Of a DNA stretch of 64,000 nt, positions 1-64,000 are shown in pieces. Source of the DNA: Mycobacteroides saopaulense (GTDB lineage Bacteria; Actinomycetota; Actinomycetes; Mycobacteriales; Mycobacteriaceae); NCBI RefSeq assembly GCF_001456355.1, contig NZ_CP010271.1, forward strand, positions 2,294,001 through 2,358,000, in the 5' to 3' direction. Both the position numbers and the translations under genes were made by a program. Positions within the stretch are counted from its first letter, which is position 1; every line of letters starts with the position of its first letter. Under the pieces are notes generated by a model. It saw only the letters and a list, made by a program, of their open reading frames with translations, had not been told where the DNA came from and searched no databases.

Positions 1-60
1 CGGAGAACCCCGGTGCGCCGACGCGCAGCACCTCGAGCAGCCAGCTATGGGGAATACGCA

Positions 61-61
<1 letters not shown>
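1..61 (-). CDS. pheT: Phenylalanine-tRNA ligase beta subunit, N-terminal fragment
   Basis: Only the first 20 codons are inside the window; the reading begins MRIPHSWLLEVL, the usual start of bacterial PheT, the tRNA-binding and editing subunit of the alpha2-beta2 enzyme. Its ATG shares one base with the TGA of pheS (TGATG), so the two subunits are probably translationally coupled for stoichiometric synthesis. The rest lies beyond the left edge. Confidence 0.9.
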
Positions 62-1113
<1,052 letters not shown>

Positions 1114-1188
1114 TCATAGGGTAAGGCGGGTTAACCACCGTCCGGTCATGCCGGACAGGCGCCGTGCCACCGGCCTAATGTCGACGAT

Positions 1189-1614
1189 GTGAATGGTGAA
1201 GCCGTACGCCGCTGGATCTTCGCGAGGCATTGTCATCCAGTGAGTGCATGGTCGCGGTGGGCGACCACACCACTGTTGCTCGTTCCGGTCTGGACACGGC
1301 GATGGCGCTGGGCGATCCCGATCGGTGTCTGGCTGGCGATCAACCCCGTTGTGACGCCGCCGCCTCGTGATGACCGATCGTTCGCCACCCGGGCTATTCG
1401 TGGCGAGGAGATCTGGATGACCAAGCCGACGTCGGATGCGATGCTCACCGGGCTGAGCATCCTCGGTGGTGCGGCTTTGGTGTCTGCGTTTGTCGCCGCG
1501 TGGCGGCGCTCGTGTGTCGGGGTGATGGTGGGAACCGCGATATCGATGGCCATCACCCTGCTGGCCTGGCGGCGTTACGACCAGATCTGGAGGTCAGTCA
1601 GACCCCGACGGTAA
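1189..1614 (+). CDS. Small membrane protein, DUF6653-like
   Basis: This 141-residue protein has an Arg-rich N-terminal segment, FARHCHPVSAWSRW, then a hydrophobic stretch and an INPVVTPPP motif. This order resembles the uncharacterised DUF6653 family of small membrane proteins; the family call is from memory of the pattern. At least three hydrophobic segments are visible (about residues 27-52, 85-105 and 110-128). The start is GTG; a TAATGT element ends 7 nt upstream, so the mRNA may be leaderless. Function is unknown. Confidence 0.6.
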   Translation: MNGEAVRRWIFARHCHPVSAWSRWATTPLLLVPVWTRRWRWAIPIGVWLAINPVVTPPPRDDRSFATRAIRGEEIWMTKPTSDAMLTGLSILGGAALVSAFVAAWRRSCVGVMVGTAISMAITLLAWRRYDQIWRSVRPRR

Positions 1615-1663
1615 TGTCCGATTTCCGCTAGCGCCTGCGGTCGGGCGCGGGCATGCTCAAGGC

Positions 1664-3145
1664 ATGGAACTCAACGCAGAGGCGTGCTACCGGGCCGTCC
1701 AGTCCCGCGACACACGATTTGACGGGCAGTTCTACACGGCGGTGCGCACTACCGGGATCTACTGTCGGCCTTCTTGTCCGGCCATCACGCCGAAACGCCA
1801 GAATGTCTCGTTTCACCCCACTGCCGCCTCCGCTCAGGCTGCCGGATATCGGGCCTGCAGGCGGTGTCTACCGGACGCCGCGCCCGGGTCGCCTCTGTGG
1901 AATATCAAGTCCCACTTGGCGGTGCGCGCGATGCGTCTCATCGGCGACGGAGTGGTCGAGCGCGACGGTGTGGACGGGCTGTCACGCGCCCTCGGATATT
2001 CGAGCCGTCAGCTCAACAGGGTTCTGCTGGCTGAGCTCGGCGCAAGCCCCCTGGCCCTGGCCCGCGCCAACCGGGCCACCACGGCGCGCCTACTGATTCA
2101 GCGGACCGACCTACCGATGTCCGATATTGCCTTCGCGGCCGGTTTTTCCAGCATCAGGCAGTTCAACGACACGATTGCCGCGGTATTCGCGACCACTCCG
2201 TCAAAGCTACGCAGGGAGCTCCCCCGTAGCGAGAGCAGCACCTCATCTGCCATTGCCGGCGGTGTCAGCCTCAAACTCCCACTGCGGCAGCCCCATAACG
2301 TCGCCTGGTCGACGTGGCTGTTGCAACATCACTGCGCGCGGGGAGTCGAGGACTTTTCCGACGGGCGCTACACCCGCGCGTTGAGGATGCCGCATGGCCC
2401 CGTGATCGTGACTCTGGCAGTGTCCGCCGATCAGGTACGGGCCGATCTGCAGCTCAGCGATATGCGCGACCTGGCGCCCTCGGTGGCGCGACTGCGCCAC
2501 CTGCTCGACCTCGACGCCGATCCCGCGGCGGTCGATGACGCACTGATGTCCCACCCGGCCCTTGCTCCCCTGGTTGCGGAGGCGCCCGGCATCCGAGTTC
2601 CCGGGACCGTGGACGGGCCGGAACTCCTGTTGCGCACCATGATCGGGCAGCAGATATCCGTCGCCGCCGCCAATACCGCGACGGCAGCACTGGTCGCCGC
2701 ACTCGGCGAGCAGGTGACCGACCGGACGGGACGTGTGACCCACCTCTTCCCCACCGCAGAGTCCGTCGCTGCTGCGGGCCCAGAGGTTATGGCCGGCCCC
2801 ACCTCGCGGATCGGTGCGGTGGTCTCGGTGGCCGACAGGCTCGCGACAGGAAAACTGGAATTGCATCATGGGATGACCGCGACTGACTTGCGTCGGCAAC
2901 TCTTGGATATCAAGGGAATCGGGCCTTGGACTGCTGACTACGTCGTGATGCGTCAACTCGCCGACCCGGACGTCCTCCTCGAGCATGACCTCGTGTTGCG
3001 ACGGGGCGCGGCCGCCGAGGGCATCGACATCGCAGCAGCCCGCGATTGCTCCCCGTGGCGTTCCTACGTCTCCATGCACCTGTGGCGCAAAGGAATCGCC
3101 GTCCAAAGACGTTCAAGTATCCGCAAGCCGAAGGAGACCTCATGA
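1664..3145 (+). CDS. alkA: Ada-type regulator fused to 3-methyladenine DNA glycosylase (AdaA-AlkA)
   Basis: This 493-residue fusion senses alkylated DNA and excises alkylated bases. Residues ~1-80 are the Ada zinc domain with Cys34, Cys38, Cys64 and Cys67; the first Cys of CRPSC would accept methyl groups from phosphotriesters. Residues ~85-185 are an AraC-type HTH. The rest is AlkA: an N-terminal domain, then an HhH-GPD segment with DIKGIGPWTADYV and an Asp in EHDLVLRRG as likely catalytic residue. It overlaps ogt by ATGA, giving a two-gene adaptive-response operon. The three-domain fusion is known in actinobacteria. Confidence 0.93.
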   Translation: MELNAEACYRAVQSRDTRFDGQFYTAVRTTGIYCRPSCPAITPKRQNVSFHPTAASAQAAGYRACRRCLPDAAPGSPLWNIKSHLAVRAMRLIGDGVVERDGVDGLSRALGYSSRQLNRVLLAELGASPLALARANRATTARLLIQRTDLPMSDIAFAAGFSSIRQFNDTIAAVFATTPSKLRRELPRSESSTSSAIAGGVSLKLPLRQPHNVAWSTWLLQHHCARGVEDFSDGRYTRALRMPHGPVIVTLAVSADQVRADLQLSDMRDLAPSVARLRHLLDLDADPAAVDDALMSHPALAPLVAEAPGIRVPGTVDGPELLLRTMIGQQISVAAANTATAALVAALGEQVTDRTGRVTHLFPTAESVAAAGPEVMAGPTSRIGAVVSVADRLATGKLELHHGMTATDLRRQLLDIKGIGPWTADYVVMRQLADPDVLLEHDLVLRRGAAAEGIDIAAARDCSPWRSYVSMHLWRKGIAVQRRSSIRKPKETS

Positions 3146-3645
3146 CCGACTACGCGACCCTCACGACCCCGGTAGGACCGTTTACCGCCATCGTCGATGG
3201 TGCTGGCACCGTGCTGGCGTCGGGTTGGACCGACTCGCCTGAGCTACTGCGAACTCTGATTCACCCGACGCTGCGCCCGCAGACCCTCAGGCGCAAGCGC
3301 GATCTCGGGAAGGTGACCAAGGCAGTCGCCGACTATCACGCGGGCGATCTGACAGCGATCGACGCGATCCCGGTCACGCAGTATTCCGGAGAATTCCTGA
3401 TGCACGCCTGGGATGTGTTGCGCACGGTCGACCCAGAGGCACCGATTACCTACAGCGAGTTCGCCGTGCGTGCCGGGCGGCCGACCGCCATCCGTGCGGC
3501 AGCGAGCGCCTGTGCTCGCAATGCGGCGGCGTTGTTCGTCCCATGCCACAGGGTCTTTCGCGTGGGCGGTGCACTGGGCGGATTTCGCTACGGGCTTCCG
3601 ATCAAGCGATGGCTGCTTGATCACGAGGCTCCCGTCGCAACCTGA
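3142..3645 (+). CDS. ogt: Methylated-DNA--protein-cysteine methyltransferase
   Basis: This 167-residue suicide enzyme removes methyl groups from O6-methylguanine. The C-terminal half carries the active-site signature FVPCHRVFRVGG, with the acceptor Cys, and a helix-turn-helix region before it that flips out the damaged base. I chose ATG 3142 because it overlaps the alkA stop (ATGA) and leads directly into the usual N-terminal fold; a longer in-frame extension would lie inside alkA. The 3' end overlaps the convergent rhomboid-like gene by 44 bp. Confidence 0.95.
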   Translation: MTDYATLTTPVGPFTAIVDGAGTVLASGWTDSPELLRTLIHPTLRPQTLRRKRDLGKVTKAVADYHAGDLTAIDAIPVTQYSGEFLMHAWDVLRTVDPEAPITYSEFAVRAGRPTAIRAAASACARNAAALFVPCHRVFRVGGALGGFRYGLPIKRWLLDHEAPVAT

Positions 3646-4387
3646 TCCACTGGGTGACGAGTACGACGGCCACCGCGGCGGGCAACGCCGCCGCCAGAGT
3701 GGGTGCATCCTCGGAGAACATCATGAGAGCGAACAGCCCGCCAAAACCCAAGAGCACCAATCGAAGGACCGACCAGCGTGGTGGGCGCAGGGACAACGTG
3801 TGCGCGGCGAGCATGCCGAGAAGCAGTGCGGTCAGATGCCCGACCTCTGTGAAGGTCTGGTTGCACACCACGGACACGACGCCGACGGTGATCCACCCGG
3901 CCATCCACGAGACGCGCCATCGAGGCGGGATAGACGCGCTGAGCGCCCCCACCACGGCAGCGGTGCCGTAACTCATGCCCACATCGCTGGCCCGGGCGAT
4001 GGATATGGGGGCCCAATGCATCCAGATCGCCAGCGCCGTACCCACACCGACGATGAGCGTTGCCCCGATATGACCGAGCACGAATGTCAACGCCAAACGT
4101 CCACTGTGCCACTGTAGTTCGGCGAGGGCCAGGATGCAGATCAGGCCGGGAAGCCACAGGTAGATCGGGCCGGCGTCGGTGACAAACGCACTTCCGATGA
4201 GGGTGCCCAGGCGTCCCTGATGGAGGTTGTGCAGATTGGTGCTCGCGTGTGCGATCACCCGGTCTTGCATCCGTGGCCCCTCCATGACCAGCACGGTGGC
4301 GACCGCAGCCAATGCGACCGCATACCCAATGGTCACCCGCACCCGGACTAGCGCGGCCCAGACTCTCCGCATGACCCATGATCGCAC
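3602..4387 (-). CDS. Rhomboid-like integral membrane protein
   Basis: This 261-residue protein has about six to seven hydrophobic segments. It belongs with the mycobacterial rhomboid-like family: a Ser in SDVGMSYGTAAVVGAL sits where the rhomboid nucleophile would be, and a His in FTEVGHLTALLLG matches the position of the partner histidine. Proteolytic activity is therefore possible but unproven. The GTG start lies 3 nt after the stop of the upstream adenylate cyclase gene, so the two are probably cotranscribed. An internal ATG at 4372 is an alternative start. Confidence 0.7.
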   Translation of the reverse strand: MRSWVMRRVWAALVRVRVTIGYAVALAAVATVLVMEGPRMQDRVIAHASTNLHNLHQGRLGTLIGSAFVTDAGPIYLWLPGLICILALAELQWHSGRLALTFVLGHIGATLIVGVGTALAIWMHWAPISIARASDVGMSYGTAAVVGALSASIPPRWRVSWMAGWITVGVVSVVCNQTFTEVGHLTALLLGMLAAHTLSLRPPRWSVLRLVLLGFGGLFALMMFSEDAPTLAAALPAAVAVVLVTQWIRLRREPRDQAAIA

Positions 4388-4390
4388 CGT

Positions 4391-5401
4391 CTAGATGCGA
4401 CCGTCATCCCCCGCGGCTGGGAGTTCCCTGCGGGTTTCGAGCAAATACATCTTCATGTTCTCCGGCACACCCGCGGGTCTGCTGGAGAACAGCGGCCTCC
4501 GTACCGGAGTCGGTGTAAGACCCAGGTGATCGAGAAGCACCAGTGGAACCTTCGCCAACGCGGGCTGCGAGATGGCCAGGCCGCCCTTGGTCGCACTTTC
4601 CATGACCCGGGCGGCGATGTTCACGTCGACCCCGAGCCAGTCCGACCCGATGCGTTGGGGCGTGCCGGTGTGGATGCCGATCCGCATTAGCGGCGTATAT
4701 CCCTGTATCTCAACGTTTTTCAGTGCATCGCGGGCGGGGATGACGGCGCGCAGGGCGGTCACCGGATCATCGAACACCGCCATGATGCCGTCGCCCATCC
4801 GCTTGACCACCTGCCCTCCGGCGCTGAGCATCGGAGGCTCGGCAACGGACGCGACGCGTCGCAACAACTTCAGGGTTGCCTCGTCCCCGGCTTCCAACGC
4901 CCACGCCGAGAACCCGACGAGGTCGGTGAAAACCAGGGTGACCTCGCGATTTGCCGGCTGCTTGCTGACCTTCTCGGTGAACGCCTGCCAGATCTGCAGT
5001 GCTCCGAACCCGAACTCGCGCACCGCAGTATCCCTGTCCGTCACCAAGCGATCAGCCGCGCGCGCGACCGCGCTTGCGCCGCCAAAACCACTGGTAGATA
5101 GCGGGTCTCCAAAGTAGGGGTCGCCGGGTAGGGAGCGACGAGCGCGACGTACCGCAGCGACTACCGCCGGGTCTCGATCCATTTTGCGGAACCAGCTGCC
5201 GGCGGTACGCGAGGCACGGGCGATATGGCGCGTTGCGGGCTCGGAGCTGTCGGCGTCGTCGTCGGGCGCTGCGGGGTCCGAGGGATCGGCGGCAGACTCA
5301 TGCCGCGCAGGCCCACGGGTGCGGCCTCGCCTGCGCTTACGGATCGTCGAGTCGAGGTCGCGATCCGGTTCGGCATCGAGGCCTGACGGCTCGACATCCA
5401 C
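4391..5401 (-). CDS. Class III adenylate/guanylate cyclase
   Basis: This 336-residue protein has an acidic, low-complexity N-terminal ~85 residues with no membrane segment, a helical middle region, and a C-terminal class III cyclase domain. Visible catalytic features are the metal-binding Asp in VFTDLVGFSAW, the purine-selecting Lys region and second metal Asp in VVKRMGDGIMAVF, and the transition-state Asn/Arg in GVDVNIAARV. All expected residues are present, so it should make cyclic AMP. The start is GTG with a TAGGCT element ending exactly 6 nt upstream, which fits a leaderless message. Confidence 0.88.
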   Translation of the reverse strand: MDVEPSGLDAEPDRDLDSTIRKRRRGRTRGPARHESAADPSDPAAPDDDADSSEPATRHIARASRTAGSWFRKMDRDPAVVAAVRRARRSLPGDPYFGDPLSTSGFGGASAVARAADRLVTDRDTAVREFGFGALQIWQAFTEKVSKQPANREVTLVFTDLVGFSAWALEAGDEATLKLLRRVASVAEPPMLSAGGQVVKRMGDGIMAVFDDPVTALRAVIPARDALKNVEIQGYTPLMRIGIHTGTPQRIGSDWLGVDVNIAARVMESATKGGLAISQPALAKVPLVLLDHLGLTPTPVRRPLFSSRPAGVPENMKMYLLETRRELPAAGDDGRI

Positions 5402-5628
5402 AGGATCAGCCTATGTGCTGGGGTGTGCGGCGGCAATCTTCACGTTGCCAGTGTGGCTATGTTGAGGCCCTTCGACTCAACTGCCTGGTCGCTGTCTGTC
5501 GGTGCTGGTAGCGGCGACGTGGAGCTTCGGACACAGTTGCCAAACGGTTACCCACAGCGTCGACCTCTTCATGGACAACGTTCGTTGTCGCCAATAACGT
5601 GCGTGATAGACACCACATGGGAGGGTCA

Positions 5629-6747
5629 ATGATGACATCCGCCACGACCCATCGGGCCACCCGCAGATCGGTTCCCGCGCCGTCGCCACGTGCACGTTCG
5701 GCAGCGCAACCGCCGCACGCGACCGACCGAGACGGGCCTCCGCAACCGCTCGGCCCGGATTCGCTGACGTGGAAGTACTTTGCGGATCTGCGCACGGGGC
5801 TACTCGGGGTGTGGATCGGATCCATCCAGAACATGTATCCGGAGTTGGGCGCCGGGGTGGAGGACCATTCGATCTTGCTTCGCGAGCCGCTGCAGCGGGT
5901 AACGCGTTCGGTCTTCCCCATCATGGGCGTGGTCTACGACGGTGATCGCGCTGCGGACACCGGGCGTCGCATTCGTGGATACCACGACACGATCAAGGGC
6001 GTCGACAAGAAGGGGCGGCGCTATCACGCCCTGAACCCGGAGACCTTCTATTGGGCACATGCCACCTTCTTCATGCTCATCATCAACACCGCCGAATACT
6101 TCTGCGGAGGGCTCACCGAGGCCGAGAAACGACAGCTCTTCGCCGAGCATGTCCAGTGGTACCGGATGTACGGCATGAGCATGCGTCCCGTCCCTGCGTC
6201 GTGGGAAGAGTTCCAGGAGTACTGGGAACGAGTCTGTAACGACGAGCTGGAGATCAATCAGGCCACGCTGGATATCTTCCATATCCGGATCCCCAAGCCG
6301 AAATACGTGCTGATGCCGGACTTCTTGTGGCACCAGATGTGGGCCCCGGCCCGGGCATTCCAGAACTGGGTGGCCGCGGGAGTCTTCAGCGCCCCTGTGC
6401 GCGAGAAGGCCGGAATGCGTTGGACTCCAGGTGACGAAGTGCTGCTGCGGCTGTTCGGCAAGGCGGTGCAGCTGGCGTTCGGTTCCCTGCCGGACGAGAT
6501 CCGCCTGCATCCCCGCGCGGTATCGGCTTACCGGCGCGCTCGTGGTGAGTTGCCTACCGACGCGCCGCTGGTCGAGGCCCCGAAGTTCGCGGCCCCGCCC
6601 AAGGATCGGCACGCGCTACCGATGCACTACGTGCCGCCGTCGGCTCAGCCGAAGTCGCTCACGGCACGTGCGGGTGAGCTACTGCATGCCACCTTTTCTC
6701 TGGTGTCCCCGCAGCGGGTGTCTCGCGGCCGGGCTGAGGTCGCGTAA
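5629..6747 (+). CDS. DUF2236 (mpaB/rubber-oxygenase-like) protein
   Basis: This 372-residue protein matches the oxygenase family containing latex-clearing protein and mpaB. Characteristic features are LLREPLQRVTRSVFPIMGVVYD, a GYHDTIKGVD region, and the Tyr/His-rich helix NPETFYWAHATFFM, where family members place a haem-ligating His. The Pro-rich first ~45 residues are poorly conserved in such proteins. I chose ATG 5629 (followed directly by a second ATG) because GGGAGGG lies just upstream; an in-frame GTG at 5599 lacks a ribosome site. The substrate is unknown; no rubber-degrading role is implied. Confidence 0.85.
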   Translation: MMTSATTHRATRRSVPAPSPRARSAAQPPHATDRDGPPQPLGPDSLTWKYFADLRTGLLGVWIGSIQNMYPELGAGVEDHSILLREPLQRVTRSVFPIMGVVYDGDRAADTGRRIRGYHDTIKGVDKKGRRYHALNPETFYWAHATFFMLIINTAEYFCGGLTEAEKRQLFAEHVQWYRMYGMSMRPVPASWEEFQEYWERVCNDELEINQATLDIFHIRIPKPKYVLMPDFLWHQMWAPARAFQNWVAAGVFSAPVREKAGMRWTPGDEVLLRLFGKAVQLAFGSLPDEIRLHPRAVSAYRRARGELPTDAPLVEAPKFAAPPKDRHALPMHYVPPSAQPKSLTARAGELLHATFSLVSPQRVSRGRAEVA

Positions 6748-6778
6748 CGCCTGTTTACGCAGCTTTTACAGAACAAGC

Positions 6779-6843
6779 CTGTGGCGTAGGCCACAGTTTC
6801 GACGACATAATTTCTGTCGTCTGACAGACGAAATTCCGTCGTC
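6779..6843 (+). terminator. Hairpin plus 43-bp imperfect dyad downstream of DUF2236 gene
   Basis: The first stem is CTGTGGC/GCCACAG with a 4-nt loop, followed by a short T run (TTTC). Immediately after it, 6801-6843 reads GACGAC-N2-AATTTC on one arm and the mirror image on the other, with a GTCTG-A-CAGAC core. The position 30 nt after the stop favours transcription termination, but the second dyad has no U tract and could instead be an operator. Confidence 0.4.
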
Positions 6844-7023
6844 CGGATAACGGGTTTACCGCGCGGTGGGTGGTTCGACATGTCATGTTCACCAGGCGAT
6901 TAGCCCAGCACCTCAAGGTGATCGGACAAGCTGTCTTTTGCCCGTTGCTGGCGTCCAGCAACGGCTCATCGGCTCACCGTGAACGAAACTCGCGGGTGAG
7001 CAATCCTGTCTCGCAAGGCGTTT

Positions 7024-7042
7024 CCTGTGAGCAACCTGTGAG
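7024..7042 (-). promoter_or_regulatory. PhoP-box-like direct repeat upstream of the porin gene
   Basis: On the minus strand the site reads TCACAGG-N4-TCACAGG, two 7-mers with 11-bp periodicity. This is close to the mycobacterial PhoP consensus TCACAGC-N4-TCACAGC. A further TTCACAGG lies at 7063-7070. The repeats sit about 160 bp before the porin start. PhoP binding is inference from the pattern. Confidence 0.4.
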
Positions 7043-7199
7043 TGGTGATCTGCATCGGCCTGTTCACAGGCGTATCTTTCCGTCAGCTCACATCACGGAC
7101 TCATAACTGCGACCGGTAATCGACAGCGCTGCAATAGCTCCCAAACTCAGGTACAGGATCACCACCATTTACATCCGCAAGGGGAAACGAGGCATTCAC

Positions 7200-7832
7200 A
7201 TGGCAGTACGTAAGCGAGTCGGCGCCGTCATGGCGTTGTTCACCGCGCTCTGCACCCTGGGAACGGCTGCGGCGCTGGCCGACCCGGTGTCCATGGCGCC
7301 ACAGACGTACACCAAGGTGAGTCGTGATGGGTGGACTCTGATGATCCGAATTGACCACGAGACCATCAATTCGGTGCCCAACCTGGCCGAGGCCTCCAAC
7401 TCCCGGGAGGCATTCGTAACCTTCGACGCGACCGCGATCGCTACCGGTGGGTCTGCCCCCATCACCGACAGTTTGTTTATCGCCGGATACCAACTCGGTT
7501 GTCAGACAGACGTTTCCAGTGGTCTGCAGATCGGTGGCACTGGTGGTCTCGCGGGGTCTGTGGGCTACAGCGGCGGTCCCTCGGTCGGCGGTTCCGGCGG
7601 TCTGGCCGGTTTTGTGCAAACCATCCTGCAGCCCGGTGTCATCACCGACCTCCCGCTGGCGAACATGGCGCTGAGTGACGGCGGCAAGGCGATGCTCGAT
7701 GTGGACAACCTGCACATCAAGGCGGATGCTTGCGGTGGTGACGTCACCATCCGCTCGTACGTGTACCTGAGGATCTCGACAGCTGCCGCGCACACCGAGT
7801 TCGCCATCTACGGCGACCCGATGAAGATCTAG
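7200..7832 (+). CDS. MspA-family outer-membrane porin-like protein
   Basis: This 210-residue exported protein has a classical signal peptide (positive start, hydrophobic core, ALA-D cleavage near residue 27) and an MspA-type beta-rich body. Recognisable MspA-like parts are DGWTLMIRIDHETINSVPNLA, the FIAGYQLGCQ strand, a long Gly/Ser-rich middle segment that would form the periplasmic or constriction region, and a C-terminal YGDPMKI like the MspA terminus. Two Cys residues, absent from MspA itself, could form a disulfide. It would act in the mycomembrane as a channel. A secreted-protein gene follows with a 14-nt gap. Confidence 0.82.
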   Translation: MAVRKRVGAVMALFTALCTLGTAAALADPVSMAPQTYTKVSRDGWTLMIRIDHETINSVPNLAEASNSREAFVTFDATAIATGGSAPITDSLFIAGYQLGCQTDVSSGLQIGGTGGLAGSVGYSGGPSVGGSGGLAGFVQTILQPGVITDLPLANMALSDGGKAMLDVDNLHIKADACGGDVTIRSYVYLRISTAAAHTEFAIYGDPMKI

Positions 7833-7846
7833 GGAGGATGTCCCCC

Positions 7847-8398
7847 ATGCCGAAACGGAAGATCATCGCCACCGCAGCCGGTGTGGCCGGAGCCGTTGCG
7901 CTGGCGGGGTTCGCCGCCCCGACGGCGGCTGCCGACCCACCGGGCATCCCCTTCGTGCCGGGCGTGCCCGCCCCGCTGCCCGCGACTCCGGGAAGTTATA
8001 CGTACATCTACAACAACTTCCCAGCGGTCGCTCCGGCCACCGTCGACGCGCGCGGAGTCAAGATCGCCGCCAACGCGGACCCGATGGCCGCGGCCACCGG
8101 GCTCCCGGGCAGCAAGCTGGGCAATAGCGCTCATCCCGCCAATGTGTTGACCTCGTCCAGTACGCGCTACGGAATCCAGGGCGGGGCAACACCAGCGGCC
8201 CCGGGTAGCACCACGGGTGTGCAGTTCGGCGCGGGGAACGAAAACCCGGCCTTGGAGGATCCGCACGGCCAGGCACCGGAGAGCGCTCCGGCGATCGAGC
8301 CCACCTCGCCGACCGTCACTCCGGGCGCGCCGGCCGCACCGGTACTGGAGTCCCCGGACGGTCAGCCGCCGAAACCGGCAGAGGCGGCGGCGGGCTAG
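7847..8398 (+). CDS. Secreted Pro/Ala-rich protein of unknown function
   Basis: The protein has 183 residues. An N-terminal signal peptide ends at TAAADPP, the usual mycobacterial AxA-DP cleavage context. The mature part contains a YTYIYNNFP segment and a Pro/Ala/Gly-rich C terminus without Cys. I chose ATG 7847, 9 nt after the GGGAGG motif that overlaps the porin stop codon; ATG 7838 is too close to it. Immediate proximity suggests cotranscription with the porin. I do not recognise a domain. Confidence 0.72.
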   Translation: MPKRKIIATAAGVAGAVALAGFAAPTAAADPPGIPFVPGVPAPLPATPGSYTYIYNNFPAVAPATVDARGVKIAANADPMAAATGLPGSKLGNSAHPANVLTSSSTRYGIQGGATPAAPGSTTGVQFGAGNENPALEDPHGQAPESAPAIEPTSPTVTPGAPAAPVLESPDGQPPKPAEAAAG

Positions 8399-8429
8399 GA
8401 CACCGCCCAACTCGACGACGACGCACTAG

Positions 8430-8500
8430 AGCGAGTGACGGGACTCGAACCCGTGTGAACGGCTTTGCAGGCCGGTGCCTAGCCTCTCAGCCACACCCGC
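8430..8500 (-). tRNA. tRNA-Cys (anticodon GCA)
   Basis: The minus strand folds as a 71-nt tRNA. The acceptor arm GCGGGTG pairs with CACTCGC with one G-U pair, the anticodon loop reads CTGCAAA with GCA as anticodon, and the T arm has ACGGGTTCGAGTCCCGT. The discriminator base is U, as expected for tRNA-Cys. CCA is not encoded. I see no attachment-site duplication or integrase beside it. Confidence 0.95.
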
Positions 8501-8570
8501 GTCGTGCACCGATGATGCCGAACCACGGTGCACGACACGAGTGTTGGACTCAGAGTGATCCCAGCGCGGC

Positions 8571-9527
8571 TTAGCCGGTGAGGCGTGAGTAATCCGCGCC
8601 GGTGAGTTCCACCGACTTCTCCCACAGCCGCGTCGCTAGCTGGGGATCGCGTGCCTCGCTGGAGCGGGGCGCACGCGCCACCGGCCCGCGGGCACCGGTC
8701 AGCTGCGTAGGGCCAAGGTAGTCGTCGGGCTGAACGTCGGGCATCGACGCCGCATACAACTCGGATTCGGCGCCCTGGCGCTCGTCCTGCAGCACCAATC
8801 CCATGCCGAAGTAGAAGGCCTTATGCAGACCCGGGATCTTCGGAATCATCGAGTCGAACAGGTTGGTGGCGGCTACCCCGGGGTGCACATTGACCGACAC
8901 CAGTGGGGATCCGGCGGCCGCAGCCTTACGGGCCAGCTCCGAGCCGAACAGCATGCAGGCGAGCTTCGAAGCGCGGTACGCGCTCATCCGGTTGTACCGG
9001 CGCTTGGTGAAGTTGAGGTCGTCGACCTTCAGGTTGTTGCGTCCCTGTGCGTGGGCGACGCTACCCAGGGAGATCACTCGGGGTGCCCCGGCGACCAGCA
9101 GCGAGGGCAGCAGCGCGTCGGTCAGCACGAAGTGGCCGAGGTGGTTGACGCCGATCTGCATCTCGAATCCTTCGGCGGTGCGCCGCAACGGGATCGCCAT
9201 CACGCCGGCGTTGTTGAGCAGCACGTCGATGGTGGGTGCTTGGGTGCGGATCGCATCCGCTGCCGACCGCACCGACGCAAGGCTGGTGAGGTCCAGCTCG
9301 ACCAGCGCGTGGTCTGCGTTCGGCCCCAGCGAGCGCACCTTGTCCAGGGCGGCCCGTCCGGTCTCCTGGTTGCGGCAGGCCAGCACCACTCGGGCGCCGG
9401 CGCGGGCAAGCGCCTCTGCTGCGACTAGACCCAGGCCGTTGTTCGCGCCGGTGATGACATGCGTCTTGCCGGTCTGGTCGGGAACGTCCGACTCACGAAA
9501 GTGCCTGTTCTGCAGGGGTGCGGGCAT
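8571..9527 (-). CDS. Short-chain dehydrogenase/reductase, retinol-dehydrogenase-like
   Basis: This 318-residue NAD(P)-dependent oxidoreductase has the cofactor motif TGANNGLG, the structural NNAG motif (LLNNAGVM), a catalytic Ser in ISLGSVAH, and YRASK with the catalytic Tyr and Lys (MSAYRASKLA). The length and the C-terminal extension fit the light-dependent-protochlorophyllide/retinol-dehydrogenase-like group common in mycobacteria. The physiological substrate cannot be read from sequence. It stands alone between tRNA-Cys and tsnR. Confidence 0.85.
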   Translation of the reverse strand: MPAPLQNRHFRESDVPDQTGKTHVITGANNGLGLVAAEALARAGARVVLACRNQETGRAALDKVRSLGPNADHALVELDLTSLASVRSAADAIRTQAPTIDVLLNNAGVMAIPLRRTAEGFEMQIGVNHLGHFVLTDALLPSLLVAGAPRVISLGSVAHAQGRNNLKVDDLNFTKRRYNRMSAYRASKLACMLFGSELARKAAAAGSPLVSVNVHPGVAATNLFDSMIPKIPGLHKAFYFGMGLVLQDERQGAESELYAASMPDVQPDDYLGPTQLTGARGPVARAPRSSEARDPQLATRLWEKSVELTGADYSRLTG

Positions 9528-9593
9528 TAGATTCCTCGATCCGTGGAAGTTACTAGTACTCGTCGTTACGGCTTTGTCGGATAGTACTGGAGG

Positions 9594-10346
9594 CTATTGA
9601 CGGCGATGCATCCGCGCTGTGGCGTAGAGGCAAATCGACGCGGCACTGGCCAGGTTCAGACTCTCGGCTCCCCCACGCATCGGGATGTTGATCCGGTGGG
9701 TCGCCAGGGCCGCGGGCGTGTCGTCGAGTCCATGGGCCTCGTTTCCGAAGAGCCAGGCGCAGGGCCCGGCCAGCACGGAGTCGGCATCATCGAGTGACAG
9801 ATCGCCGTCGAGGGTGGTGGCCAGCACGGCAGCGCCTCGCTTCGTGAGGTCTCCGGCAATCGTCGCGATATCCCCCTCGGAGACGACCGGGATATTGAAG
9901 ATGCTGCCGGCCGAAGCCCGCAGGCTCTTACCGTTGAACGGATCCACGCTGTTGCCTGCCAGCACGACGGCATCGGCCCCCATGGCGTCGGCGACTCGGA
10001 TGAGCGTGCCTGCGTTGCCTGGCTCCGAGATATCAACGGCGACAACGACAAAACGCGGCGACTCGGCAACAATGTGCGACCACGTGGTCGCGATGGAGCG
10101 GCACAGTGCCACCAGGCCGACCGGCGTCACGGTATCGGACAGTGCCTTGGCGGCCCGCTCGGTGACCAGGCGCACGGGCGCGTCGGCCAGCAGGTCGCCG
10201 AATCGCTCCGTGGCTGCTTCGGTGGCGAAGACGCGTTCGACAGCGCCGGACCGCAGCGCGGCCTCAACCAGATTGGGGCCCTCCGCCAGAAAAAGACCGG
10301 CCCGCCGACGGGCGGCGGGCCGGTGCAGTTTGACCGCGTCGATCAC
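9594..10346 (-). CDS. tsnR: SpoU/TrmH-family RNA 2'-O-methyltransferase
   Basis: This 250-residue protein has an N-terminal RNA-binding (L30e-like) part with FLAEGPNLVEAAL and a C-terminal knotted SPOUT domain. The three SPOUT motifs are visible: ISEPGNAGTLIRVADAMG, LFGNEAHGLDD, and IPMRGGAESLNLASAASICLY. The substrate is probably 23S rRNA. The start is GTG 10346; homologues usually begin some residues earlier (LTERS...), but no ATG, GTG or TTG is available there. It follows rplT by 32 bp, and a terminator-like hairpin lies inside its first 20 codons. Confidence 0.88.
   Translation of the reverse strand: MIDAVKLHRPAARRRAGLFLAEGPNLVEAALRSGAVERVFATEAATERFGDLLADAPVRLVTERAAKALSDTVTPVGLVALCRSIATTWSHIVAESPRFVVVAVDISEPGNAGTLIRVADAMGADAVVLAGNSVDPFNGKSLRASAGSIFNIPVVSEGDIATIAGDLTKRGAAVLATTLDGDLSLDDADSVLAGPCAWLFGNEAHGLDDTPAALATHRINIPMRGGAESLNLASAASICLYATARMHRRQ
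10290..10324 (-). terminator. Intrinsic terminator-like hairpin inside the 5' end of tsnR
   Basis: On the minus strand a perfect 12-bp GC-rich stem (ACCGGCCCGCCG with CGGCGGGCCGGT, 5-nt loop) is followed by CTTTTTC. The stem encodes HRPAARRRAG of TsnR, so the hairpin lies within coding sequence about 55 nt after the rplT stop. It could end most infC-rpmI-rplT transcripts and limit tsnR expression. Confidence 0.55.
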
Positions 10347-10378
10347 GGTTTGTGATCGCTCAGTCAGAGCCGAGTCGC

Positions 10379-10768
10379 TCAGGCGGCTTCCCCGGCCGGA
10401 GCGTTGACATCCTCGGGCAGTGCGGCCTTGGCGACCTCGACCAGCGCGGTGAACGCGGCCGCATCGCTGACGGCCAGTTCGGCGAGGTTCTTGCGGTCAA
10501 CCTCGACGCCCGCGATCTTCAGGCCCTGGATGAAGCGGTTGTACGTGATGTCATTGGCGCGAGCCGCGGCGTTGATGCGCGCGATCCACAGCTTGCGGAA
10601 CTCACCCTTGCGGGCGCGACGGTCCCGGTATGCATAGGTGAGCGAATGCAGCTGCTGCTCCTTGGCCTTCCGGTACAGGCGAGACCGCTGACCGCGGTAG
10701 CCCTTGGAGGCCTTCAGGACTGTCCGGCGCTTCTTCTGGGCGTTTACGGCCCTTTTCACGCGTGCCAT
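10379..10768 (-). CDS. rplT: 50S ribosomal protein L20
   Basis: This 129-residue, very basic protein begins [15 protein letters not shown] and contains [17 protein letters not shown], as in L20 from all bacteria. It binds 23S rRNA early in large-subunit assembly and in some bacteria represses its own operon. A short Ala/Glu-rich C-terminal tail is typical of mycobacteria. It is the third gene of infC-rpmI-rplT. Confidence 0.98.
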
Positions 10769-10831
10769 AAATTTGTTCCTTCTAGTGATGAAGTGTGGTG
10801 CTGTGTTTTGGGGTGGTCGAGGTGTCGGCTT

Positions 10832-11026
10832 TTAGCCGGTGAGCATCTTCTTGACGCGCTTGGCGTCGTTCTCCGCCACCACGGCGCGGCCGTCGAGACG
10901 ACGGGTGCGGCTGGTGGGCTTGTGCTCCAGCAGGTGGCGACGGTTCGCCTTCTGTCGCACGATCTTTCCGCTGCCGGTGGTGCGGAAGCGCTTCGACGCA
11001 CCGCTGTGGGTTTTGGCCTTGGGCAT
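10832..11026 (-). CDS. rpmI: 50S ribosomal protein L35
   Basis: This 64-residue basic protein starts [20 protein letters not shown] and has the conserved HLLEHK segment of L35. Length is standard. It lies 30 bp downstream of infC and 63 bp upstream of rplT in the conserved translation operon. Confidence 0.98.
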
Positions 11027-11056
11027 CTTGGTGTTCCCTGTTCCTTCGTTTTTCTA

Positions 11057-11671
<615 letters not shown>

Positions 11672-11931
11672 GTGGCCTCCCTGGCTCGTCCTCTACTGTC
11701 ATGACCGAAGCGCGGCACGACGGGGACAAAAGCGGGCCCATCAGCAAGAAAGCCCTGCACATGGCAGGGCCCGAAGCCGACCGGTCACAACGCAACGCGC
11801 TGTTCTGCCAATCGCAGAACAACCGCCCGTGGGCGGTTGGACCGGACCGCTGTACCTTGTGGCCAGCGGTGGGAGCGGGACTCCACTTGATGTCCCCGAC
11901 GGAATCGGGAACGGTCGCACATGACAGTCTA
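11672..11931 (-). promoter_or_regulatory. Structured leader and promoter of the infC-rpmI-rplT operon
   Basis: The ~250-nt leader contains four consecutive strong hairpins. In + coordinates these are: ACCGCTG/CAGCGGT (11846-11870), AACCGCCC/GGGCGGTT (11821-11838), TGTTCTGC/GCAGAACA (11801-11821), and GCCCTGC/GCAGGGC (11752-11770). On the transcript strand the last stem is followed by TTTCTTGCT and resembles an attenuator. A TAGACT -10-like element at 11931-11926 would start transcription near 11919. The layout suggests feedback control, perhaps by L20, but no protein-binding site is recognised. Confidence 0.55.
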
Positions 11932-11937
11932 GCAGCC

Positions 11938-12297
11938 GTGACCGATGACCTTGACCATGATCACCATGACGAGTCCCCGACGGATGATGTGCGCGAGCTA
12001 GCCGAGATCCCGGCCATCGAGGTGATTACCAAGGCCATTGTGATGCTGATGAGCTCCAGTGCCGAGAAACTGGGGTTGTCCTCCCGCGATCCGGACGAGA
12101 GCCCGCATCGCGACCTGGATGAGGCGCGCCGGCTGATCACTGCCCTTGCCGGATTGGTGGCCGCTTCGGTGGAGTACCTGGGCCCGCACGCCGCGCCGAT
12201 CCGCGACGGACTGCAGAGCTTGCAGAAGGCGTTCCGCGAAGCCAGCGCAATCCCCGACGAGCCCGGACAGGGGCCCGGCGAGAAGTACTTGCGCTGA
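11938..12297 (+). CDS. DUF1844 protein
   Basis: This 119-residue acidic protein contains LAEIPAIEVITKAIVMLMSSSAEKLGL, the core of the uncharacterised DUF1844 family, followed by a helical LDEARRLITALAGLV segment. It is divergent from infC. GTG 11938 is chosen because the longer in-frame reading upstream runs through the infC leader hairpins and has no protein-like composition. Function is unknown; the gene is a regular neighbour of infC in actinobacteria. Confidence 0.78.
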   Translation: MTDDLDHDHHDESPTDDVRELAEIPAIEVITKAIVMLMSSSAEKLGLSSRDPDESPHRDLDEARRLITALAGLVAASVEYLGPHAAPIRDGLQSLQKAFREASAIPDEPGQGPGEKYLR

Positions 12298-12337
12298 GCG
12301 TCAGTGAACTCCCAGGTACACGGCCTATCCTCGCAAG

Positions 12338-15300
12338 GTGACGTCTGAGGTTTCTGTCTCACCGCCCGTAGCCGGCCCCGGAATCGGCAAGACCCCCAAA
12401 CCAATTCCCTCGTCCTCGTCGAGGCTGCACTGGGTGCCGACCTTCTTCGGATGGCTCGTCGGGGTTTTCGCGGCGATGATCTTCCTGTCGAGCATCTCGC
12501 CGATCATCCGGCACCTGACCCAGGTGCCCCGCGCGTTCATCGACGAGTACTTGTTCGACTGGCCGGACACCAGCCTGGCATGGGCCTTTGTGCTGTCACT
12601 GCTGGCCGCGGCCCTTGCGGTGCGCAAGAGCATCGCGTGGTGGATTCTGCTGATCAACCTGACGGTGTTGTCGGTCCTGAACATCGGCGGACTCATCCAG
12701 CACCGCGACGCCGTCGAGATCTTGGGATTGGTGCTCCACGGCGGCACGATCGTGCTGCTGATCTTGGCGCGCCACGAGTTCTACGCGAAGGTGCGGCGTG
12801 GGGCGATGGTGAAGGCCTTCCTCGTGCTCATCGGCGGTCTGGCGATCGGAACGCTCGTCGCCTGGGGCCTCACGGAGATGTTCCCGGGATCGTTGGCCCG
12901 CTCCGACCGTTTCTGGTGGGCGCTCAACCGTGTGGCCGGGTTCTCCCTGGCCGGGCATGAGTATTTCGACGGTCATCCGCACCTGTTCCTCAACTGGCTC
13001 TTCGGCCTGTTCGGGGCGTTGGCGCTGATGTCCGCCGCAGTGGTGCTGTTCCGCTCGCAGCGTGCCGTCAACGCGCTGACCGGTGATGACGAGTCGTTGA
13101 TCCGTGGGTTGTTGGAACGGTATGGGCAAGACGATTCACTCGGATACTTCGCAACGCGGCGGGACAAGGCGGTCATCTTCGCCCCCAACGGCCGTGCGGC
13201 GGTGACATACCGCGTCGAGGTTGGCGTCTGCCTGGTCAGCGCCGATCCGATCGGCGACAAATCTGCTTGGGGCCAAGCTATTTCAGCGTGGTTGCAGGTG
13301 TGTCAAGCATACGGCTGGGCGCCCGCGGTGATGGGTGCCAGCGCCGAGGGCGCGCTCGCCTACCGCGAGCACGGCCTGAACGCATTGGAGCTCGGCGACG
13401 AGGCGATCCTGTACCCGCGGTCCTTCTCGATATCGGGTCCGCACATGGCGGCGGTACGGCAGGCAGTCAACCGTGCCCGGCGCTCGGGGCTCTCGGTACG
13501 TATCCGTCGTCACCGCGAACTGACGGCGGAGGAGGCCAAACAGATCATCGCCAACGCCGACCTGTGGCGTGATGGCAACACCGAACGCGGGTTCTCGATG
13601 GCACTGGGCCGGTTGGGTGATTCCACCGACGGCGACTGCCTGCTGGTCGAGGCGGTAGACCCGAGCGGCCATCCCGTCGCCATGCTGTCGCTGGTGCCCT
13701 GGGGAACCAATGGTGTGTCGTTGGAGCTCATGCGGCGTTCACGCCAATCGCCCAACGGCACCATCGAATTCATGGTCACCGAGCTGCTCACTCGCGCCGA
13801 GGGCATGGGGATCACTCGGGTCTCTCTGAATTTCGTGATGTTCCGCTCGGTCTACGCCGATGGCTCCCGGATCGGTGCCGGCCCGGTCCTGCGGCTGTGG
13901 CGCTCGGTCTTGATGTTCGCCTCGAGGTTCTGGCAGTTCGAGCAGTTGTACCGCTCAAACGTGAAGTACCAGCCCGAGTGGGTGCCGCGATTCGCCTGCT
14001 ACGAGGACGCTCGGCTGATCCCGCGGATCGGTATCGCCTCGGTGATCGCGGAAGGCTTTCTGGTCTTGCCCTTCGGCAACCGCGACAAGCCCCGGCACAC
14101 GGGTCAGTACAGTGCGGTCCCCCAGGCCATCGTGGCCACCGGCTTGCTGCATCACGATGGAAGCACCCCGGACCTGCTGCCGCAGGTGACACCTCAACAG
14201 CGCGTTCCCGAGCAGGTCAAGGTCCGGCTTGGCAAGCTGGCAGCCTTGCAGGACAAGGGAATCGACGCATACCCGGTGGGCTCGCCACCGTCGCACACCG
14301 TTGCGGAGGCCCTGGCTGCCGACGACGGTACCGAAGTGGTGATCAGTGGACGCCTGCTGCGGATACGCGACTACGGCGGCGTGTTGTTCGCGCAGTTGCG
14401 TGACTGGTCGGACGAGGTGCAGCTACTTATCGACGACCCGCGCCTGCACGAGGATTTCACCTCCGCCGTGGATCTGGGCGATCTGATCGAGGCCAGCGGA
14501 GCCATGGGCCGATCGCACAACGGCACGCGCTCGGTGTTGGTGCGCTCGTGGCGAATCATCGGCAAGTGTCTGCACCCGCTCCCCGACAAGCGCAAGGGTC
14601 TTACCGACCCCGAGGCCAGGGTGCGTGCGCGCTACCTCGACCTGGCAATCAACCCCGAGGCCCGCGAACAAATCGCCGCGCGCAGTGCGATCGTCACAGC
14701 GTTGCGCAATACCCTGCTGTCCCAAGGATTTCTGGAGGTCGAAACCCCCATCCTGCAGCAGGTGCACGGCGGAGCCAACGCGCGCCCCTTCCTGACTCAC
14801 ATCAACGCGTACAACCTGGATCTGTATCTGCGTATCGCCCCCGAGCTGTACCTGAAACGACTCTGCGTGGGAGGCGTGGAGCGGGTTTTCGAGCTGGGCC
14901 GGGCCTTCCGCAACGAGGGCGTCGACTTCAGTCACAATCCGGAATTCACGCTGCTGGAGGCGTATCAGGCTCATGCCGACTATCTGACCTGGGCCAAGAC
15001 CACCCAACAGCTCATCCAAAACGCTGCCAAGGCGGCGCACGGCAGTGAAGTCGTGATGCGACCCGGCGGTGACGGCACAGACGGGGCGCTGGCGCCGGTC
15101 GACATCAGTGGCGAATGGCCGATCATCCCGGTGCACCAAGCGGTTTCGCTGGCTCTTGGCGAGCAGATCGATGCGACAACGGAAGTGGCTGCACTGCAAC
15201 GGTTCTGCCGCTCAGTCGAGGTGCAGTTCAACCCCCGATGGGACGCCGGACACCTGGTGCTCGAGCTCTACGAGCGGCTGGTGGAGAAGCGGACCACCAC

Positions 15301-15655
15301 ACCCACGTTCTACAGCGACTTCCCGGTGTCGGTGTCGCCCCTGACTCGCCCGCATCGAAGCATCGACGGGCTCGCCGAGCGATGGGACCTGGTGGCCTGG
15401 GGTGTCGAGCTGGGCACCGCGTACACCGAATTGACCGACCCGGTGGAGCAGCGTCGTCGTCTGTACGAGCAGTCGATGCTCGCGGCGGGTGGTGACGTCG
15501 AGGCGATGGAACTCGACGAGGATTTCCTGCGTGCCATGGAATATGCGATGGCGCCCACCGGCGGCATGGGAATGGGTGTGGACCGCGTGGTCATGCTGAT
15601 CACCGGGCGCAGCATCCGCGAGACGCTGCCATTCCCGCTGGCTAAACCCCGGTAG
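12338..15655 (+). CDS. lysX: Bifunctional lysyl-phosphatidylglycerol synthase/lysyl-tRNA synthetase
   Basis: This 1105-residue fusion charges tRNA-Lys and transfers the lysine to phosphatidylglycerol, which gives resistance to cationic peptides in M. tuberculosis. Residues ~30-230 hold six to seven membrane segments, ~240-580 the MprF-like transferase, and ~610-1105 a class II LysRS with OB fold. Visible motifs are [40 protein letters not shown], and [14 protein letters not shown]. The GTG start has TATCCT ending 6 nt upstream, fitting a leaderless mRNA. Confidence 0.96.
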
Positions 15656-15735
15656 GTCAATCGTTGGGGTTGCGTACCCCGGCGCGTCGAAAACCTGACA
15701 GACAATTCACAGGTATCTGGGCCATCATAAGTTCC

Positions 15736-17103
15736 GTGTCCGGTCATGACATCTCGTTGTTACATGGGAGCTTTCCTGTCTCCATGCAGGTCATTGCCGG
15801 TTTTGCGCTCGTCATCGCGGTAGGAATGCGTACACGTCGATGGTTTGGGCGCTGGCTGCCGGTAGCTGTGGGTATCGGCGTCGCGCTCGCGGCGTGGGCC
15901 TACTGGTACATCCATTCCGAGGGCTGGGCCGACAGAGGCAATCCGGCTCCGCTCATGCTGTGGGTGTGGATCGCGCTCACCGGCGTCGCCGCCACGGTCC
16001 TGGTGGTGGGTTGGCGCACCGCGCGCTGGTGGCGCCGCGCGATCGCACTGACCGCGGTTCCACTCGCAGTCCTTTCCGGTTCGTTGATGCTGAACCAGTG
16101 GGTCGGCTATGTGCGCAGCATTCAATCCGGGTGGGCGCAATTGACCGCCGGCCCGCTGCCCAACCAGGCCGACATGGCCACGGTGACGGCCGCACGCGAG
16201 GAGCGTCGCGGACCGACCATGACCAAGGGCAAGCTGGTGCCGGTGGATATCCCGGCCGACGCCAGTGGGTTTCGTCACCGCAAGGAGATCGTCTATCTCC
16301 CTCCGGCCTGGTTCGATTCCACCCGCACCGAGCTGCCGACGATCATGATGATCGGCGGCGAGTTCAACACCCCCAGTGACTGGATCCGCAGCGGGAACGC
16401 GGTCGAGGTGGCCGATGCCTTCGCCAGTCAGCACGGCGGCAATGCGCCGGTCATGGTGTTCGTCGATGCGGGCGGCTCGTTCAACAACGACACCGAATGC
16501 GTGAACGGTCCGCGCGGCAACTCCGCCGATCACCTGACCAAGGATGTCGTGCCATTCATGGTGTCGCGTTTCGGCGTCAGCCCGCGGCCGCAGAACTGGG
16601 GCGTGGTGGGCTGGTCGATGGGCGGAACCTGCGCGGTGACGCTGGCCGCCAAACACCCCGAGTTGTTCAGCACGTTCGAGGACATCGCCGGCGATATGTC
16701 ACCCAACACCGGCAACAAGGCGCAGACGATCGCACGTCTCTTCGGCGGCGACGCCGGGGCGTGGGAGCAGTTCGATCCGGCCACGGTGATGGCCCGGCAT
16801 GGACGGTATGCGAACACCGCGGGCTGGTTCGACGTCAACGGTCTGCACCATGGCGGGTCCGGAGCGATCACCGGTGCGGGCCCCGCGCCGGGTGCCGCGG
16901 CATCCGTGCCGCTGAGCGATCAGGACCGGGCCGCGCACAGGCTGTGCGAGCTCGGTGCCGCACAAGGAATCTCGTGCACGGTGCAGCACAAGCCCGGTGA
17001 ACACAAATGGTCGTTCGCGCAAACCGCCTTCACCTCGGCGTTCCCATGGATGGCCGGGCGGATCGGCACACCCACCGTGCCCGAAGCCCCCCTGCCTCGT
17101 TAG
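15736..17103 (+). CDS. Membrane-anchored esterase, alpha/beta-hydrolase (esterase D-like)
   Basis: This 455-residue protein has about four N-terminal membrane segments and a C-terminal extracytoplasmic alpha/beta-hydrolase domain. The nucleophile elbow is GVVGWSMGGTCAV, a likely acid Asp is in FEDIAGDMSP, and a His near the end is in KPGEHKWSFAQTAF. It resembles M. tuberculosis Rv1639c, next to lysX, and mycolyltransferase-like esterases. I chose GTG 15736 (VSGHDIS); a TTG at 15664 gives a longer unlikely N terminus. The substrate is unknown. Confidence 0.8.
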   Translation: MSGHDISLLHGSFPVSMQVIAGFALVIAVGMRTRRWFGRWLPVAVGIGVALAAWAYWYIHSEGWADRGNPAPLMLWVWIALTGVAATVLVVGWRTARWWRRAIALTAVPLAVLSGSLMLNQWVGYVRSIQSGWAQLTAGPLPNQADMATVTAAREERRGPTMTKGKLVPVDIPADASGFRHRKEIVYLPPAWFDSTRTELPTIMMIGGEFNTPSDWIRSGNAVEVADAFASQHGGNAPVMVFVDAGGSFNNDTECVNGPRGNSADHLTKDVVPFMVSRFGVSPRPQNWGVVGWSMGGTCAVTLAAKHPELFSTFEDIAGDMSPNTGNKAQTIARLFGGDAGAWEQFDPATVMARHGRYANTAGWFDVNGLHHGGSGAITGAGPAPGAAASVPLSDQDRAAHRLCELGAAQGISCTVQHKPGEHKWSFAQTAFTSAFPWMAGRIGTPTVPEAPLPR

Positions 17104-17127
17104 CGGTGCGGAGTAACCTCGGTCGGT

Positions 17128-17388
17128 ATGTCCGATACGCCTGATCCGGGATACTCCGACAGCGGTGTGCCGACCTTCGAGTCGGTGCGCGAGAAGATCG
17201 AAACCCGCTCCGGTACGGCCGCGGGGTCGGCTGAGCTGGATGCCGAAAGCGATGAGGGGCGCCGGCGGGAAGAACAGTTCGAGGCCAGGGAACGTGCGGC
17301 CGCGGAGCGGTTGGCGGAAATCCGTCAGTCGATGCGCGAGGAAGCTAGCCCGCAGCAGCCCGACGGGCAATCGCCTGCTCACGGATGA
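17128..17388 (+). CDS. Conserved small hydrophilic protein (Rv1638A-like)
   Basis: This 86-residue, highly charged protein has no Cys or membrane segment. The middle (RRREEQFEARERAAAERLAEIR) should form a single long helix or coiled coil, with disordered ends. Its position beside uvrA and the esterase gene matches Rv1638A of M. tuberculosis. Its 3' end overlaps the convergent acyl-CoA synthetase gene by 44 bp. Function is unknown. Confidence 0.72.
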   Translation: MSDTPDPGYSDSGVPTFESVREKIETRSGTAAGSAELDAESDEGRRREEQFEARERAAAERLAEIRQSMREEASPQQPDGQSPAHG

Positions 17389-18826
17389 GGCTGCGCCTGA
17401 CCTTTCCGGAATCCTCGCGCAGCGGTTCGGTGACGAATTCGATGGTGCGCGGGACCTTGTAGCGGACGATCTGGTCGAGTAGGTAGTCGCGCAGCTGATC
17501 CTCGGTGACATTGTGTTCGGCGTGCACCACCGCGTGCACACTCTGTCCGAGATCATCGTCGGGCAGGCCGACCACGACACTGTCGACAACGCCGGGGTAT
17601 CCGTTCATGACGGATTCCACTTCTGCCGGAAACACATTCGCGCCGCCCGTCACGATCAGGTCGGTGCGGCGATCGCTCATGTAGAGGTAGCCGTCGTCAT
17701 CCAGCCAACCGAGATCACCGATGGATTCCCAGGTTCCGACGCGCTTGATCTCGGCGCCGAGGTATTTGTAGGGCTTGGGCATGCCCTCCCAGGGGCGCAT
17801 GAAGATCTCGCCCACTTCACCGGAAGGCAACGGGTTGCCTTCCTCGTCGAGGATCGCCAGTTCGCCCAGTGCCGGTTTACCGACGGACCCGCGGTGGGCC
17901 AACCATTCCTGCCCGGTGATGATGGTCCCGCCGATGGCCTCGGTGCCGGCATACAGTTCCCAGATCACATCCGGGCCGAGTAGATCGATCCACGCCTGCT
18001 TCAACCACACCGGACACGGGGCGGCCATATGCCACAACACCCGGATGGTGGACAGGTCGAACCGTCCCGGATGCTGGCGGACCTCACGCAGGATGCGCGA
18101 CATCATGGTGGGCACCACCTGCAACCAGGTGACCTTGTGCTTGTCGATCAGCTCGAGCGCCTCAAGGGCGTCGAATTTCGGCTGCACGATCAGATGGTGC
18201 CCCAGGAGCAGGCCGTACGACGAAAACATCAGCGGCGCATTGTGATACAGCGGACCGGCGACGAGTTGGGCATCGCCGGGCTGCATGCCCATGATCTCGC
18301 CGGCCGCCGGACCGGTGATGGCTGCGGGGCTGGGCGCGAGGATGATCTTGGGCCGACCGGTGCTGCCGCCCGAGGTGGGAGCCTTCCATGCGGGCGACAC
18401 CACCTCGGGTAACGGCCCGGCGGCAAGGTCGTCGGCCGTGGGTTCGAAACCTGCTGGGACACACACCCGATCCGGATGATCGACCGGGTCTACCCCGACC
18501 ACCAGGGTCGAGTCGGCGAGCTCGACGATTGCGCGACGCTCGGCCAGCGGCAGCCGCCACGACACCGGCTGCGGGGTGGCGCCGAGCTTCCACACCGCGA
18601 TCTGAGCCGCGAAGAACTCCACCGAGTTGGGCAACCCGATGGTCACGAGGTCACCCTGCCGTACGCCGAGACGCTGGTACGCGTGTGCCAAAGCGGTGGC
18701 GCGGCGCTCCAGCTCAGCCCGGGTAACCGACTCGGTACCGCAGGTGACGGCGGACGCGTCCGGTTCTGATTCCGCAAGGTTGGCGAGAATGCGAACGAAC
18801 GGTTCACCAACGGCGGCGTCAGTCAT
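17345..18826 (-). CDS. Acyl-CoA synthetase/AMP-dependent ligase (FadD-like)
   Basis: This 493-residue member of the adenylate-forming family has the P-loop SGGSTGRPKIIL, the YAGTEAIGG motif, the GDLGWLDDDGYLYMSDRRTD hinge region, and a C-terminal catalytic Lys region with LREDSGKVRR. It should activate a carboxylic acid to its CoA ester; the acid is not predictable. ATG 18826 gives the natural start (MTDAAVGEPF). The longer reading lies inside uvrA. TAGGGT ends 7 nt upstream, within the uvrA stop, so a separate leaderless transcript is possible. Confidence 0.87.
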   Translation of the reverse strand: MTDAAVGEPFVRILANLAESEPDASAVTCGTESVTRAELERRATALAHAYQRLGVRQGDLVTIGLPNSVEFFAAQIAVWKLGATPQPVSWRLPLAERRAIVELADSTLVVGVDPVDHPDRVCVPAGFEPTADDLAAGPLPEVVSPAWKAPTSGGSTGRPKIILAPSPAAITGPAAGEIMGMQPGDAQLVAGPLYHNAPLMFSSYGLLLGHHLIVQPKFDALEALELIDKHKVTWLQVVPTMMSRILREVRQHPGRFDLSTIRVLWHMAAPCPVWLKQAWIDLLGPDVIWELYAGTEAIGGTIITGQEWLAHRGSVGKPALGELAILDEEGNPLPSGEVGEIFMRPWEGMPKPYKYLGAEIKRVGTWESIGDLGWLDDDGYLYMSDRRTDLIVTGGANVFPAEVESVMNGYPGVVDSVVVGLPDDDLGQSVHAVVHAEHNVTEDQLRDYLLDQIVRYKVPRTIEFVTEPLREDSGKVRRSLIREQAIARRAAAG

Positions 18827-18836
18827 GAATGCCACC

Positions 18837-21791
18837 CTAGACCGGCGTGACAACCTTCCTGGTCCGCGGTTTGGCGGGCGCCTTTGCCGCGCTCTTTGTC
18901 GGTGCCTTCGCCGGGGTCTTGCCGTTCCGAACGGGCTTGGGCAACAGGTCCACCAGGAACTCGCCGGTGTGGCTTCCTGCCGTCCGCGAGACGGCTTCCG
19001 GCGCGCCCTGCGCAACCACAGAGCCACCGCCCGATCCCCCTTCGGGGCCCATGTCGATGATCCAGTCCGATGTCTTGATCACGTCGAGGTTGTGCTCGAT
19101 GACGATGACCGTGTTGCCCTTGTCCACCAGTCCGTTGATGACGGTGAGCAGCTTACGAATGTCCTCGAAATGCAGACCGGTGGTGGGCTCGTCCAGGATG
19201 TACACGGTTTTGCCTGTCGACCGCTTCTGCAGTTCGGCGGCCAGCTTGACGCGCTGCGCCTCACCGCCGGAGAGGGTCGGCGCGGGCTGGCCCAGCCGTA
19301 CGTAACCCAGACCGACCTCGACCAGGGTGTTCAGATACCGATGGATCGAGGTGATGGGCTCGAAGAACTCGGCGGCCTCCTCGATGGGCATGTCGAGTAC
19401 CTGAGCGATGGTCTTGCCCTTGTAGTGGACCTCGAGCGTTTCCCGGTTGTACCGCGCACCGTGGCACACCTCGCAGGGCACGTACACATCCGGCAGGAAA
19501 TTCATCTCGATCTTGATGGTGCCGTCGCCCGTGCACGCCTCGCAGCGGCCGCCCTTGACATTGAAGGAGAACCGCCCCGGCTGATAGCCGCGCACCTTGG
19601 CCTCGGTGGTCGCCGCGAACAGCGTGCGAATCTTGTCGAAGACGCCGGTATAGGTCGCCGGATTGGAGCGCGGTGTGCGCCCGATCGGCGACTGGTCCAC
19701 TCGCACCAGCTTGTCGACCTGGTCCAGTCCGGTCACGCGGGTGTGGCGACCGGGCACCTGACGTGCGCCGTTGAGCTTGTTGGCGAGCACAGTGGCGAGG
19801 ATGTCGTTGACCAGCGTCGACTTGCCCGAGCCCGAAACTCCGGTGACCGAGGTCAGCACTCCGAGGGGGAAGGAGACGTCGATGTCCTTGAGGTTGTGCT
19901 CGCGCGCACCCACCACGGTGACCTGCCGTTTGGGGTCGATCGGCCGGCGCATCAACGGCAGCGGAATGCTCTCTGCCCCAGACAGATACGAACCGGTGAC
20001 GGAGTTCTTGTTTTTCAGGAGTTCGGCGTAGGTGCCGCTGTGCACCACCTGACCGCCGTGCTCGCCCGCGGCAGGGCCGATGTCGACGACCCAGTCGGCA
20101 TGCCTGATGGTGTCCTCGTCATGCTCGACGACGATCAATGTGTTACCGAGATCCCTGAGCCGCGTGAGTGTTTCGATGAGGCGCCGGTTATCGCGCTGGT
20201 GCAGGCCGATCGACGGCTCGTCGAGAACATAGAGCACCCCGACCAGCCCGGAGCCGATCTGAGTCGCCAGCCGGATGCGCTGCGCCTCACCGCCGGACAA
20301 TGTGCCGGCCGCGCGCGCCAGCGACAAGTACTGCAGGCCGACATCCAGCAGGAATCCCAGCCGGAACTGGACCTCCTTGAGTACCTGACCGGCGATGGCC
20401 TGCTCGCGATGACCGAGCGTCAGGGCATTGAGGAACTGTGCGCAGTCGGCGATCGACAGATCGCAGACCTGCGCGATCGATTTGGTGCCGTACTCCCCCG
20501 CGGTGAGAGTGACGGAAAGGATTTCCGGCTTCAGGCGGGTGCCATTGCACTCGGGGCAGGGAATGTCCCGCATGAAGCCCTCGTAGCGTTCCTTGGCCCA
20601 CTCGGACTCGGTCTGCTCCATGCGGCGCTGCAGAAAGGCCAGCACGCCTTCGAATTCGGCGTAGTACGACCGGGTACGGCCGTAACGGTTCTTGTACCTG
20701 ACGTGAACCTGCTCGGAAGAGCCGTCCAGGATCGCCTTCTTGGCGGCCGCCGGAAGCTTCTTCCACGGGGTGTCCACGTCGAATCCGAGGGCGTCGCCCA
20801 GTCCGGCCATGAGCCGCACGAAGTAGTCTGCGTTCTGGCCCATCGACCAGGGCGCGATGGCACCCTCGGCAAGGGTCATGTCCGGATCGGGGACCACCAG
20901 GTCGGGATCGACTTCCTTCTTGATGCCCAGACCGGTGCACTCCGGGCAGGCCCCATAAGGCGAGTTGAACGAAAAAGAACGCGGCTCAAGATCATCCACG
21001 GCCAGCGGGTGGCCGTTGGGGCACGCGAGTTTCTCGGAGAACCTGCGCTCCCGCTCCGGAGAATCCTCGTCGGCGTCGACGAATTCGAGAACCACGATTC
21101 CGTCGGCGAGGCGCAGTGCGGTCTCCACCGAGTCGGTGAGGCGTTGCTTGGAGCTTGCCTTGACCGAGAGACGGTCGATGACCACCTCGATATCGTGCTT
21201 CTCCTGCTTCTTGAGCTTGGGAGGTTCGGTGAGCGAATGGACCACGCCATCCACCCGAATACGGCTGTAGCCCTGCGAGTTCAGCTGCTCGAACAGGTCG
21301 ACGAACTCACCCTTGCGGGTGCGCACCACAGGAGCCAGCACCTGGAATCGCAGGCCTTCCTCCATGTCCAGCACCTGGTCGACGATCTGCTGGGGTGTTT
21401 GCTTGGCGATTTTCTCCCCGCACACCGGGCAATGCGGTGTGCCGGCCCGGGCATACAGCAGACGCAGGTAGTCGTAGACCTCGGTGATGGTGCCCACCGT
21501 CGACCGGGGGTTACGGTTGGTCGACTTCTGGTCGATCGACACGGCGGGCGAGAGTCCCTCGATGAAGTCGACGTCGGGCTTGTCCATCTGGCCAAGAAAC
21601 TGGCGCGCGTACGCGGACAGTGACTCGACGTAGCGACGTTGGCCCTCGGCGAAGATGGTGTCGAAGGCCAGGCTCGACTTTCCAGAACCGGACAGGCCCG
21701 TAAAGACGATGAGGCTGTCTCGGGGTAGGTCAAGGTCGATACCGCGCAGGTTGTGCTCACGCGCGCCCCGCACGATTAGACGGTCGGCCAC
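18837..21791 (-). CDS. uvrA: UvrABC system protein A
   Basis: This 984-residue damage-recognition ATPase of nucleotide excision repair has two ABC modules: Walker [15 protein letters not shown] and [14 protein letters not shown], and signatures [11 protein letters not shown] and [11 protein letters not shown]. Zinc-binding CPVC, CPEC and CEAC/CEVC sites are present. A basic Ala/Lys-rich C-terminal tail is seen, as in mycobacterial UvrA. GTG 21791 is chosen over an upstream ATG because it follows AGGAGA and starts [19 protein letters not shown]-damage promoter lies about 100 bp upstream. Confidence 0.97.
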
Positions 21792-21884
21792 CTGTCTCCT
21801 TCCACACTGCCCATGCAGGTGTTTTCGCATAGCTCAGCGGCTGTGGTCCCACGCGGAATCCAGCACGACTGAGTCGTCGACTCC

Positions 21885-21907
21885 ATGCTAGGACGAGGCA
21901 CCGACAA
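21885..21907 (-). promoter_or_regulatory. RecA-NDp/PafBC-type DNA-damage promoter of uvrA
   Basis: The minus strand reads TTGTCGGTG, 8 nt, then TAGCAT. This matches every position of the LexA-independent mycobacterial damage promoter TTGTCRGTG-N8-TANNNT. Transcription would start near 21878, giving a leader of about 88 nt. A 13-bp dyad, GAGTCG-T-CGACTC (21871-21883), lies over the predicted start point and could bind a regulator. Confidence 0.85.
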
Positions 21908-21941
21908 CCTTCGCGGCACTGGGGGCCACTACGGTTGCAGC

Positions 21942-22619
21942 ATGACCTCCATCACCATCGACGACGACTACTCCGGCCACATCGAGCCCGGCTCCGGCGT
22001 GGCACGTCGCACCGTGGACGGCGCGGCCATCATCAAGGCCTCCGTGGGCCCGATGGACAACAACGCGTACATCGTGACATGCACGAACACCGGCAAGTCG
22101 CTGCTGATCGACGCGGCCAACGACGCCGAGCGATTGGCCACCCTGCTGGACGAGAACGCCCCGAACATCGAGCTGATCGTGACCACGCATCAGCATTTCG
22201 ACCACTGGCAGGCCCTGGAAGCAATCGTCGGAAAGACACAATCCCCCAGCGCCGCACATGATTTGGATGCCGGACCACTGCCGGTCCCGCCGACCACACT
22301 GCTGGCCGGAGGCGACAGCTTCGATATCGGTGATCTGCACTTCGACGTGATCCACCTGCGCGGACACACGCCGGGTTCGGTGGCGCTGGCATTCACCGCA
22401 GGCGATGTGACCCACCTGTTCACCGGAGACTCGCTGTTTCCCGGTGGCGTCGGGAGGACTTCCGGTCCCGAGGACTTCAATCAGCTGTTGGACGACGTCA
22501 GCGACCGGCTGTTCGGCGCGTACCCCGATTCCACGATCGTGTACCCGGGGCACGGTGACGACACCACCCTGGGCGCCGAGCGCGGTTCGCTCGGTGAATG
22601 GCGCGAACGAGGCTGGTGA
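21942..22619 (+). CDS. Metallo-beta-lactamase-fold hydrolase (Rv1637c-like)
   Basis: This 225-residue protein resembles the glyoxalase II group. The metal motif is TTHQHFDHWQAL (HxHxDH), followed by a His in LRGHTPGSVAL, Asp in FTGDSLFPGGVGR, and His in VYPGHGDDTTLG. All metal ligands are present. It may hydrolyse a thioester such as a mycothiol or glyoxal-derived adduct, which is inference. ATG 21942 is preceded by TACGGT and 6 nt, suggesting a leaderless transcript divergent from uvrA. Confidence 0.85.
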   Translation: MTSITIDDDYSGHIEPGSGVARRTVDGAAIIKASVGPMDNNAYIVTCTNTGKSLLIDAANDAERLATLLDENAPNIELIVTTHQHFDHWQALEAIVGKTQSPSAAHDLDAGPLPVPPTTLLAGGDSFDIGDLHFDVIHLRGHTPGSVALAFTAGDVTHLFTGDSLFPGGVGRTSGPEDFNQLLDDVSDRLFGAYPDSTIVYPGHGDDTTLGAERGSLGEWRERGW

Positions 22620-22644
22620 ACGGCCCCGTTCGCGCTAGCCGTGT

Positions 22645-23085
22645 CTAGGTGGTGTGAACAATCAGCACATCGCACTTGGAGCGACGCGCCACATCCGAGG
22701 GGACAGACCCCAGCAGGCGCCCGGCGATGGTGTTGAGACCGACATTGCCGACGACCAGCAGGTCGGCCTTGGAATCCACCACCAGGTCCAGCAGCGCGTC
22801 CACCGGCGCTCCTTCGATCGAGCGCTCTTCGACGCTCGTGGCACCCGCCGCAGCGGCGCGCTCACGGGCGGTGCGCAGGATGTCGTAGACCGGTGCCTTG
22901 CCGGTGACCTTGTACGCGTCCTCTTTGAGTACATCGGCCGAGTGGGGGTTGTTCTCCGGGAAGTACGCGGTCGCGACGATCAGCTTGGCACCGGCGGCGC
23001 CCGCGATGGCTCCAGCGCGGTCGACCGCCCGGTACGACGAATCCGATCCGTCAGTACCGACAACGACAGTGCTGTATGCACTCAT
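22645..23085 (-). CDS. Universal stress protein (Rv1636-like)
   Basis: This 146-residue single-domain USP begins with VVVGTDGSDSSYRAVDRA and ends with the nucleotide-binding GNVGLNTIAGRLLGSVPSDV segment. It is very like M. tuberculosis Rv1636 (TB15.3), which binds cyclic AMP and ATP. The start has a clear GGAGG site. A cyclase gene sits about 17 kb away in this window, but there is no direct link. The gene is convergent with the beta-lactamase-fold gene. Confidence 0.92.
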   Translation of the reverse strand: MSAYSTVVVGTDGSDSSYRAVDRAGAIAGAAGAKLIVATAYFPENNPHSADVLKEDAYKVTGKAPVYDILRTARERAAAAGATSVEERSIEGAPVDALLDLVVDSKADLLVVGNVGLNTIAGRLLGSVPSDVARRSKCDVLIVHTT

Positions 23086-23246
23086 GAAAGGTCCTCCAGT
23101 TCCGTTTGACCAGGCCAGATGAGATTAGCCGGGAAGGGCCCCGGCCATGCGTCATTTGGCCGATTGTGTCGGGCTATGGCCGTGATTTTCCCTTGTCAAG
23201 TGCACGCCCAGGTATGGCGTGCGCCTCAATCTGGATATGAGGACGA

Positions 23247-24692
23247 TCACGCACCGTTGGCATAGAGCTTGACGACTTGATAGAGGAACGCCCGTCCGTC
23301 GTACAGGGATTTCACCTGGATTCGCTCGTCCAGACCGTGCGCGTGCGTCTCTCCCGGCTGGGCGAATATGCCGCTGAGGCCGTACACGGGAGTCTTGCCG
23401 AAGTAGATGGCATCGGTGGCTCCGGTGGACATCGTGGGCACCAACGGCACACCCGGCCACATCGATCCGGCGACGGCCTTGATCGGGTCGACGATTCGCG
23501 GCGACAAGGGCGGGACACTCGCGACGTCGGTGCGGAACGCCTTGGCGGGGGTTACCGAGACTTTCGGGTCGTCGACGGCTTTGATGATCGCCTCCTGCAC
23601 GGCCCCGGCGGAGCCGCCGGGCAGTATTCGGCAGTTCACGTTCGCGGTGGCGCGCTGTGGCAGCGCATTGTTGGCATGCCCGCCTTCGATTTTGGTGGGG
23701 ACGCAGGTGGTGCGCAGCGTGGCGTTGTAGAGCGGATTGCGGGACAGCACCGCTGCCGCGGCCTGATCGTGCGGGTTGGCGACGATCGCCGACATGGCCT
23801 GCCCCACCTCCCCCGGCTGCAGCGGAGCCTGTGCCGTGAAATAGGCCCGGGTGACATCGTTGAGCTGAACCGGGAACGGTGCGGCGGCCAACCGGTTCAA
23901 ACCCGCGCCAAGCGCATTTATGGCGTTGAACGGTCGGGGCTGGCTGCTGTGTCCGCCCTCGTCGGTAACCTCGAGGGTGAAGTCCTGGTAGATCTTCTGG
24001 CCCGCCTGGATCTCGAGCAGGACGGGTTTGTTCTCCTCGTCGAGGTCGCCCCCGGCACCTTCGTTGATGACGAACTCGGCATCGACGAGCTCGGGCCGAT
24101 TCTGTTGCAGCCACTCGGCGCCGTTGACCTGTCCGCCGCCCTCCTCGCCACAGGTGAGCGCGAGCCTGATCGGGCGTTTCGGCACGAAATTCTCCGCGCG
24201 GTACCGGATGAGGTTGTCCACGAAAATGGCGGCCATGGCCTTGTCGTCCTCGGCGCCGCGGGCGTAGAAGTACCCGTTCTCCTCCACGAGCGTGAACGGA
24301 TCACGTTTCCAGTCCTCACGTTTGGCTTCGACCACGTCGATATGCGCCAAGAGCAGAATGGGTTTGGCAGCGGGCTCGGCCCCGGCGAGTGTCGCGACCA
24401 GTCCGCCGTCCTTCGGGTGATCGGGCGGGCTGAACAGCACCACGTCCTTGTCGGCGTACCCAGCGGCCTTGAGGCGATCGGCCATCTTCTGTGCGGCCTC
24501 GGTGCAACTCCCCTGTGATGCCGTCGTGTTGGTCTCGATCAGCTCCCGGTACAGGTCTCTGAAGGCGCTACGGTCGTCGTTGTCGGACGGGGTGGTGGTG
24601 GCCGGCGCGCTGTGGTTCTGCGTCGTACCGCAGGAAGCCAGCGTGAGTACGGCGGCGGCCAGGACAAGAATCCGGTGCATGGTTCCGTTCAT
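23247..24692 (-). CDS. M20-family peptidase-like lipoprotein
   Basis: This 481-residue protein is exported and lipid-anchored: the signal peptide ends in a lipobox LTLASC. The catalytic domain has LLLAHIDVVEA (metal His/Asp), ARGAEDDKAM (bridging Asp), TCGEEGGG (catalytic and metal Glu), INEGAGG, and a late His in GETHAHGLDE. A dimerisation domain lies in the middle. It should cleave a peptide or acyl-amino acid at the cell surface. ATG 24680 (MHRIL) is an equally good start. It lies 13 bp downstream of the MFS gene. Confidence 0.88.
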   Translation of the reverse strand: MNGTMHRILVLAAAVLTLASCGTTQNHSAPATTTPSDNDDRSAFRDLYRELIETNTTASQGSCTEAAQKMADRLKAAGYADKDVVLFSPPDHPKDGGLVATLAGAEPAAKPILLLAHIDVVEAKREDWKRDPFTLVEENGYFYARGAEDDKAMAAIFVDNLIRYRAENFVPKRPIRLALTCGEEGGGQVNGAEWLQQNRPELVDAEFVINEGAGGDLDEENKPVLLEIQAGQKIYQDFTLEVTDEGGHSSQPRPFNAINALGAGLNRLAAAPFPVQLNDVTRAYFTAQAPLQPGEVGQAMSAIVANPHDQAAAAVLSRNPLYNATLRTTCVPTKIEGGHANNALPQRATANVNCRILPGGSAGAVQEAIIKAVDDPKVSVTPAKAFRTDVASVPPLSPRIVDPIKAVAGSMWPGVPLVPTMSTGATDAIYFGKTPVYGLSGIFAQPGETHAHGLDERIQVKSLYDGRAFLYQVVKLYANGA

Positions 24693-24705
24693 ACACCCGT
24701 AAGGG

Positions 24706-26139
24706 TTACACGGGGGCGCTAACCGAGCCCTCCCCTGCCGTATCCGTCACGTCCGTTGTGGGCGGCACACGAAACACTCTGGAGGACACCGCAACACCAC
24801 AAGCCGTCATCGCGGCGAACCCCAGGAACAGCAGAGGGGCGCCGCGGGTGGAGGATCCGCCGAGATTGACGAGCACACCGGCCACCCCGGCGCCGAAGGC
24901 CCCGGCAATCAGCTGCACGGTGCTGATGGCGGCGGCCGCCGTGCTTCCTGCCGGATCTGTGGACACTCCCATCGCCGCGGCCGCCAGATGCGGCCAGGCC
25001 ATGCCGATGCCGGCACCGGTCACGGTGAAACCGAGCACCCATAGCGCGATCTGGACGGCGCCGGCGCCCTCGTGCTGCATGGTGCCCGCGAGGAGCAGCC
25101 CTGCCGCCACCACGAGCGGCGCGAACGCCACCACCCGCATGACGGTCCGCATTTTGGCCGACGCGCTCACCATCTCGCCGGCGGTCCACCCGAATGCCAA
25201 GGAGGCGCCGAGGAATCCGGCCGCCACCGGGGCAAGGTGTCCGAGCCGCTGACCGAAGAAGGGGATGAACGTCTCCACCATCGACGCCGCCGCCAGCACC
25301 GCGATCGTCAGGTAGATCCACTTCAATGGGTTGCGCGCGAAGACCGCTTTGGGCAGGACCGAGGCGGCGGACCGTCGATCGAGCGTGACGAACAGGACCG
25401 TCAGGGCGGCCGCGACGACGATCAACCCCGCCATGGTCGGCAGTTGCGATTGGAGTCCCGCCACCGCCACCAAGCCCGCCGCCAGCGTGATGACCAGCAG
25501 CGAGCGCACCGGAACGCGTTGCAGGGGGCTCTGGGAGCTGGTGCTCTCGGCTGCGGAGAGCACGGCGGGAACCATTGCCGCGATGCCGAGGGTGATCGCC
25601 GTCAGGGACGCAAATGCCCAACGCCACAGCCCGAATTGAGCGAACAATCCGCCTGCCGCCGGACCCACAAAAGTGCCGACACCCCACATGGCCGAGGTGA
25701 GTGCGGAGGCGCGTGTCCATAACCGTTGAGGCAGTGCACTATTGATGACAGCGTAGGCGAGGCCCGCCAGTAGGCCGCCGGCCGCACCCTGCACCGCGCG
25801 TCCGGCGAGCATCACCTCTATTCCACGCGCGGTCGCGCACACCAGGGTGCCCACGGCGAATGCGCCGAACGCGATCAGGTACGCACCGCGTGGACCCGCC
25901 CAGGTGAGTAGCGGACTGACGACGGTGGCGGCGCTCACCGACGCGATGAGATAGATCGTGGTCACCCAGGCGTAGAGACGTTCTCCGCCGATGTCCGCTA
26001 CTGCACTCGGCAACAGGCTGGTGGTGAGGTACACGTTGGTGGCGTATAGCGCCACCCCACCGGCGAGCACCGTGATGATGCCGAGCTGTCTGCCTCCCAA
26101 CAGATCTCGCCAACTGCCCGTCCGCGGTTCCTGCGTCAT
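24706..26139 (-). CDS. MFS drug-efflux transporter (Rv1634-like), SoxR-controlled
   Basis: This 477-residue protein has about 14 hydrophobic segments, as in the DHA2 drug:H+ antiporter group, with YAWVTTIYLIASVSAATVVSP and GRAVQGAAGGLLAGLAYAVI. It resembles M. tuberculosis Rv1634, linked to fluoroquinolone efflux. ATG 26139 is chosen over an in-frame ATG further upstream because TACCGT lies exactly 6 nt before it, and the longer reading would include the promoter. The divergent neighbour is a SoxR-like regulator, so redox-active drugs are likely inducers. Confidence 0.88.
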   Translation of the reverse strand: MTQEPRTGSWRDLLGGRQLGIITVLAGGVALYATNVYLTTSLLPSAVADIGGERLYAWVTTIYLIASVSAATVVSPLLTWAGPRGAYLIAFGAFAVGTLVCATARGIEVMLAGRAVQGAAGGLLAGLAYAVINSALPQRLWTRASALTSAMWGVGTFVGPAAGGLFAQFGLWRWAFASLTAITLGIAAMVPAVLSAAESTSSQSPLQRVPVRSLLVITLAAGLVAVAGLQSQLPTMAGLIVVAAALTVLFVTLDRRSAASVLPKAVFARNPLKWIYLTIAVLAAASMVETFIPFFGQRLGHLAPVAAGFLGASLAFGWTAGEMVSASAKMRTVMRVVAFAPLVVAAGLLLAGTMQHEGAGAVQIALWVLGFTVTGAGIGMAWPHLAAAAMGVSTDPAGSTAAAAISTVQLIAGAFGAGVAGVLVNLGGSSTRGAPLLFLGFAAMTACGVAVSSRVFRVPPTTDVTDTAGEGSVSAPV

Positions 26140-26145
26140 GCGAAC

Positions 26146-26176
26146 ACGGTATGAGCTAAAGTGCACTTTAGATCAA
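26146..26176 (-). promoter_or_regulatory. MerR-type promoter with SoxR dyad
   Basis: On the minus strand TTGATC (-35) and TACCGT (-10) are separated by 19 bp, the overlong spacing of MerR-family-activated promoters. The spacer holds the perfect 16-bp palindrome CTAAAGTGCACTTTAG (26156-26171). The -10 ends 6 nt before the MFS ATG, so the transcript would be leaderless. The dyad also lies upstream of soxR and can autoregulate it. Confidence 0.85.
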
Positions 26177-26203
26177 GGAACCGCGACGGCGGGAGGAGGC
26201 CCG

Positions 26204-26656
26204 ATGAAGGACAAGGCCGAGCTGCTGCCGATCGGCGAGGTGGCCAGGCGCAGCGGAATCGCGGTGTCCGCCGTGCGCTACTACGCCGATATCGGCCTGA
26301 TCCCTGCCGAGCGCACCTCCGGCAACGCGCGGGTCTTTCGCCGTCACGCCTTACGCCGTATCTCCCTGATCCGGGTGGCGACCGGATTCGGCATCCCTCT
26401 CGCGGAGGTCGCCGACGTACTGGCCAGCCTCCCTGCCGATCGGGCGCCCAGTACCCGTGACTGGCAACGGATCTCCCGGCAATGGCATTCACATCTGGAA
26501 GCGCGCAAGAACGCCATCGCCGACATGCAGGACAAGTTGACCGGATGCATCGGCTGTGGATGTCTGTCCATGACGAAATGCATGCTGTTCAACCCCGGTG
26601 ACGTCCTCGCGGATGACGGCGCCACCGGGGCGCGCCTGCTTGCCGATCCCGGCTGA
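26204..26656 (+). CDS. soxR: Redox-sensing MerR-family regulator SoxR
   Basis: This 150-residue regulator has an N-terminal MerR winged helix (LPIGEVARRSGIAVSAVRYYADIGLI), a dimerisation helix, and the iron-sulfur motif CIGCGCLSMTKC near the C terminus. All four Cys ligands of the [2Fe-2S] cluster are present, so it should sense redox-cycling compounds. ATG 26204 has an excellent GGGAGGAGG site. Its stop codon abuts the uvrB stop with no gap. The divergent MFS pump is the evident target. Confidence 0.95.
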   Translation: MKDKAELLPIGEVARRSGIAVSAVRYYADIGLIPAERTSGNARVFRRHALRRISLIRVATGFGIPLAEVADVLASLPADRAPSTRDWQRISRQWHSHLEARKNAIADMQDKLTGCIGCGCLSMTKCMLFNPGDVLADDGATGARLLADPG

Positions 26657-28816
26657 TTACTTCAATCCGGCAGCGTCCATGCCGCGCAATTCTTTTTTGA
26701 GATCGGCGATCTCGTCACGGAACCGGGCGGCGAGCTCAAACTGAAGATCACGTGCGGCCGCCATCATCTGCTCGGTCATGTCCTTGATCAGATCGGCCAG
26801 TTCGGCTCGAGGCATGCTCTTGGTGTCGCGACCCTCGAAGACGCCGGCACTGACCGCGCGACCTGGCTCGCCCTGAGCGCGCCGGCCGCGACTGGAGTTG
26901 CGGCCGGATCCACCCACTGCAACTTCCTCGGTGTCCTCGGCCTCCCGATACACCTGGTCCAGGATGTCGGCGATCTTCTTGCGCAACGGCTGCGGGTCGA
27001 TCCCGTTCGCCTCGTTGTACGCGATCTGCTTGGCACGTCGCCGATCAGTCTCGTCGATAGCCTCTTTCATCGAATCCGTCATGGTGTCGGCATACATATG
27101 CACCTCACCGGACACATTGCGTGCCGCGCGACCGATGGTCTGGATCAGGCTCCTGCTGGAGCGCAGGAAGCCTTCCTTGTCGGCGTCCAGAATGGCCACC
27201 AGTGACACCTCGGGTAGATCCAGGCCTTCGCGCAGCAAGTTGATGCCCACCAGGACGTCGTACTCGCCGAGCCGCAGCTGCCGCAGCAGCTCCACCCGTC
27301 GGAGGGTATCGACCTCCGAATGGAGATAACGCACCCGGATACCCATCTCGAGCAGGTAGTCGGTGAGATCCTCGGCCATCTTCTTGGTCAGCGTCGTCAC
27401 CAGCACACGCTCGTCGGCGTCGGTGCGCTGTCGGATCGAGGCGATGAGATCGTCGATCTGCCCCTTGGTGGGTTTGACGACGACTTTCGGGTCGACCAGA
27501 CCGGTGGGCCGGATGACCTGCTCCACGAACTCGCCGCCGGCGGCACTGCGTTCATAGTTGCCTGGGGTTGCGGACAGGTACACCGTCTGGCCGATGCGTG
27601 AGGCGAACTCCTCCCAGGTGAGCGGCCGGTTGTCGACGGCGGACGGCAGCCGGAACCCGAAGTCCACCAGATTGCGCTTGCGCGACATGTCACCCTCGTA
27701 CATGGCACCGATCTGCGGAACCGTCACATGGGATTCGTCGATCACCAGCAGAAAGTCGTCCGGGAAGTAGTCCAACAGGGTGGCGGGTGGCGTGCCGGCG
27801 CCGCGACCGTCGATATGCCGCGAATAGTTCTCGATGCCTGAGCAGAAGCCCACATTGCGCATCATCTCGATGTCGTAGTTGGTCCGCATCCTCAGCCGTT
27901 GCGCCTCCAGGAGCTTGCCCTGGCCCTCCAATTCAGATAGGCGTTCCTCGAGCTCCTGCTCGACACCCTCGAGTGCCTTCGCCATCCGATCCGGCCCTGC
28001 GACATAGTGCGTGGCCGGGAAGATCCGCAGCGAATTGGTCTGCCGCACAACATCCCCCGTCAGCGGATGCAGATAGTAGAGCGCCTCGACCTCGTGACCG
28101 AAGAACTCGATGCGCACCGCAAGCTCTTCATAGGACGGAATGATCTCGACGGTGTCTCCGCGCACCCGGAAGGTGCCTCGTGTGAACGCCATGTCGTTGC
28201 GGTTGTATTGCATGTCGACCAGCAGCCGCAGCAGCGCATCGCGCGGTACTTCCAAACCCACGTCCAACTGCACCGAACGATCCAGGTAGGACTGCGGGGT
28301 GCCCAGACCGTAGATGCACGAGACCGACGCCACCACGACGACATCCCGACGCGACAGCAGATTGGACGTCGCGGAGTGCCGCAGGCGCTCCACGTCGTCG
28401 TTGATGGAGCTGTCCTTCTCGATGTAGGTATCGGTCTGCGCGATGTATGCTTCCGGCTGGTAGTAGTCGTAGTACGACACGAAGTACTCGACTGCGTTGT
28501 GCGGCAACATTTCCCGAAGCTCATTGGCCAATTGCGCGGCCAGCGTCTTGTTGGGTGCCATGACGAGTGTGGGCCGCTGCAGCCGCTCGATGAGCCAGGC
28601 GGTGGTGGCCGACTTGCCGGTACCGGTGGCACCCAGCAGCACCACGTCCTTCTCCCCCGCCCGAACCCTGCGTTCGAGTTCGGCGATGGCACCCGGCTGG
28701 TCGCCCGCGGGCTCATACTGACTGACGACCTCGAATCGCCCATCGGCACGCAAGACGTCCGTGACCGGGCGGTACTCGGAATGCGCAACGATGGGGTGTT
28801 CTGTTGCGAAAGCCAT
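26657..28816 (-). CDS. uvrB: UvrABC system protein B
   Basis: This 719-residue helicase-like protein verifies damage and loads UvrC. It has Walker [16 protein letters not shown], the damage-probing beta-hairpin [28 protein letters not shown] (DEAD-like box), helicase motif [11 protein letters not shown], and the C-terminal UVR motif ([20 protein letters not shown]). ATG 28816 is supported by a promoter whose -10 ends 6 nt upstream, leaving no room for a leader; an in-frame codon at 28849 lies upstream of that promoter. Confidence 0.97.
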
Positions 28817-28822
28817 GAGCCC

Positions 28823-28845
28823 AGAGTAAGCCGATGGTCCGACAA
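28823..28845 (-). promoter_or_regulatory. DNA-damage-type promoter of uvrB, probably leaderless
   Basis: The minus strand reads TTGTCGGAC, 8 nt, then TACTCT. This fits the RecA-NDp/PafBC motif TTGTCRGTG-N8-TANNNT at seven of nine upstream positions, with exact spacing and -10. The -10 ends 6 nt before the uvrB ATG, so transcription should begin at or next to the start codon. Confidence 0.75.
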
Positions 28846-28881
28846 TCACTCAAGACGACAGGAAGGCGGTGGGAAACCAGC

Positions 28882-29406
28882 GTGCACGCGCCCAAACGCG
28901 AGATCTTCGACCTCGATGCACTCACCAACACCGACCCGAAGGGCATCGTGCGGTCGGTGGACCGGTACCGGGTGGAGCCGTGGGGGCTGTACATGGCGCG
29001 CGCGACGCCCGGCCGCGCACAGTTCCACTACCTGGAATCCTGGCTGCTCCCGACGTTGGGCTTGCGTGCCAATGTCTTCCACTTCAGTCCGGGATTTGAG
29101 CGCGATCAGGACTATTACCTGGACGTCGGCGAGTTCGTCTCCGGCGCCTCGCGGTGGGAGGCCACCGACCACTATCTTGACCTCGTGGTGCGTTGCGGAC
29201 GCGAAACCGAGATGACGGATGTCGACGAATTGCTCGAAGCGCACAAATTGGGTCTCTTATCCACGGCCACAACGGAACTCGCCATACGCCGGGCGGCCAC
29301 CGCTGTCGACGGACTGGCCGGGCACGGACATGATCTGAACGCCTGGCTCGCCGCGGCCGGAATGCCGCTGACCTGGCGCGACCAGAACGGAGCTGCTCAT
29401 GCCTGA
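28882..29406 (+). CDS. DUF402 protein (Rv1632c-like)
   Basis: This 174-residue protein contains DPKGIVRSVDRYRVEPWGLYMAR and DQDYYLDVGEF, with the clustered acidic residues (DHYLDLVVRCG, TDVDELLEAH) that mark the DUF402 fold, whose characterised members are metal-dependent nucleotide or RNA phosphatases. The substrate here is unknown. GTG 28882 (VHAPKREIFDLD) follows a purine-rich ribosome site; an in-frame ATG at 28834 is an alternative. It overlaps the next gene by 8 bp. Confidence 0.75.
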   Translation: MHAPKREIFDLDALTNTDPKGIVRSVDRYRVEPWGLYMARATPGRAQFHYLESWLLPTLGLRANVFHFSPGFERDQDYYLDVGEFVSGASRWEATDHYLDLVVRCGRETEMTDVDELLEAHKLGLLSTATTELAIRRAATAVDGLAGHGHDLNAWLAAAGMPLTWRDQNGAAHA

Positions 29407-30397
29407 GACCATTCGCTGGGGAATCATCGGTCCCGGCCGCATCGCCGGCAATGTGGCCCGGGACTTCCCGCTCACGCCGGGAGCCGAGTTGGTGGCCGTC
29501 GCCTCCCGTTCTCCGGAGCGTGCCGGGGACTTCGCCGGGGTACACGGAATTCCGCAAGTCTTCGGCTCGTATCGGGAGTTGCTGGCCGCTCCCGATGTGG
29601 ACGCGGTGTACATCGCCACGCCACATCCCCAGCACCGACGGGTCGCCATCGCGGCTCTCACCGCCGGAAAGGCGATCCTGGTCGAGAAGACCTTCACCGC
29701 GACCGTCTCGGGGGCCCAGGAGATCATCGACATCGCAAGGGCCAGGGGCGTTTTTGCCATGGAGGCAATGTGGACGCGATTTCAGCCGGCGATCGTCGCC
29801 GCGAAAAAGCTTGTCGACGACGGGGTCATCGGTGAGGTGCGGCAGGTTCAGGCGGATCTCGGGGTGGACCGCCCGTTCGATCCCGAAGATCGGTTGTTCA
29901 ATCGCGTGCTCGGCGGCGGAGCATTGCTCGACCTCGGCGTTTATGTGGTTTCGCTGGCCCAGTACTTCTTGGGGGATCCCGCGGCGGTGGTGGCTCACGG
30001 CTCGTTGTTCCCCACGGGAGTGGACGCCGAAGCCGGCCTGCTGTTGCGGTACGACGACGGACGCAGCGCAACCCTGCTGTGCTCACTTTTGCATCCCACA
30101 CCCGGTCAGGCGCGCATCTTCGGCACCGAGGGTTGGATCGACATCCTCCCCCGCTTCCATCATCCGCGCGAGATCGTGTTGCACCGCAAGGGATCTGATC
30201 CCGAACCGATAGTACGTCCGCCCGTCGGCGGCGGGTACAGTCACGAACTCGCGGAGGTCACCCGGTGCCTGCTGGAGGGCAGAGCGCAGAGCGCGGTGAT
30301 GCCGCTGGCCGACACGTTGGCGGTGCAACGGGTACTCAACACGGCCTGCGAACAACTCGGGGTTGATCACACCGAAGACCCCGCTGACCTGGACTGA
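29399..30397 (+). CDS. Gfo/Idh/MocA-family oxidoreductase
   Basis: This 332-residue protein has an N-terminal Rossmann fold (WGIIGPGRIAGNVARDF, then VASRSPERAGDFA), the VYIATPHPQHRRVA motif, and the EKTFTA motif with the family catalytic Lys. The C-terminal half is the beta-sheet substrate domain. It probably oxidises or reduces a sugar or cyclitol with NAD(P). It is coupled to the DUF402 gene by overlap. No neighbouring sugar gene points to a substrate. Confidence 0.85.
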   Translation: MPETIRWGIIGPGRIAGNVARDFPLTPGAELVAVASRSPERAGDFAGVHGIPQVFGSYRELLAAPDVDAVYIATPHPQHRRVAIAALTAGKAILVEKTFTATVSGAQEIIDIARARGVFAMEAMWTRFQPAIVAAKKLVDDGVIGEVRQVQADLGVDRPFDPEDRLFNRVLGGGALLDLGVYVVSLAQYFLGDPAAVVAHGSLFPTGVDAEAGLLLRYDDGRSATLLCSLLHPTPGQARIFGTEGWIDILPRFHHPREIVLHRKGSDPEPIVRPPVGGGYSHELAEVTRCLLEGRAQSAVMPLADTLAVQRVLNTACEQLGVDHTEDPADLD

Positions 30398-30438
30398 TCG
30401 CGTTGCCGCCGTCTCCCGGGCCCCGGTAGGATGCCGAT

Positions 30439-30849
30439 ATGCGCGCCTTCCTCCGAGGACTGGGCGCTGGCGGGACGGCGGCGGTAACCCTGGCTCTCCT
30501 GGCAGCACCAGCCTCCGCAGCCGAGCTGCACAACATCAGCTACATCGCCCGTGTCGATGGGCTCGGCCGTGGTATCTCCGTGACGTTCAAGACCGATCCG
30601 GTGGACCGGCGGACCGAACAACCTCGTTTGGGGCCCGGCGAGACCTGGGAGGTCAACCTGGTGATGGACGACCCGCAGCAGGCGGGGATGACCGTGCGGG
30701 TGCTGCCTCCCTACGGTGTCGGATTGCACTGTGAAGTGCAGGTCGACGACGTGGTTGTCGACTCGCAGGACCTGACGGTGCCACCCGCGCTGGGCATCTT
30801 CAACGGACCCGTCAACGACAGCGTCACCTGTGGTCACTTCAACTCGTAA
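30439..30849 (+). CDS. Small secreted protein, unknown
   Basis: This 136-residue protein has a signal peptide ending near ASAAE (about residue 27) and a beta-rich mature part with two Cys residues (LHCEVQ and VTCGHFNS) that could pair. VSYIA-like and [10 protein letters not shown] segments suggest a small Ig-like or MmpS-like fold, but I do not recognise a family. The ATG lies 6 nt after TAGGAT, so it is probably leaderless. Confidence 0.7.
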
Positions 30850-30911
30850 GCACGAGTCAAATTAGTCACTTCTGTACCCCGGACCTGCACAAAAACCGCT
30901 ACAATGGCGCC

Positions 30912-31376
30912 ATGCGCCTGAACTCCATTCGTCGTCCCATTCGCAGTGCGGGAATTGCGATAGTCGCCGCGGGAATTGCCGCGAGCACAATCCCCGCGAT
31001 TGCCTCCGCCGACTCGACCGATGACTATCCAATTCCCCGGCGAATGCTGAAGACCACGTGTACTGCCGAGCAGTATCTGGCAGCGGTTCGCGATTATGAC
31101 CCGATCTACTACACGCGGTACATGATCGATAAGAACAACAAGCCCGATTATGTGCAGCAGGCGACAATCGACCGGATTCACGAGTTCTTCGCAAAGGACT
31201 ACGCCGGCCGCCGCGCGGAGTCCGAGGTTTTCGCGGTGAACTACCCGCCGGAGGCACTGACGTCGCAGTGGCCCAACTGGGGCAAGATCTTCTTCAACAA
31301 CAAGGGTGTCGTCGCCAAGGGCACCGAGAACTGCAGCAAGTACCCGTCCGACATGTCGGTCTGGGACGGCCCCTAA
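30912..31376 (+). CDS. Secreted DUF5078-like protein
   Basis: This 154-residue protein has a signal peptide (cleavage near IASAD) and a mature domain with [36 protein letters not shown], and a second Cys in GTENCSKYP, suggesting one disulfide. The pattern matches a mycobacterial secreted family I remember as DUF5078. TACAAT ends 6 nt before the ATG, giving a probable leaderless start. A strong terminator follows the stop. Confidence 0.75.
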
Positions 31377-31386
31377 CCAAGCGCAT

Positions 31387-31427
31387 AGAAAACGCCCCGC
31401 GGTGATCGCACCGTGGGGCGTTTTTTC
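31387..31427. terminator. Strong bidirectional intrinsic terminator
   Basis: The stem ACGCCCCGCGGTG pairs with CACCGTGGGGCGT (13 bp, one G-U) around a 4-nt loop. It is flanked by GAAAA on the left and TTTTTT on the right. It follows the DUF5078-like gene by 14 nt and could also stop transcription coming from the mmpL side. Confidence 0.9.
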
Positions 31428-31469
31428 TATTCCGGACAGGACCCCGGCGCACCGATTCCCCAACAACGA

Positions 31470-31504
31470 GTTCGGCCCCCATGCCATAAGCACGGGGGCC
31501 GAAC
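31470..31504 (-). terminator. Hairpin downstream of the mmpS-mmpL operon
   Basis: An 11-bp perfect stem, GTTCGGCCCCC/GGGGGCCGAAC, with a 13-nt loop lies 11 nt after the mmpL stop. It lacks a real U tract, like many mycobacterial terminators. Confidence 0.6.
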
Positions 31505-31515
31505 TGCACTAGCCG

Positions 31516-34506
31516 TTAGACCTGCGGTCGTGGAAACTCCGTGGTGACCGGGTCGTCATGTCCGGGACCGACATTCGGTCCAACGGGCACGGGTGCCGGT
31601 GGTGGCGGAACCTGCTCGACCGGCACCGGAGGCGGCGGAGGATCCGTCGCGTACTTGCTCACCTTCATGGGCCACCAGAACCACCGGCCCATGAGAGCGG
31701 CGATCGCCGGTGTCATGAATGCCCGGATGATGAAGGTGTCGAAGAGCAGCCCGAGGCAGATCGCCGACCCGGACTGTCCGATGGCGATCAGATCGCTGGT
31801 GATCATCGATCCCATGGTGAACGCGAACACCAGACCGGCCTGGGTGGCGACGCTTCCGGATCCACCCACACCGCGCAGGATCGCCGTGTTCAGGCCGCCG
31901 TGGAGTTCTTCCTTGAATCTGGATACCAATAGCAGGTTGTAGTCCGATCCGACCGCCAACAAGATGATGACGGTGAACGGCAGCACGAACCAGTGCAGCT
32001 GCAGGCCGAGGATGTGCTCCCACAGCAGCACCGACAGACCGAACGACGCGCCCAGCGATATCGCGATGGTGCCGACAATCGTGAAGGCCGCCACGATACT
32101 TCGCGTGATCACCAGCATGATCACGAAGATCAGGCACAGCGACGCGATGACCGCGATCATCAAGTCGTACTTCACCATTTCGCCGATGTCGTGGTAGGTC
32201 GGAGCGGTACCGCCGAGGTAAAGCTTGGCTTCGTCCAGTGGCGTGCCCTTGATCGCATTCTTGGCGGCCTTGAGTTCGACCTCCGTGTTGGCCAGTGACT
32301 CATTACTGGCGTAGTCACCCTCGTGCGTGATGATGAACTGCGCGGCCTTGCCGTCCGGCGACATCATCAGCTTGACGCCCTTCTTGAAGTCTTCGTTGTC
32401 GAAGGCTTCCGGCGGCAGGTAGAAGAAGTCGTCGTTCTTCGCCTCGTCGAACGCCTGACCCATCACCGTTGCGGTGTCGGTCATGCGATCCATCTGGGTG
32501 ATCATGCCGTTCATCGTGCTGTACATGGTCAGCATGGTGTTTCGCATGTTCTTGGTGATGGCGATCATCGGTGGCAACTGCTCCACCATCTGCGGCATCA
32601 GCTTGTCCATATTGGTCACATCCGCGAGCAACCCCTGCATGCTCTCGGTGAGCTTGTCGATGCCATCGATGGTGTCGAATAGCGAGCGCATGGACCAGCA
32701 CATCGGAATATCGAAGCAGTGCTTTTCCCAATAGAAGTAGTTGCGCAACGGCCGGAATTGATCATCGAAATTCGCAATGTTGTCGCGCATTTCATTGGCC
32801 ACTGCCAACATATCCGGAGTAGTGACGGTAGCCATATGGTGCGTTACGCCGACGAGCTCCTTCATGATGCTGTACATGCGTTCCATGATCGCGATCATCG
32901 AACCCATATCGTCGGCCATCTTCAACATGTCCGACATGCTGTTCTTCAGGTAATTCATGTTCTCGGTCATGGATACCGATTGCATGCTCACCTGGAATGG
33001 CACCGAGCTGTGGTCGATGGGAGCACCCATCGGCCGGGTCATGCTCTGCACCTTGTTGATGCCCTCGACGCGGAACACGTTCTTCGCGATCCGGTCCAGC
33101 ACCAACATGTTGGCCGGGGTGCGCAGATCCTTGTCTGCCTCGACGATCAGGATGTCCGGGTTCATTCTCGCCTTGGAGAAGTGGCGGTCGGATGCCTGGA
33201 AGCCCTGGATCGACGGCAAGCTGCCCGGGATGTAGTACCGGTCGTTGTAGTTGACCGTGTACGACGGCAGGATTCCCAGGCCCAGCAGCGCGATGATCAT
33301 GGTGACGGCCAGGATCGGTCCGGGCCAGCGCACGATGGCGGTACCGACCTTGCGCCAGGTCCGGTTCTTGATGGTGCGCTTGGACTCCAGCAAGCCGAAC
33401 TTCGTCGCGACCAGCAGCACCGCAGGCCCGATGGTCAGCGATGCGGCCACCACGACCAGCATGCCGATCGCGCACGGCACACCCAAGGACTCGAAGTACG
33501 GCAGACGGGTGAACTTCAAGCAGAACGTCGCGCCGGCGATGGTCAAGCCCGAACCCAGGATCACGTGCGAGACACTGTGATACGTCAGGTAGAAGGATTC
33601 GAGACGCTCCTTACCCTCCGCTCTCAACTCTTGATATCGCCCGATCAAGAAGATCGCGTAGTCGGTACCGGCCGCGATGGCCAACGACGTCAGCAGGTTC
33701 ACCGCAAATGTCGACAACCCGATGATTTCGGCGTTACCGAGGATGGCGACCACACCACGGGCGGCACCCAGTTCCACGAACACCATGAACAGGATGAGCA
33801 GCACCGTCGTTATCGACCGATAGATGAACAACAGCATGATCGTGATGACGATGAAGGTGATGCCCGTCATCTTGAGCATGCTCTTGTCGCCGGCGTCGTT
33901 CATGTCCATCGTCAGCGCGGCCTGCCCGGTGACGAAGACCTTGAGGCCGTCCGGATATGTGTTGTTCTTCTTTGTCTCGTCGATGAGCTTGGCGACGAGA
34001 TCCTGGACCGCGGTGACGGACTCCTTGCCTTCCGTCGTGCCCTGGTCGCCCCGCAGGTTCAGCTGAACGTAGGCGGCCTTCTCGTCGACGCTCTGCGCGC
34101 CACCGGCGGTGATGCGATCGCCCCAGAAGTCCTGGGCGTATTCGACGTGTTTGGTGTCGGCGCGCAGCCGCTTGACCAGCTCGCGGTAGAAGGTGTGCGC
34201 CTTGTCGTTCATATCGGTGGAGAACTTGGTATCGCTCTCCAGCAGCACCATGACCATGCTGTCGGAGTTGAACTGCTGGAACAGTTCTCCTTGACGCTTG
34301 ATCGCCTGGTATGACGGCGCGTCCTTGGACGCCAACGACACCGAGTGCTCTTTGCCGACCTCTTCGAGCTGAGGCACCACCACGTTGACGATCACGGTCA
34401 GCACCAGCCAAGCGAGAATGATCGGCACTGAGAACGTGTGGATGAAACGCGCTATGCGCGAAGGCTTTTGGGTTGCGCCGTGAGTAGGAGCGCTATGTGT
34501 ACTCAT
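31516..34506 (-). CDS. mmpL: MmpL-family RND transporter (pair 1)
   Basis: This 996-residue protein has the MmpL layout: one N-terminal membrane helix, porter domain D1, five more helices, a long helical/coiled D2 insertion (~residues 480-740), then six helices. The proton-relay Asp-Tyr pairs are visible in [16 protein letters not shown] and [17 protein letters not shown]. The C-terminal tail is Pro-rich and ends TTEFPRPQV. It overlaps mmpS by ATGA. Similar MmpS5-MmpL5-type pairs export siderophores and drugs; the cargo here is unknown. It is clearly paralogous to pair 2. Confidence 0.93.
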   Translation of the reverse strand: MSTHSAPTHGATQKPSRIARFIHTFSVPIILAWLVLTVIVNVVVPQLEEVGKEHSVSLASKDAPSYQAIKRQGELFQQFNSDSMVMVLLESDTKFSTDMNDKAHTFYRELVKRLRADTKHVEYAQDFWGDRITAGGAQSVDEKAAYVQLNLRGDQGTTEGKESVTAVQDLVAKLIDETKKNNTYPDGLKVFVTGQAALTMDMNDAGDKSMLKMTGITFIVITIMLLFIYRSITTVLLILFMVFVELGAARGVVAILGNAEIIGLSTFAVNLLTSLAIAAGTDYAIFLIGRYQELRAEGKERLESFYLTYHSVSHVILGSGLTIAGATFCLKFTRLPYFESLGVPCAIGMLVVVAASLTIGPAVLLVATKFGLLESKRTIKNRTWRKVGTAIVRWPGPILAVTMIIALLGLGILPSYTVNYNDRYYIPGSLPSIQGFQASDRHFSKARMNPDILIVEADKDLRTPANMLVLDRIAKNVFRVEGINKVQSMTRPMGAPIDHSSVPFQVSMQSVSMTENMNYLKNSMSDMLKMADDMGSMIAIMERMYSIMKELVGVTHHMATVTTPDMLAVANEMRDNIANFDDQFRPLRNYFYWEKHCFDIPMCWSMRSLFDTIDGIDKLTESMQGLLADVTNMDKLMPQMVEQLPPMIAITKNMRNTMLTMYSTMNGMITQMDRMTDTATVMGQAFDEAKNDDFFYLPPEAFDNEDFKKGVKLMMSPDGKAAQFIITHEGDYASNESLANTEVELKAAKNAIKGTPLDEAKLYLGGTAPTYHDIGEMVKYDLMIAVIASLCLIFVIMLVITRSIVAAFTIVGTIAISLGASFGLSVLLWEHILGLQLHWFVLPFTVIILLAVGSDYNLLLVSRFKEELHGGLNTAILRGVGGSGSVATQAGLVFAFTMGSMITSDLIAIGQSGSAICLGLLFDTFIIRAFMTPAIAALMGRWFWWPMKVSKYATDPPPPPVPVEQVPPPPAPVPVGPNVGPGHDDPVTTEFPRPQV

Positions 34507-34931
34507 GCAGATTTCACCATGCAGAAGACTTGGGCGTTGTGGTTGGACGCGTTTTGTTCGTCCTTGACTTCACCGTTGGACAGGATGCGGCAGCCGATTT
34601 CGTCGCTGTCCCCCATCGCGACGACATTGGCGAAAACGGACGTCATGGTCGTCGTGATGGTCAGCTTCCACGGCAGCGTGGTGAACACGGCACGCTGCGG
34701 CTGGGCCTTGTCATCGAGGTAGTTGACCTCGCCCTTTGTCCCCGCGGGACCGAAGATTTCATAGACGATGTCTTTCGGGATGATGTTCTTGGAATCATCC
34801 TTGATGCCAATCGCCGAATTGATGCTCGTCGAGCCGAACACCCCGTGAAGCCGATAGACGCCGAAGGCAGCGGCCGCGATGACCACCACAACGACGAGCG
34901 GGATCCATACCCGCGTCAATATCTTGAAAAT
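34503..34931 (-). CDS. mmpS: MmpS-family membrane accessory protein (pair 1), probable AUU start
   Basis: This protein has one N-terminal membrane helix (VWIPLVVVVVIAAAAFGVY) and an extracytoplasmic beta-sandwich with KDIVYEIFGPAGTKGEVNYLD and a C-terminal CMVKSA, typical of MmpS. Cys pairs (IGCRI, FCMVK) are conserved. No ATG or GTG is in frame before the helix. A TTG at 34919 lacks a ribosome site, whereas ATT 34931 lies 8 nt after GAAGGGG and yields 142 residues. The same arrangement is found in the second mmpS. Confidence 0.85.
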   Translation of the reverse strand: MFKILTRVWIPLVVVVVIAAAAFGVYRLHGVFGSTSINSAIGIKDDSKNIIPKDIVYEIFGPAGTKGEVNYLDDKAQPQRAVFTTLPWKLTITTTMTSVFANVVAMGDSDEIGCRILSNGEVKDEQNASNHNAQVFCMVKSA

Positions 34932-35773
34932 CGTCCGATCCCCTTCACCCGTGTGGCCCGGGGGCCAACAACTCGACTCTGCTTATCGCGCCCCGGCCCA
35001 AACGCCGGCGCGATTCGCGCGCAAATAGTTACCAGCTAGTACGACACCGTGTTGTTTTTGCGGAGTCAGTGAGGTCAGGGGGCGTCCGGTCACATCGTCG
35101 GTTCATCCCACTTGGCTCCGCTCATGCTGATTTCTCAGTAATTCGTAAGGGATACTACATACGTTTGTCAGGGAACTGTACATGTGTCGTCAGTCACAAC
35201 TTGCCCGTTTCGTCCCCTGGGCACCCGCAACAGCCTAGTTAGCTACAAGCAAAAGTCAACAACCGATGACACGGTTCTATTCCCCGCTTCTTTTCCTATA
35301 TGTAACGAAAGGGCCTGCTCGCACATTCGAGTTGGTGTCTGGCCTGAGAATCGCAGCAGCTAACGGACCTACCCACTATTTGCCATCGCTACCTTTGGAG
35401 CGACCGCCCGTGACGCCTTTCGGCGCTTGGTGCGGGTCCGATGTGCGTGCGCGTCGCGACGCGCAATGGTGACCGATAACAACAAGCGCCACCGGGCGTG
35501 TCGTTGGTCACGAATGGCTGCAGCTCGGTGAGCAACGCCCCTGGGTGCGCATGAAAGCGGTCGCCGGCTGGCCAATCAGCAAACATTTTCAGATGACCGT
35601 GGGTCGTTTTGGAGTCCGCGATCGAATCGCCCCAATGCGTCTCAGCCGAGTTTCGCGTCGCGGCTGCGAGTACGGAACACCTCGCATATTACGAAGGGAT
35701 CTTGAACGGCGCCCAGCTACGCATGCCGCTTCTCGAGGAGAGCGGAATGCGTTCAGGTGGACACGTGACGGAG
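34932..35773. other. Long intergenic region between the two mmpS-mmpL pairs
   Basis: I see no credible gene in these 842 bases: all readings are short and lack protein-like composition or ribosome sites. The part from about 34990 to 35330 is AT-richer than its surroundings and probably holds the promoter and regulatory sites of mmpS pair 1. No copy of the CGTGCGTAACGCACG dyad of pair 2 is present. A paralogue-specific control is therefore likely. Confidence 0.6.
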
Positions 35774-38713
35774 TCAGACCGAAGGTCTTGGGAACTCCGT
35801 CGTCGCGGGGTCGGCGCCGTCGCCTGTGCCCACGGGCACGGGCTGTGCCGCGGCAGGTGTCTTGGGCGGCGGCAGCGGTCGCGTCCGCACGTTCAGCGGC
35901 CACCAGAACCACCGGCCGAGGATGGTCGCGATGGCAGGTGTCATGAACGACCGCACGATGAGCGTGTCGAACAGCAGTCCCAACGCGATTGTCGTACCGA
36001 CCTGGCCGATGATGCGCAGATCGCTGACCACCATGACGGCCATCGTGAAGGCGAAGACCAGTCCCGCAGAGGTCACGACGCTGCCGGTACCACCCATCGA
36101 GCGGATGATGCCGGTCTTGAGGCCCCCGTGCAGCTCTTCCTTGAGTCGCGACACCAACAGCAGGTTGTAGTCGGAGCCCACGGCAAGCAGCACGATGATG
36201 GCCATCTGCATGACGAGCCAGTGCAATTCGATGCCGAATATGTACTGCCAGATGATGACCGACAGACCGAACGATGCACCCAGCGATAGCGCAACCGTGC
36301 CCACGATGACGAGCGAGGCCACGAAGCTTCGTGTGATGAGCAGCATGATCAGGAAGATCAGGCACAGGGCGGAGATACCGGCGATCATCAGGTCGTAGCG
36401 GGCACCGTCGGACATGTCCTTGAACACGGCCGCGGTACCACCGAGCTCGATCTTGGCGTCCTCCAGCGGCGTGCCCTTGACGGCCTCGATAGCGGCCTGC
36501 TTGATCGGTTCGACGTGCGACAGGCCTTCCGGCGTCGCGGGATCCCCTCGATGGGAGATGATCATCCGGACGGCCTTGCCGTCGGGTGACAGGAACGATT
36601 TCATTCCGCGTTTGAAGTCTGCGTTGTCGAAGATCTCCGGCGGCAGATAGAACGAGTCGTCGTTCTTCGCGGCATCGAACGCCTTACCCATGGCGGTCGA
36701 GTTCTGGCTCATCTCGTCCATTTGGTTGTAGAAGCCGGACATGGTGCTGTGCTGCGTCAGCATCATCTTCTGCATGTCTTCCATGATCGGGACCATGGCC
36801 GACATATCCGACACCATCTTGGGCATCAGCTGATCCATCCGCTCCATGTTGACGACCATGCCGTCCATGGTTTCGGTCATTTCGTCGATCTTGTCGAGGG
36901 TGTCGAAGATCGAGCGCATCGCCTGACACATCGGGATGTCGAAGCAGTGCTTCTCCCAATACAGGTAGTTGCGAATCGGACGGAACCAGTCGTCGAAGTT
37001 CGAGATGCTGTCCCGCATCTCGTGGATGGTGCCCTGCAGGGTGTGCATGTCACCGACGAGTGAGTGCGTGATGCCCGCCATCGTGGTCATGTTGGCCAGG
37101 GTCCGCTTCATGATGACGACGTTCTCGCCCATCTTGTCGGCCTGGACCTTCATATCGGCCATGCGGTCCTTCATCAGCTTCATGTTCTGCAGCTGGCCCA
37201 CGCTCTGCATGCTGATGAGGAACGGGATCGAACTGTGCTCGATCGGAGTGCCCTGCGGACGGGTGATCGCCTGTACGCGTGCGATTCCCGGAACGCGGAA
37301 GACGGCCTTGGCGACCTTGTCGATCACCAGGAAGTCCGCCGAGTTCCGCATGTCGTGATCGGACTCGATGAGAAGCATCTCCGGGTTCATACGAGCCTGG
37401 GAGAAGTGGCGGTCGGCGGCCTGGAAGCCGGCGTTGGCCGGGATGTCCTTGGGGATGTACTTTTTGTCGTCGTAGCTGGTCCGGTAGCCCGGCAGGGCGG
37501 CCAGGCCGATGATCGCGATCGACAGCGCGGCGGCCAGTACCGGACCGGGCCAACGCACGATGGTGGTGCCGATCTTGCGCCAGGTGCGGATGCGCATGGC
37601 GCGCTTGGGTTCGAACAATCCGAAGCGGCTGCCAATGGTGATCAGGGCAGGCCCCAATGTGAGCGATACGAGCACGCCCACGAGCAGACCCACAGAGCAG
37701 GGCACGCCCAAGGTCTGGAAGTAGGGCATGCGGGTGAAGCTCAGGCAGTACATGGCACCGGCGATGGTCATACCCGAACCCAGGATGACGTGCGCCGTGC
37801 CGTGGAACATCTCGTAGTACGCCGCCTCTTTGTCGGAGCCCATCGCTCGGGCTTCCTGGTAGCGGCCGATGAGGAAGATGGCGTAGTCGGTGCCCGCGGC
37901 GATGGACAGCATCACCAGCAGGTTCACTGCGAAGGTGGACAGGCCGATGATCTCGGTGTCACCGAGGAAGGCGATCACGCCCCGCGCCGCGCTCAGCTGG
38001 ATGCCGACCAGCATGAAGACCATGATCACGGTGAAGATCGAACGGTAGAAGAACAGCAGCATCACCACAATGACCAGGAAGGTCAGTCCGGTAATCAGCT
38101 GGAGGCTGCCGTCACCGGCGTGGTTCATATCGGTCTGCAAGGCACCCGGTCCGGTGACGTAGACCGTGAGTCCATCGGGCAGCTTGGCGCCGTCCTTGGT
38201 CCAGTCGGCTTCGAGTTGTTTGACGATGTTGCGGGCGGCCTCGGTGGACTCGTTGGACAGCGTCTCGCCCATGTTGCCGGCGAGGTTCACCTGAACGTAG
38301 GTGGCCTTGCCGTCGGTGCTCTGTGCACCGGCCTCGGTAAGCGGGTCGCCCCAGAAATCCTGAACGTGCTGAACGTGTTTGGTGTCGGCACGCAACCGCG
38401 ACACCATCTCGTCGTAGAACTTGTGCGAATCGGGCCCCAGACGCTCCAGCCCCTCGAGCACGATCATGACGACGCTGTCGGAGTCGGACTCCTTGAACAT
38501 CTTGCCCATGTTCTTCATCGCCTGCATGGACGGTGCACTCTGCGGGCTCAGCGAAACGGTGTGCTCCTTGCCCACCTGCTCCAACTGCGGCACAAACGTA
38601 TTGAGTGCGAAGACAATGGCTAGCCAACCGATGACGATGGGGATCGACAGGCGCCGGATCCATTTGGCCATGAAGGTGGGTTCGGCCAAACGTCCTGTGT
38701 GTGACCCGCTCAT
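35774..38713 (-). CDS. mmpL: MmpL-family RND transporter (pair 2)
   Basis: This 979-residue transporter has the same MmpL plan as pair 1, with Asp-Tyr pairs in [16 protein letters not shown] and [17 protein letters not shown] and a Met-rich helical insertion between the halves. The C-terminal end TTEFPRPSV nearly matches pair 1, so the pairs arose by tandem duplication. It overlaps mmpS by ATGA. The nearby TetR gene and its operator-like repeats suggest that this pair is the directly repressed one. This layout resembles the M. abscessus MAB_2299c locus, from memory. Confidence 0.93.
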
Positions 38714-39144
38714 GCGGACTTCACAAAGCAGTAGACGTAGGCGCTCACCTCGTTGGTATACCTTTCATCTTTTTTCTCGTCATTGGCCGTGATGCGGCAA
38801 CCCAGCCCGTCGGCATTGCGGGTTTGCGCCAGGATGTTTCCCGTCATCGACGGTGCCGTCGTGACGATCTCGATCGACCACGGCAACACCGCACCGTTGA
38901 TCTGATGCGGTTCGCCCTCTTTGTCGATGTAGTTGATGTCGGCGACGGTGCCGGGCGGGCCGAAGATCTCGTAGACCACGTGCTTGGGCTTGGAGTTGTT
39001 CTTGTCGTCGGTCATGCTGCCGGCGTAGGTGGGTAACTGGTGGGAGCCGAAGATGCCGCGGATCCGCCACACCGCGAAGCCCGCGATGGCCAGGACCAGC
39101 ACCATCACCACCGGGATCCAAGCCCGCTTGAGAACGCTGAGAAT
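38710..39144 (-). CDS. mmpS: MmpS-family membrane accessory protein (pair 2), probable AUU start
   Basis: This is a ~144-residue MmpS with helix [21 protein letters not shown] and a beta domain with [30 protein letters not shown], and CFVKSA. An in-frame TGA lies at 39159-39157. Between it and the helix there is no ATG, GTG or TTG before the GTG at 39111, which would cut into the helix. ATT 39144 lies 7 nt after GAAGGGG and gives [M][10 protein letters not shown], the normal MmpS N terminus. Confidence 0.87.
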
Positions 39145-39388
39145 CGTAAAACCCCTTCACCCGTTGGCGTTTCGCAAACCGTCGCCGCCGCTTGCTCGAC
39201 CCTGGCTCAACTGCTGATCAGATTCCGCACCCGTCCGCCCCACGTGCAGGAGGCGGCGCAGCAATCGCCGCGTGATGGCTGCTTCGAGCCTCTACCGTCC
39301 GCGCGAGCCCGCCCGGACATTTCCCGAAGTAAACCATGCCTAAGGTCCGAACAGTCCGCTCCCTTCCAGCGCGTTTCATCAGGATCTT

Positions 39389-39459
39389 TAACGCATATCA
39401 CGTGCGTAACGCACGCTACCGGGTGGTTCGCTGCCTCGCAAATCACACGCCGTGCGTTA
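39389..39459. promoter_or_regulatory. TetR operator candidate between mmpS pair 2 and tetR
   Basis: A perfect dyad CGTGCGT-A-ACGCACG lies at 39401-39415. The half-site TAACGCA occurs at 39389-39395 and 39407-39413, and its reverse complement TGCGTTA at 39453-39459. The last copy overlaps the TATCCT -10 of the tetR gene. The arrangement fits repression of both divergent promoters. Confidence 0.7.
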
Positions 39460-39469
39460 TCCTCGGCAA

Positions 39470-40135
39470 GTGGCGCAACTGACATTCCAACGCGCCCGCA
39501 CTGACGAAAAGAAACGTCAGCGGGCCGCAGCGATCGTGGAAGCCGCGCGATCACTGGCTGTGGAATCCGGTGTCACCTCGGTGACGCTGACGGCAGTCGC
39601 CAACCGTGCCGGGGTGCACTATTCGGCGGTTCGGCGCTATTTCAGCTCGCACAAAGAAGTGTTGTTACACCTGGCCGCGGAGGGCTGGACGCGATGGTCC
39701 GACACGGTGTGCGCCGCCTTGGCCAAGCCCGGCCCCGACTCCCCCGCTCGGGTGGCCGAGTCCCTTGTGCACGGCCTCGTCGACGACCCGCTGTTTTGTG
39801 ACCTATTGGCCAACCAGCATCTGCACCTGGAACACGAAGTCGACGTGGAACGTGTCGCCGAGGTCAAGCAAGTCAGCAACGTCGCGGTCATGGCGATCGC
39901 AGAATCGATCGAACGCGCGCTCCCGGAAATCGGCCGCAAAGGCTCTCTGGATATCCTCGTCGCCGCGTTCTCGCTGGCAGCGATGCTCTGGCAGATCGCA
40001 CATCCACCCGAGGGGCTGGAGCACGACTACCGCAGCGAGCCGGGGGTACCGTCGGATTGGAGCCTTGACTTCGAGCCGGCATTGACCAGGTTGTTGACAG
40101 CGACCTGCATCGGCATCGTCGAGCAACAGCGCTGA
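39470..40135 (+). CDS. TetR-family repressor divergent from mmpS-mmpL
   Basis: This 221-residue regulator has an N-terminal TetR HTH: AAAIVEAARSLAVESG, TLTAVANRAGVHYSAVRRYFSSHKEVLLHL. The C-terminal ligand domain is helical. The GTG start 39470 lies 6 nt after TATCCT (leaderless); another GTG at 39452 lies inside the promoter. It likely represses the adjacent transporter operons. In M. abscessus the TetR MAB_2299c, in what appears to be the same setting, has been tied to bedaquiline/clofazimine cross-resistance; that link is from memory. Confidence 0.88.
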   Translation: MAQLTFQRARTDEKKRQRAAAIVEAARSLAVESGVTSVTLTAVANRAGVHYSAVRRYFSSHKEVLLHLAAEGWTRWSDTVCAALAKPGPDSPARVAESLVHGLVDDPLFCDLLANQHLHLEHEVDVERVAEVKQVSNVAVMAIAESIERALPEIGRKGSLDILVAAFSLAAMLWQIAHPPEGLEHDYRSEPGVPSDWSLDFEPALTRLLTATCIGIVEQQR

Positions 40136-40136
40136 A

Positions 40137-41324
40137 TCAGGGCGCCGGCGGCGTCCAGCCGGTGTCGGCGGCCCAGGCCAGTGCCCGCGGGTACGCCCGC
40201 GCGAACCACGGTTCCTTAGCTTCCACGTAGGTTCCCGAATCGCCGTCCGCCGCGCGCTCGGCCGCCTGCTTGATCGAGAGGTACTCGGCACGCGCCTGCT
40301 GGTCGGCACGCAGCCAATCCCGGAAGATCAGCGCGAATCGCTGACCTGGCCATCCGTCCACCCGCAGATGCACCAGAGCGGCGCGTCCCGGATCGGCGGC
40401 TGCGTGGATGCGTTTGCCCCAGGTGGCAGTTTCGGCATCATGCGGATCATCCGCGGTGATACCCGCGATGGGCGGCAGGCCTATGTCTGCCAAGGGATCC
40501 GCCAGAGCGTCCGCCACGTCGAGGGATTCGACGGTCACCTGAATGTCTATGACGTCCTTCGCGTCCAGTCCGGGCACCGCCGTGGAACCGACATGGTCGA
40601 TGCGCAACGCCTTCGAACCGCAGGCCACCGCGAGCCGATTGATAATGCGTTGCGCCTGTACCGGCCATGTCGGATCCGCGGGCACGAGCTGCGGCTGCCA
40701 GGGCGCCCGTTGGCGCGTGCGCAGGTTATGCGCATACGGCAGCAACCGGGCGGCCCAGAGATCACGGACGTTCTGCGCGAGTGCGTCCGTGTCACCCGAA
40801 TTATCCAGCCACACATCGGCAATCGCGCGGCGTTGTTCGTCGGAGGCCTGCGCCGCCACCCGCGAGCGTGCATCCTTTTCATCCATGCCCCGGTGGCTGA
40901 CGAGCCGGGCCACGCGGGTTTCGATCTCGGCGTGCACCACCAGCACGAGATGATAGAAGGGTGCGAGCGAATTCTCGGTCAGCAGCGGGATATCTTCCAC
41001 CACAACGGCATCCTCGCCTGCCGAGGCAATCAACTCGGCCCGGCGAGCCCCGACCAACGGGTGCACGATTCCGTTGAGTGTGGCCCGATGGGCGTCATCC
41101 TGGAACGCGATGGCCGCCAACGCTGGGCGGTCCAGAGCGCCATCGGGCCGCAGGATCGATTCACCGAAGGCTTCCACGAGTGCGGTCAAGCCGGGTGTAC
41201 CGGGTTCCACGACTTCGCGTGCGATCACGTCGCTGTCCACGATGAAGGCTCCACATTCCGCCAGGGTCCGTGACACCGTGGACTTTCCCGCGCCGATTCC
41301 TCCGGTCAGGCCGATCCGCAACAT
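40137..41324 (-). CDS. coaE: Dephospho-CoA kinase fused to a GrpB/UPF0157 domain
   Basis: This 395-residue protein catalyses the last step of CoA synthesis. Residues ~1-200 are CoaE with P-loop [12 protein letters not shown], the [13 protein letters not shown] motif, and a lid region ([17 protein letters not shown]). Residues ~210-395 are a GrpB-like nucleotidyltransferase-fold domain with [22 protein letters not shown]. This fusion is characteristic of mycobacteria and relatives; the role of the second domain is unclear. Its stop lies 1 bp from the convergent tetR stop. Confidence 0.95.
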
Positions 41325-41415
41325 GCCCGCAGTCTGTCACCCCCGGTACCTAGGCGATGCGTTGGGGGCGTTGCCCTCTCGCCTTTCCCCGGATACTGCG
41401 GCCGGAGAAGAACAA

Positions 41416-41456
41416 CCAAAGAAGGCCCCGGTCGCGATGACCGTGGCCTTCTTTGG
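41416..41456 (-). terminator. Intrinsic terminator after rpsA
   Basis: A perfect 12-bp stem, CCAAAGAAGGCC/GGCCTTCTTTGG, encloses an inner CGGTC/GACCG stem. On the minus strand it lies just after the rpsA stop and is followed by a T-rich TTGTTCTTCT. Confidence 0.8.
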
Positions 41457-41467
41457 AGAACACGTGC

Positions 41468-42913
<1,446 letters not shown>

Positions 42914-43124
42914 GTGTGGGGTTGCTCCGGACAGGTTGTGTAGTAGGGACAGTGCTGGCACAGCTAGCTTCAGCTGCGGGCGTGCTTATACCTCCGCACG
43001 TGCGGCAGAGATGTGCTTCACCTTACTCGACTGGCCTCCACCAGCACAAACCTGGTCTCGTCGACAGGTGCCGGCGCCGGGCCGTCACCGCACCGGCACG
43101 GTGGCTCCCAGCTACTCTTCGGTG

Positions 43125-44285
43125 GTGTCCTACGCCTCTGCGCCCGCACCCATGCCGCCCATGCCGGGATTCTCCCAACGAGTCAAGAAGGTCGGGGCGC
43201 CGATCGGCGTCATCATCGCCCTGGCGCTGGTGACGGGATTAATCCTGGCCGGCCTGCTTCTCTCCAACCCGGTCGGCGCGATGATCGGATTGGTCCTGTC
43301 GAGCATCGCGATAGGGGTCGTCGTCCTCTGTTATCTCTGGCTGGACCGCTGGGAGCCGGAGCCCTCGCGGCTCCTTGTGCTGGCCTTTGTCTGGGGCGCG
43401 TCACTGGCCGTCGTTGTCTCGATCGTCCTCGAGCTGGCCTTCGGCTCAGTTTTCGATCCAGACGGCAGCACCAGCTTCGGGTCGATCGCCATCCGCGCAC
43501 CCTTCATCGAAGAGGCAGCCAAGGGCGCCTTTCTACTGTTGATGTTGACCGGCCGACGGCGCCAGGAAGTCAACTCGCTCACCGATTGCCTGGTGTACGC
43601 GGGCATCACTGCGGCCGGATTCGCCTGGCTCGAAGACATCGCCTACATCGGCAGTGGCAACACCGTGGGCGAGTCGGTGCTCACGGCGATCGTGCGTTTA
43701 GGCCTCGGTCCGTTCGCGCACTCGCTGTTCACCACGATGACCGGCATCGGCGTCTACTACGCCATGAAGCAGCACAACGCTGTCGCCAAGTTTCTCTGCA
43801 TCGCGATCGGCTACCTTGCCGCGGTGCTAATGCACGGCCTGTGGAACGGCTCATCCTTCTTGGGCCTTCAGGGATACCTCGCGGTGTACGTGCTGTGGAT
43901 GGTGCCCATGTTCGTGGTGGTGATCGTGGTCGGCGTGCGGAGCAGGCGCAAGGAACAGCACGTCGTCGCCGAGAAGTTGCCGGGGATGGTGGCAGCCGGG
44001 TTGGTCACCCCCAATGAGGCCACCTGGCTGGGTTCGATCAAGGATCGCAAGCACGCCATCGCGGAAGCCAAGCGAATCGGCGGTGCCCCCAGTGGCGTCG
44101 CGGTGAAGAACTTCGCCGCGCAGGTGGTAGAGCTTGCGTTCGTACGCGACCGAATCGAACGGGGCTCCCGCGATCCTCGGGACTTCGCGATGCAGACGGA
44201 GGAGGCGTACGCGGTCATGGCCGCTCGTGCCGCGGCGCCGGTCTTGCAAGCACTCTCGGGTTATCGTGCGCCCCTGACGGGGTAG
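43125..44285 (+). CDS. PrsW-family intramembrane metalloprotease
   Basis: This 386-residue protein has eight or so membrane segments and the PrsW motifs: APFIEEAAKGAF (EExxK), GFAWLEDIAY, GPFAHSLFTTMTG and VLMHGLWNGSS, in which the Glu and His residues form the presumed zinc site. PrsW cleaves an anti-sigma factor in Bacillus; the target here is unknown. The hydrophilic C-terminal ~130 residues are cytoplasmic. GTG 43125 is chosen because TACTCT ends 6 nt upstream; GTG 43101 would lie upstream of that element. Confidence 0.85.
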   Translation: MSYASAPAPMPPMPGFSQRVKKVGAPIGVIIALALVTGLILAGLLLSNPVGAMIGLVLSSIAIGVVVLCYLWLDRWEPEPSRLLVLAFVWGASLAVVVSIVLELAFGSVFDPDGSTSFGSIAIRAPFIEEAAKGAFLLLMLTGRRRQEVNSLTDCLVYAGITAAGFAWLEDIAYIGSGNTVGESVLTAIVRLGLGPFAHSLFTTMTGIGVYYAMKQHNAVAKFLCIAIGYLAAVLMHGLWNGSSFLGLQGYLAVYVLWMVPMFVVVIVVGVRSRRKEQHVVAEKLPGMVAAGLVTPNEATWLGSIKDRKHAIAEAKRIGGAPSGVAVKNFAAQVVELAFVRDRIERGSRDPRDFAMQTEEAYAVMAARAAAPVLQALSGYRAPLTG

Positions 44286-44314
44286 GTTGATGAATCAGAT
44301 GTTGTCTCATCAAC
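44286..44314. promoter_or_regulatory. Inverted repeat upstream of the FAD monooxygenase
   Basis: GTTGATGA and TCATCAAC form a perfect 8-bp inverted repeat separated by 13 nt. It lies 16 nt before the monooxygenase ATG and directly after the PrsW stop. It could be an operator or a leader hairpin. Confidence 0.45.
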
Positions 44315-44330
44315 GACGATCAGGAGCATC

Positions 44331-45812
44331 ATGTCGGACATGTCGAAAGACGAGCTCGTAGACGTCCTCATCGTGGGTGCGGGGATATCGGGCATCAACG
44401 CCGCCATCCGGTTGAGCGCGGCGGGCCGCAGCTTCCACATCGTCGAGCGCCGCGAGCGCATCGGCGGAACCTGGGACCTCTTCCGGTACCCGGGGATTCG
44501 CTCCGACAGCGACATCTACACGCTTAGCTTCGGCTACCACCCCTGGCATGAACGCAACACCATCGCCGACGGCGCCGATATCCGTGACTATCTGGAGCAC
44601 GCCGCCCGGGACTATGACGTCGACGGGCACATCAGCTTCTCGGCGAAGGTCACCGGCGCGGACTTCCGAACCGACACCGATACCTGGTCGGTTCGCGTCG
44701 AGACCCCGGCCGGCCCCACCACCTACCGCAGCCGGTTCCTGTACCTGTGCACCGGCTATTACAACTATGACGACGGCTACACCCCCGAGTTCCCGGGGGT
44801 CGAAAACTACACCGGGCGACTGATCCACCCCCAGCACTGGCCGGAAGACCTGGATTGCTCCGACAAGGAAGTGACGGTTATCGGCAGCGGCGCGACGGCC
44901 ATCACCTTGGTGCCCTCGTTGGCGCGCGCCGGGGCCAAGGTGAGCATGCTGCAGCGCTCACCGAGCTACATCTACCCGATCGCCCGTGTCGACTCGGTGG
45001 TGGACCTATTGCGAAAAATACTTCCGCTCAGTGCTGTTCAGCACTTCGCGCGTATCTGGCTGGGCGGTTTCAACTGGATCATGTACCAGGTGTGCCGCAA
45101 GGCGCCCGGCTTTGCCAAATGGTTCCTCAGGCGCCGGATCTCCAAGCTGCTGCCGGCGGACTATCCGGTCGACGTGCATTTCACCCCGCGCTACAACCCC
45201 TGGGATCAACGCGTGTGCGCCGACACCGACGGCGACCTCTTCGAGGCGATCAGCAACGGCGGCGTTCGGATGGTCACCGACACCATCGACTCATTCACCC
45301 CGTCCGGCATCAGACTGGGTTCCGGTGAGGAACTGCGCTCCGATGTGGTCATCACCGCAACGGGATTGAATCTGCAGATCTTCGGCGGCATCGAGCTGAG
45401 TGTAGACGGCTCCCCTGTCGATTCCCCAAATCGATTCATCTACAAGGGATACCTGATCGAGGGCGTGCCGAATGCGGCATGGAGCGTCGGGTACACCAAC
45501 GCGTCGTGGACGTTGCGCGCCGACCTGAGCGCGCGAGCCGTGGTGCGGCTTCTGGACTACATGGAGCAGTATGGATACACCCACGCGTATCCGGACCGGC
45601 ACGGACAAGAGCTCGAAGCGCGCCCGTTCTTCAATCTGTCGTCGGGATACGTGAGCCGTGGTGATGCGCATATGCCACGGTCCGGGACATCCGGGCCATG
45701 GGCCATCCGGCACAACTATCTACTGGATTTCGTTGCGTTCCATCGCGATCGGATTGACGAAAACATGCAGTTCGGTATCGCCAAGTCGAAGGCCGTGTCC
45801 TCGGCTGCGTGA
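44331..45812 (+). CDS. FAD-containing monooxygenase, Baeyer-Villiger/EthA-like
   Basis: This 493-residue flavoprotein has the FAD motif VGAGISGINAAIRL, the Baeyer-Villiger fingerprint as YTGRLIHPQHWP (Tyr instead of the usual Phe), and the NADPH motif IGSGATAITLVPSL. The order matches EthA-type enzymes that oxidise ketones or thioamides. A ribosome site AGGAGC lies before the ATG. No dedicated divergent regulator is present, unlike ethA-ethR, though an 8-bp inverted repeat sits just upstream. The substrate is unknown. Confidence 0.88.
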   Translation: MSDMSKDELVDVLIVGAGISGINAAIRLSAAGRSFHIVERRERIGGTWDLFRYPGIRSDSDIYTLSFGYHPWHERNTIADGADIRDYLEHAARDYDVDGHISFSAKVTGADFRTDTDTWSVRVETPAGPTTYRSRFLYLCTGYYNYDDGYTPEFPGVENYTGRLIHPQHWPEDLDCSDKEVTVIGSGATAITLVPSLARAGAKVSMLQRSPSYIYPIARVDSVVDLLRKILPLSAVQHFARIWLGGFNWIMYQVCRKAPGFAKWFLRRRISKLLPADYPVDVHFTPRYNPWDQRVCADTDGDLFEAISNGGVRMVTDTIDSFTPSGIRLGSGEELRSDVVITATGLNLQIFGGIELSVDGSPVDSPNRFIYKGYLIEGVPNAAWSVGYTNASWTLRADLSARAVVRLLDYMEQYGYTHAYPDRHGQELEARPFFNLSSGYVSRGDAHMPRSGTSGPWAIRHNYLLDFVAFHRDRIDENMQFGIAKSKAVSSAA

Positions 45813-45854
45813 CGCTGGTGCGATTCCGCGTCGGCAGGCGGAAAGGTGCACAAC

Positions 45855-46213
45855 GTGACGGACCTACGCATCGGCGCGATCGTTGTTCGCGTCGATGACC
45901 TGCAGCGCCAGATGGCTTTCTGGTCGGCGGCTTTGGACTATGTGTGCCGCGAGAGACTCCCACCGCGGCCTGGGTTGTGCTGACTCCGCGGGTGGGCTCG
46001 GGGCCCAATCTCTCATTGGACAAACACCGTTCGGTTCCGCAGTTGCCGCCGCGCATTCATCTTGATCTCTACACGAGCGATCAGCCGCGGGAGATTGAGC
46101 GGCTCATCGGGCTCGGTGCGATGCCAGTGGACTGGCCGCGTCCGACAGGGGCCGACTTTGTCACGCTTGAAGATCCTGAGGGGAACCGATTCGACGTCGT
46201 GCAGTTCCCTTAG
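45855..46213 (+). pseudogene. VOC/glyoxalase-family gene with a frameshift
   Basis: The GTG-started frame reads VTDLRIGAIVVRVDDLQRQM...FWSAALDYV, a normal VOC N terminus, then reaches a stop after LPPRPGLC. A second frame from 45944 continues it: PRETPTAAWVVLTP, then HLDLYTSDQPREIERL and DFVTLEDPEGNRFDVVQFP, the usual C-terminal half with the metal Glu/Asp strand. Removing one TG from TATGTGTGCC (45939-45948) restores one open frame of about 118 residues. It is therefore probably a recent slippage mutation, or a sequencing error. Confidence 0.8.
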
Positions 46214-46493
46214 ATCGCTTGTGCCACTGTGGTTTCTGGTGCAACAAACGCGGCCGTTCTGTCGGTGGGCGCCGTTAGCTAGCAGCCTGATGGGATGTGT
46301 TGGTGCGTGGTGCAAGCATGTATGTTCCGTTGGAAATTCCAGGTCATGTTTGATGCGGCACGCGTTGCTTGGGTGGTTGAGTTCCTGACCGGTACCATTC
46401 CGGCCGGGTTCTCCTTCTGCGGCGGCGAGTGCGTGATGCTGTACTTGCAACGCGGACAAGGGACGAACGTGGGGCGTTGGCACTGCGGCTCGT

Positions 46494-46922
46494 TTACCTA
46501 TCAGGATCTTGAGTCCATACGCAATCACCTTTGAACTGCACCGTGCCGCCTGGCGTGGTGAAGTCCAGATGCACGAGATCGGGCCATTGGCTTCGCCCCG
46601 ACTTAAAGGACTCGCCGGTCGGTAGATAGATTATGTATTCGCAGCTGCCACGGTTGTTTGGTGTGCCGGTCCAGGAGCCGCCGGCGATTTCGCCGCCGTA
46701 GTTTTCGTGCGGTAGGCGCAGTGTTCGGTCGCCTTGCACTCTGGTCAACGGCTCGTCCGAACCGGGGGTGGTTTCGTGTACGACTGTCTGCGAGATTGTC
46801 GTGCCCTGGTTCTGAATTTCAGGAGCATCCGATTTGGAGGTGCAGGCCGTCAAGAGCAATACGCCTATGACTGGCAGCGCCACGAGGATCGCGCGGTCGA
46901 TATTGACGAGTGTTTTTGTCAC
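46494..46922 (-). CDS. Small lipoprotein coupled to peptidase-like wall protein
   Basis: This 142-residue protein has a signal peptide with lipobox LLTAC, a Thr/Ser-rich linker, and a beta-rich C-terminal part with two Cys (GSCEYIIYLP and GDCVWTQ) that may pair. The GTG start overlaps the upstream TGA (GTGA), so translation is coupled to the peptidase-like protein. The longer in-frame reading lies inside that gene and is rejected. I do not recognise the domain; the coupling suggests a surface partner of the hydrolase. Confidence 0.72.
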   Translation of the reverse strand: MTKTLVNIDRAILVALPVIGVLLLTACTSKSDAPEIQNQGTTISQTVVHETTPGSDEPLTRVQGDRTLRLPHENYGGEIAGGSWTGTPNNRGSCEYIIYLPTGESFKSGRSQWPDLVHLDFTTPGGTVQFKGDCVWTQDPDR

Positions 46923-48295
46923 GGCTTGTACTCCGGTTGTAGTGGGCGGTGTTCTGGTTCCCCGGGGACTAGGGAATTCACATGCACGTGGTCCATATGG
47001 TTGGCGGTGACACCGCCGCGGTTTGGCATCGGTGTCCACCCTTGGCCAGGTTCCCAGATTTGCTGGTTCCAAATTATCCATTGGATATGAAAGCAGGCGC
47101 TGTTTTCAGCGAGGTAGGCCACGATCTTGTCGCCAAGAGCTTGGCCAGTAGTAGTTGACTCACCAAGTATGTCGGTCATGATGTCCGTTGCATGGCCGTC
47201 GTAATGCTCCGTGAACTGCACTTCGCCATTGGCATCCCGATCAGGTGGCCTCCAACCACCGATTTCCTTCACATCTGGGAACTCCTTGGCGACGCTGCGC
47301 GCAATGTTCACCGCGCCCGGCATCAGCCCCTTTTCGCTTCCTTTGCTCAGTTCTGCGAGGCTGGGTAACTGGACCGTCCCATCCGGCCCGGACTGCCGAC
47401 ATTTTTCCTCAGTTTTGGTTGGTGTCGGCGTTTCTGTTGGTGTCGGCGTCTGTGTTGGTGTCATCTGCTTGGGATCTGGTTGAGCCGTGCCGGTGACTGT
47501 TTTGCACGCTAGGCTTCCGATGACCGGCCAGTCGCAGATCCCTTCTTTTGACTGTGGCATTTTCTGGTTGGGCGCGCAGGAGCATTCGAAGGCGGGCTGC
47601 CAGCCGCGATCGGGCTTCTTGAACACACTGCCTGCCCCACCCACACCGGATTTTATGAGGCTGACGAACTCCTGCAGGATCCCGTAATCCTCTGCCTGCT
47701 GCTCGCACTGCTGCTGGCGCTGCTGATCTTGCTGATCATTCTGGTCGGGCTGCTGAGTCTGCGACGGCGCCTGGCTCGGCTGCTGATTCTGCGTACCCTG
47801 TTGAGGCTGGCTTTGGTTGCCTTGTTGGGGCTGTTGGTAATCGGGGTTGGATTGACCGGGCCCTTGGGTATACCCCGGCGCGGTGGAGTAGTTGGGGGGC
47901 TGACTGCCGTGCGCGGGCTGATCCCAGCCTTGCTGAGGCTGTTGCCCACCTTGCTGGCCGGGGGCTTGTTGCGGCGCACCCTGGGTGCCAGTGTTGTAAA
48001 TCGATGCCGAGCCGTCCTGATTCAGCGGCGGCTGGTTACCGCCCTGATAGTCCGGGAGCTGCCCAGGCATTGAAGGCGGGACGAATTGCCCGCCATTCAT
48101 ACCGCCATCTCCACCAGGACCTCCCGTGGGGCCCGTCGGATCCGCCGCACCTGTCGCGATCGTAGAGAAGCCGCTACCAGGGGTGGTGTAGTCGCTGTTC
48201 ACCTTGACCCCGGCAACAAGCGTCGCCGCCACTGCCGCCACGGCCAGCGCCCTGCGCAGACCGGGCGAAATACGCCGAGGATCCTTCATGATCAT
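46919..48295 (-). CDS. Exported modular protein A: shared linker module plus D,D-peptidase-like domain
   Basis: This 458-residue protein has an N-terminal membrane/signal segment (RALAVAAVAATLVAGV). A Gly/Pro/Gln-rich linker (~50-200) and a Cys-rich module (~200-285; CSCAPNQK, CDWPVIGSLACK) follow, then a Thr/Pro spacer and a C-terminal domain (~300-458). The last resembles VanY/ARB-07466-like peptidases: GGWRPPD, EHYDGHATDIM and MDHVHVN supply His/Asp ligands. The linker and module are identical at DNA level to protein B. GGAGG precedes the start. It probably acts on peptidoglycan outside the membrane. Confidence 0.75.
   Translation of the reverse strand: MIMKDPRRISPGLRRALAVAAVAATLVAGVKVNSDYTTPGSGFSTIATGAADPTGPTGGPGGDGGMNGGQFVPPSMPGQLPDYQGGNQPPLNQDGSASIYNTGTQGAPQQAPGQQGGQQPQQGWDQPAHGSQPPNYSTAPGYTQGPGQSNPDYQQPQQGNQSQPQQGTQNQQPSQAPSQTQQPDQNDQQDQQRQQQCEQQAEDYGILQEFVSLIKSGVGGAGSVFKKPDRGWQPAFECSCAPNQKMPQSKEGICDWPVIGSLACKTVTGTAQPDPKQMTPTQTPTPTETPTPTKTEEKCRQSGPDGTVQLPSLAELSKGSEKGLMPGAVNIARSVAKEFPDVKEIGGWRPPDRDANGEVQFTEHYDGHATDIMTDILGESTTTGQALGDKIVAYLAENSACFHIQWIIWNQQIWEPGQGWTPMPNRGGVTANHMDHVHVNSLVPGEPEHRPLQPEYKP
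47427..48145. repeat. 719-bp direct repeat, copy 1
   Basis: This segment is identical, without any gap, to 51505-52223 by line-by-line reading. It covers the linker and Cys-rich module of protein A. Identity ends abruptly at both sides, inside both genes, which indicates recent gene conversion or unequal exchange. Confidence 0.95.
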
Positions 48296-48744
48296 CCGAT
48301 GAGCCCCTCCGAGTGAACCTCACAGTTTCCTGTGAGTAGCCGCTATGGCACCCTCTCACACTGAAAAGGCGATTGTCTACAGAAAGAAAGTTTGCTGGCG
48401 TGTTTTCGCAGGTTACTTGCCGCTGACGTTAAACCAATCGCAGATCAAACCGGCAGCAATCTCTCATGATCAGCGCAGGGAGCCGCCTGCGTGGTGACCA
48501 TGGTTGTAACCCGGCGGGCGGCGCTCATCCGTTTAGCGGAGGTTGTCAGTACGGGGGCAAACACTCGGCCGCCTCACGGCTTATAACCGTCGATGGCTGC
48601 TTTGATGGAAAATATGGCGAATGTAGAGCCACCTACGCCACGAGGTGCGGCTAAGCGCTAATGCCACATAGAGGGCAGATCCTGGGTGCTCAGACTGCAG
48701 CCAGAAGGGCGGACGCGACGAGCCGGCGTCTGGGAGCCGTCATG
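48296..48744. other. Intergenic region upstream of protein A
   Basis: No convincing gene is seen. A dyad CTCACAG-TTTC-CTGTGAG lies at 48319-48336, in the presumed leader or promoter of protein A. Short open readings elsewhere lack ribosome sites and look spurious. It may contain decayed mobile-element sequence. Confidence 0.5.
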
Positions 48745-49029
48745 TCAAGCAAGACCTCGATATTGGCTGGTGTGGCCCAACTCCTTGGCGGCTTGAGTCA
48801 CGATCCACCACCGATCCAACGCGACGGCCAGCTCAGCATCACACCACCGCTGCGGTGTGCGACGTGCGCTCGGCTTCAGCACACCTTCGCCGTACGCGAT
48901 ACGAGCCTGCTCGACCGCCGAGATCGACCGCCCCAACTGTCCGGCGACCCGGCATGCGGTTAGCGACCGATCCCGTAACACCGCAAGGTCGTCCTCCGAA
49001 CATCGCCGCATCCCACGCCGTCCAGCCAC
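48745..49029 (-). CDS. Small protein with tandem Myb/SANT-like HTH repeats, probably truncated
   Basis: From a GTG at 49029 the 94-residue reading has two similar units: RRGMRRCSEDDLAVLRDRSL followed by ACRVAGQLGRSISAVEQAR, and RWCDAELAVALDRWWIVTQAAKELGHTS. These match the spacing of Myb/SANT-like DNA-binding repeats often found in actinophage proteins. The second repeat is cut off after GHTS, so a frameshift or truncation is likely. The start is uncertain. It may be a remnant of a mobile element. Confidence 0.4.
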   Translation of the reverse strand: MAGRRGMRRCSEDDLAVLRDRSLTACRVAGQLGRSISAVEQARIAYGEGVLKPSARRTPQRWCDAELAVALDRWWIVTQAAKELGHTSQYRGLA

Positions 49030-49045
49030 AAGGCCAAAAGCTTGT

Positions 49046-49642
49046 TTAGGGTTGACGCTGCGTACACACCGTGAAACGGCGTTGCGGGTGGGCGTACCCG
49101 CCATTCGGGCAGGCGTCGACCACAGTGGTGTTAACAACTACCTTGATCGGCTTGTACTTCTCACGCGCGCTGGGATCGTCACAGGAGACCTTCGTGACAG
49201 GGCGGCCCAGGTTTAGGCATGCGCCCTTGTCCCATGCAAGGTCAAGGCAGGCGGTGTACTGCCCGGATTCCTTCGAGTTGCGGTAATAGGAGTGATCGGC
49301 GTCTCCGCACTCACGGGATCTGTTCACACGCTGCACGATGCGGTACGTGTACTGCTGCGACCCGCAATCAACGATCGTCAGAACTGCATTGACAGCAGGC
49401 CCAGACAGATTCACACACCCACCCACCGGAGCCTCTCGCTCACCATTAGCTGTCAACGAAGCAGGCGACGGAAACTGCCCCGGAATGCTGGAGAAGTCCG
49501 TCGAATCCTGCTGAGCGGACGCCGTCGCAGGAACCGTCGCTGACGGTGGAGAAGACTGCATTCCGCACGCCCCAAGCGTGAACGGCACCATGAATCCAGG
49601 CAGCAGCAACCTAACCAGAGACACAGTCAAAGTTGGAGTCAT
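49046..49642 (-). CDS. LppU-like lipoprotein
   Basis: This 198-residue protein has a signal peptide with lipobox TLGAC, then a Ser/Pro linker. A Cys-rich domain follows with VGGCVNLSG, VDCGSQQYTYRIV, RECGDADHSYY, YTACLDLAWDKGACLNLG and RRFTVCTQ. This Cys pattern is that of mycobacterial LppU. The function of LppU is unknown. ATG 49642 is preceded by AAGGTGAG. It lies 53 bp downstream of the next lipoprotein gene and may share its transcript. Confidence 0.78.
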   Translation of the reverse strand: MTPTLTVSLVRLLLPGFMVPFTLGACGMQSSPPSATVPATASAQQDSTDFSSIPGQFPSPASLTANGEREAPVGGCVNLSGPAVNAVLTIVDCGSQQYTYRIVQRVNRSRECGDADHSYYRNSKESGQYTACLDLAWDKGACLNLGRPVTKVSCDDPSAREKYKPIKVVVNTTVVDACPNGGYAHPQRRFTVCTQRQP

Positions 49643-49695
49643 CCGCAAACCGCTCACCTTTCTACTTGGGGTTATCCGAACCGAATTCCGGGAGA

Positions 49696-50757
49696 TCATT
49701 TTCCAGTGAATTTTTTGATACCCGCCGCGACCACTTGCTTGTTCACGTCGCAGTACCCCCCACGAACTTCCAGGGTTGGAACCATCGTGTTCTCGTCACC
49801 CCGGTTGCTCTGGCCTATTTTTACGGGTGGCAATGGATTTCCTGCCATGGCAAATGCAGTGCAACTTTCGGGCCCGTCTAGGCCTATGTAGACGGTGACA
49901 CCATCTACATCTTCCTTGTGCTGAGCGCTATCGAAAAGAGCACGAGCAACAGGACTAAAGGTAAGGCCAGCTTTGGCCTTCAAACCTGATCCTGAAAAAA
50001 TACACCTGAAGTACGCGGCTCCGTCCACAAGATACCCGGAAAATCCTTGCAGTTCCGGATACAGGGCGCATGGGTCATTCTCCAGTAACGGGACCGGTAT
50101 TGGGCCGTCTGCACTGCGCAACGGAAGGCCGCGGTCGAGAATTCTTAAGGCTCCTGTTGCGACTGCTTTCACTTGATCGCAATTGACAACATTGGATCTT
50201 TCACCTGGTGGCTCATTGGGCGGCTGACCGGATACCGTTAGCGGGAAGTATCTGTCGAGCATGTCTGCGACTTCCGGGTTCTTCGGTGCTCCTGGCACAG
50301 CTGCCAGGTGTAGCGACGCTCGATACATGCAGGCGGTCGTCTCGGATTCTTCCACCGCCATACCGCCTAGAGAGGTCTTATGTGTTGTGCCTATATTTCC
50401 GCGGTCGCGCAAGGATATCGTTACCGTTGGGACAGTCTTATCTCCGCCTTTGTCCGCATACAGCGTACATCCGGCGAAACCTTGGGAATACTGGTATTGA
50501 GCCCCCGGAATATCCTTGGCTACTTCTGGGTCGATGAACCCGCATGGATCTACTTTTCTCATTGCCTGCGCAATAGCCAGTTGATCCCTTTCGGTCTGCG
50601 TTAGTTTCTGGCCATATGCATTGACGGGAGAAGCGAATAGAGATTGGGGGTCGAAATAAGGCCCGGGAATGGACGGCGCCTGGGGCACAGGGGTCCCGCA
50701 TGAGGAAATCGAACACGTCAGAAGGATAGGTAGAAGTCGTAGTCGTCTAAGTCTCAT
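49696..50757 (-). CDS. Lipoprotein with two DUF3558-like repeats
   Basis: This 353-residue protein has a signal peptide with lipobox SISSC. The mature part shows two similar halves, each beginning with a DPC motif (KVDPCGFIDPEVAKDI and NDPCALYPELQGF), then an F..C segment (FAGCTLYAD and YFRCIFSG). That pattern fits the DUF3558 family of actinobacterial lipoproteins, here duplicated. Base composition is AT-richer than in the flanking core genes. It follows protein B by 50 bp and is probably in its operon. Confidence 0.72.
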   Translation of the reverse strand: MRLRRLRLLPILLTCSISSCGTPVPQAPSIPGPYFDPQSLFASPVNAYGQKLTQTERDQLAIAQAMRKVDPCGFIDPEVAKDIPGAQYQYSQGFAGCTLYADKGGDKTVPTVTISLRDRGNIGTTHKTSLGGMAVEESETTACMYRASLHLAAVPGAPKNPEVADMLDRYFPLTVSGQPPNEPPGERSNVVNCDQVKAVATGALRILDRGLPLRSADGPIPVPLLENDPCALYPELQGFSGYLVDGAAYFRCIFSGSGLKAKAGLTFSPVARALFDSAQHKEDVDGVTVYIGLDGPESCTAFAMAGNPLPPVKIGQSNRGDENTMVPTLEVRGGYCDVNKQVVAAGIKKFTGK

Positions 50758-50807
50758 GCCAGCCCCCAGAAGGTCGTGAGTAATTGGTAAGAATCAAGAA
50801 TATGGTA

Positions 50808-52379
50808 TCAACAATTTTTGAGGAGATCATAAAGCTCGGATCCGCCCTTCTCCCAGGGGCCATAGTTGTGAAGCCCAGGGTCGGGCTGTCCCGACGGTGT
50901 TCGATTTAATGCCCCATAGGTTGCATCGTCAGGATCGCCAGGACCAGAGTTTTGGACTTGCTGAGCAATCGTGTGCATATCCCATTTAGGATCACCGTAG
51001 TCTAAACTTTGGCCAGGGAAGTTATCTCCAGTGGAGCCGATTCTATTTGCCTCGACCATCCCCGGATTACTCCCTCCTTCGGGGTGCTGGTAGCCGAGGA
51101 AGAATCGTTTCATAGTCTCCTGCACGCTCATCATATTGCTCACGTCGTCGCCCCATATTCCGACCTGTTGCTGAACAATTCCAATGGAATTGTGATCAGA
51201 TCCGACGTTGGCCCCTACTTGCTCATCCCAGTGTGGCGCGGTCGGGTCTTTATCGGCGGAAGCGAGACTTTCTGGAAACTTGCTACTACCCACATTAACC
51301 AAGTTGCTCTCAGCCAAGGCCGTAACCAAGCCTATGGTTATTCCGCGACCCTGTCGGCTATCAGCAGGCAAGAATTGCCTACCTGCATTGATAATCGCTT
51401 GGGCGTTATTCCGTTGGGTTGCTACCAGCGTGTAGGGATTGCCACCGCTATCGGTTATGGTCACGGGGCCAGGAGGTGGACAGTCCTTCTGCTCTGGCTG
51501 CTTTGGCGTTTCTGTTGGTGTCGGCGTCTGTGTTGGTGTCATCTGCTTGGGATCTGGTTGAGCCGTGCCGGTGACTGTTTTGCACGCTAGGCTTCCGATG
51601 ACCGGCCAGTCGCAGATCCCTTCTTTTGACTGTGGCATTTTCTGGTTGGGCGCGCAGGAGCATTCGAAGGCGGGCTGCCAGCCGCGATCGGGCTTCTTGA
51701 ACACACTGCCTGCCCCACCCACACCGGATTTTATGAGGCTGACGAACTCCTGCAGGATCCCGTAATCCTCTGCCTGCTGCTCGCACTGCTGCTGGCGCTG
51801 CTGATCTTGCTGATCATTCTGGTCGGGCTGCTGAGTCTGCGACGGCGCCTGGCTCGGCTGCTGATTCTGCGTACCCTGTTGAGGCTGGCTTTGGTTGCCT
51901 TGTTGGGGCTGTTGGTAATCGGGGTTGGATTGACCGGGCCCTTGGGTATACCCCGGCGCGGTGGAGTAGTTGGGGGGCTGACTGCCGTGCGCGGGCTGAT
52001 CCCAGCCTTGCTGAGGCTGTTGCCCACCTTGCTGGCCGGGGGCTTGTTGCGGCGCACCCTGGGTGCCAGTGTTGTAAATCGATGCCGAGCCGTCCTGATT
52101 CAGCGGCGGCTGGTTACCGCCCTGATAGTCCGGGAGCTGCCCAGGCATTGAAGGCGGGACGAATTGCCCGCCATTCATACCGCCATCTCCACCAGGACCT
52201 CCCGTGGGGCCCGTCGGATCCGCGGTTGCGCCAGGGACTAGGCCGATGGCCCCGATGCCCGAGTCGGTCGAGGTGTGTAGGTGCCAGCCCGCTACCGCGA
52301 CCGCAGTAATAGCCGTGACCGCAAGTGCGCGCCGCACGCCGACGGGTATCCGGGTTTTCGGTGACTTCATCGGTGTCAT
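50808..52379 (-). CDS. Exported modular protein B: shared linker module plus transglycosylase-like domain
   Basis: This 523-residue protein has an N-terminal membrane/signal segment (RRALAVTAITAVAVAGW), the linker and Cys-rich module identical to protein A, and a Thr/Pro spacer. A C-terminal domain (~310-523) resembles actinobacterial lysozyme/lytic-transglycosylase folds: ITIGLVTALAESNL supplies the likely catalytic Glu, and SIGIVQQQVGIWGDD matches the SxGxFQQR-type motif. It should cut glycan strands. The start overlaps the upstream gene by ATGA. The N-terminal ~50 residues differ from protein A. Confidence 0.78.
   Translation of the reverse strand: MTPMKSPKTRIPVGVRRALAVTAITAVAVAGWHLHTSTDSGIGAIGLVPGATADPTGPTGGPGGDGGMNGGQFVPPSMPGQLPDYQGGNQPPLNQDGSASIYNTGTQGAPQQAPGQQGGQQPQQGWDQPAHGSQPPNYSTAPGYTQGPGQSNPDYQQPQQGNQSQPQQGTQNQQPSQAPSQTQQPDQNDQQDQQRQQQCEQQAEDYGILQEFVSLIKSGVGGAGSVFKKPDRGWQPAFECSCAPNQKMPQSKEGICDWPVIGSLACKTVTGTAQPDPKQMTPTQTPTPTETPKQPEQKDCPPPGPVTITDSGGNPYTLVATQRNNAQAIINAGRQFLPADSRQGRGITIGLVTALAESNLVNVGSSKFPESLASADKDPTAPHWDEQVGANVGSDHNSIGIVQQQVGIWGDDVSNMMSVQETMKRFFLGYQHPEGGSNPGMVEANRIGSTGDNFPGQSLDYGDPKWDMHTIAQQVQNSGPGDPDDATYGALNRTPSGQPDPGLHNYGPWEKGGSELYDLLKNC
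51505..52223. repeat. 719-bp direct repeat, copy 2
   Basis: This is the second copy of the segment at 47427-48145, in the same orientation and at a constant offset of 4078 bp. It lies in the middle of protein B. Recombination between the copies would delete both lipoprotein genes and create an A/B hybrid. Confidence 0.95.
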
Positions 52380-52801
52380 CGATGGGCCTTTTCTTGTGAG
52401 GACAAACTTGATTCAGCGTCAGGTGCGGCAGTAGCGGTTGTTGTTGCTCGGCGGCCGGGAGGTGTCCGCGGCCGCGGCGACGGGTTGGCAAAGCGGGACG
52501 CCCCGCCAATGTTCTGCACGCGGGGCATGTCATCGGGTTGGGGAACCGCATAAGGAATCGGCTTCGGAGGCGGAGCCCCGGGACCGCTCGGGTCGGCATA
52601 CACGCGAGAGGCGTTGTCGATCATGATCGCCGAAGTAATAACCAGCACAGACAGCACCAGTGCAATCCAAGCCCGATTATGCCGGTGAAATTCCACGCCA
52701 TCATGTGTGCTGGATGCGGCACGCGCTGAGAGAAGGCGGCTAGTCATGATCCGCACCATGCCCCTCGCACTCCCCACTGTCGACCGGGCCCATTTCTTCA
52801 C
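52376..52801 (-). CDS. Membrane protein with Pro-rich exported tail
   Basis: This 141-residue protein has a basic N terminus, one hydrophobic helix (AWIALVLSVLVITSAIMI), then VYADPSGPGAPPPKP and a Pro/Ala/Thr-rich tail. The ADPSGPG stretch after the helix recalls the ADPTGPTGGPGG that opens the shared module of proteins A and B. Its stop overlaps the start of protein B (ATGA), making it the first gene of that operon. The GTG start is uncertain; in-frame ATGs at 52759 and 52747 are possible. No known domain is recognised. Confidence 0.65.
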   Translation of the reverse strand: MKKWARSTVGSARGMVRIMTSRLLSARAASSTHDGVEFHRHNRAWIALVLSVLVITSAIMIDNASRVYADPSGPGAPPPKPIPYAVPQPDDMPRVQNIGGASRFANPSPRPRTPPGRRATTTATAAPDAESSLSSQEKAHR

Positions 52802-53249
52802 GCCGAGCCGCTGGAGAAAACTCGTTACGGACGAAATGAGCAGTTAAATCGAACACTAGAGCTAGTCAGCTAACTTGTCAATCATCGACAGCGTGCGGCA
52901 TTCGATCGCCCCCTGCGCGTCGGCGGCGCGATCGAGCTTCGTTGTCCCTACGCGTTCCCGGGGCATGTGTCTACAGGCTCTTGGGTTCGCCGTAGATGGT
53001 TTGGGTGTCGTTGCCGTTCTCGGTGCGGATCCGGAACGTGGCGAAGGATTGAATCTTCACCTGACCGCCGCAGCCGTCGGCTTCGACGTTCAAACCCCAG
53101 ATACGGCATCGAAAACCCTGCTAGGACAATGGGTGTGCGAGCAAGCAGTCCAGGCGCTACAGCCGCAGTAGGCAATGCGGGCACCTGCACACCAATTAGG
53201 ACGATCCTGGCAAACTTTGTGATCTTTCAGGCCGTACGCTAGTTCGGCT
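52802..53249. other. Region between the island operon and the tetR remnant
   Basis: No gene is supported here. Short readings on both strands overlap one another and lack ribosome sites. The left part must hold the promoter of the operon led by the 52376-52801 gene. Confidence 0.5.
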
Positions 53250-53511
53250 ATGACCATTACCGAAGAGCCTGCCACCAGCAGGGCCACTGCCGGCGTCCGT
53301 CGCCCCCAGGTTCTCAATGCCGCTATCGCGCAACTTGCGCTACATGGTGAGCGGGGGTTGATCCACCACTGGCGCCGCCGCTAACTACTACAGAACCCGC
53401 GAAGCACTGGCGGTGGGTGTGTTCACAGAAGTGCAGAAGCGGCGGCGGGCAGCCTGGGGAGGGCTACCGACCAACGCTCGATGCCGCCCACCACAAGTGG
53501 TCCGGGCGTAG
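53250..53511 (+). pseudogene. Degraded TetR-family regulator
   Basis: The ATG frame gives RRPQVLNAAIAQLALHGERGLIHH, the first TetR helices, then runs into a stop at 53382. A second frame resumes with TGAAANYYRTREALAVGVF, the recognition-helix end and YYxTREAL motif of TetR proteins, and stops at 53509. Part of the HTH between the two is missing and the whole ligand-binding domain is gone. It was probably the regulator of the adjacent FAD monooxygenase gene. Confidence 0.75.
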
Positions 53512-53520
53512 CGTCCGGGC

Positions 53521-54723
53521 ATGACGCACGTTCTGCAGACGCAAGTATGTGTCGCCGGTGGAGGGCCCGCGGGTCTGGTGCACGCTCTGCTGCTGGCCAG
53601 GGCCGGGATCAACGTTGTCGTCCTGGAAAAGCACGCCGACTTCTTGCGTGACTTTCGTGGGGACACAGTGCATCCCACCACCATGCGGATCATGGACGAC
53701 ATCGGGTTCATCGACGATTTCCTTCGACTACCCCACCAGAAGGTCGACCACATCGCCTTCGACGGCGACGGCCAGATGCGTACATTCGGTGACTTTCGCG
53801 CGCTCAAATGGCTGGGATACCACCAGCCGTACATCGCCTTCATGCCGCAGTGGGATTTCCTCGACTTTCTTGCCGAACAGGCCGAGAAATACCCGGAATT
53901 CACCCTCATCCGCCGCGCGGCGGTAACCGATTTGATCATGGAGGGTGATCGGGTGGCCGGGGTACGGACACCCGAACTGGAAGTGCGGGCAGACCTGGTG
54001 GTAGCGGCGGACGGACGCACTTCCGCAGTGCGGGCCGCTTCAGGACTTGAAACGGCACATGAAAGCTCGCCGATGGATGTCCTCTGGTTCCGGCTGAATC
54101 GCCGGCCCGGAGATCCCGAGGAGACGTTTGCGGTGCTGCGCAGAGGACTGCTGCTGGCGATGATTCATCGCGGTGACTACTGGCAGGTGGCCCACCTCAT
54201 GCCGAAGGGAGCCGGACCGCAGAACGGCTCCCTGGATGCGTTCAAGAAGCGCCTGGTCACGGCGCGTCCTCAGCTGCGCGAGCATGTGAACGATCTGCGC
54301 TCCTGGGATGACACCAGCCACCTGGATGTCCGCGTCGATCGTCTCAAAACCTGGTGGCGGCCCGGACTGCTGTGCATCGGCGATGCTGCACACGCCATGT
54401 CACCCGCGGGCGGAGTCGGTATCAACTTGGCCGTCGCCGACGCGGTGGCAGCCGCGAACACCCTCGTGGAACCGCTGCGCGCGGGTCACGTCGCCGACAC
54501 CGACCTCGCCGCGGTGCAGCGCCGACGCGAACTGCCGACCAGAGTGGTACAGGCGTTCCAAGTATTCGTGCAAGACAACCTGATCAAACCTGTCCTCACC
54601 GGCGACCTGTCCCCCATCACATTGCCGTTTTTCGTCGGCCGAGGACCGCTCAAGTTCCTCCCTCCGATCGCCGTCGGCAGGGGGCTGCGTCCAGAGCGTG
54701 TGCACACACCGGACGTGCACTAG
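53521..54723 (+). CDS. FAD-dependent aromatic-type monooxygenase
   Basis: This 400-residue protein belongs to the PHBH-fold flavoprotein monooxygenases. It has the ADP-binding VCVAGGGPAGLVHALLLARAG, the DG motif (LVVAADGRTSAVR) and the GD motif (LLCIGDAAHAMSPAGGVGINLAVADA). Substrates of such enzymes range from phenols to tetracyclines and rifamycins; none is predictable here. The ATG lies 6 nt after TAGCGT, so it is likely leaderless. A broken tetR gene lies directly upstream, so control may have been lost. Confidence 0.88.
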   Translation: MTHVLQTQVCVAGGGPAGLVHALLLARAGINVVVLEKHADFLRDFRGDTVHPTTMRIMDDIGFIDDFLRLPHQKVDHIAFDGDGQMRTFGDFRALKWLGYHQPYIAFMPQWDFLDFLAEQAEKYPEFTLIRRAAVTDLIMEGDRVAGVRTPELEVRADLVVAADGRTSAVRAASGLETAHESSPMDVLWFRLNRRPGDPEETFAVLRRGLLLAMIHRGDYWQVAHLMPKGAGPQNGSLDAFKKRLVTARPQLREHVNDLRSWDDTSHLDVRVDRLKTWWRPGLLCIGDAAHAMSPAGGVGINLAVADAVAAANTLVEPLRAGHVADTDLAAVQRRRELPTRVVQAFQVFVQDNLIKPVLTGDLSPITLPFFVGRGPLKFLPPIAVGRGLRPERVHTPDVH

Positions 54724-54732
54724 CGCCGCCGC

Positions 54733-57441
54733 TCAGTGCGCCGCGGCGTCCCAGCTGCGCCCATACCCGACGGAAACCTCGAGTGGCACATCGAGCGGAT
54801 ACGCCGAGCCCATGGTCTCGCGTACCAATGCCTCCAGGCTTTCCCGTTCGCCCTCGGCCACTTCGAAGAGGAGCTCATCGTGTACCTGTAAGAGCATGCG
54901 AGACCGTAAGCCCTTGTCGCGCAGGGCCTTGTCGGTGGTGATCATCGCGACCTTGATGATGTCGGCGGCGCTCCCCTGGATGGGCGCGTTGAGGGCCGCA
55001 CGTTCGGCGGCCTCGCGGCGCAGACGATCACCGCTGTCCAAGTCGGGCAGGTAGCGGCGCCGGCCGAGCACCGTCGAGGTGTACCCGTCCTTGCGTGCCT
55101 GATCCACCACGGCGTGCAGGTACTCGCGAACACCGCCGAACCGCGAGAAGTACTGATCCATCTGCTCTTTGGCCTCGTCGTTGGAGATCTTGAGCTGGGT
55201 GGCCAGACCGTATGCGGACAGACCGTAGGCCAGACCGTAGGACATCGCCTTGACCCGTCGACGCAGCTCGGCGGTGACCTCGTCGATCGGAACGCCGAAG
55301 GCCCGGGCGGCCACGAATGAGTGCAGATCCTCGCCGGTGTTGAACGCCTCGATGAGTCCCTCGTCGGCTGACAGGTGGGCCATGATGCGCATTTCGATCT
55401 GGCTGTAGTCGACCGTCATCAGCTCGGAGAAGCCCTGGCCCACCACGAAGCCGTCGCGGATTTCCCGGCCGGCCTCGGTACGCACCGGAATGTTCTGCAG
55501 GTTTGGCTCGGTGGACGACAGCCGACCCGTGGCCGCAATGGTCTGATTGAAGGTGGTGTGGATGCGGCCATCAGCGGCAACGGATTTCAGTAGCCCGTCG
55601 ACGGTGACTTTCAATCTGGTGACATCGCGGTGGGTGAGCAGATGCTCGAGGAAGGGATGACCGGTCTTGTCGAACAGCGTCTGCAGGGCGTCCGCGTCGG
55701 TCGTGTAGCCGGTCTTGGTCTTCTTGGTCTTGGGCATGCCGAGTTCGTCGAACAGCACGACCTGAAGCTGTTTGGGCGAACCCAGGTTGATCTGCTTACC
55801 GATCACGGCGTATGCGGCGTCGGCGGCTTCCCGGATACCGGTGGCGAACTGATTCTGCAGCGATGTCAGATGATCGCTGTCGATCGCGATGCCCACGGAT
55901 TCCAGTCCCGCCAGTACGCGCTGCACCGGTAGCTCCATCTCGGCGAGCAGGGTGGCCGATTCGATGCGTTCCAGTTCGATGTCGAGCGCGTCGGCCAGGT
56001 CGATGATGGCGCGGGCGCGCAGCATCTGAGCTTGTGCGGCCTTGGCATCGCCGGCTCCGTCCTCGTCCAGCAACGAAAGCTGTTGCTCCCCATCGTCTTC
56101 TGCGCGGAGCTCGCGGCGTAGATATCGCAACGAGAGGTCATCGAGCGCGAAACTGCGTTGCCCGGGGCGCACCAGATAGGCGGCCAGCGCAGTATCGGAG
56201 GTGACCCCGTCGAGCTGCCACCCCCGTCCGGCCAGCGCATGCATGGCCTGCTTGGCCTCGTGCAGGGCCTTGGGGCGTGCCGGGTCGGCGAGCCAGTCGG
56301 CCAGGGCTGTCTCGTCCTCCGGGGTGACTGTTGTGGTGTCGATGTACGCGCCATCCCCATCGGCGGACGCGATCGCGATGGCCGTGGCATCGCCGTCGTA
56401 CGGCGTGTAGGTCCCGACCACCGCGAGACCGCTACGGCGGCCGTCTGCGGCATGCGTGCTCAGCCAATCGGCAACCGTGCCGGGTTCCAATGCCTGACCG
56501 GCGAGTTGGAATCCCTCGTCGACCTCGGGTTCGACGGCCTCGAGGGTTTCGAACAGCCGGTCGCGCAACACCCGGAATTCCAGGTCGTCGAAGAGACGGT
56601 GAATCTGGTCGCGATCCCAGGGGGCAAGGGCCAGCTGAGCCGGTACATACGGAAGCGGCACCGTGCGCACCAGATCGGTGAGCTCGCGGTTGAGGATCAC
56701 CGAGCCGAGGTTGGCGCGAAGCGAGTCACCCACCTTGCCGCGCACGGTGTCGGCCTTGTCGACCAGCTCCTGCAGTGACCCGTATTCGAGGATCCACTTC
56801 GACGCGGTTTTCTCGCCGACTCCGGGGATGCCGGGCAGGTTGTCGCTCGGGTCGCCACGCAGCGCCGCGAAATCCGGGTACTGAGTGGGTGTGAGTCCGT
56901 ACTTCTCGACCACGGCTTCCGGGGTGAATCGGGTGAGGTCGCTGACGCCCTTGCGCGGATAGAGCACCGTCACGTCCTCGTTGACGAGCTGTAGTGAGTC
57001 GCGGTCACCGGTGACCACAAAGACCTTGAAGCCCTCGGCCTGTCCCTGCGTGGCCAGGGTGGCGATGATGTCGTCGGCCTCGAACCCCTCCTCGGCGAGC
57101 ACGGTGATGCCGAGGGCCTGGAGCACTTCCTTGGTGATGTCGATCTGTCCGCGGAACTCGTCGGGAGTGGCCGACCGGGTGGCCTTGTACTCGGGATACC
57201 GCTCGGAGCGGAATGTCTTGCGCGATACGTCGAAGGCAGCGGCCACGTGCGTGGGCGCCTCATCGCGCAGCAGGTTGATCAACATGGAGGTGAACCCGTA
57301 CACCGCATTGGTGGTCAGGCCGGACTGGGTCTTGAAGTTCTCGGCGGGAAGCGCATAGAACGCCCGGAACGCCAGCGAGTTGCCGTCGAGCAGCAGCAGG
57401 GTCGGCTGTTTGGTACCGGTCTTGGTCGCAGGCGCAGTCAC
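54733..57441 (-). CDS. polA: DNA polymerase I
   Basis: This 902-residue protein has the 5'-nuclease domain (~1-300; LLLDGNSLAFRAFYAL, GIPGVGEKTASKW), a degenerate 3'-5' exonuclease domain lacking the catalytic acidic residues, as in other mycobacteria, and the polymerase domain. Motif A is DYSQIEMRIMAHLS, motif B RRVKAMSYGLAYG, and motif C LQVHDELLFEV. The GTG start is preceded by TAGGGT ending 6 nt upstream, so it should be leaderless. In M. tuberculosis polA adjoins rpsA; here ~12 kb separate them. Confidence 0.97.
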   Translation of the reverse strand: MTAPATKTGTKQPTLLLLDGNSLAFRAFYALPAENFKTQSGLTTNAVYGFTSMLINLLRDEAPTHVAAAFDVSRKTFRSERYPEYKATRSATPDEFRGQIDITKEVLQALGITVLAEEGFEADDIIATLATQGQAEGFKVFVVTGDRDSLQLVNEDVTVLYPRKGVSDLTRFTPEAVVEKYGLTPTQYPDFAALRGDPSDNLPGIPGVGEKTASKWILEYGSLQELVDKADTVRGKVGDSLRANLGSVILNRELTDLVRTVPLPYVPAQLALAPWDRDQIHRLFDDLEFRVLRDRLFETLEAVEPEVDEGFQLAGQALEPGTVADWLSTHAADGRRSGLAVVGTYTPYDGDATAIAIASADGDGAYIDTTTVTPEDETALADWLADPARPKALHEAKQAMHALAGRGWQLDGVTSDTALAAYLVRPGQRSFALDDLSLRYLRRELRAEDDGEQQLSLLDEDGAGDAKAAQAQMLRARAIIDLADALDIELERIESATLLAEMELPVQRVLAGLESVGIAIDSDHLTSLQNQFATGIREAADAAYAVIGKQINLGSPKQLQVVLFDELGMPKTKKTKTGYTTDADALQTLFDKTGHPFLEHLLTHRDVTRLKVTVDGLLKSVAADGRIHTTFNQTIAATGRLSSTEPNLQNIPVRTEAGREIRDGFVVGQGFSELMTVDYSQIEMRIMAHLSADEGLIEAFNTGEDLHSFVAARAFGVPIDEVTAELRRRVKAMSYGLAYGLSAYGLATQLKISNDEAKEQMDQYFSRFGGVREYLHAVVDQARKDGYTSTVLGRRRYLPDLDSGDRLRREAAERAALNAPIQGSAADIIKVAMITTDKALRDKGLRSRMLLQVHDELLFEVAEGERESLEALVRETMGSAYPLDVPLEVSVGYGRSWDAAAH

Positions 57442-57473
57442 ACACCTACCCTAGGCAACGGGTGCGACAGCAC

Positions 57474-57872
57474 CTACGACCCCGGCGCCTCCTCCGATCC
57501 GTACGGCCTGGTGATGATTTCCAGGTAGTGCCCCGACGGGTCCTGGAAATACACGCCGCGGCCGCCGTCGTGATGATTGATCTCGCCGGGGTGCTGGGCC
57601 CGCGGGTCTGCCCAATGTTCGATGCCTCGGTCGGTGATCCGGCCGTAGATCGCGTCGAAGTCGTCCTCTCCGACCAAGAAGGCGTAGTGCTGTGGGGTGA
57701 TTGTCGCGGCGTCTACGGTCGCGAAATCCAAGTTTGCGCCGTACTGCAGCGTGACGTTGAGGAACGGGCCGAATTCTTGTGCGGCCGGTAACCCGAAGAG
57801 CTCGACAAAGAAGCGTGCGGACTCATCGCGGTCACGGGAATGAACGATGGTGTGGTTGAACGCGATACCCAT
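57474..57872 (-). CDS. VOC-family protein (glyoxalase/dioxygenase fold)
   Basis: This 132-residue protein has the paired beta-alpha-beta-beta-beta units of VOC proteins: FNHTIVHSRDRDESARFFVELFGL and, near the end, GGRGVYFQDPSGHYLEIITRPYG with a metal Glu. A His in the first strand (NHTIVH) is the likely partner ligand. ATG 57872 is chosen because the longer reading lies inside the upstream hxlR-like gene. It starts 10 bp after that gene and is probably cotranscribed. Confidence 0.85.
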   Translation of the reverse strand: MGIAFNHTIVHSRDRDESARFFVELFGLPAAQEFGPFLNVTLQYGANLDFATVDAATITPQHYAFLVGEDDFDAIYGRITDRGIEHWADPRAQHPGEINHHDGGRGVYFQDPSGHYLEIITRPYGSEEAPGS

Positions 57873-57882
57873 GAAGCCCTCG

Positions 57883-58308
57883 CTACTTCGCCACCAGTGC
57901 GTTGTCAAGGGCGGAGTCGAACGCGTTTCTGTGACTGCGGATCTCCTCATGGTGTGTCCGCGCCCAGCGCACCAGCGCGGCGGAGATGCCATGCAGATCG
58001 ACGCCCAATGGTGTGAGCGCGTACTCCACGCGCGGTGGCACTTCGGCGAACGCGGTGCGCGTGATCAGTCCGTCGCGGCGCAACAACGTCAGGGTGCGCG
58101 TCAACATGCGCTGCGAGATGCTCGGCACCGCATCGCGAAGCTCCGTGTACCGGCGGGGTCCATCGTGCAGCGTCGCGATGAGCAGCACGCTCCATTTGTC
58201 ACCGACACGGTCCAAAACCTCGCGGATGAACTCGCCCTCGGCCAACCCCACGCCGGCACAGATTCGGGGCAACGCGGGATCTGCCACCCCTGCCTGCGAT
58301 TCGGTCAT
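57883..58308 (-). CDS. HxlR-family transcriptional regulator
   Basis: This 141-residue regulator has the HxlR winged helix: VLDRVGDKWSVLLIATLHDGPRRYTELRDAV, then ISQRMLTRTLTLLRRDGLITR. Cys26-like residues for redox sensing (ICAGVG) lie before the HTH, as in QorR/HypR-type members, though sensing is inference. It is divergent from an SDR gene, the probable target. ATG 58308 is the natural start (MTESQAG). Confidence 0.88.
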   Translation of the reverse strand: MTESQAGVADPALPRICAGVGLAEGEFIREVLDRVGDKWSVLLIATLHDGPRRYTELRDAVPSISQRMLTRTLTLLRRDGLITRTAFAEVPPRVEYALTPLGVDLHGISAALVRWARTHHEEIRSHRNAFDSALDNALVAK

Positions 58309-58391
58309 TACGCACATCCTTGTTCGCCTACGCACACGTATGTGCCTTTTGTACGAGGTTCAAAACTTCTTCATGATGGTGTTACGCACAT
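58308..58391. promoter_or_regulatory. Repeated TACGCACA half-sites between hxlR-like and SDR genes
   Basis: TTACGCACAT occurs at 58308-58317 and 58382-58391, and TACGCACA at 58329-58336. The middle copy forms a dyad GCACA-CGTA-TGTGC (58332-58345). Three copies in one divergent promoter region suggest operator sites for the HxlR-type regulator. Confidence 0.55.
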
Positions 58392-58424
58392 ATCAGAAGA
58401 AATGATATGACCTGGAGGTTGACA

Positions 58425-59135
58425 ATGGAAAGAACCATGCTCGTGTTGGGCGCCGGTAGCGGCACCGGTGCGGCGGTGGCCCGCCGATTCGGCCGTGAAG
58501 GCTTTCATGTCGCCGTCGTCGGTCGCCGCGCCGAACCGCTGGAAGCCTTGGTCGCCGATCTCGCGACAGAAGACATCGCTGCCACCGCGTTTCCCGCGGA
58601 CCTCACCGACGACGACAGTGTCAGCCGGCTTCTGGAGACTGTCGCGACCTCACTGCCACCGATCGACGCCGTTTACTACGGCCCCTCGTCTCCGGTGACG
58701 TTCACCGCTGCCCGCGTACTAACCGCGGCGGAGGCCGACCGCTACTGGGCGCTGTTGGTGCGTCCACTGATCCAGATCGTCGTCACCGTACTTCCGGGAA
58801 TGCTCGAGCGTGGACACGGCACGATCCTGGCCGCCATCGGCGGCACCGGCACCAGGGCGATGCCCGAGATGAGCGGACCCGGACCTGCGGCAGCCGCGGC
58901 GCGAAACTACCTGCAGGGCCTGCATTCTGAACTGGCACCGCGCGGTATCTACGTTGGCCTGTTGACCATCGGGGCGCTCATCCTGGGCAGTGAGATGGCG
59001 GCTCTGACGTCCTCGGGTGACAGCCCGTTCCCGACGGTCGAAGCCGCAGCGCTGGCCGACGACTTGTGGGACATGTCGACGGTCGTCGATACGTTCGAGA
59101 AGTTCGTACCGGAGGACTCGCCGTTTCGGCCATGA
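58425..59135 (+). CDS. Short-chain dehydrogenase/reductase, HxlR-linked
   Basis: This 236-residue protein has the cofactor motif LGAGSGTGAAVARRFGREG and a beta-alpha Rossmann pattern. The region of the catalytic YxxxK is unusual: instead of Tyr-Lys it shows GPGPAAAAARNYLQGLHSEL, so a classical dehydrogenase activity is doubtful. The NNAG motif is also replaced (VYYGPSSPV). ATG 58425 has a GGAGG site. It is divergent from the HxlR-type regulator and is likely controlled by it. It may be a binding protein or atypical reductase. Confidence 0.8.
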   Translation: MERTMLVLGAGSGTGAAVARRFGREGFHVAVVGRRAEPLEALVADLATEDIAATAFPADLTDDDSVSRLLETVATSLPPIDAVYYGPSSPVTFTAARVLTAAEADRYWALLVRPLIQIVVTVLPGMLERGHGTILAAIGGTGTRAMPEMSGPGPAAAAARNYLQGLHSELAPRGIYVGLLTIGALILGSEMAALTSSGDSPFPTVEAAALADDLWDMSTVVDTFEKFVPEDSPFRP

Positions 59136-59203
59136 TCCCACCAGGCGGGGCACAAAACTGACACACGTTTCAATTCGTGCATCAGCATGGGTAATCTGAC
59201 CTG

Positions 59204-59644
59204 GTGCCTACAGACCAAGCCCCCGCCGTCGACGGCTGGTTCGACACCGACGCATCCGGCCAGCCGCACCTGATCGGCGGCAAGTGCACGCAGTGCGCCA
59301 CCATCGTGTTTCCGCCACGTGCCAACAACTGCCCCAACCCGGCCTGCGACAGCGATGTCCTGGACCAGGTGCCGCTTTCCTCGCGGGGCACGGTCTGGAG
59401 CTACACGGAGAACCAGTACGCACCGCCGCCCCCGTATCCGGCATCCGATCCCTACGAGCCGTACGCGATCGCAGCGGTCGAGCTCGCGGCCGAGGGCATC
59501 ATCGTGCTCGGCAAGGTGGTGACGGGTACCGGCGCCGCCGACCTCAAAGTCGGCCAGACCATGGAGCTCGCGTTGGAGCCGCTGTACACCGATGACGAGG
59601 GCGTGCAGCGCCTGGTCTACGCATGGAAGAAGGTTTCCGCATGA
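59204..59644 (+). CDS. DUF35 zinc-ribbon/OB-fold acyl-CoA-associated protein (Rv1628c-like)
   Basis: This 146-residue protein has an N-terminal zinc ribbon (GKCTQCATIVFPP, NNCPNPACDSD) and a C-terminal OB fold with GTVWSYTENQYAPPPPYPASDPY. Such proteins pair with thiolase-like partners in steroid side-chain or lipid metabolism. It overlaps the thiolase gene by ATGA, matching Rv1628c-Rv1627c. The GTG start is preceded by TAATCT ending 6 nt upstream. Confidence 0.9.
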   Translation: MPTDQAPAVDGWFDTDASGQPHLIGGKCTQCATIVFPPRANNCPNPACDSDVLDQVPLSSRGTVWSYTENQYAPPPPYPASDPYEPYAIAAVELAAEGIIVLGKVVTGTGAADLKVGQTMELALEPLYTDDEGVQRLVYAWKKVSA

Positions 59645-60846
59645 GCCGCACACCGGATCCGGTCTACATCCTCGGCGCGGGTATGCACCCGTGGGGCAAG
59701 TGGGGACGGGACTTCACCGAGTACGGTGTGGCGGCCGCCCGCACCGCGTTGCAAGACGCCGGATTGGACTGGCGCCAAATTCAATTCGTTGCCGGCGCGG
59801 ACACCATTCGCAATGGTTATCCCGGCTTTATCGCCGGCTCGACTTTCGCCCAGAAACTCGGCTGGAACGGCGTGCCGATCAGTTCCACCTACGCGGCGTG
59901 CGCCAGCGGCTCCCAGGCCCTGCAGAGTGCGCGCGCCCAGATTCTTGCCGGATTCTGCGATGTGGCATTGGTCATCGGGGCCGACACGACCCCCAAGGGG
60001 TTCTTCGCCCCCGTCGGAGGCGAGCGCAAGGCGGACCCGGACTGGCAGCGCTTCCACCTCATCGGCGCCACCAACCCCGTGTACTTCGCAATGCTCGCAC
60101 GGCGCCGGATGGACCTCTACGGCGCGACCGCCGAGGACTTCGCACAGGTGAAGGTCAAGAACTCGCGACACGGCCTCAACAACCCGAATGCCCGCTTCCG
60201 CAAGGAGTCTTCGGTCGAGGACGTGCTGGCCAGCCCGGTGGTATCGGATCCGCTGCGGCTGCTGGACATCTGCGCGACCAGCGACGGCGCGGCGGCGGTC
60301 ATCGTGGCGAGCGCCGACTTCGCCAAGAAACATCTTGGTTCGGTCGAGGGCGTGCCGTCGGTGCGTGCGGTGGCGACCATCACCCCCAAGTATCCGCAGC
60401 ACCTCCCCGAACTACCCGATATCGCAACCGATTCCACCGCTGTAGTACCGGCGCCGGAGCGCGTGTTCAAGGATCAGATCGTCGACGCGGCCTATGCCGA
60501 GGCGGGTATCGGACCCGAGGACATAAGCCTTGCCGAAGTGTACGACCTTTCGACGGCCCTGGAGCTCGACTGGTACGAACACCTGGGTCTGTGTCCCAAG
60601 GGCGATGGTGAAAAGCTGCTGCGCAGTGGTGCCACCACAGTCGGGGGCCGGGTTCCGGTGAACGCCTCCGGCGGCTTGGCCTGCTTCGGCGAGGCCATCC
60701 CCGCGCAGGCCATCGCGCAGGTGTGTGAGCTGACCTGGCAGCTGCGCGGGCAGGCCGGAGACCGCCAGGTCGAGGGCGCGCGGGTCGGTATCACCGCCAA
60801 CCAGGGCTTGTTCGGCAACGGTTCGTCGGTGATCGTCGCCCGATAG
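59641..60846 (+). CDS. Lipid-transfer/thiolase-fold protein (Rv1627c-like)
   Basis: This 401-residue protein has the thiolase fold of the SCP-x/Ltp2 group: YAACASGSQALQSARAQILAGFCDVALVIG with the nucleophile-position Cys, and NASGGLACFGEAIPAQAIAQVCEL near the end. It probably acts as a thiolase or retro-aldolase on acyl-CoA or steroid-CoA with its DUF35 partner. ATG 59641 overlaps the upstream stop. Substrate specificity is not evident. Confidence 0.9.
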   Translation: MSRTPDPVYILGAGMHPWGKWGRDFTEYGVAAARTALQDAGLDWRQIQFVAGADTIRNGYPGFIAGSTFAQKLGWNGVPISSTYAACASGSQALQSARAQILAGFCDVALVIGADTTPKGFFAPVGGERKADPDWQRFHLIGATNPVYFAMLARRRMDLYGATAEDFAQVKVKNSRHGLNNPNARFRKESSVEDVLASPVVSDPLRLLDICATSDGAAAVIVASADFAKKHLGSVEGVPSVRAVATITPKYPQHLPELPDIATDSTAVVPAPERVFKDQIVDAAYAEAGIGPEDISLAEVYDLSTALELDWYEHLGLCPKGDGEKLLRSGATTVGGRVPVNASGGLACFGEAIPAQAIAQVCELTWQLRGQAGDRQVEGARVGITANQGLFGNGSSVIVAR

Positions 60847-60855
60847 CCTCGGGCG

Positions 60856-61575
60856 ATGGGAGCGATCGCGCTACGGGAGTTCCATCAGTACGGCCCATCG
60901 CATATCGCCGTGATCACCGTGTTCGTGCTCGGTGCGGCGGCTCTGGTGTGGTTGGGGCGCAGACAAACTGGATTCCAGGCGCACGTGCTTGGCCGGGTTC
61001 TGGGCGCGGTGTTGGCGGCGATCTATGCCGTGATACTGGTGGTGGGGCTGATCCCCCCGCGCCTGGATGTGTCTGTGCCGCTGCGTCTCACCGACCTCGT
61101 GACGATGGTCGGCGCCTATGCCCTGTGGTCACAGCGACAATGGGCGTATGTGTTGACGTACTACTGGGGCCTGGTGCTCAGTAGTCAGGCGCTGATCTCG
61201 CCGGTCCTGACGGGGCCCGATTTTCCCGGTATCGAATTCCTCGCGTTCTGGTCGATACATCTGCTGGTCGTGTGGGCGGCCATCTACCTCACCTGGGGGC
61301 GAGGCATGCGGCCGACGTGGCCCGATTATCGGATGGTGGCCGTGGTCAGCATCGCCTGGGCGGCCGTCACCATGGGGTTCAACGCCGTCGTCGGATCCAA
61401 CTACGGATTTCTCAACCGGAAACCCACGACGGCAAGCCTTTTCGACCTGATGGGCCCGTGGCCGTGGTATGTGGTGACGACTACCCTACTGGTGCTGGTG
61501 GTCTGGGCGCTGATGACCTGGCCCTGGGCGCGGGGCCAGAGCAGTACCGGCGGGACTCAGACCACGCCGAGATAG
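60856..61575 (+). CDS. YwaF-like (TIGR02206) integral membrane protein
   Basis: This 239-residue protein has about seven membrane segments. RLTDLVTMVGAYALW, YYWGLVLSSQALISPVLTG, and NAVVGSNYGFLNRKP are typical of the YwaF/TIGR02206 family, of unknown function. The ATG lies 6 nt after TAGCCT, and that element contains the stop codon of the thiolase gene. Its 3' end overlaps convergent livF by 19 bp. Confidence 0.85.
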   Translation: MGAIALREFHQYGPSHIAVITVFVLGAAALVWLGRRQTGFQAHVLGRVLGAVLAAIYAVILVVGLIPPRLDVSVPLRLTDLVTMVGAYALWSQRQWAYVLTYYWGLVLSSQALISPVLTGPDFPGIEFLAFWSIHLLVVWAAIYLTWGRGMRPTWPDYRMVAVVSIAWAAVTMGFNAVVGSNYGFLNRKPTTASLFDLMGPWPWYVVTTTLLVLVVWALMTWPWARGQSSTGGTQTTPR

Positions 61576-62282
61576 GCAGAGCGAATACTTTCATCCTGCA
61601 ACAGTTCTCGTCCGGGCCCGGAACGAACCACCGAGCCGGTCTCGAGGATGTAGGCATGATCCGAGCGAGTCAATGCCTGCTGTGCATTCTGCTCAACCAG
61701 GACCACCGTTGTCCCGGAAGCGTTGATCTCCTCGATGATGTTGAAGATCTTGGTGATCAACAGTGGCGCCAGACCCATCGAGGGTTCGTCGAGCAAGAGG
61801 ATCTTCGGCCTGGCCATCAGCGCGCGTCCGATGGACAGCATCTGCTGTTCGCCACCGGAGAGGGTGCCGCCGTGTTGATGCCGACGCTCGGCGAGTCGCG
61901 GAAACAGCGCATTGATCCAGTCGAGACGTTCCCTGCGCTCCGACCGTGACTTGAATTTACGACCGTAGCAACCCATTTCAAGGTTCTCGGCGACCGTCAT
62001 GCCGGGAAATATCCCGCGCCCCTCCGGCGCTTGCACGATCCCGGCCTTGACGCGCTTGTGCGCCTTCATCTTCGAGATGTCCTGGCCCTCGAAAAAGATC
62101 GTCCCGGAACTCAGCGGAACCAAACCAGAGATGGCGCGCATGGTGGTCGACTTGCCGGCGCCATTGGAACCGAGCAGGGTGACCAACTCGCCTTCCCGCA
62201 CATCGAACGAGAGCGTGCTGACCGCCTGGATCGGGCCGTAATGGACCCCTACGTTGTTGAGTTTCAGCTGTACGGGAGGCAT
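61557..62282 (-). CDS. livF: Branched-chain amino acid ABC transporter ATP-binding protein
   Basis: This 241-residue ATPase has Walker [15 protein letters not shown], the signature [15 protein letters not shown], and Walker [12 protein letters not shown]. LivF-type features include [18 protein letters not shown] and [11 protein letters not shown]. It follows livG directly and should power import of branched-chain amino acids or a related amide or urea substrate. LivF-family assignment is firm; the substrate is not. Confidence 0.93.
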
Positions 62283-63218
62283 CTACCTCTCGCTTTCGGT
62301 GTCGGTTGCGGGCGAGTCCAGCCAACCGGGTCCATGGAGGTCTTCATCGGCGACGCCCAGGTACGCCTCGATCACGGCTGGGTCGTTTCTGACCTCGATG
62401 GGCAGGCCGTCCGCGATCTTCCTGCCGAATTCGAGGACGACGATCCGATCGGTCACGCCCATGACCAGCTTCATATCGTGCTCGATGAGCAGCACCGTGT
62501 ATCCGTAATCGCGGATGCGTTGGATGAGCTCGATCAGCGATTCCTTCTCGCTGGGTGTGAAGCCGGCCGCCGGCTCGTCCAAGCACAGCAGCTTGGGCTC
62601 GGTGGCAAGGGCCCGGGCGATCTCAAGTCTGCGCTGACTGCCGTACGGCAGATTCTTGGCCTTGACGTCCGCCACGTCGGCGATGCCGACGAAGTCGAGC
62701 AGCCCCATTCCCACGTCGACGGCATAGTGTTCCTCGCGGCGGTGCCTCGGTGTGCGCAGCAGCGCGCCCAAGACCGAGGTCTTATGGCGCGCATCGGTTC
62801 CCACCGCGACATTCTCCAGTGCCGTCATCTCCCCGAACAGCCGAATGTTCTGGAACGTGCGGGCGATCCCTCGACGGGTGATCTGATGGCGCCGCAACCT
62901 GCGTAGTGGCTTACCGTTGAACACGATGCTGCCGGAGGTCGGTTTGTAGACGCCGGTGATGGCGTTGAAGCAGGTGGTCTTGCCCGCGCCGTTCGGGCCG
63001 ACCAGGCCCAGGATCTCGCCACGGCGGATGTCGAAGCTCACCCCGTCGAGCGCCTGCAGACCGCCGAATTTGAGGGTTAGTTCCTTGACCTCGAGCAGCA
63101 CCTCGGGCTCGACGGAATCGGCCTCGACGTCCTCGGAGGGCTCAGCCACGGCCTCGGACTCGACCAGCTCGGCGCAGACCTGGTCGTCTTCGGGTGTGGA
63201 GTTCTCGGGTTCGGTCAT
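62283..63218 (-). CDS. livG: Branched-chain amino acid ABC transporter ATP-binding protein with acidic extension
   Basis: This 311-residue ATPase has Walker [15 protein letters not shown], a LivG-type insertion with [23 protein letters not shown], a modified signature [15 protein letters not shown], and Walker [11 protein letters not shown]. About 43 extra N-terminal residues are strongly acidic (Glu/Asp/Val-rich) and are not part of the usual ~255-residue LivG; they look disordered. The ATG overlaps the livM stop (ATGA). Confidence 0.93.
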
Positions 63219-64000
63219 GCCGGTGCCTCGGCTTCATCCTGCTTCCTGGTGCCCAATCGCTCAGATGTTTTGCGCCAGTAAGCCATCAGCTTCTGATGAG
63301 CGGGAAACAAGCCCTGTGGGCGGAAGATCATCAGCACAACCAGTGCCAATCCGAAGAACAGATACTTCAGATTGCCCAGATCGACGCCCTGCACCTGTAC
63401 ACCCAGCAGACGATTCGGCAAGTACACGATGATGAAGGCGCCGAAGACCACGCCCAGTTTGTTGCCCTGCCCGCCCAGTACGACGGCACACAGGAACAGC
63501 ATCGAGTTGATGATGTTGAAGGTGGGCGACGCCACGTATTGGACCTGGCCCGCGTACAGGGCGCCGGAAAGTCCACCGATACTCGCGCCAATCACAAAGG
63601 CCCACAACTTGAACCGAAATGTGGGCACTCCCATCATCTCGGCGGCGTCCTCGTCTTCCCGGATGGCCACCCACGAGCGCCCCACCCGGCTGCGCTCCAG
63701 ATTGCCCATCAACACCAGCACCACCGCAATCAGGCAGAGCCCCAACCAGTACCACCACACGCCATAGTTCAGGTGCCCGCCCGAATTCGCGCTGGAAAAG
63801 ACCCCGCCGCGGACGTACTGCTCCCCCACGTGCGGATAGGCGACCTTGTGCAGACCGCGCGGCCCGTTGGTGACCTCGAGGTTGTCGGCGAGTAACCGGA
63901 TGATCTCGCCGAATCCCAGCGTCACAATGGCCAAGTAATCGCCCCGTAGCCGCAGTGTGGGCGTGCCCAGCAGCAGGCCGAAGCAGGCGGTGATGGCCAC
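63215..64000 (-). CDS. livM: Branched-chain amino acid ABC transporter permease, C-terminal part
   Basis: The visible 261 residues are the C-terminal part of a LivM permease with multiple membrane segments. [20 protein letters not shown] and the coupling-helix motif [21 protein letters not shown] are diagnostic of LivM. The gene runs off the right edge of the window, so its start is not seen. It leads a livM-livG-livF operon, with livH and a binding protein presumably upstream outside the window. Confidence 0.93.

Follow-up and report, generated by a model that had tools for sequence, protein, structure and literature searches.

Paralogous exported wall-hydrolase genes of Mycobacteroides saopaulense as probable members of a mycobacterial polymorphic toxin-immunity family

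The analysed window, a stretch of 64,000 nucleotides from the genome of Mycobacteroides saopaulense, harbors a cassette encoding two related exported proteins (here named A and B) together with lipoproteins and a truncated gene, all on the reverse strand (Table 1). The reading frames of A and B were confirmed where the initial annotation had placed them. Translational coupling of A to a lipoprotein was likewise confirmed, with a GTGA overlap and a GTG start codon of the lipoprotein gene at position 46922. B also overlaps the gene upstream of it (ATGA), but the presumed membrane protein encoded there is a partner protein, described below, with a large internal deletion; positions 9 to 75 of the partner model are kept, and the last residues survive in another frame. 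Downstream of B, both predicted lipoprotein genes have lipobox-like starts, but their labels as DUF3558-like and LppU-like found no support: the product of the first has no match in Pfam or NCBIfam, and that of the second none in Pfam. Six window proteins compared with Pfam included nothing Omp85-like, no match to a porin gene was obtained within the cassette, and none of seven proteins matched the known anti-phage defense proteins of PADLOC at E ≤ 0.01. For comparison of the insertion site, eight stretches were fetched and seven compared (L176 was left out); the cassette had no DNA match at the corresponding stretch in any of the seven relatives, which agrees with its description as accessory.

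Table 1. Features of the cassette (positions in the window)
Feature	Position	Strand	Remarks
Lipoprotein coupled to A, probable immunity protein of A	46494..46922	-	GTGA overlap; relative after paralogous toxin
Toxin A (putative)	46919..48295	-	Membrane/export segment, Pro/Gln-rich linker, Cys-rich segment, C-terminal PF26571-class peptidase-like domain (predicted)
Toxin A C-terminal domain, residues 299-446	46958..47401	-	Aligned motifs; PDB 9flh match, E 3e-13
719-bp direct repeat, copy 1: export module, linker, Cys-rich segment	47427..48145	-	
Helix-Cys segment in A, residues 194-248	47552..47716	-	
Second lipoprotein after B	49046..49699	-	Generic component of the family; also follows unrelated toxin domains
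Lipoprotein after B, probable immunity protein of B	49696..50757	-	Relative after B-like toxin in locus L047
Toxin B (putative): export module as in A, C-terminal GH184-like muramidase domain (predicted)	50808..52379	-	
Toxin B C-terminal domain, residues 300-523, with ALAESN and GSDHNS	50811..51482	-	
719-bp direct repeat, copy 2	51505..52223	-	
Helix-Cys segment in B, residues 196-250	51630..51794	-	
Partner gene truncated by an internal deletion, N-terminal part present	52376..52801	-	ATGA overlap with B

The linker and Cys-rich segment common to A and B proved more alike than originally claimed, as 719 bp are shared without a single mismatch; outside this repeat, the two genes differ both toward the 5′ end (signal region) and toward the 3′ end. 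The repeat sits inside a conserved N-terminal export module that consists of a hydrophobic segment, an A-x-A/DP site, and a Pro/Gln-rich linker with repeated PDYQ-like motifs, with a long stretch separating the hydrophobic segment from the A-x-A site, a candidate cleavage site. The part widely shared across the family is the N-terminal ~160 residues, and dN was well below dS in all eight pairs compared over the first 185 residues, a sign of selection. The Cys-rich segment had been regarded as the common denominator of the two proteins, but it is an optional part found in 14 of 53 short-form members and in none of the 20 long forms. Most simply, the repeat is read as a recent gene-conversion tract. 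A second mosaic pair in the same genome (L025 and L027) shares 840 bp at 98.3% identity and diverges beyond; the two pairs, both from one genome, fit an exchange of C termini by recombination, the exchange event itself not being among the observations. Recombination within the shared module would lead to the acquisition of new C termini. An assembly artifact as the source of the repeat is unlikely, because the genome is a single contig, the flanks of the two copies are not the same, and other contigs, the longest with 830,273 bases, contain a near-identical B with its linker (P0001).

In the C-terminal domain of A, the motifs HxxGxAxDxM and DHVH are invariant across eight aligned sequences. 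A sequence profile search against the PDB gave a match to 9flh over fragment residues 19 to 142 (E = 3e-13), and in this match lies the likeness of A's domain to the group of that entry ("LysM domain-containing protein," PF26571-like); a literature search found no paper carrying the code 9flh. A itself had no match in the Pfam copy used, and neither had its 57%-identical relative P0014, the toxin of locus L026, which is precomputed as PF26571. The domain of A is thus a predicted member of the PF26571 class. The C terminus of B had been described as transglycosylase-like, and a wall-cutting domain is indeed predicted, but the closest enzymes are GH184 muramidases: a profile of B and its relatives matched two GH184 entries with E values of 1.6e-11 and 1.4e-9. 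Glutamate is kept at the GH184 catalytic position (ALAESN), as is the conserved aspartate, and the domain is a GH184-like muramidase with retained catalytic Glu whose activity is predicted from sequence. The GH184 muramidases covered in the available text of PMC10394673 come from fungi and in some cases carry an SH3-like binding domain, whereas here the domain is part of a bacterial exported protein. A homologue search with the C terminus of B found only a near-identical copy of B. Taken together, these predictions support the view of A and B as modular, exported proteins with wall-cutting domains.

Polymorphic toxin systems combine a conserved N-terminal trafficking part with a variable C-terminal toxin and an immunity gene downstream. 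A search for the module on other C termini, as had been suggested, revealed many unrelated enzyme domains in homologues; elsewhere, it is joined to amidase, GH19, phospholipase A2, alpha/beta-hydrolase, nuclease, deaminase, and ADP-ribosyltransferase domains, and the precomputed Pfam families in homologues are PF01510, PF00182, PF26571, PF15533, PF09056, PF22322, PF06259, PF00413, PF10783, and PF16313. In total, 99 module-bearing open reading frames (ORFs) in 96 loci were collected and reduced to 73 by dropping those below 200 residues or with identical last 250 residues. Our own Pfam scan of 30 C-terminal stretches yielded 16 above Pfam's cut-off (Abhydrolase_8, two DUF6973, Tox-REase-5, Tox-REase-7, two Endonuclea_NS_2, Gln_amidase, Amidase_6, GH19, GH-E, SLT, ADPrib_exo_Tox, PLA2, DUF2599, and Peptidase_M66), 3 only below it, and 11 without a match at E 0.01. 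Ten module-bearing genes, one of them a stub, are found in the window's genome, where peptidoglycan-cutting domains are frequent (Amidase_2, GH19-like [below cut-off], two of the PF26571 class, and GH184-like). A conserved N terminus joined to unrelated C-terminal domains, as in polymorphic toxin systems, is therefore present in this family.

The 3′ end is complete in 71 of the 73 ORFs, and the 66 of these with a candidate downstream ORF made up the loci of a pairing test. Related downstream genes accompanied 23 of 32 pairs with related C termini (2000 shuffles: mean, 0.65; maximum, 6); five of the 23 are near-identical loci (C termini >90% identical), which leaves 18 of 27 diverged pairs. No related downstream gene was present in the other nine of the 32, two of which had C-terminal matches of only 27 and 37 residues that may be spurious. 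Furthermore, 20 pairs had a common downstream family after unrelated C termini, 14 of them via generic lipoprotein-family ORFs. One more pairing beyond the 23 of 32 is that of A with L026: the lipoprotein of A shows 40% identity (E = 5e-32) to the one after this paralogous toxin with the same domain. The first lipoprotein after B shows 25% identity over 339 amino acids (E = 3e-29) to the one after the B-like toxin of L047, so that the pairings of A and B themselves comprise two loci each. Across the sequences compared, the downstream gene covaries with the C-terminal domain, as in polymorphic toxin-immunity systems.

Four of the 10 downstream proteins scanned matched immunity families, two above the cut-off (Imm52 after Tox-REase-5 and a YezG-like protein after one Endonuclea_NS_2) and two below it (Imm35 after Gln_amidase and SUKH after the other Endonuclea_NS_2). 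By these profile matches, the module family contains recognized toxin as well as immunity families. The combination of Imm52 and Tox-REase-5 is listed by Zhang et al. 2012 (PMC3482391), whose systems have the Tox-REase-5/Imm52 and SUKH families in common with those studied here; "MspA" and "proline-rich" do not occur in the first 300,000 of the 357,715 characters of that article, where a similar N terminus may go under another name. In a prophage copy, the gene annotated as "meltallopeptidase" (sic) overlaps a downstream one annotated as "meltalloproteinase inhibitor" (sic). For the lipoproteins of A and B, no match to an immunity family was obtained in Pfam. Among long forms with an assigned domain, the predicted compartments of toxin and downstream protein matched: the downstream proteins of nuclease and deaminase forms lacked a strong hydrophobic N terminus (6/6) and those of wall-cutting forms had one (4/4), with the hydrophobicity threshold set after the data and the domain of L029 below cut-off; 10 of the 20 long forms fall outside this tally, eight without an assigned domain (four unscanned) and two cut by contig ends. 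Since the downstream gene varies with the toxin domain and immunity families appear at this position, the lipoproteins of A and B are probably immunity proteins, although lipoproteins encoded after wall enzymes might also serve as activators or anchors. The notion of dedicated lipoproteins is thereby supported; the second one after B would be a generic accessory.

Complete loci encode an MspA-family porin and a conserved secreted partner just upstream of the toxin on the same strand. The porin of L026 matched PF09203 (E = 6.3e-36) and was the only one with a match in Pfam (MspA) among five proteins of this operon that were scanned. The partner belongs to no Pfam or NCBIfam family, had no credible relative in a sequence profile search of the PDB (one match at E 0.6), and is absent from phage records; in the plasmid collection, neither the partner nor the N-terminal 160 residues of the module had a match. 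The end of the partner is Cys-rich, and a resemblance to phospholipase A2, noticed by eye, is not put forward here. The module was found in 21 of 396 Mycobacterium genomes, and the partner in all 21, with four candidates scored per genome and copy numbers therefore being lower bounds. An earlier search with B alone gave 3 of 61 genomes, counting that of B itself, a number too small for conclusions on distribution. As far as these searches indicate, the family is centered on the abscessus-chelonae group, plus some other mycobacteria. Locus L119 had been labeled distant, yet its genome (G111) contains high-scoring copies that resemble those of this group as well, and only totals over both labels are therefore given here.

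In contact-dependent inhibition by two-partner secretion, an exported toxin with a variable C terminus is accompanied by an outer-membrane pore gene nearby and by orphan modules elsewhere. The module family is alike in these three respects, but its pore is of the MspA type (PF09203), not Omp85, and no filamentous TpsA domain was found. A and B had no match in Pfam at E ≤ 1 and thus neither a WXG-100 nor a TpsA-like domain. WXG-100 polymorphic toxin-immunity cassettes were described in Mycobacterium abscessus prophages by Dedrick et al. 2021 (PMC8092301) and resemble the present family in host group and in modular toxins with cognate immunity. In the available text of that article, all polymorphic toxins have a WXG-100 motif at the N terminus for export by type VII secretion, whereas A and B have a hydrophobic export segment instead. 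The two kinds occur together in prophiGD12-2, where gp86 is a WXG polymorphic toxin and gp80 a copy of the module. Module proteins in the 20 phage records listed are annotated as hypothetical protein, membrane protein, or metallopeptidase, and "MspA," "amidase," and "toxin" are absent from the main text of an M. abscessus secretome paper (PMC10892769).

We consider it likely (probability of about 0.8), based on sequence comparison, that A and B are paralogs within an antibacterial family of polymorphic toxins and immunity proteins, in which the module exports the enzyme and each toxin has its own immunity lipoprotein; toxicity, immunity, and delivery are what we infer from the patterns above. 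The module would take the C-terminal enzyme across the inner membrane, and in the wall of a neighboring cell A would cut peptide stems and B glycan strands, while the lipoprotein encoded directly downstream would protect the producer and its sisters. Interbacterial attack, one of several roles listed at the outset, is supported by this reading. The porin and secreted partner of complete loci may help the toxin cross the mycomembrane; the window locus, without a porin gene and with only part of the partner, would thus depend on copies elsewhere in the genome. More speculatively, and with considerable doubt on our side, porin, partner, and PDYQ-linker module might form a dedicated, type VII-independent export or delivery route across the mycomembrane for interchangeable antibacterial toxins, a mycobacterial counterpart of two-partner secretion.

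The initial annotation had A and B open the wall jointly for secretion, conjugation, or attack, and their genes are indeed adjacent, with complementary predicted cut sites. However, each has its own covarying downstream gene, and at other loci related toxins are present singly; no result speaks for secretion or conjugation as the role, and no type VII or conjugation genes were seen by eye among the ORFs located at 42 to 58 kb. Joint action is therefore very improbable. Also, the idea that the Cys-rich module brings both proteins to one partner was not supported, the module family bearing many unrelated toxin domains. Given this variety and a downstream gene that changes in step with the toxin domain, A and B most likely act independently, each paired with an immunity protein of its own.

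A Sec-type start, a Pro/Gln linker, and wall-cutting domains would also suit housekeeping or remodeling hydrolases, with lipoproteins as activators or anchors and the module as a surface-display signal for many secreted enzymes. An A-like domain also occurs in a secreted stand-alone protein of the same genome (L031), and other actinobacteria combine PF26571 with M23, Rpf, and LysM domains. This explanation appears improbable given that toxin domains of the nuclease, deaminase, and ADP-ribosyltransferase types are carried by the same module and in part accompanied by known immunity families, that the distribution is patchy, and that the cassette is absent from the site in relatives. Effectors directed against eukaryotic hosts such as amoebae, with downstream proteins protecting the producer, seem no more probable: phospholipase A2, matrixin (below cut-off in our scans), and ADP-ribosyltransferase-like C termini would fit them, but the window's genome frequently encodes domains that cut peptidoglycan, a target that animal cells do not offer, and the long-form nuclease toxins are accompanied by signal-less downstream proteins.

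If A and B are polymorphic toxins, some of the accessory secreted proteins and lipoproteins that are annotated as "hypothetical" in these species would be explained, and candidate toxin-immunity pairs against the mycobacterial wall would be at hand. The family is separate from the WXG-100 polymorphic toxins described in the available text of PMC8092301 and, often lying next to a porin gene, would represent a type of weapon system new to mycobacteria. It also raises a testable idea on how proteins pass the mycomembrane, a long-standing question that, if porin and partner are needed for delivery, would be open to simple deletion experiments.

The paralogous exported proteins A and B were initially annotated as paired cell-wall hydrolases. 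Comparison across genomes supports well a reading of both as members of a polymorphic toxin-immunity family, in which an N-terminal export module precedes a Pro/Gln-rich linker and a variable C-terminal domain. Searching the single-contig genome (4,649,175 bases) with A gave 14 matches, and ORFs read in ten stretches yielded ten module-bearing genes, A and B among them (table). The two polytopic long forms share 63% identity across 783 residues, and neither reached the cut-off of any Pfam or NCBIfam family.

Positions of A, B, further module-bearing genes and neighboring features (no prefix, window; L prefix, other stretches of this or other genomes)
Position	Strand	Feature	Remark
46919-48295	minus	A	
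50808-52379	minus	B	
47427-48145; 51505-52223		direct repeat	within A and B, respectively
42750-44285		PrsW-family intramembrane protease gene	E 7e-43; conserved flank
45944-46213		glyoxalase-like gene fragment (PF18029)	cassette edge; similar stretch near same site in L174 and L178
48745-49137		130-residue ORF between the toxin units	by eye resembles a truncated mobile-element DNA-binding protein; no Pfam match
L023		Amidase_2 copy	module-bearing, same genome
L024:3039-6410		polytopic long form, 1123 aa	module-bearing, same genome; same linker, after several membrane segments
L025		GH19-like copy	module-bearing, same genome; below cut-off
L026		second copy with A's domain	module-bearing, same genome
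L027		copy without named C-terminal domain	module-bearing, same genome
L028		GmrSD_C-like copy	module-bearing, same genome; just under cut-off
L029:3934-6966		polytopic long form, 1010 aa	module-bearing, same genome; same linker, after several membrane segments
L030:4904-7449		degenerate locus with module-bearing stub	same genome; the toxin stub lacks a C-terminal domain and is accompanied by an MspA-family porin, a truncated partner and a generic lipoprotein-like ORF
L143:5300-5763		second module-bearing copy of that genome	split into short ORFs of 74 and 80 residues
L127:6881-7906; L143:10250-11284; L119:4095-5060		downstream proteins, 322-345 residues	membrane segments and generic lipoprotein-like domain apparently fused

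From 96 loci, 73 non-redundant module proteins were kept. In an alignment of 27 proteins, every invariant column fell within residues 1-159 of B, a region with the motifs QF-P, P-Y-GGN, SIY and TQGPG-NP. Over the first 185 residues, dN (0.17-0.36) was well under dS (0.93 to saturated) in 8/8 pairs, indicating that the module is under purifying selection. The Cys-rich segment is shared by A and B, as the initial annotation had noted, but it is a second, optional part, present in 14/53 short forms and 0/20 long forms. Its CDWP stretch was restricted, among the 73 proteins, to A, B and two amidase-type copies.

Neither A nor B had a Pfam match at E values up to 1. The C terminus of A matched PDB entry 9flh (E 3e-13; 3.9e-35 with a profile of relatives), and H66, D73 and DHVH are retained in all eight aligned sequences. 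We take the HxxxxxxD/HxH pattern to be that of LAS-type zinc peptidases, a predicted assignment. The C terminus of B matched 8b2h (E 0.00098) and 8b2e (E 0.11) as a single sequence, and 1.4e-9 and 1.6e-11, respectively, were reached in the profile search. In alignments read by eye, its ESN and SDHNS positions align with Glu41 and Asp66 of KsGH184, of which Glu41 is given as catalytic in the published description (PMC10394673). Among 30 other C-terminal stretches, 16 matched Pfam families above cut-off: Tox-REase-5, Tox-REase-7, Endonuclea_NS_2 (twice), ADPrib_exo_Tox, Gln_amidase, GH-E, Abhydrolase_8, Amidase_6, GH19, SLT, phospholipase A2, DUF2599, DUF6973 (twice) and Peptidase_M66. Three matched below cut-off only (L039, L041 and L071), and 11 had no Pfam match (L024, L034, L035, L036, L038, L040, L066, L072, L074, L123 and L125).

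A and B have in common a 719-bp direct repeat with zero differences, which begins within both genes 3' of the diverged signal region and stops just ahead of the diverged C termini. The lipoprotein gene after A starts with GTG at 46922, in a GTGA overlap with the end of A; B overlaps the upstream ORF at ATGA, and the two ORFs after B have lipobox-like starts.

Pairing of toxins with downstream genes was assessed for all same-strand ORFs starting near the toxin stop (66 loci, 2145 pairs). In 23 pairs both the C termini and the downstream ORFs were related, in 9 only the C termini and in 20 only the downstream ORFs; shuffling the downstream genes 2000 times gave on average 0.65 doubly related pairs (maximum, 6). 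Without five near-identical pairs, 18 of 27 C-terminus-related pairs were also related downstream, and 14 of the 20 downstream-only pairs come from six loci in which a member of the generic lipoprotein family is the next ORF. B and its relative in L047 have C termini 29% identical and downstream lipoproteins of one family (E 3e-29). A did not enter the pair count, as the longest ORF after it begins too far upstream; compared directly, the lipoprotein of A is 40% identical to that of L026 (E 5e-32), and no further lipoprotein of this type was found in the 96 loci. Ten downstream proteins searched against Pfam gave Imm52 and YezG-like above cut-off, Imm35 and SUKH below it, one weak HEAT match and five without a match; ten more, exported for the most part, had none above cut-off. 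Among long forms, six nuclease/deaminase toxins are followed by a protein that lacks a strongly hydrophobic start, and four wall-cutting toxins by a protein that has one, at a threshold chosen after the data were seen and with two of the six close to it. The apparent fusion of the generic lipoprotein-like domain to membrane segments in L127, L143 and L119 suggests a joint action of this domain and the immunity protein.

The module was present in 21/396 genomes of the GTDB genus Mycobacterium, including that of the window. Named sources among the best 120 of 156 homologues (8000 candidates scored) were Mycobacteroides, Mycobacterium or Mycobacterium phage throughout, and 19 of these 120 carried precomputed Pfam domains, of ten kinds. 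Scanning genome contigs with two peptide patterns returned 48 loci, all in records labeled either Mycobacteroides or Mycobacterium sp. (D16Q13, D16Q14 and D16R12). Viral contigs gave 25 loci. All 21 phage records with the module are named Mycobacterium phage; the 20 of them listed are prophage entries, their module proteins annotated as hypothetical, membrane protein or metallopeptidase. In prophiGD12-2, the gene after the module copy overlaps it and carries the annotation "meltalloproteinase inhibitor."

Stretches of seven relatives, compared with 43001-58000, contained no DNA match to 46242-53479. In L172 and L173, about 520-550 bases separate the flanking genes, and other ORFs occupy the gap in L174 and L175. 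L177, a close relative with flanks 94-95% identical, and L179 lack the cassette together with much of the right-hand gene; in L178, the left flank alone matched. PrsW is listed alongside some polymorphic toxins by Zhang et al. (PMC3482391), but the PrsW-family gene here lies outside the insertion and is probably unrelated.

A search of open-licence PubMed Central titles and abstract beginnings, bioRxiv preprints being outside its scope, found no description of the module family, which may be described elsewhere. The nearest described class among the papers found is that of the WXG-100 polymorphic toxins (PMC8092301; PMC9434293).

Complete loci encode a conserved secreted partner and an MspA-family porin (in L026, PF09203, E 6e-36) upstream of the toxin. 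Counting same-strand neighbors, 19 of the 53 short forms have the porin gene upstream, 21 have the partner and 31 are followed by the generic lipoprotein, versus 1, 2 and 0 of the 20 long forms; the 21 partners include truncated remnants, and that of the window was scored for both A and B. Opposite-strand neighbors were porin and partner in L073, L128 and L129 and the porin in L053. An internal deletion leaves the N-terminal part of the window's partner, similar to the case in L030. The partner occurs in 24/396 Mycobacterium genomes, among them all 21 with the module; the others are G164, G310 and, weakly, G254. Across the order it was found in 4/298 genomes: the window's own, one more Mycobacterium and two weak matches elsewhere. 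The roles of A, B and their lipoproteins are inferred from family membership, and we hypothesize that the MspA-type porin and the partner play a part, an idea that merits testing.
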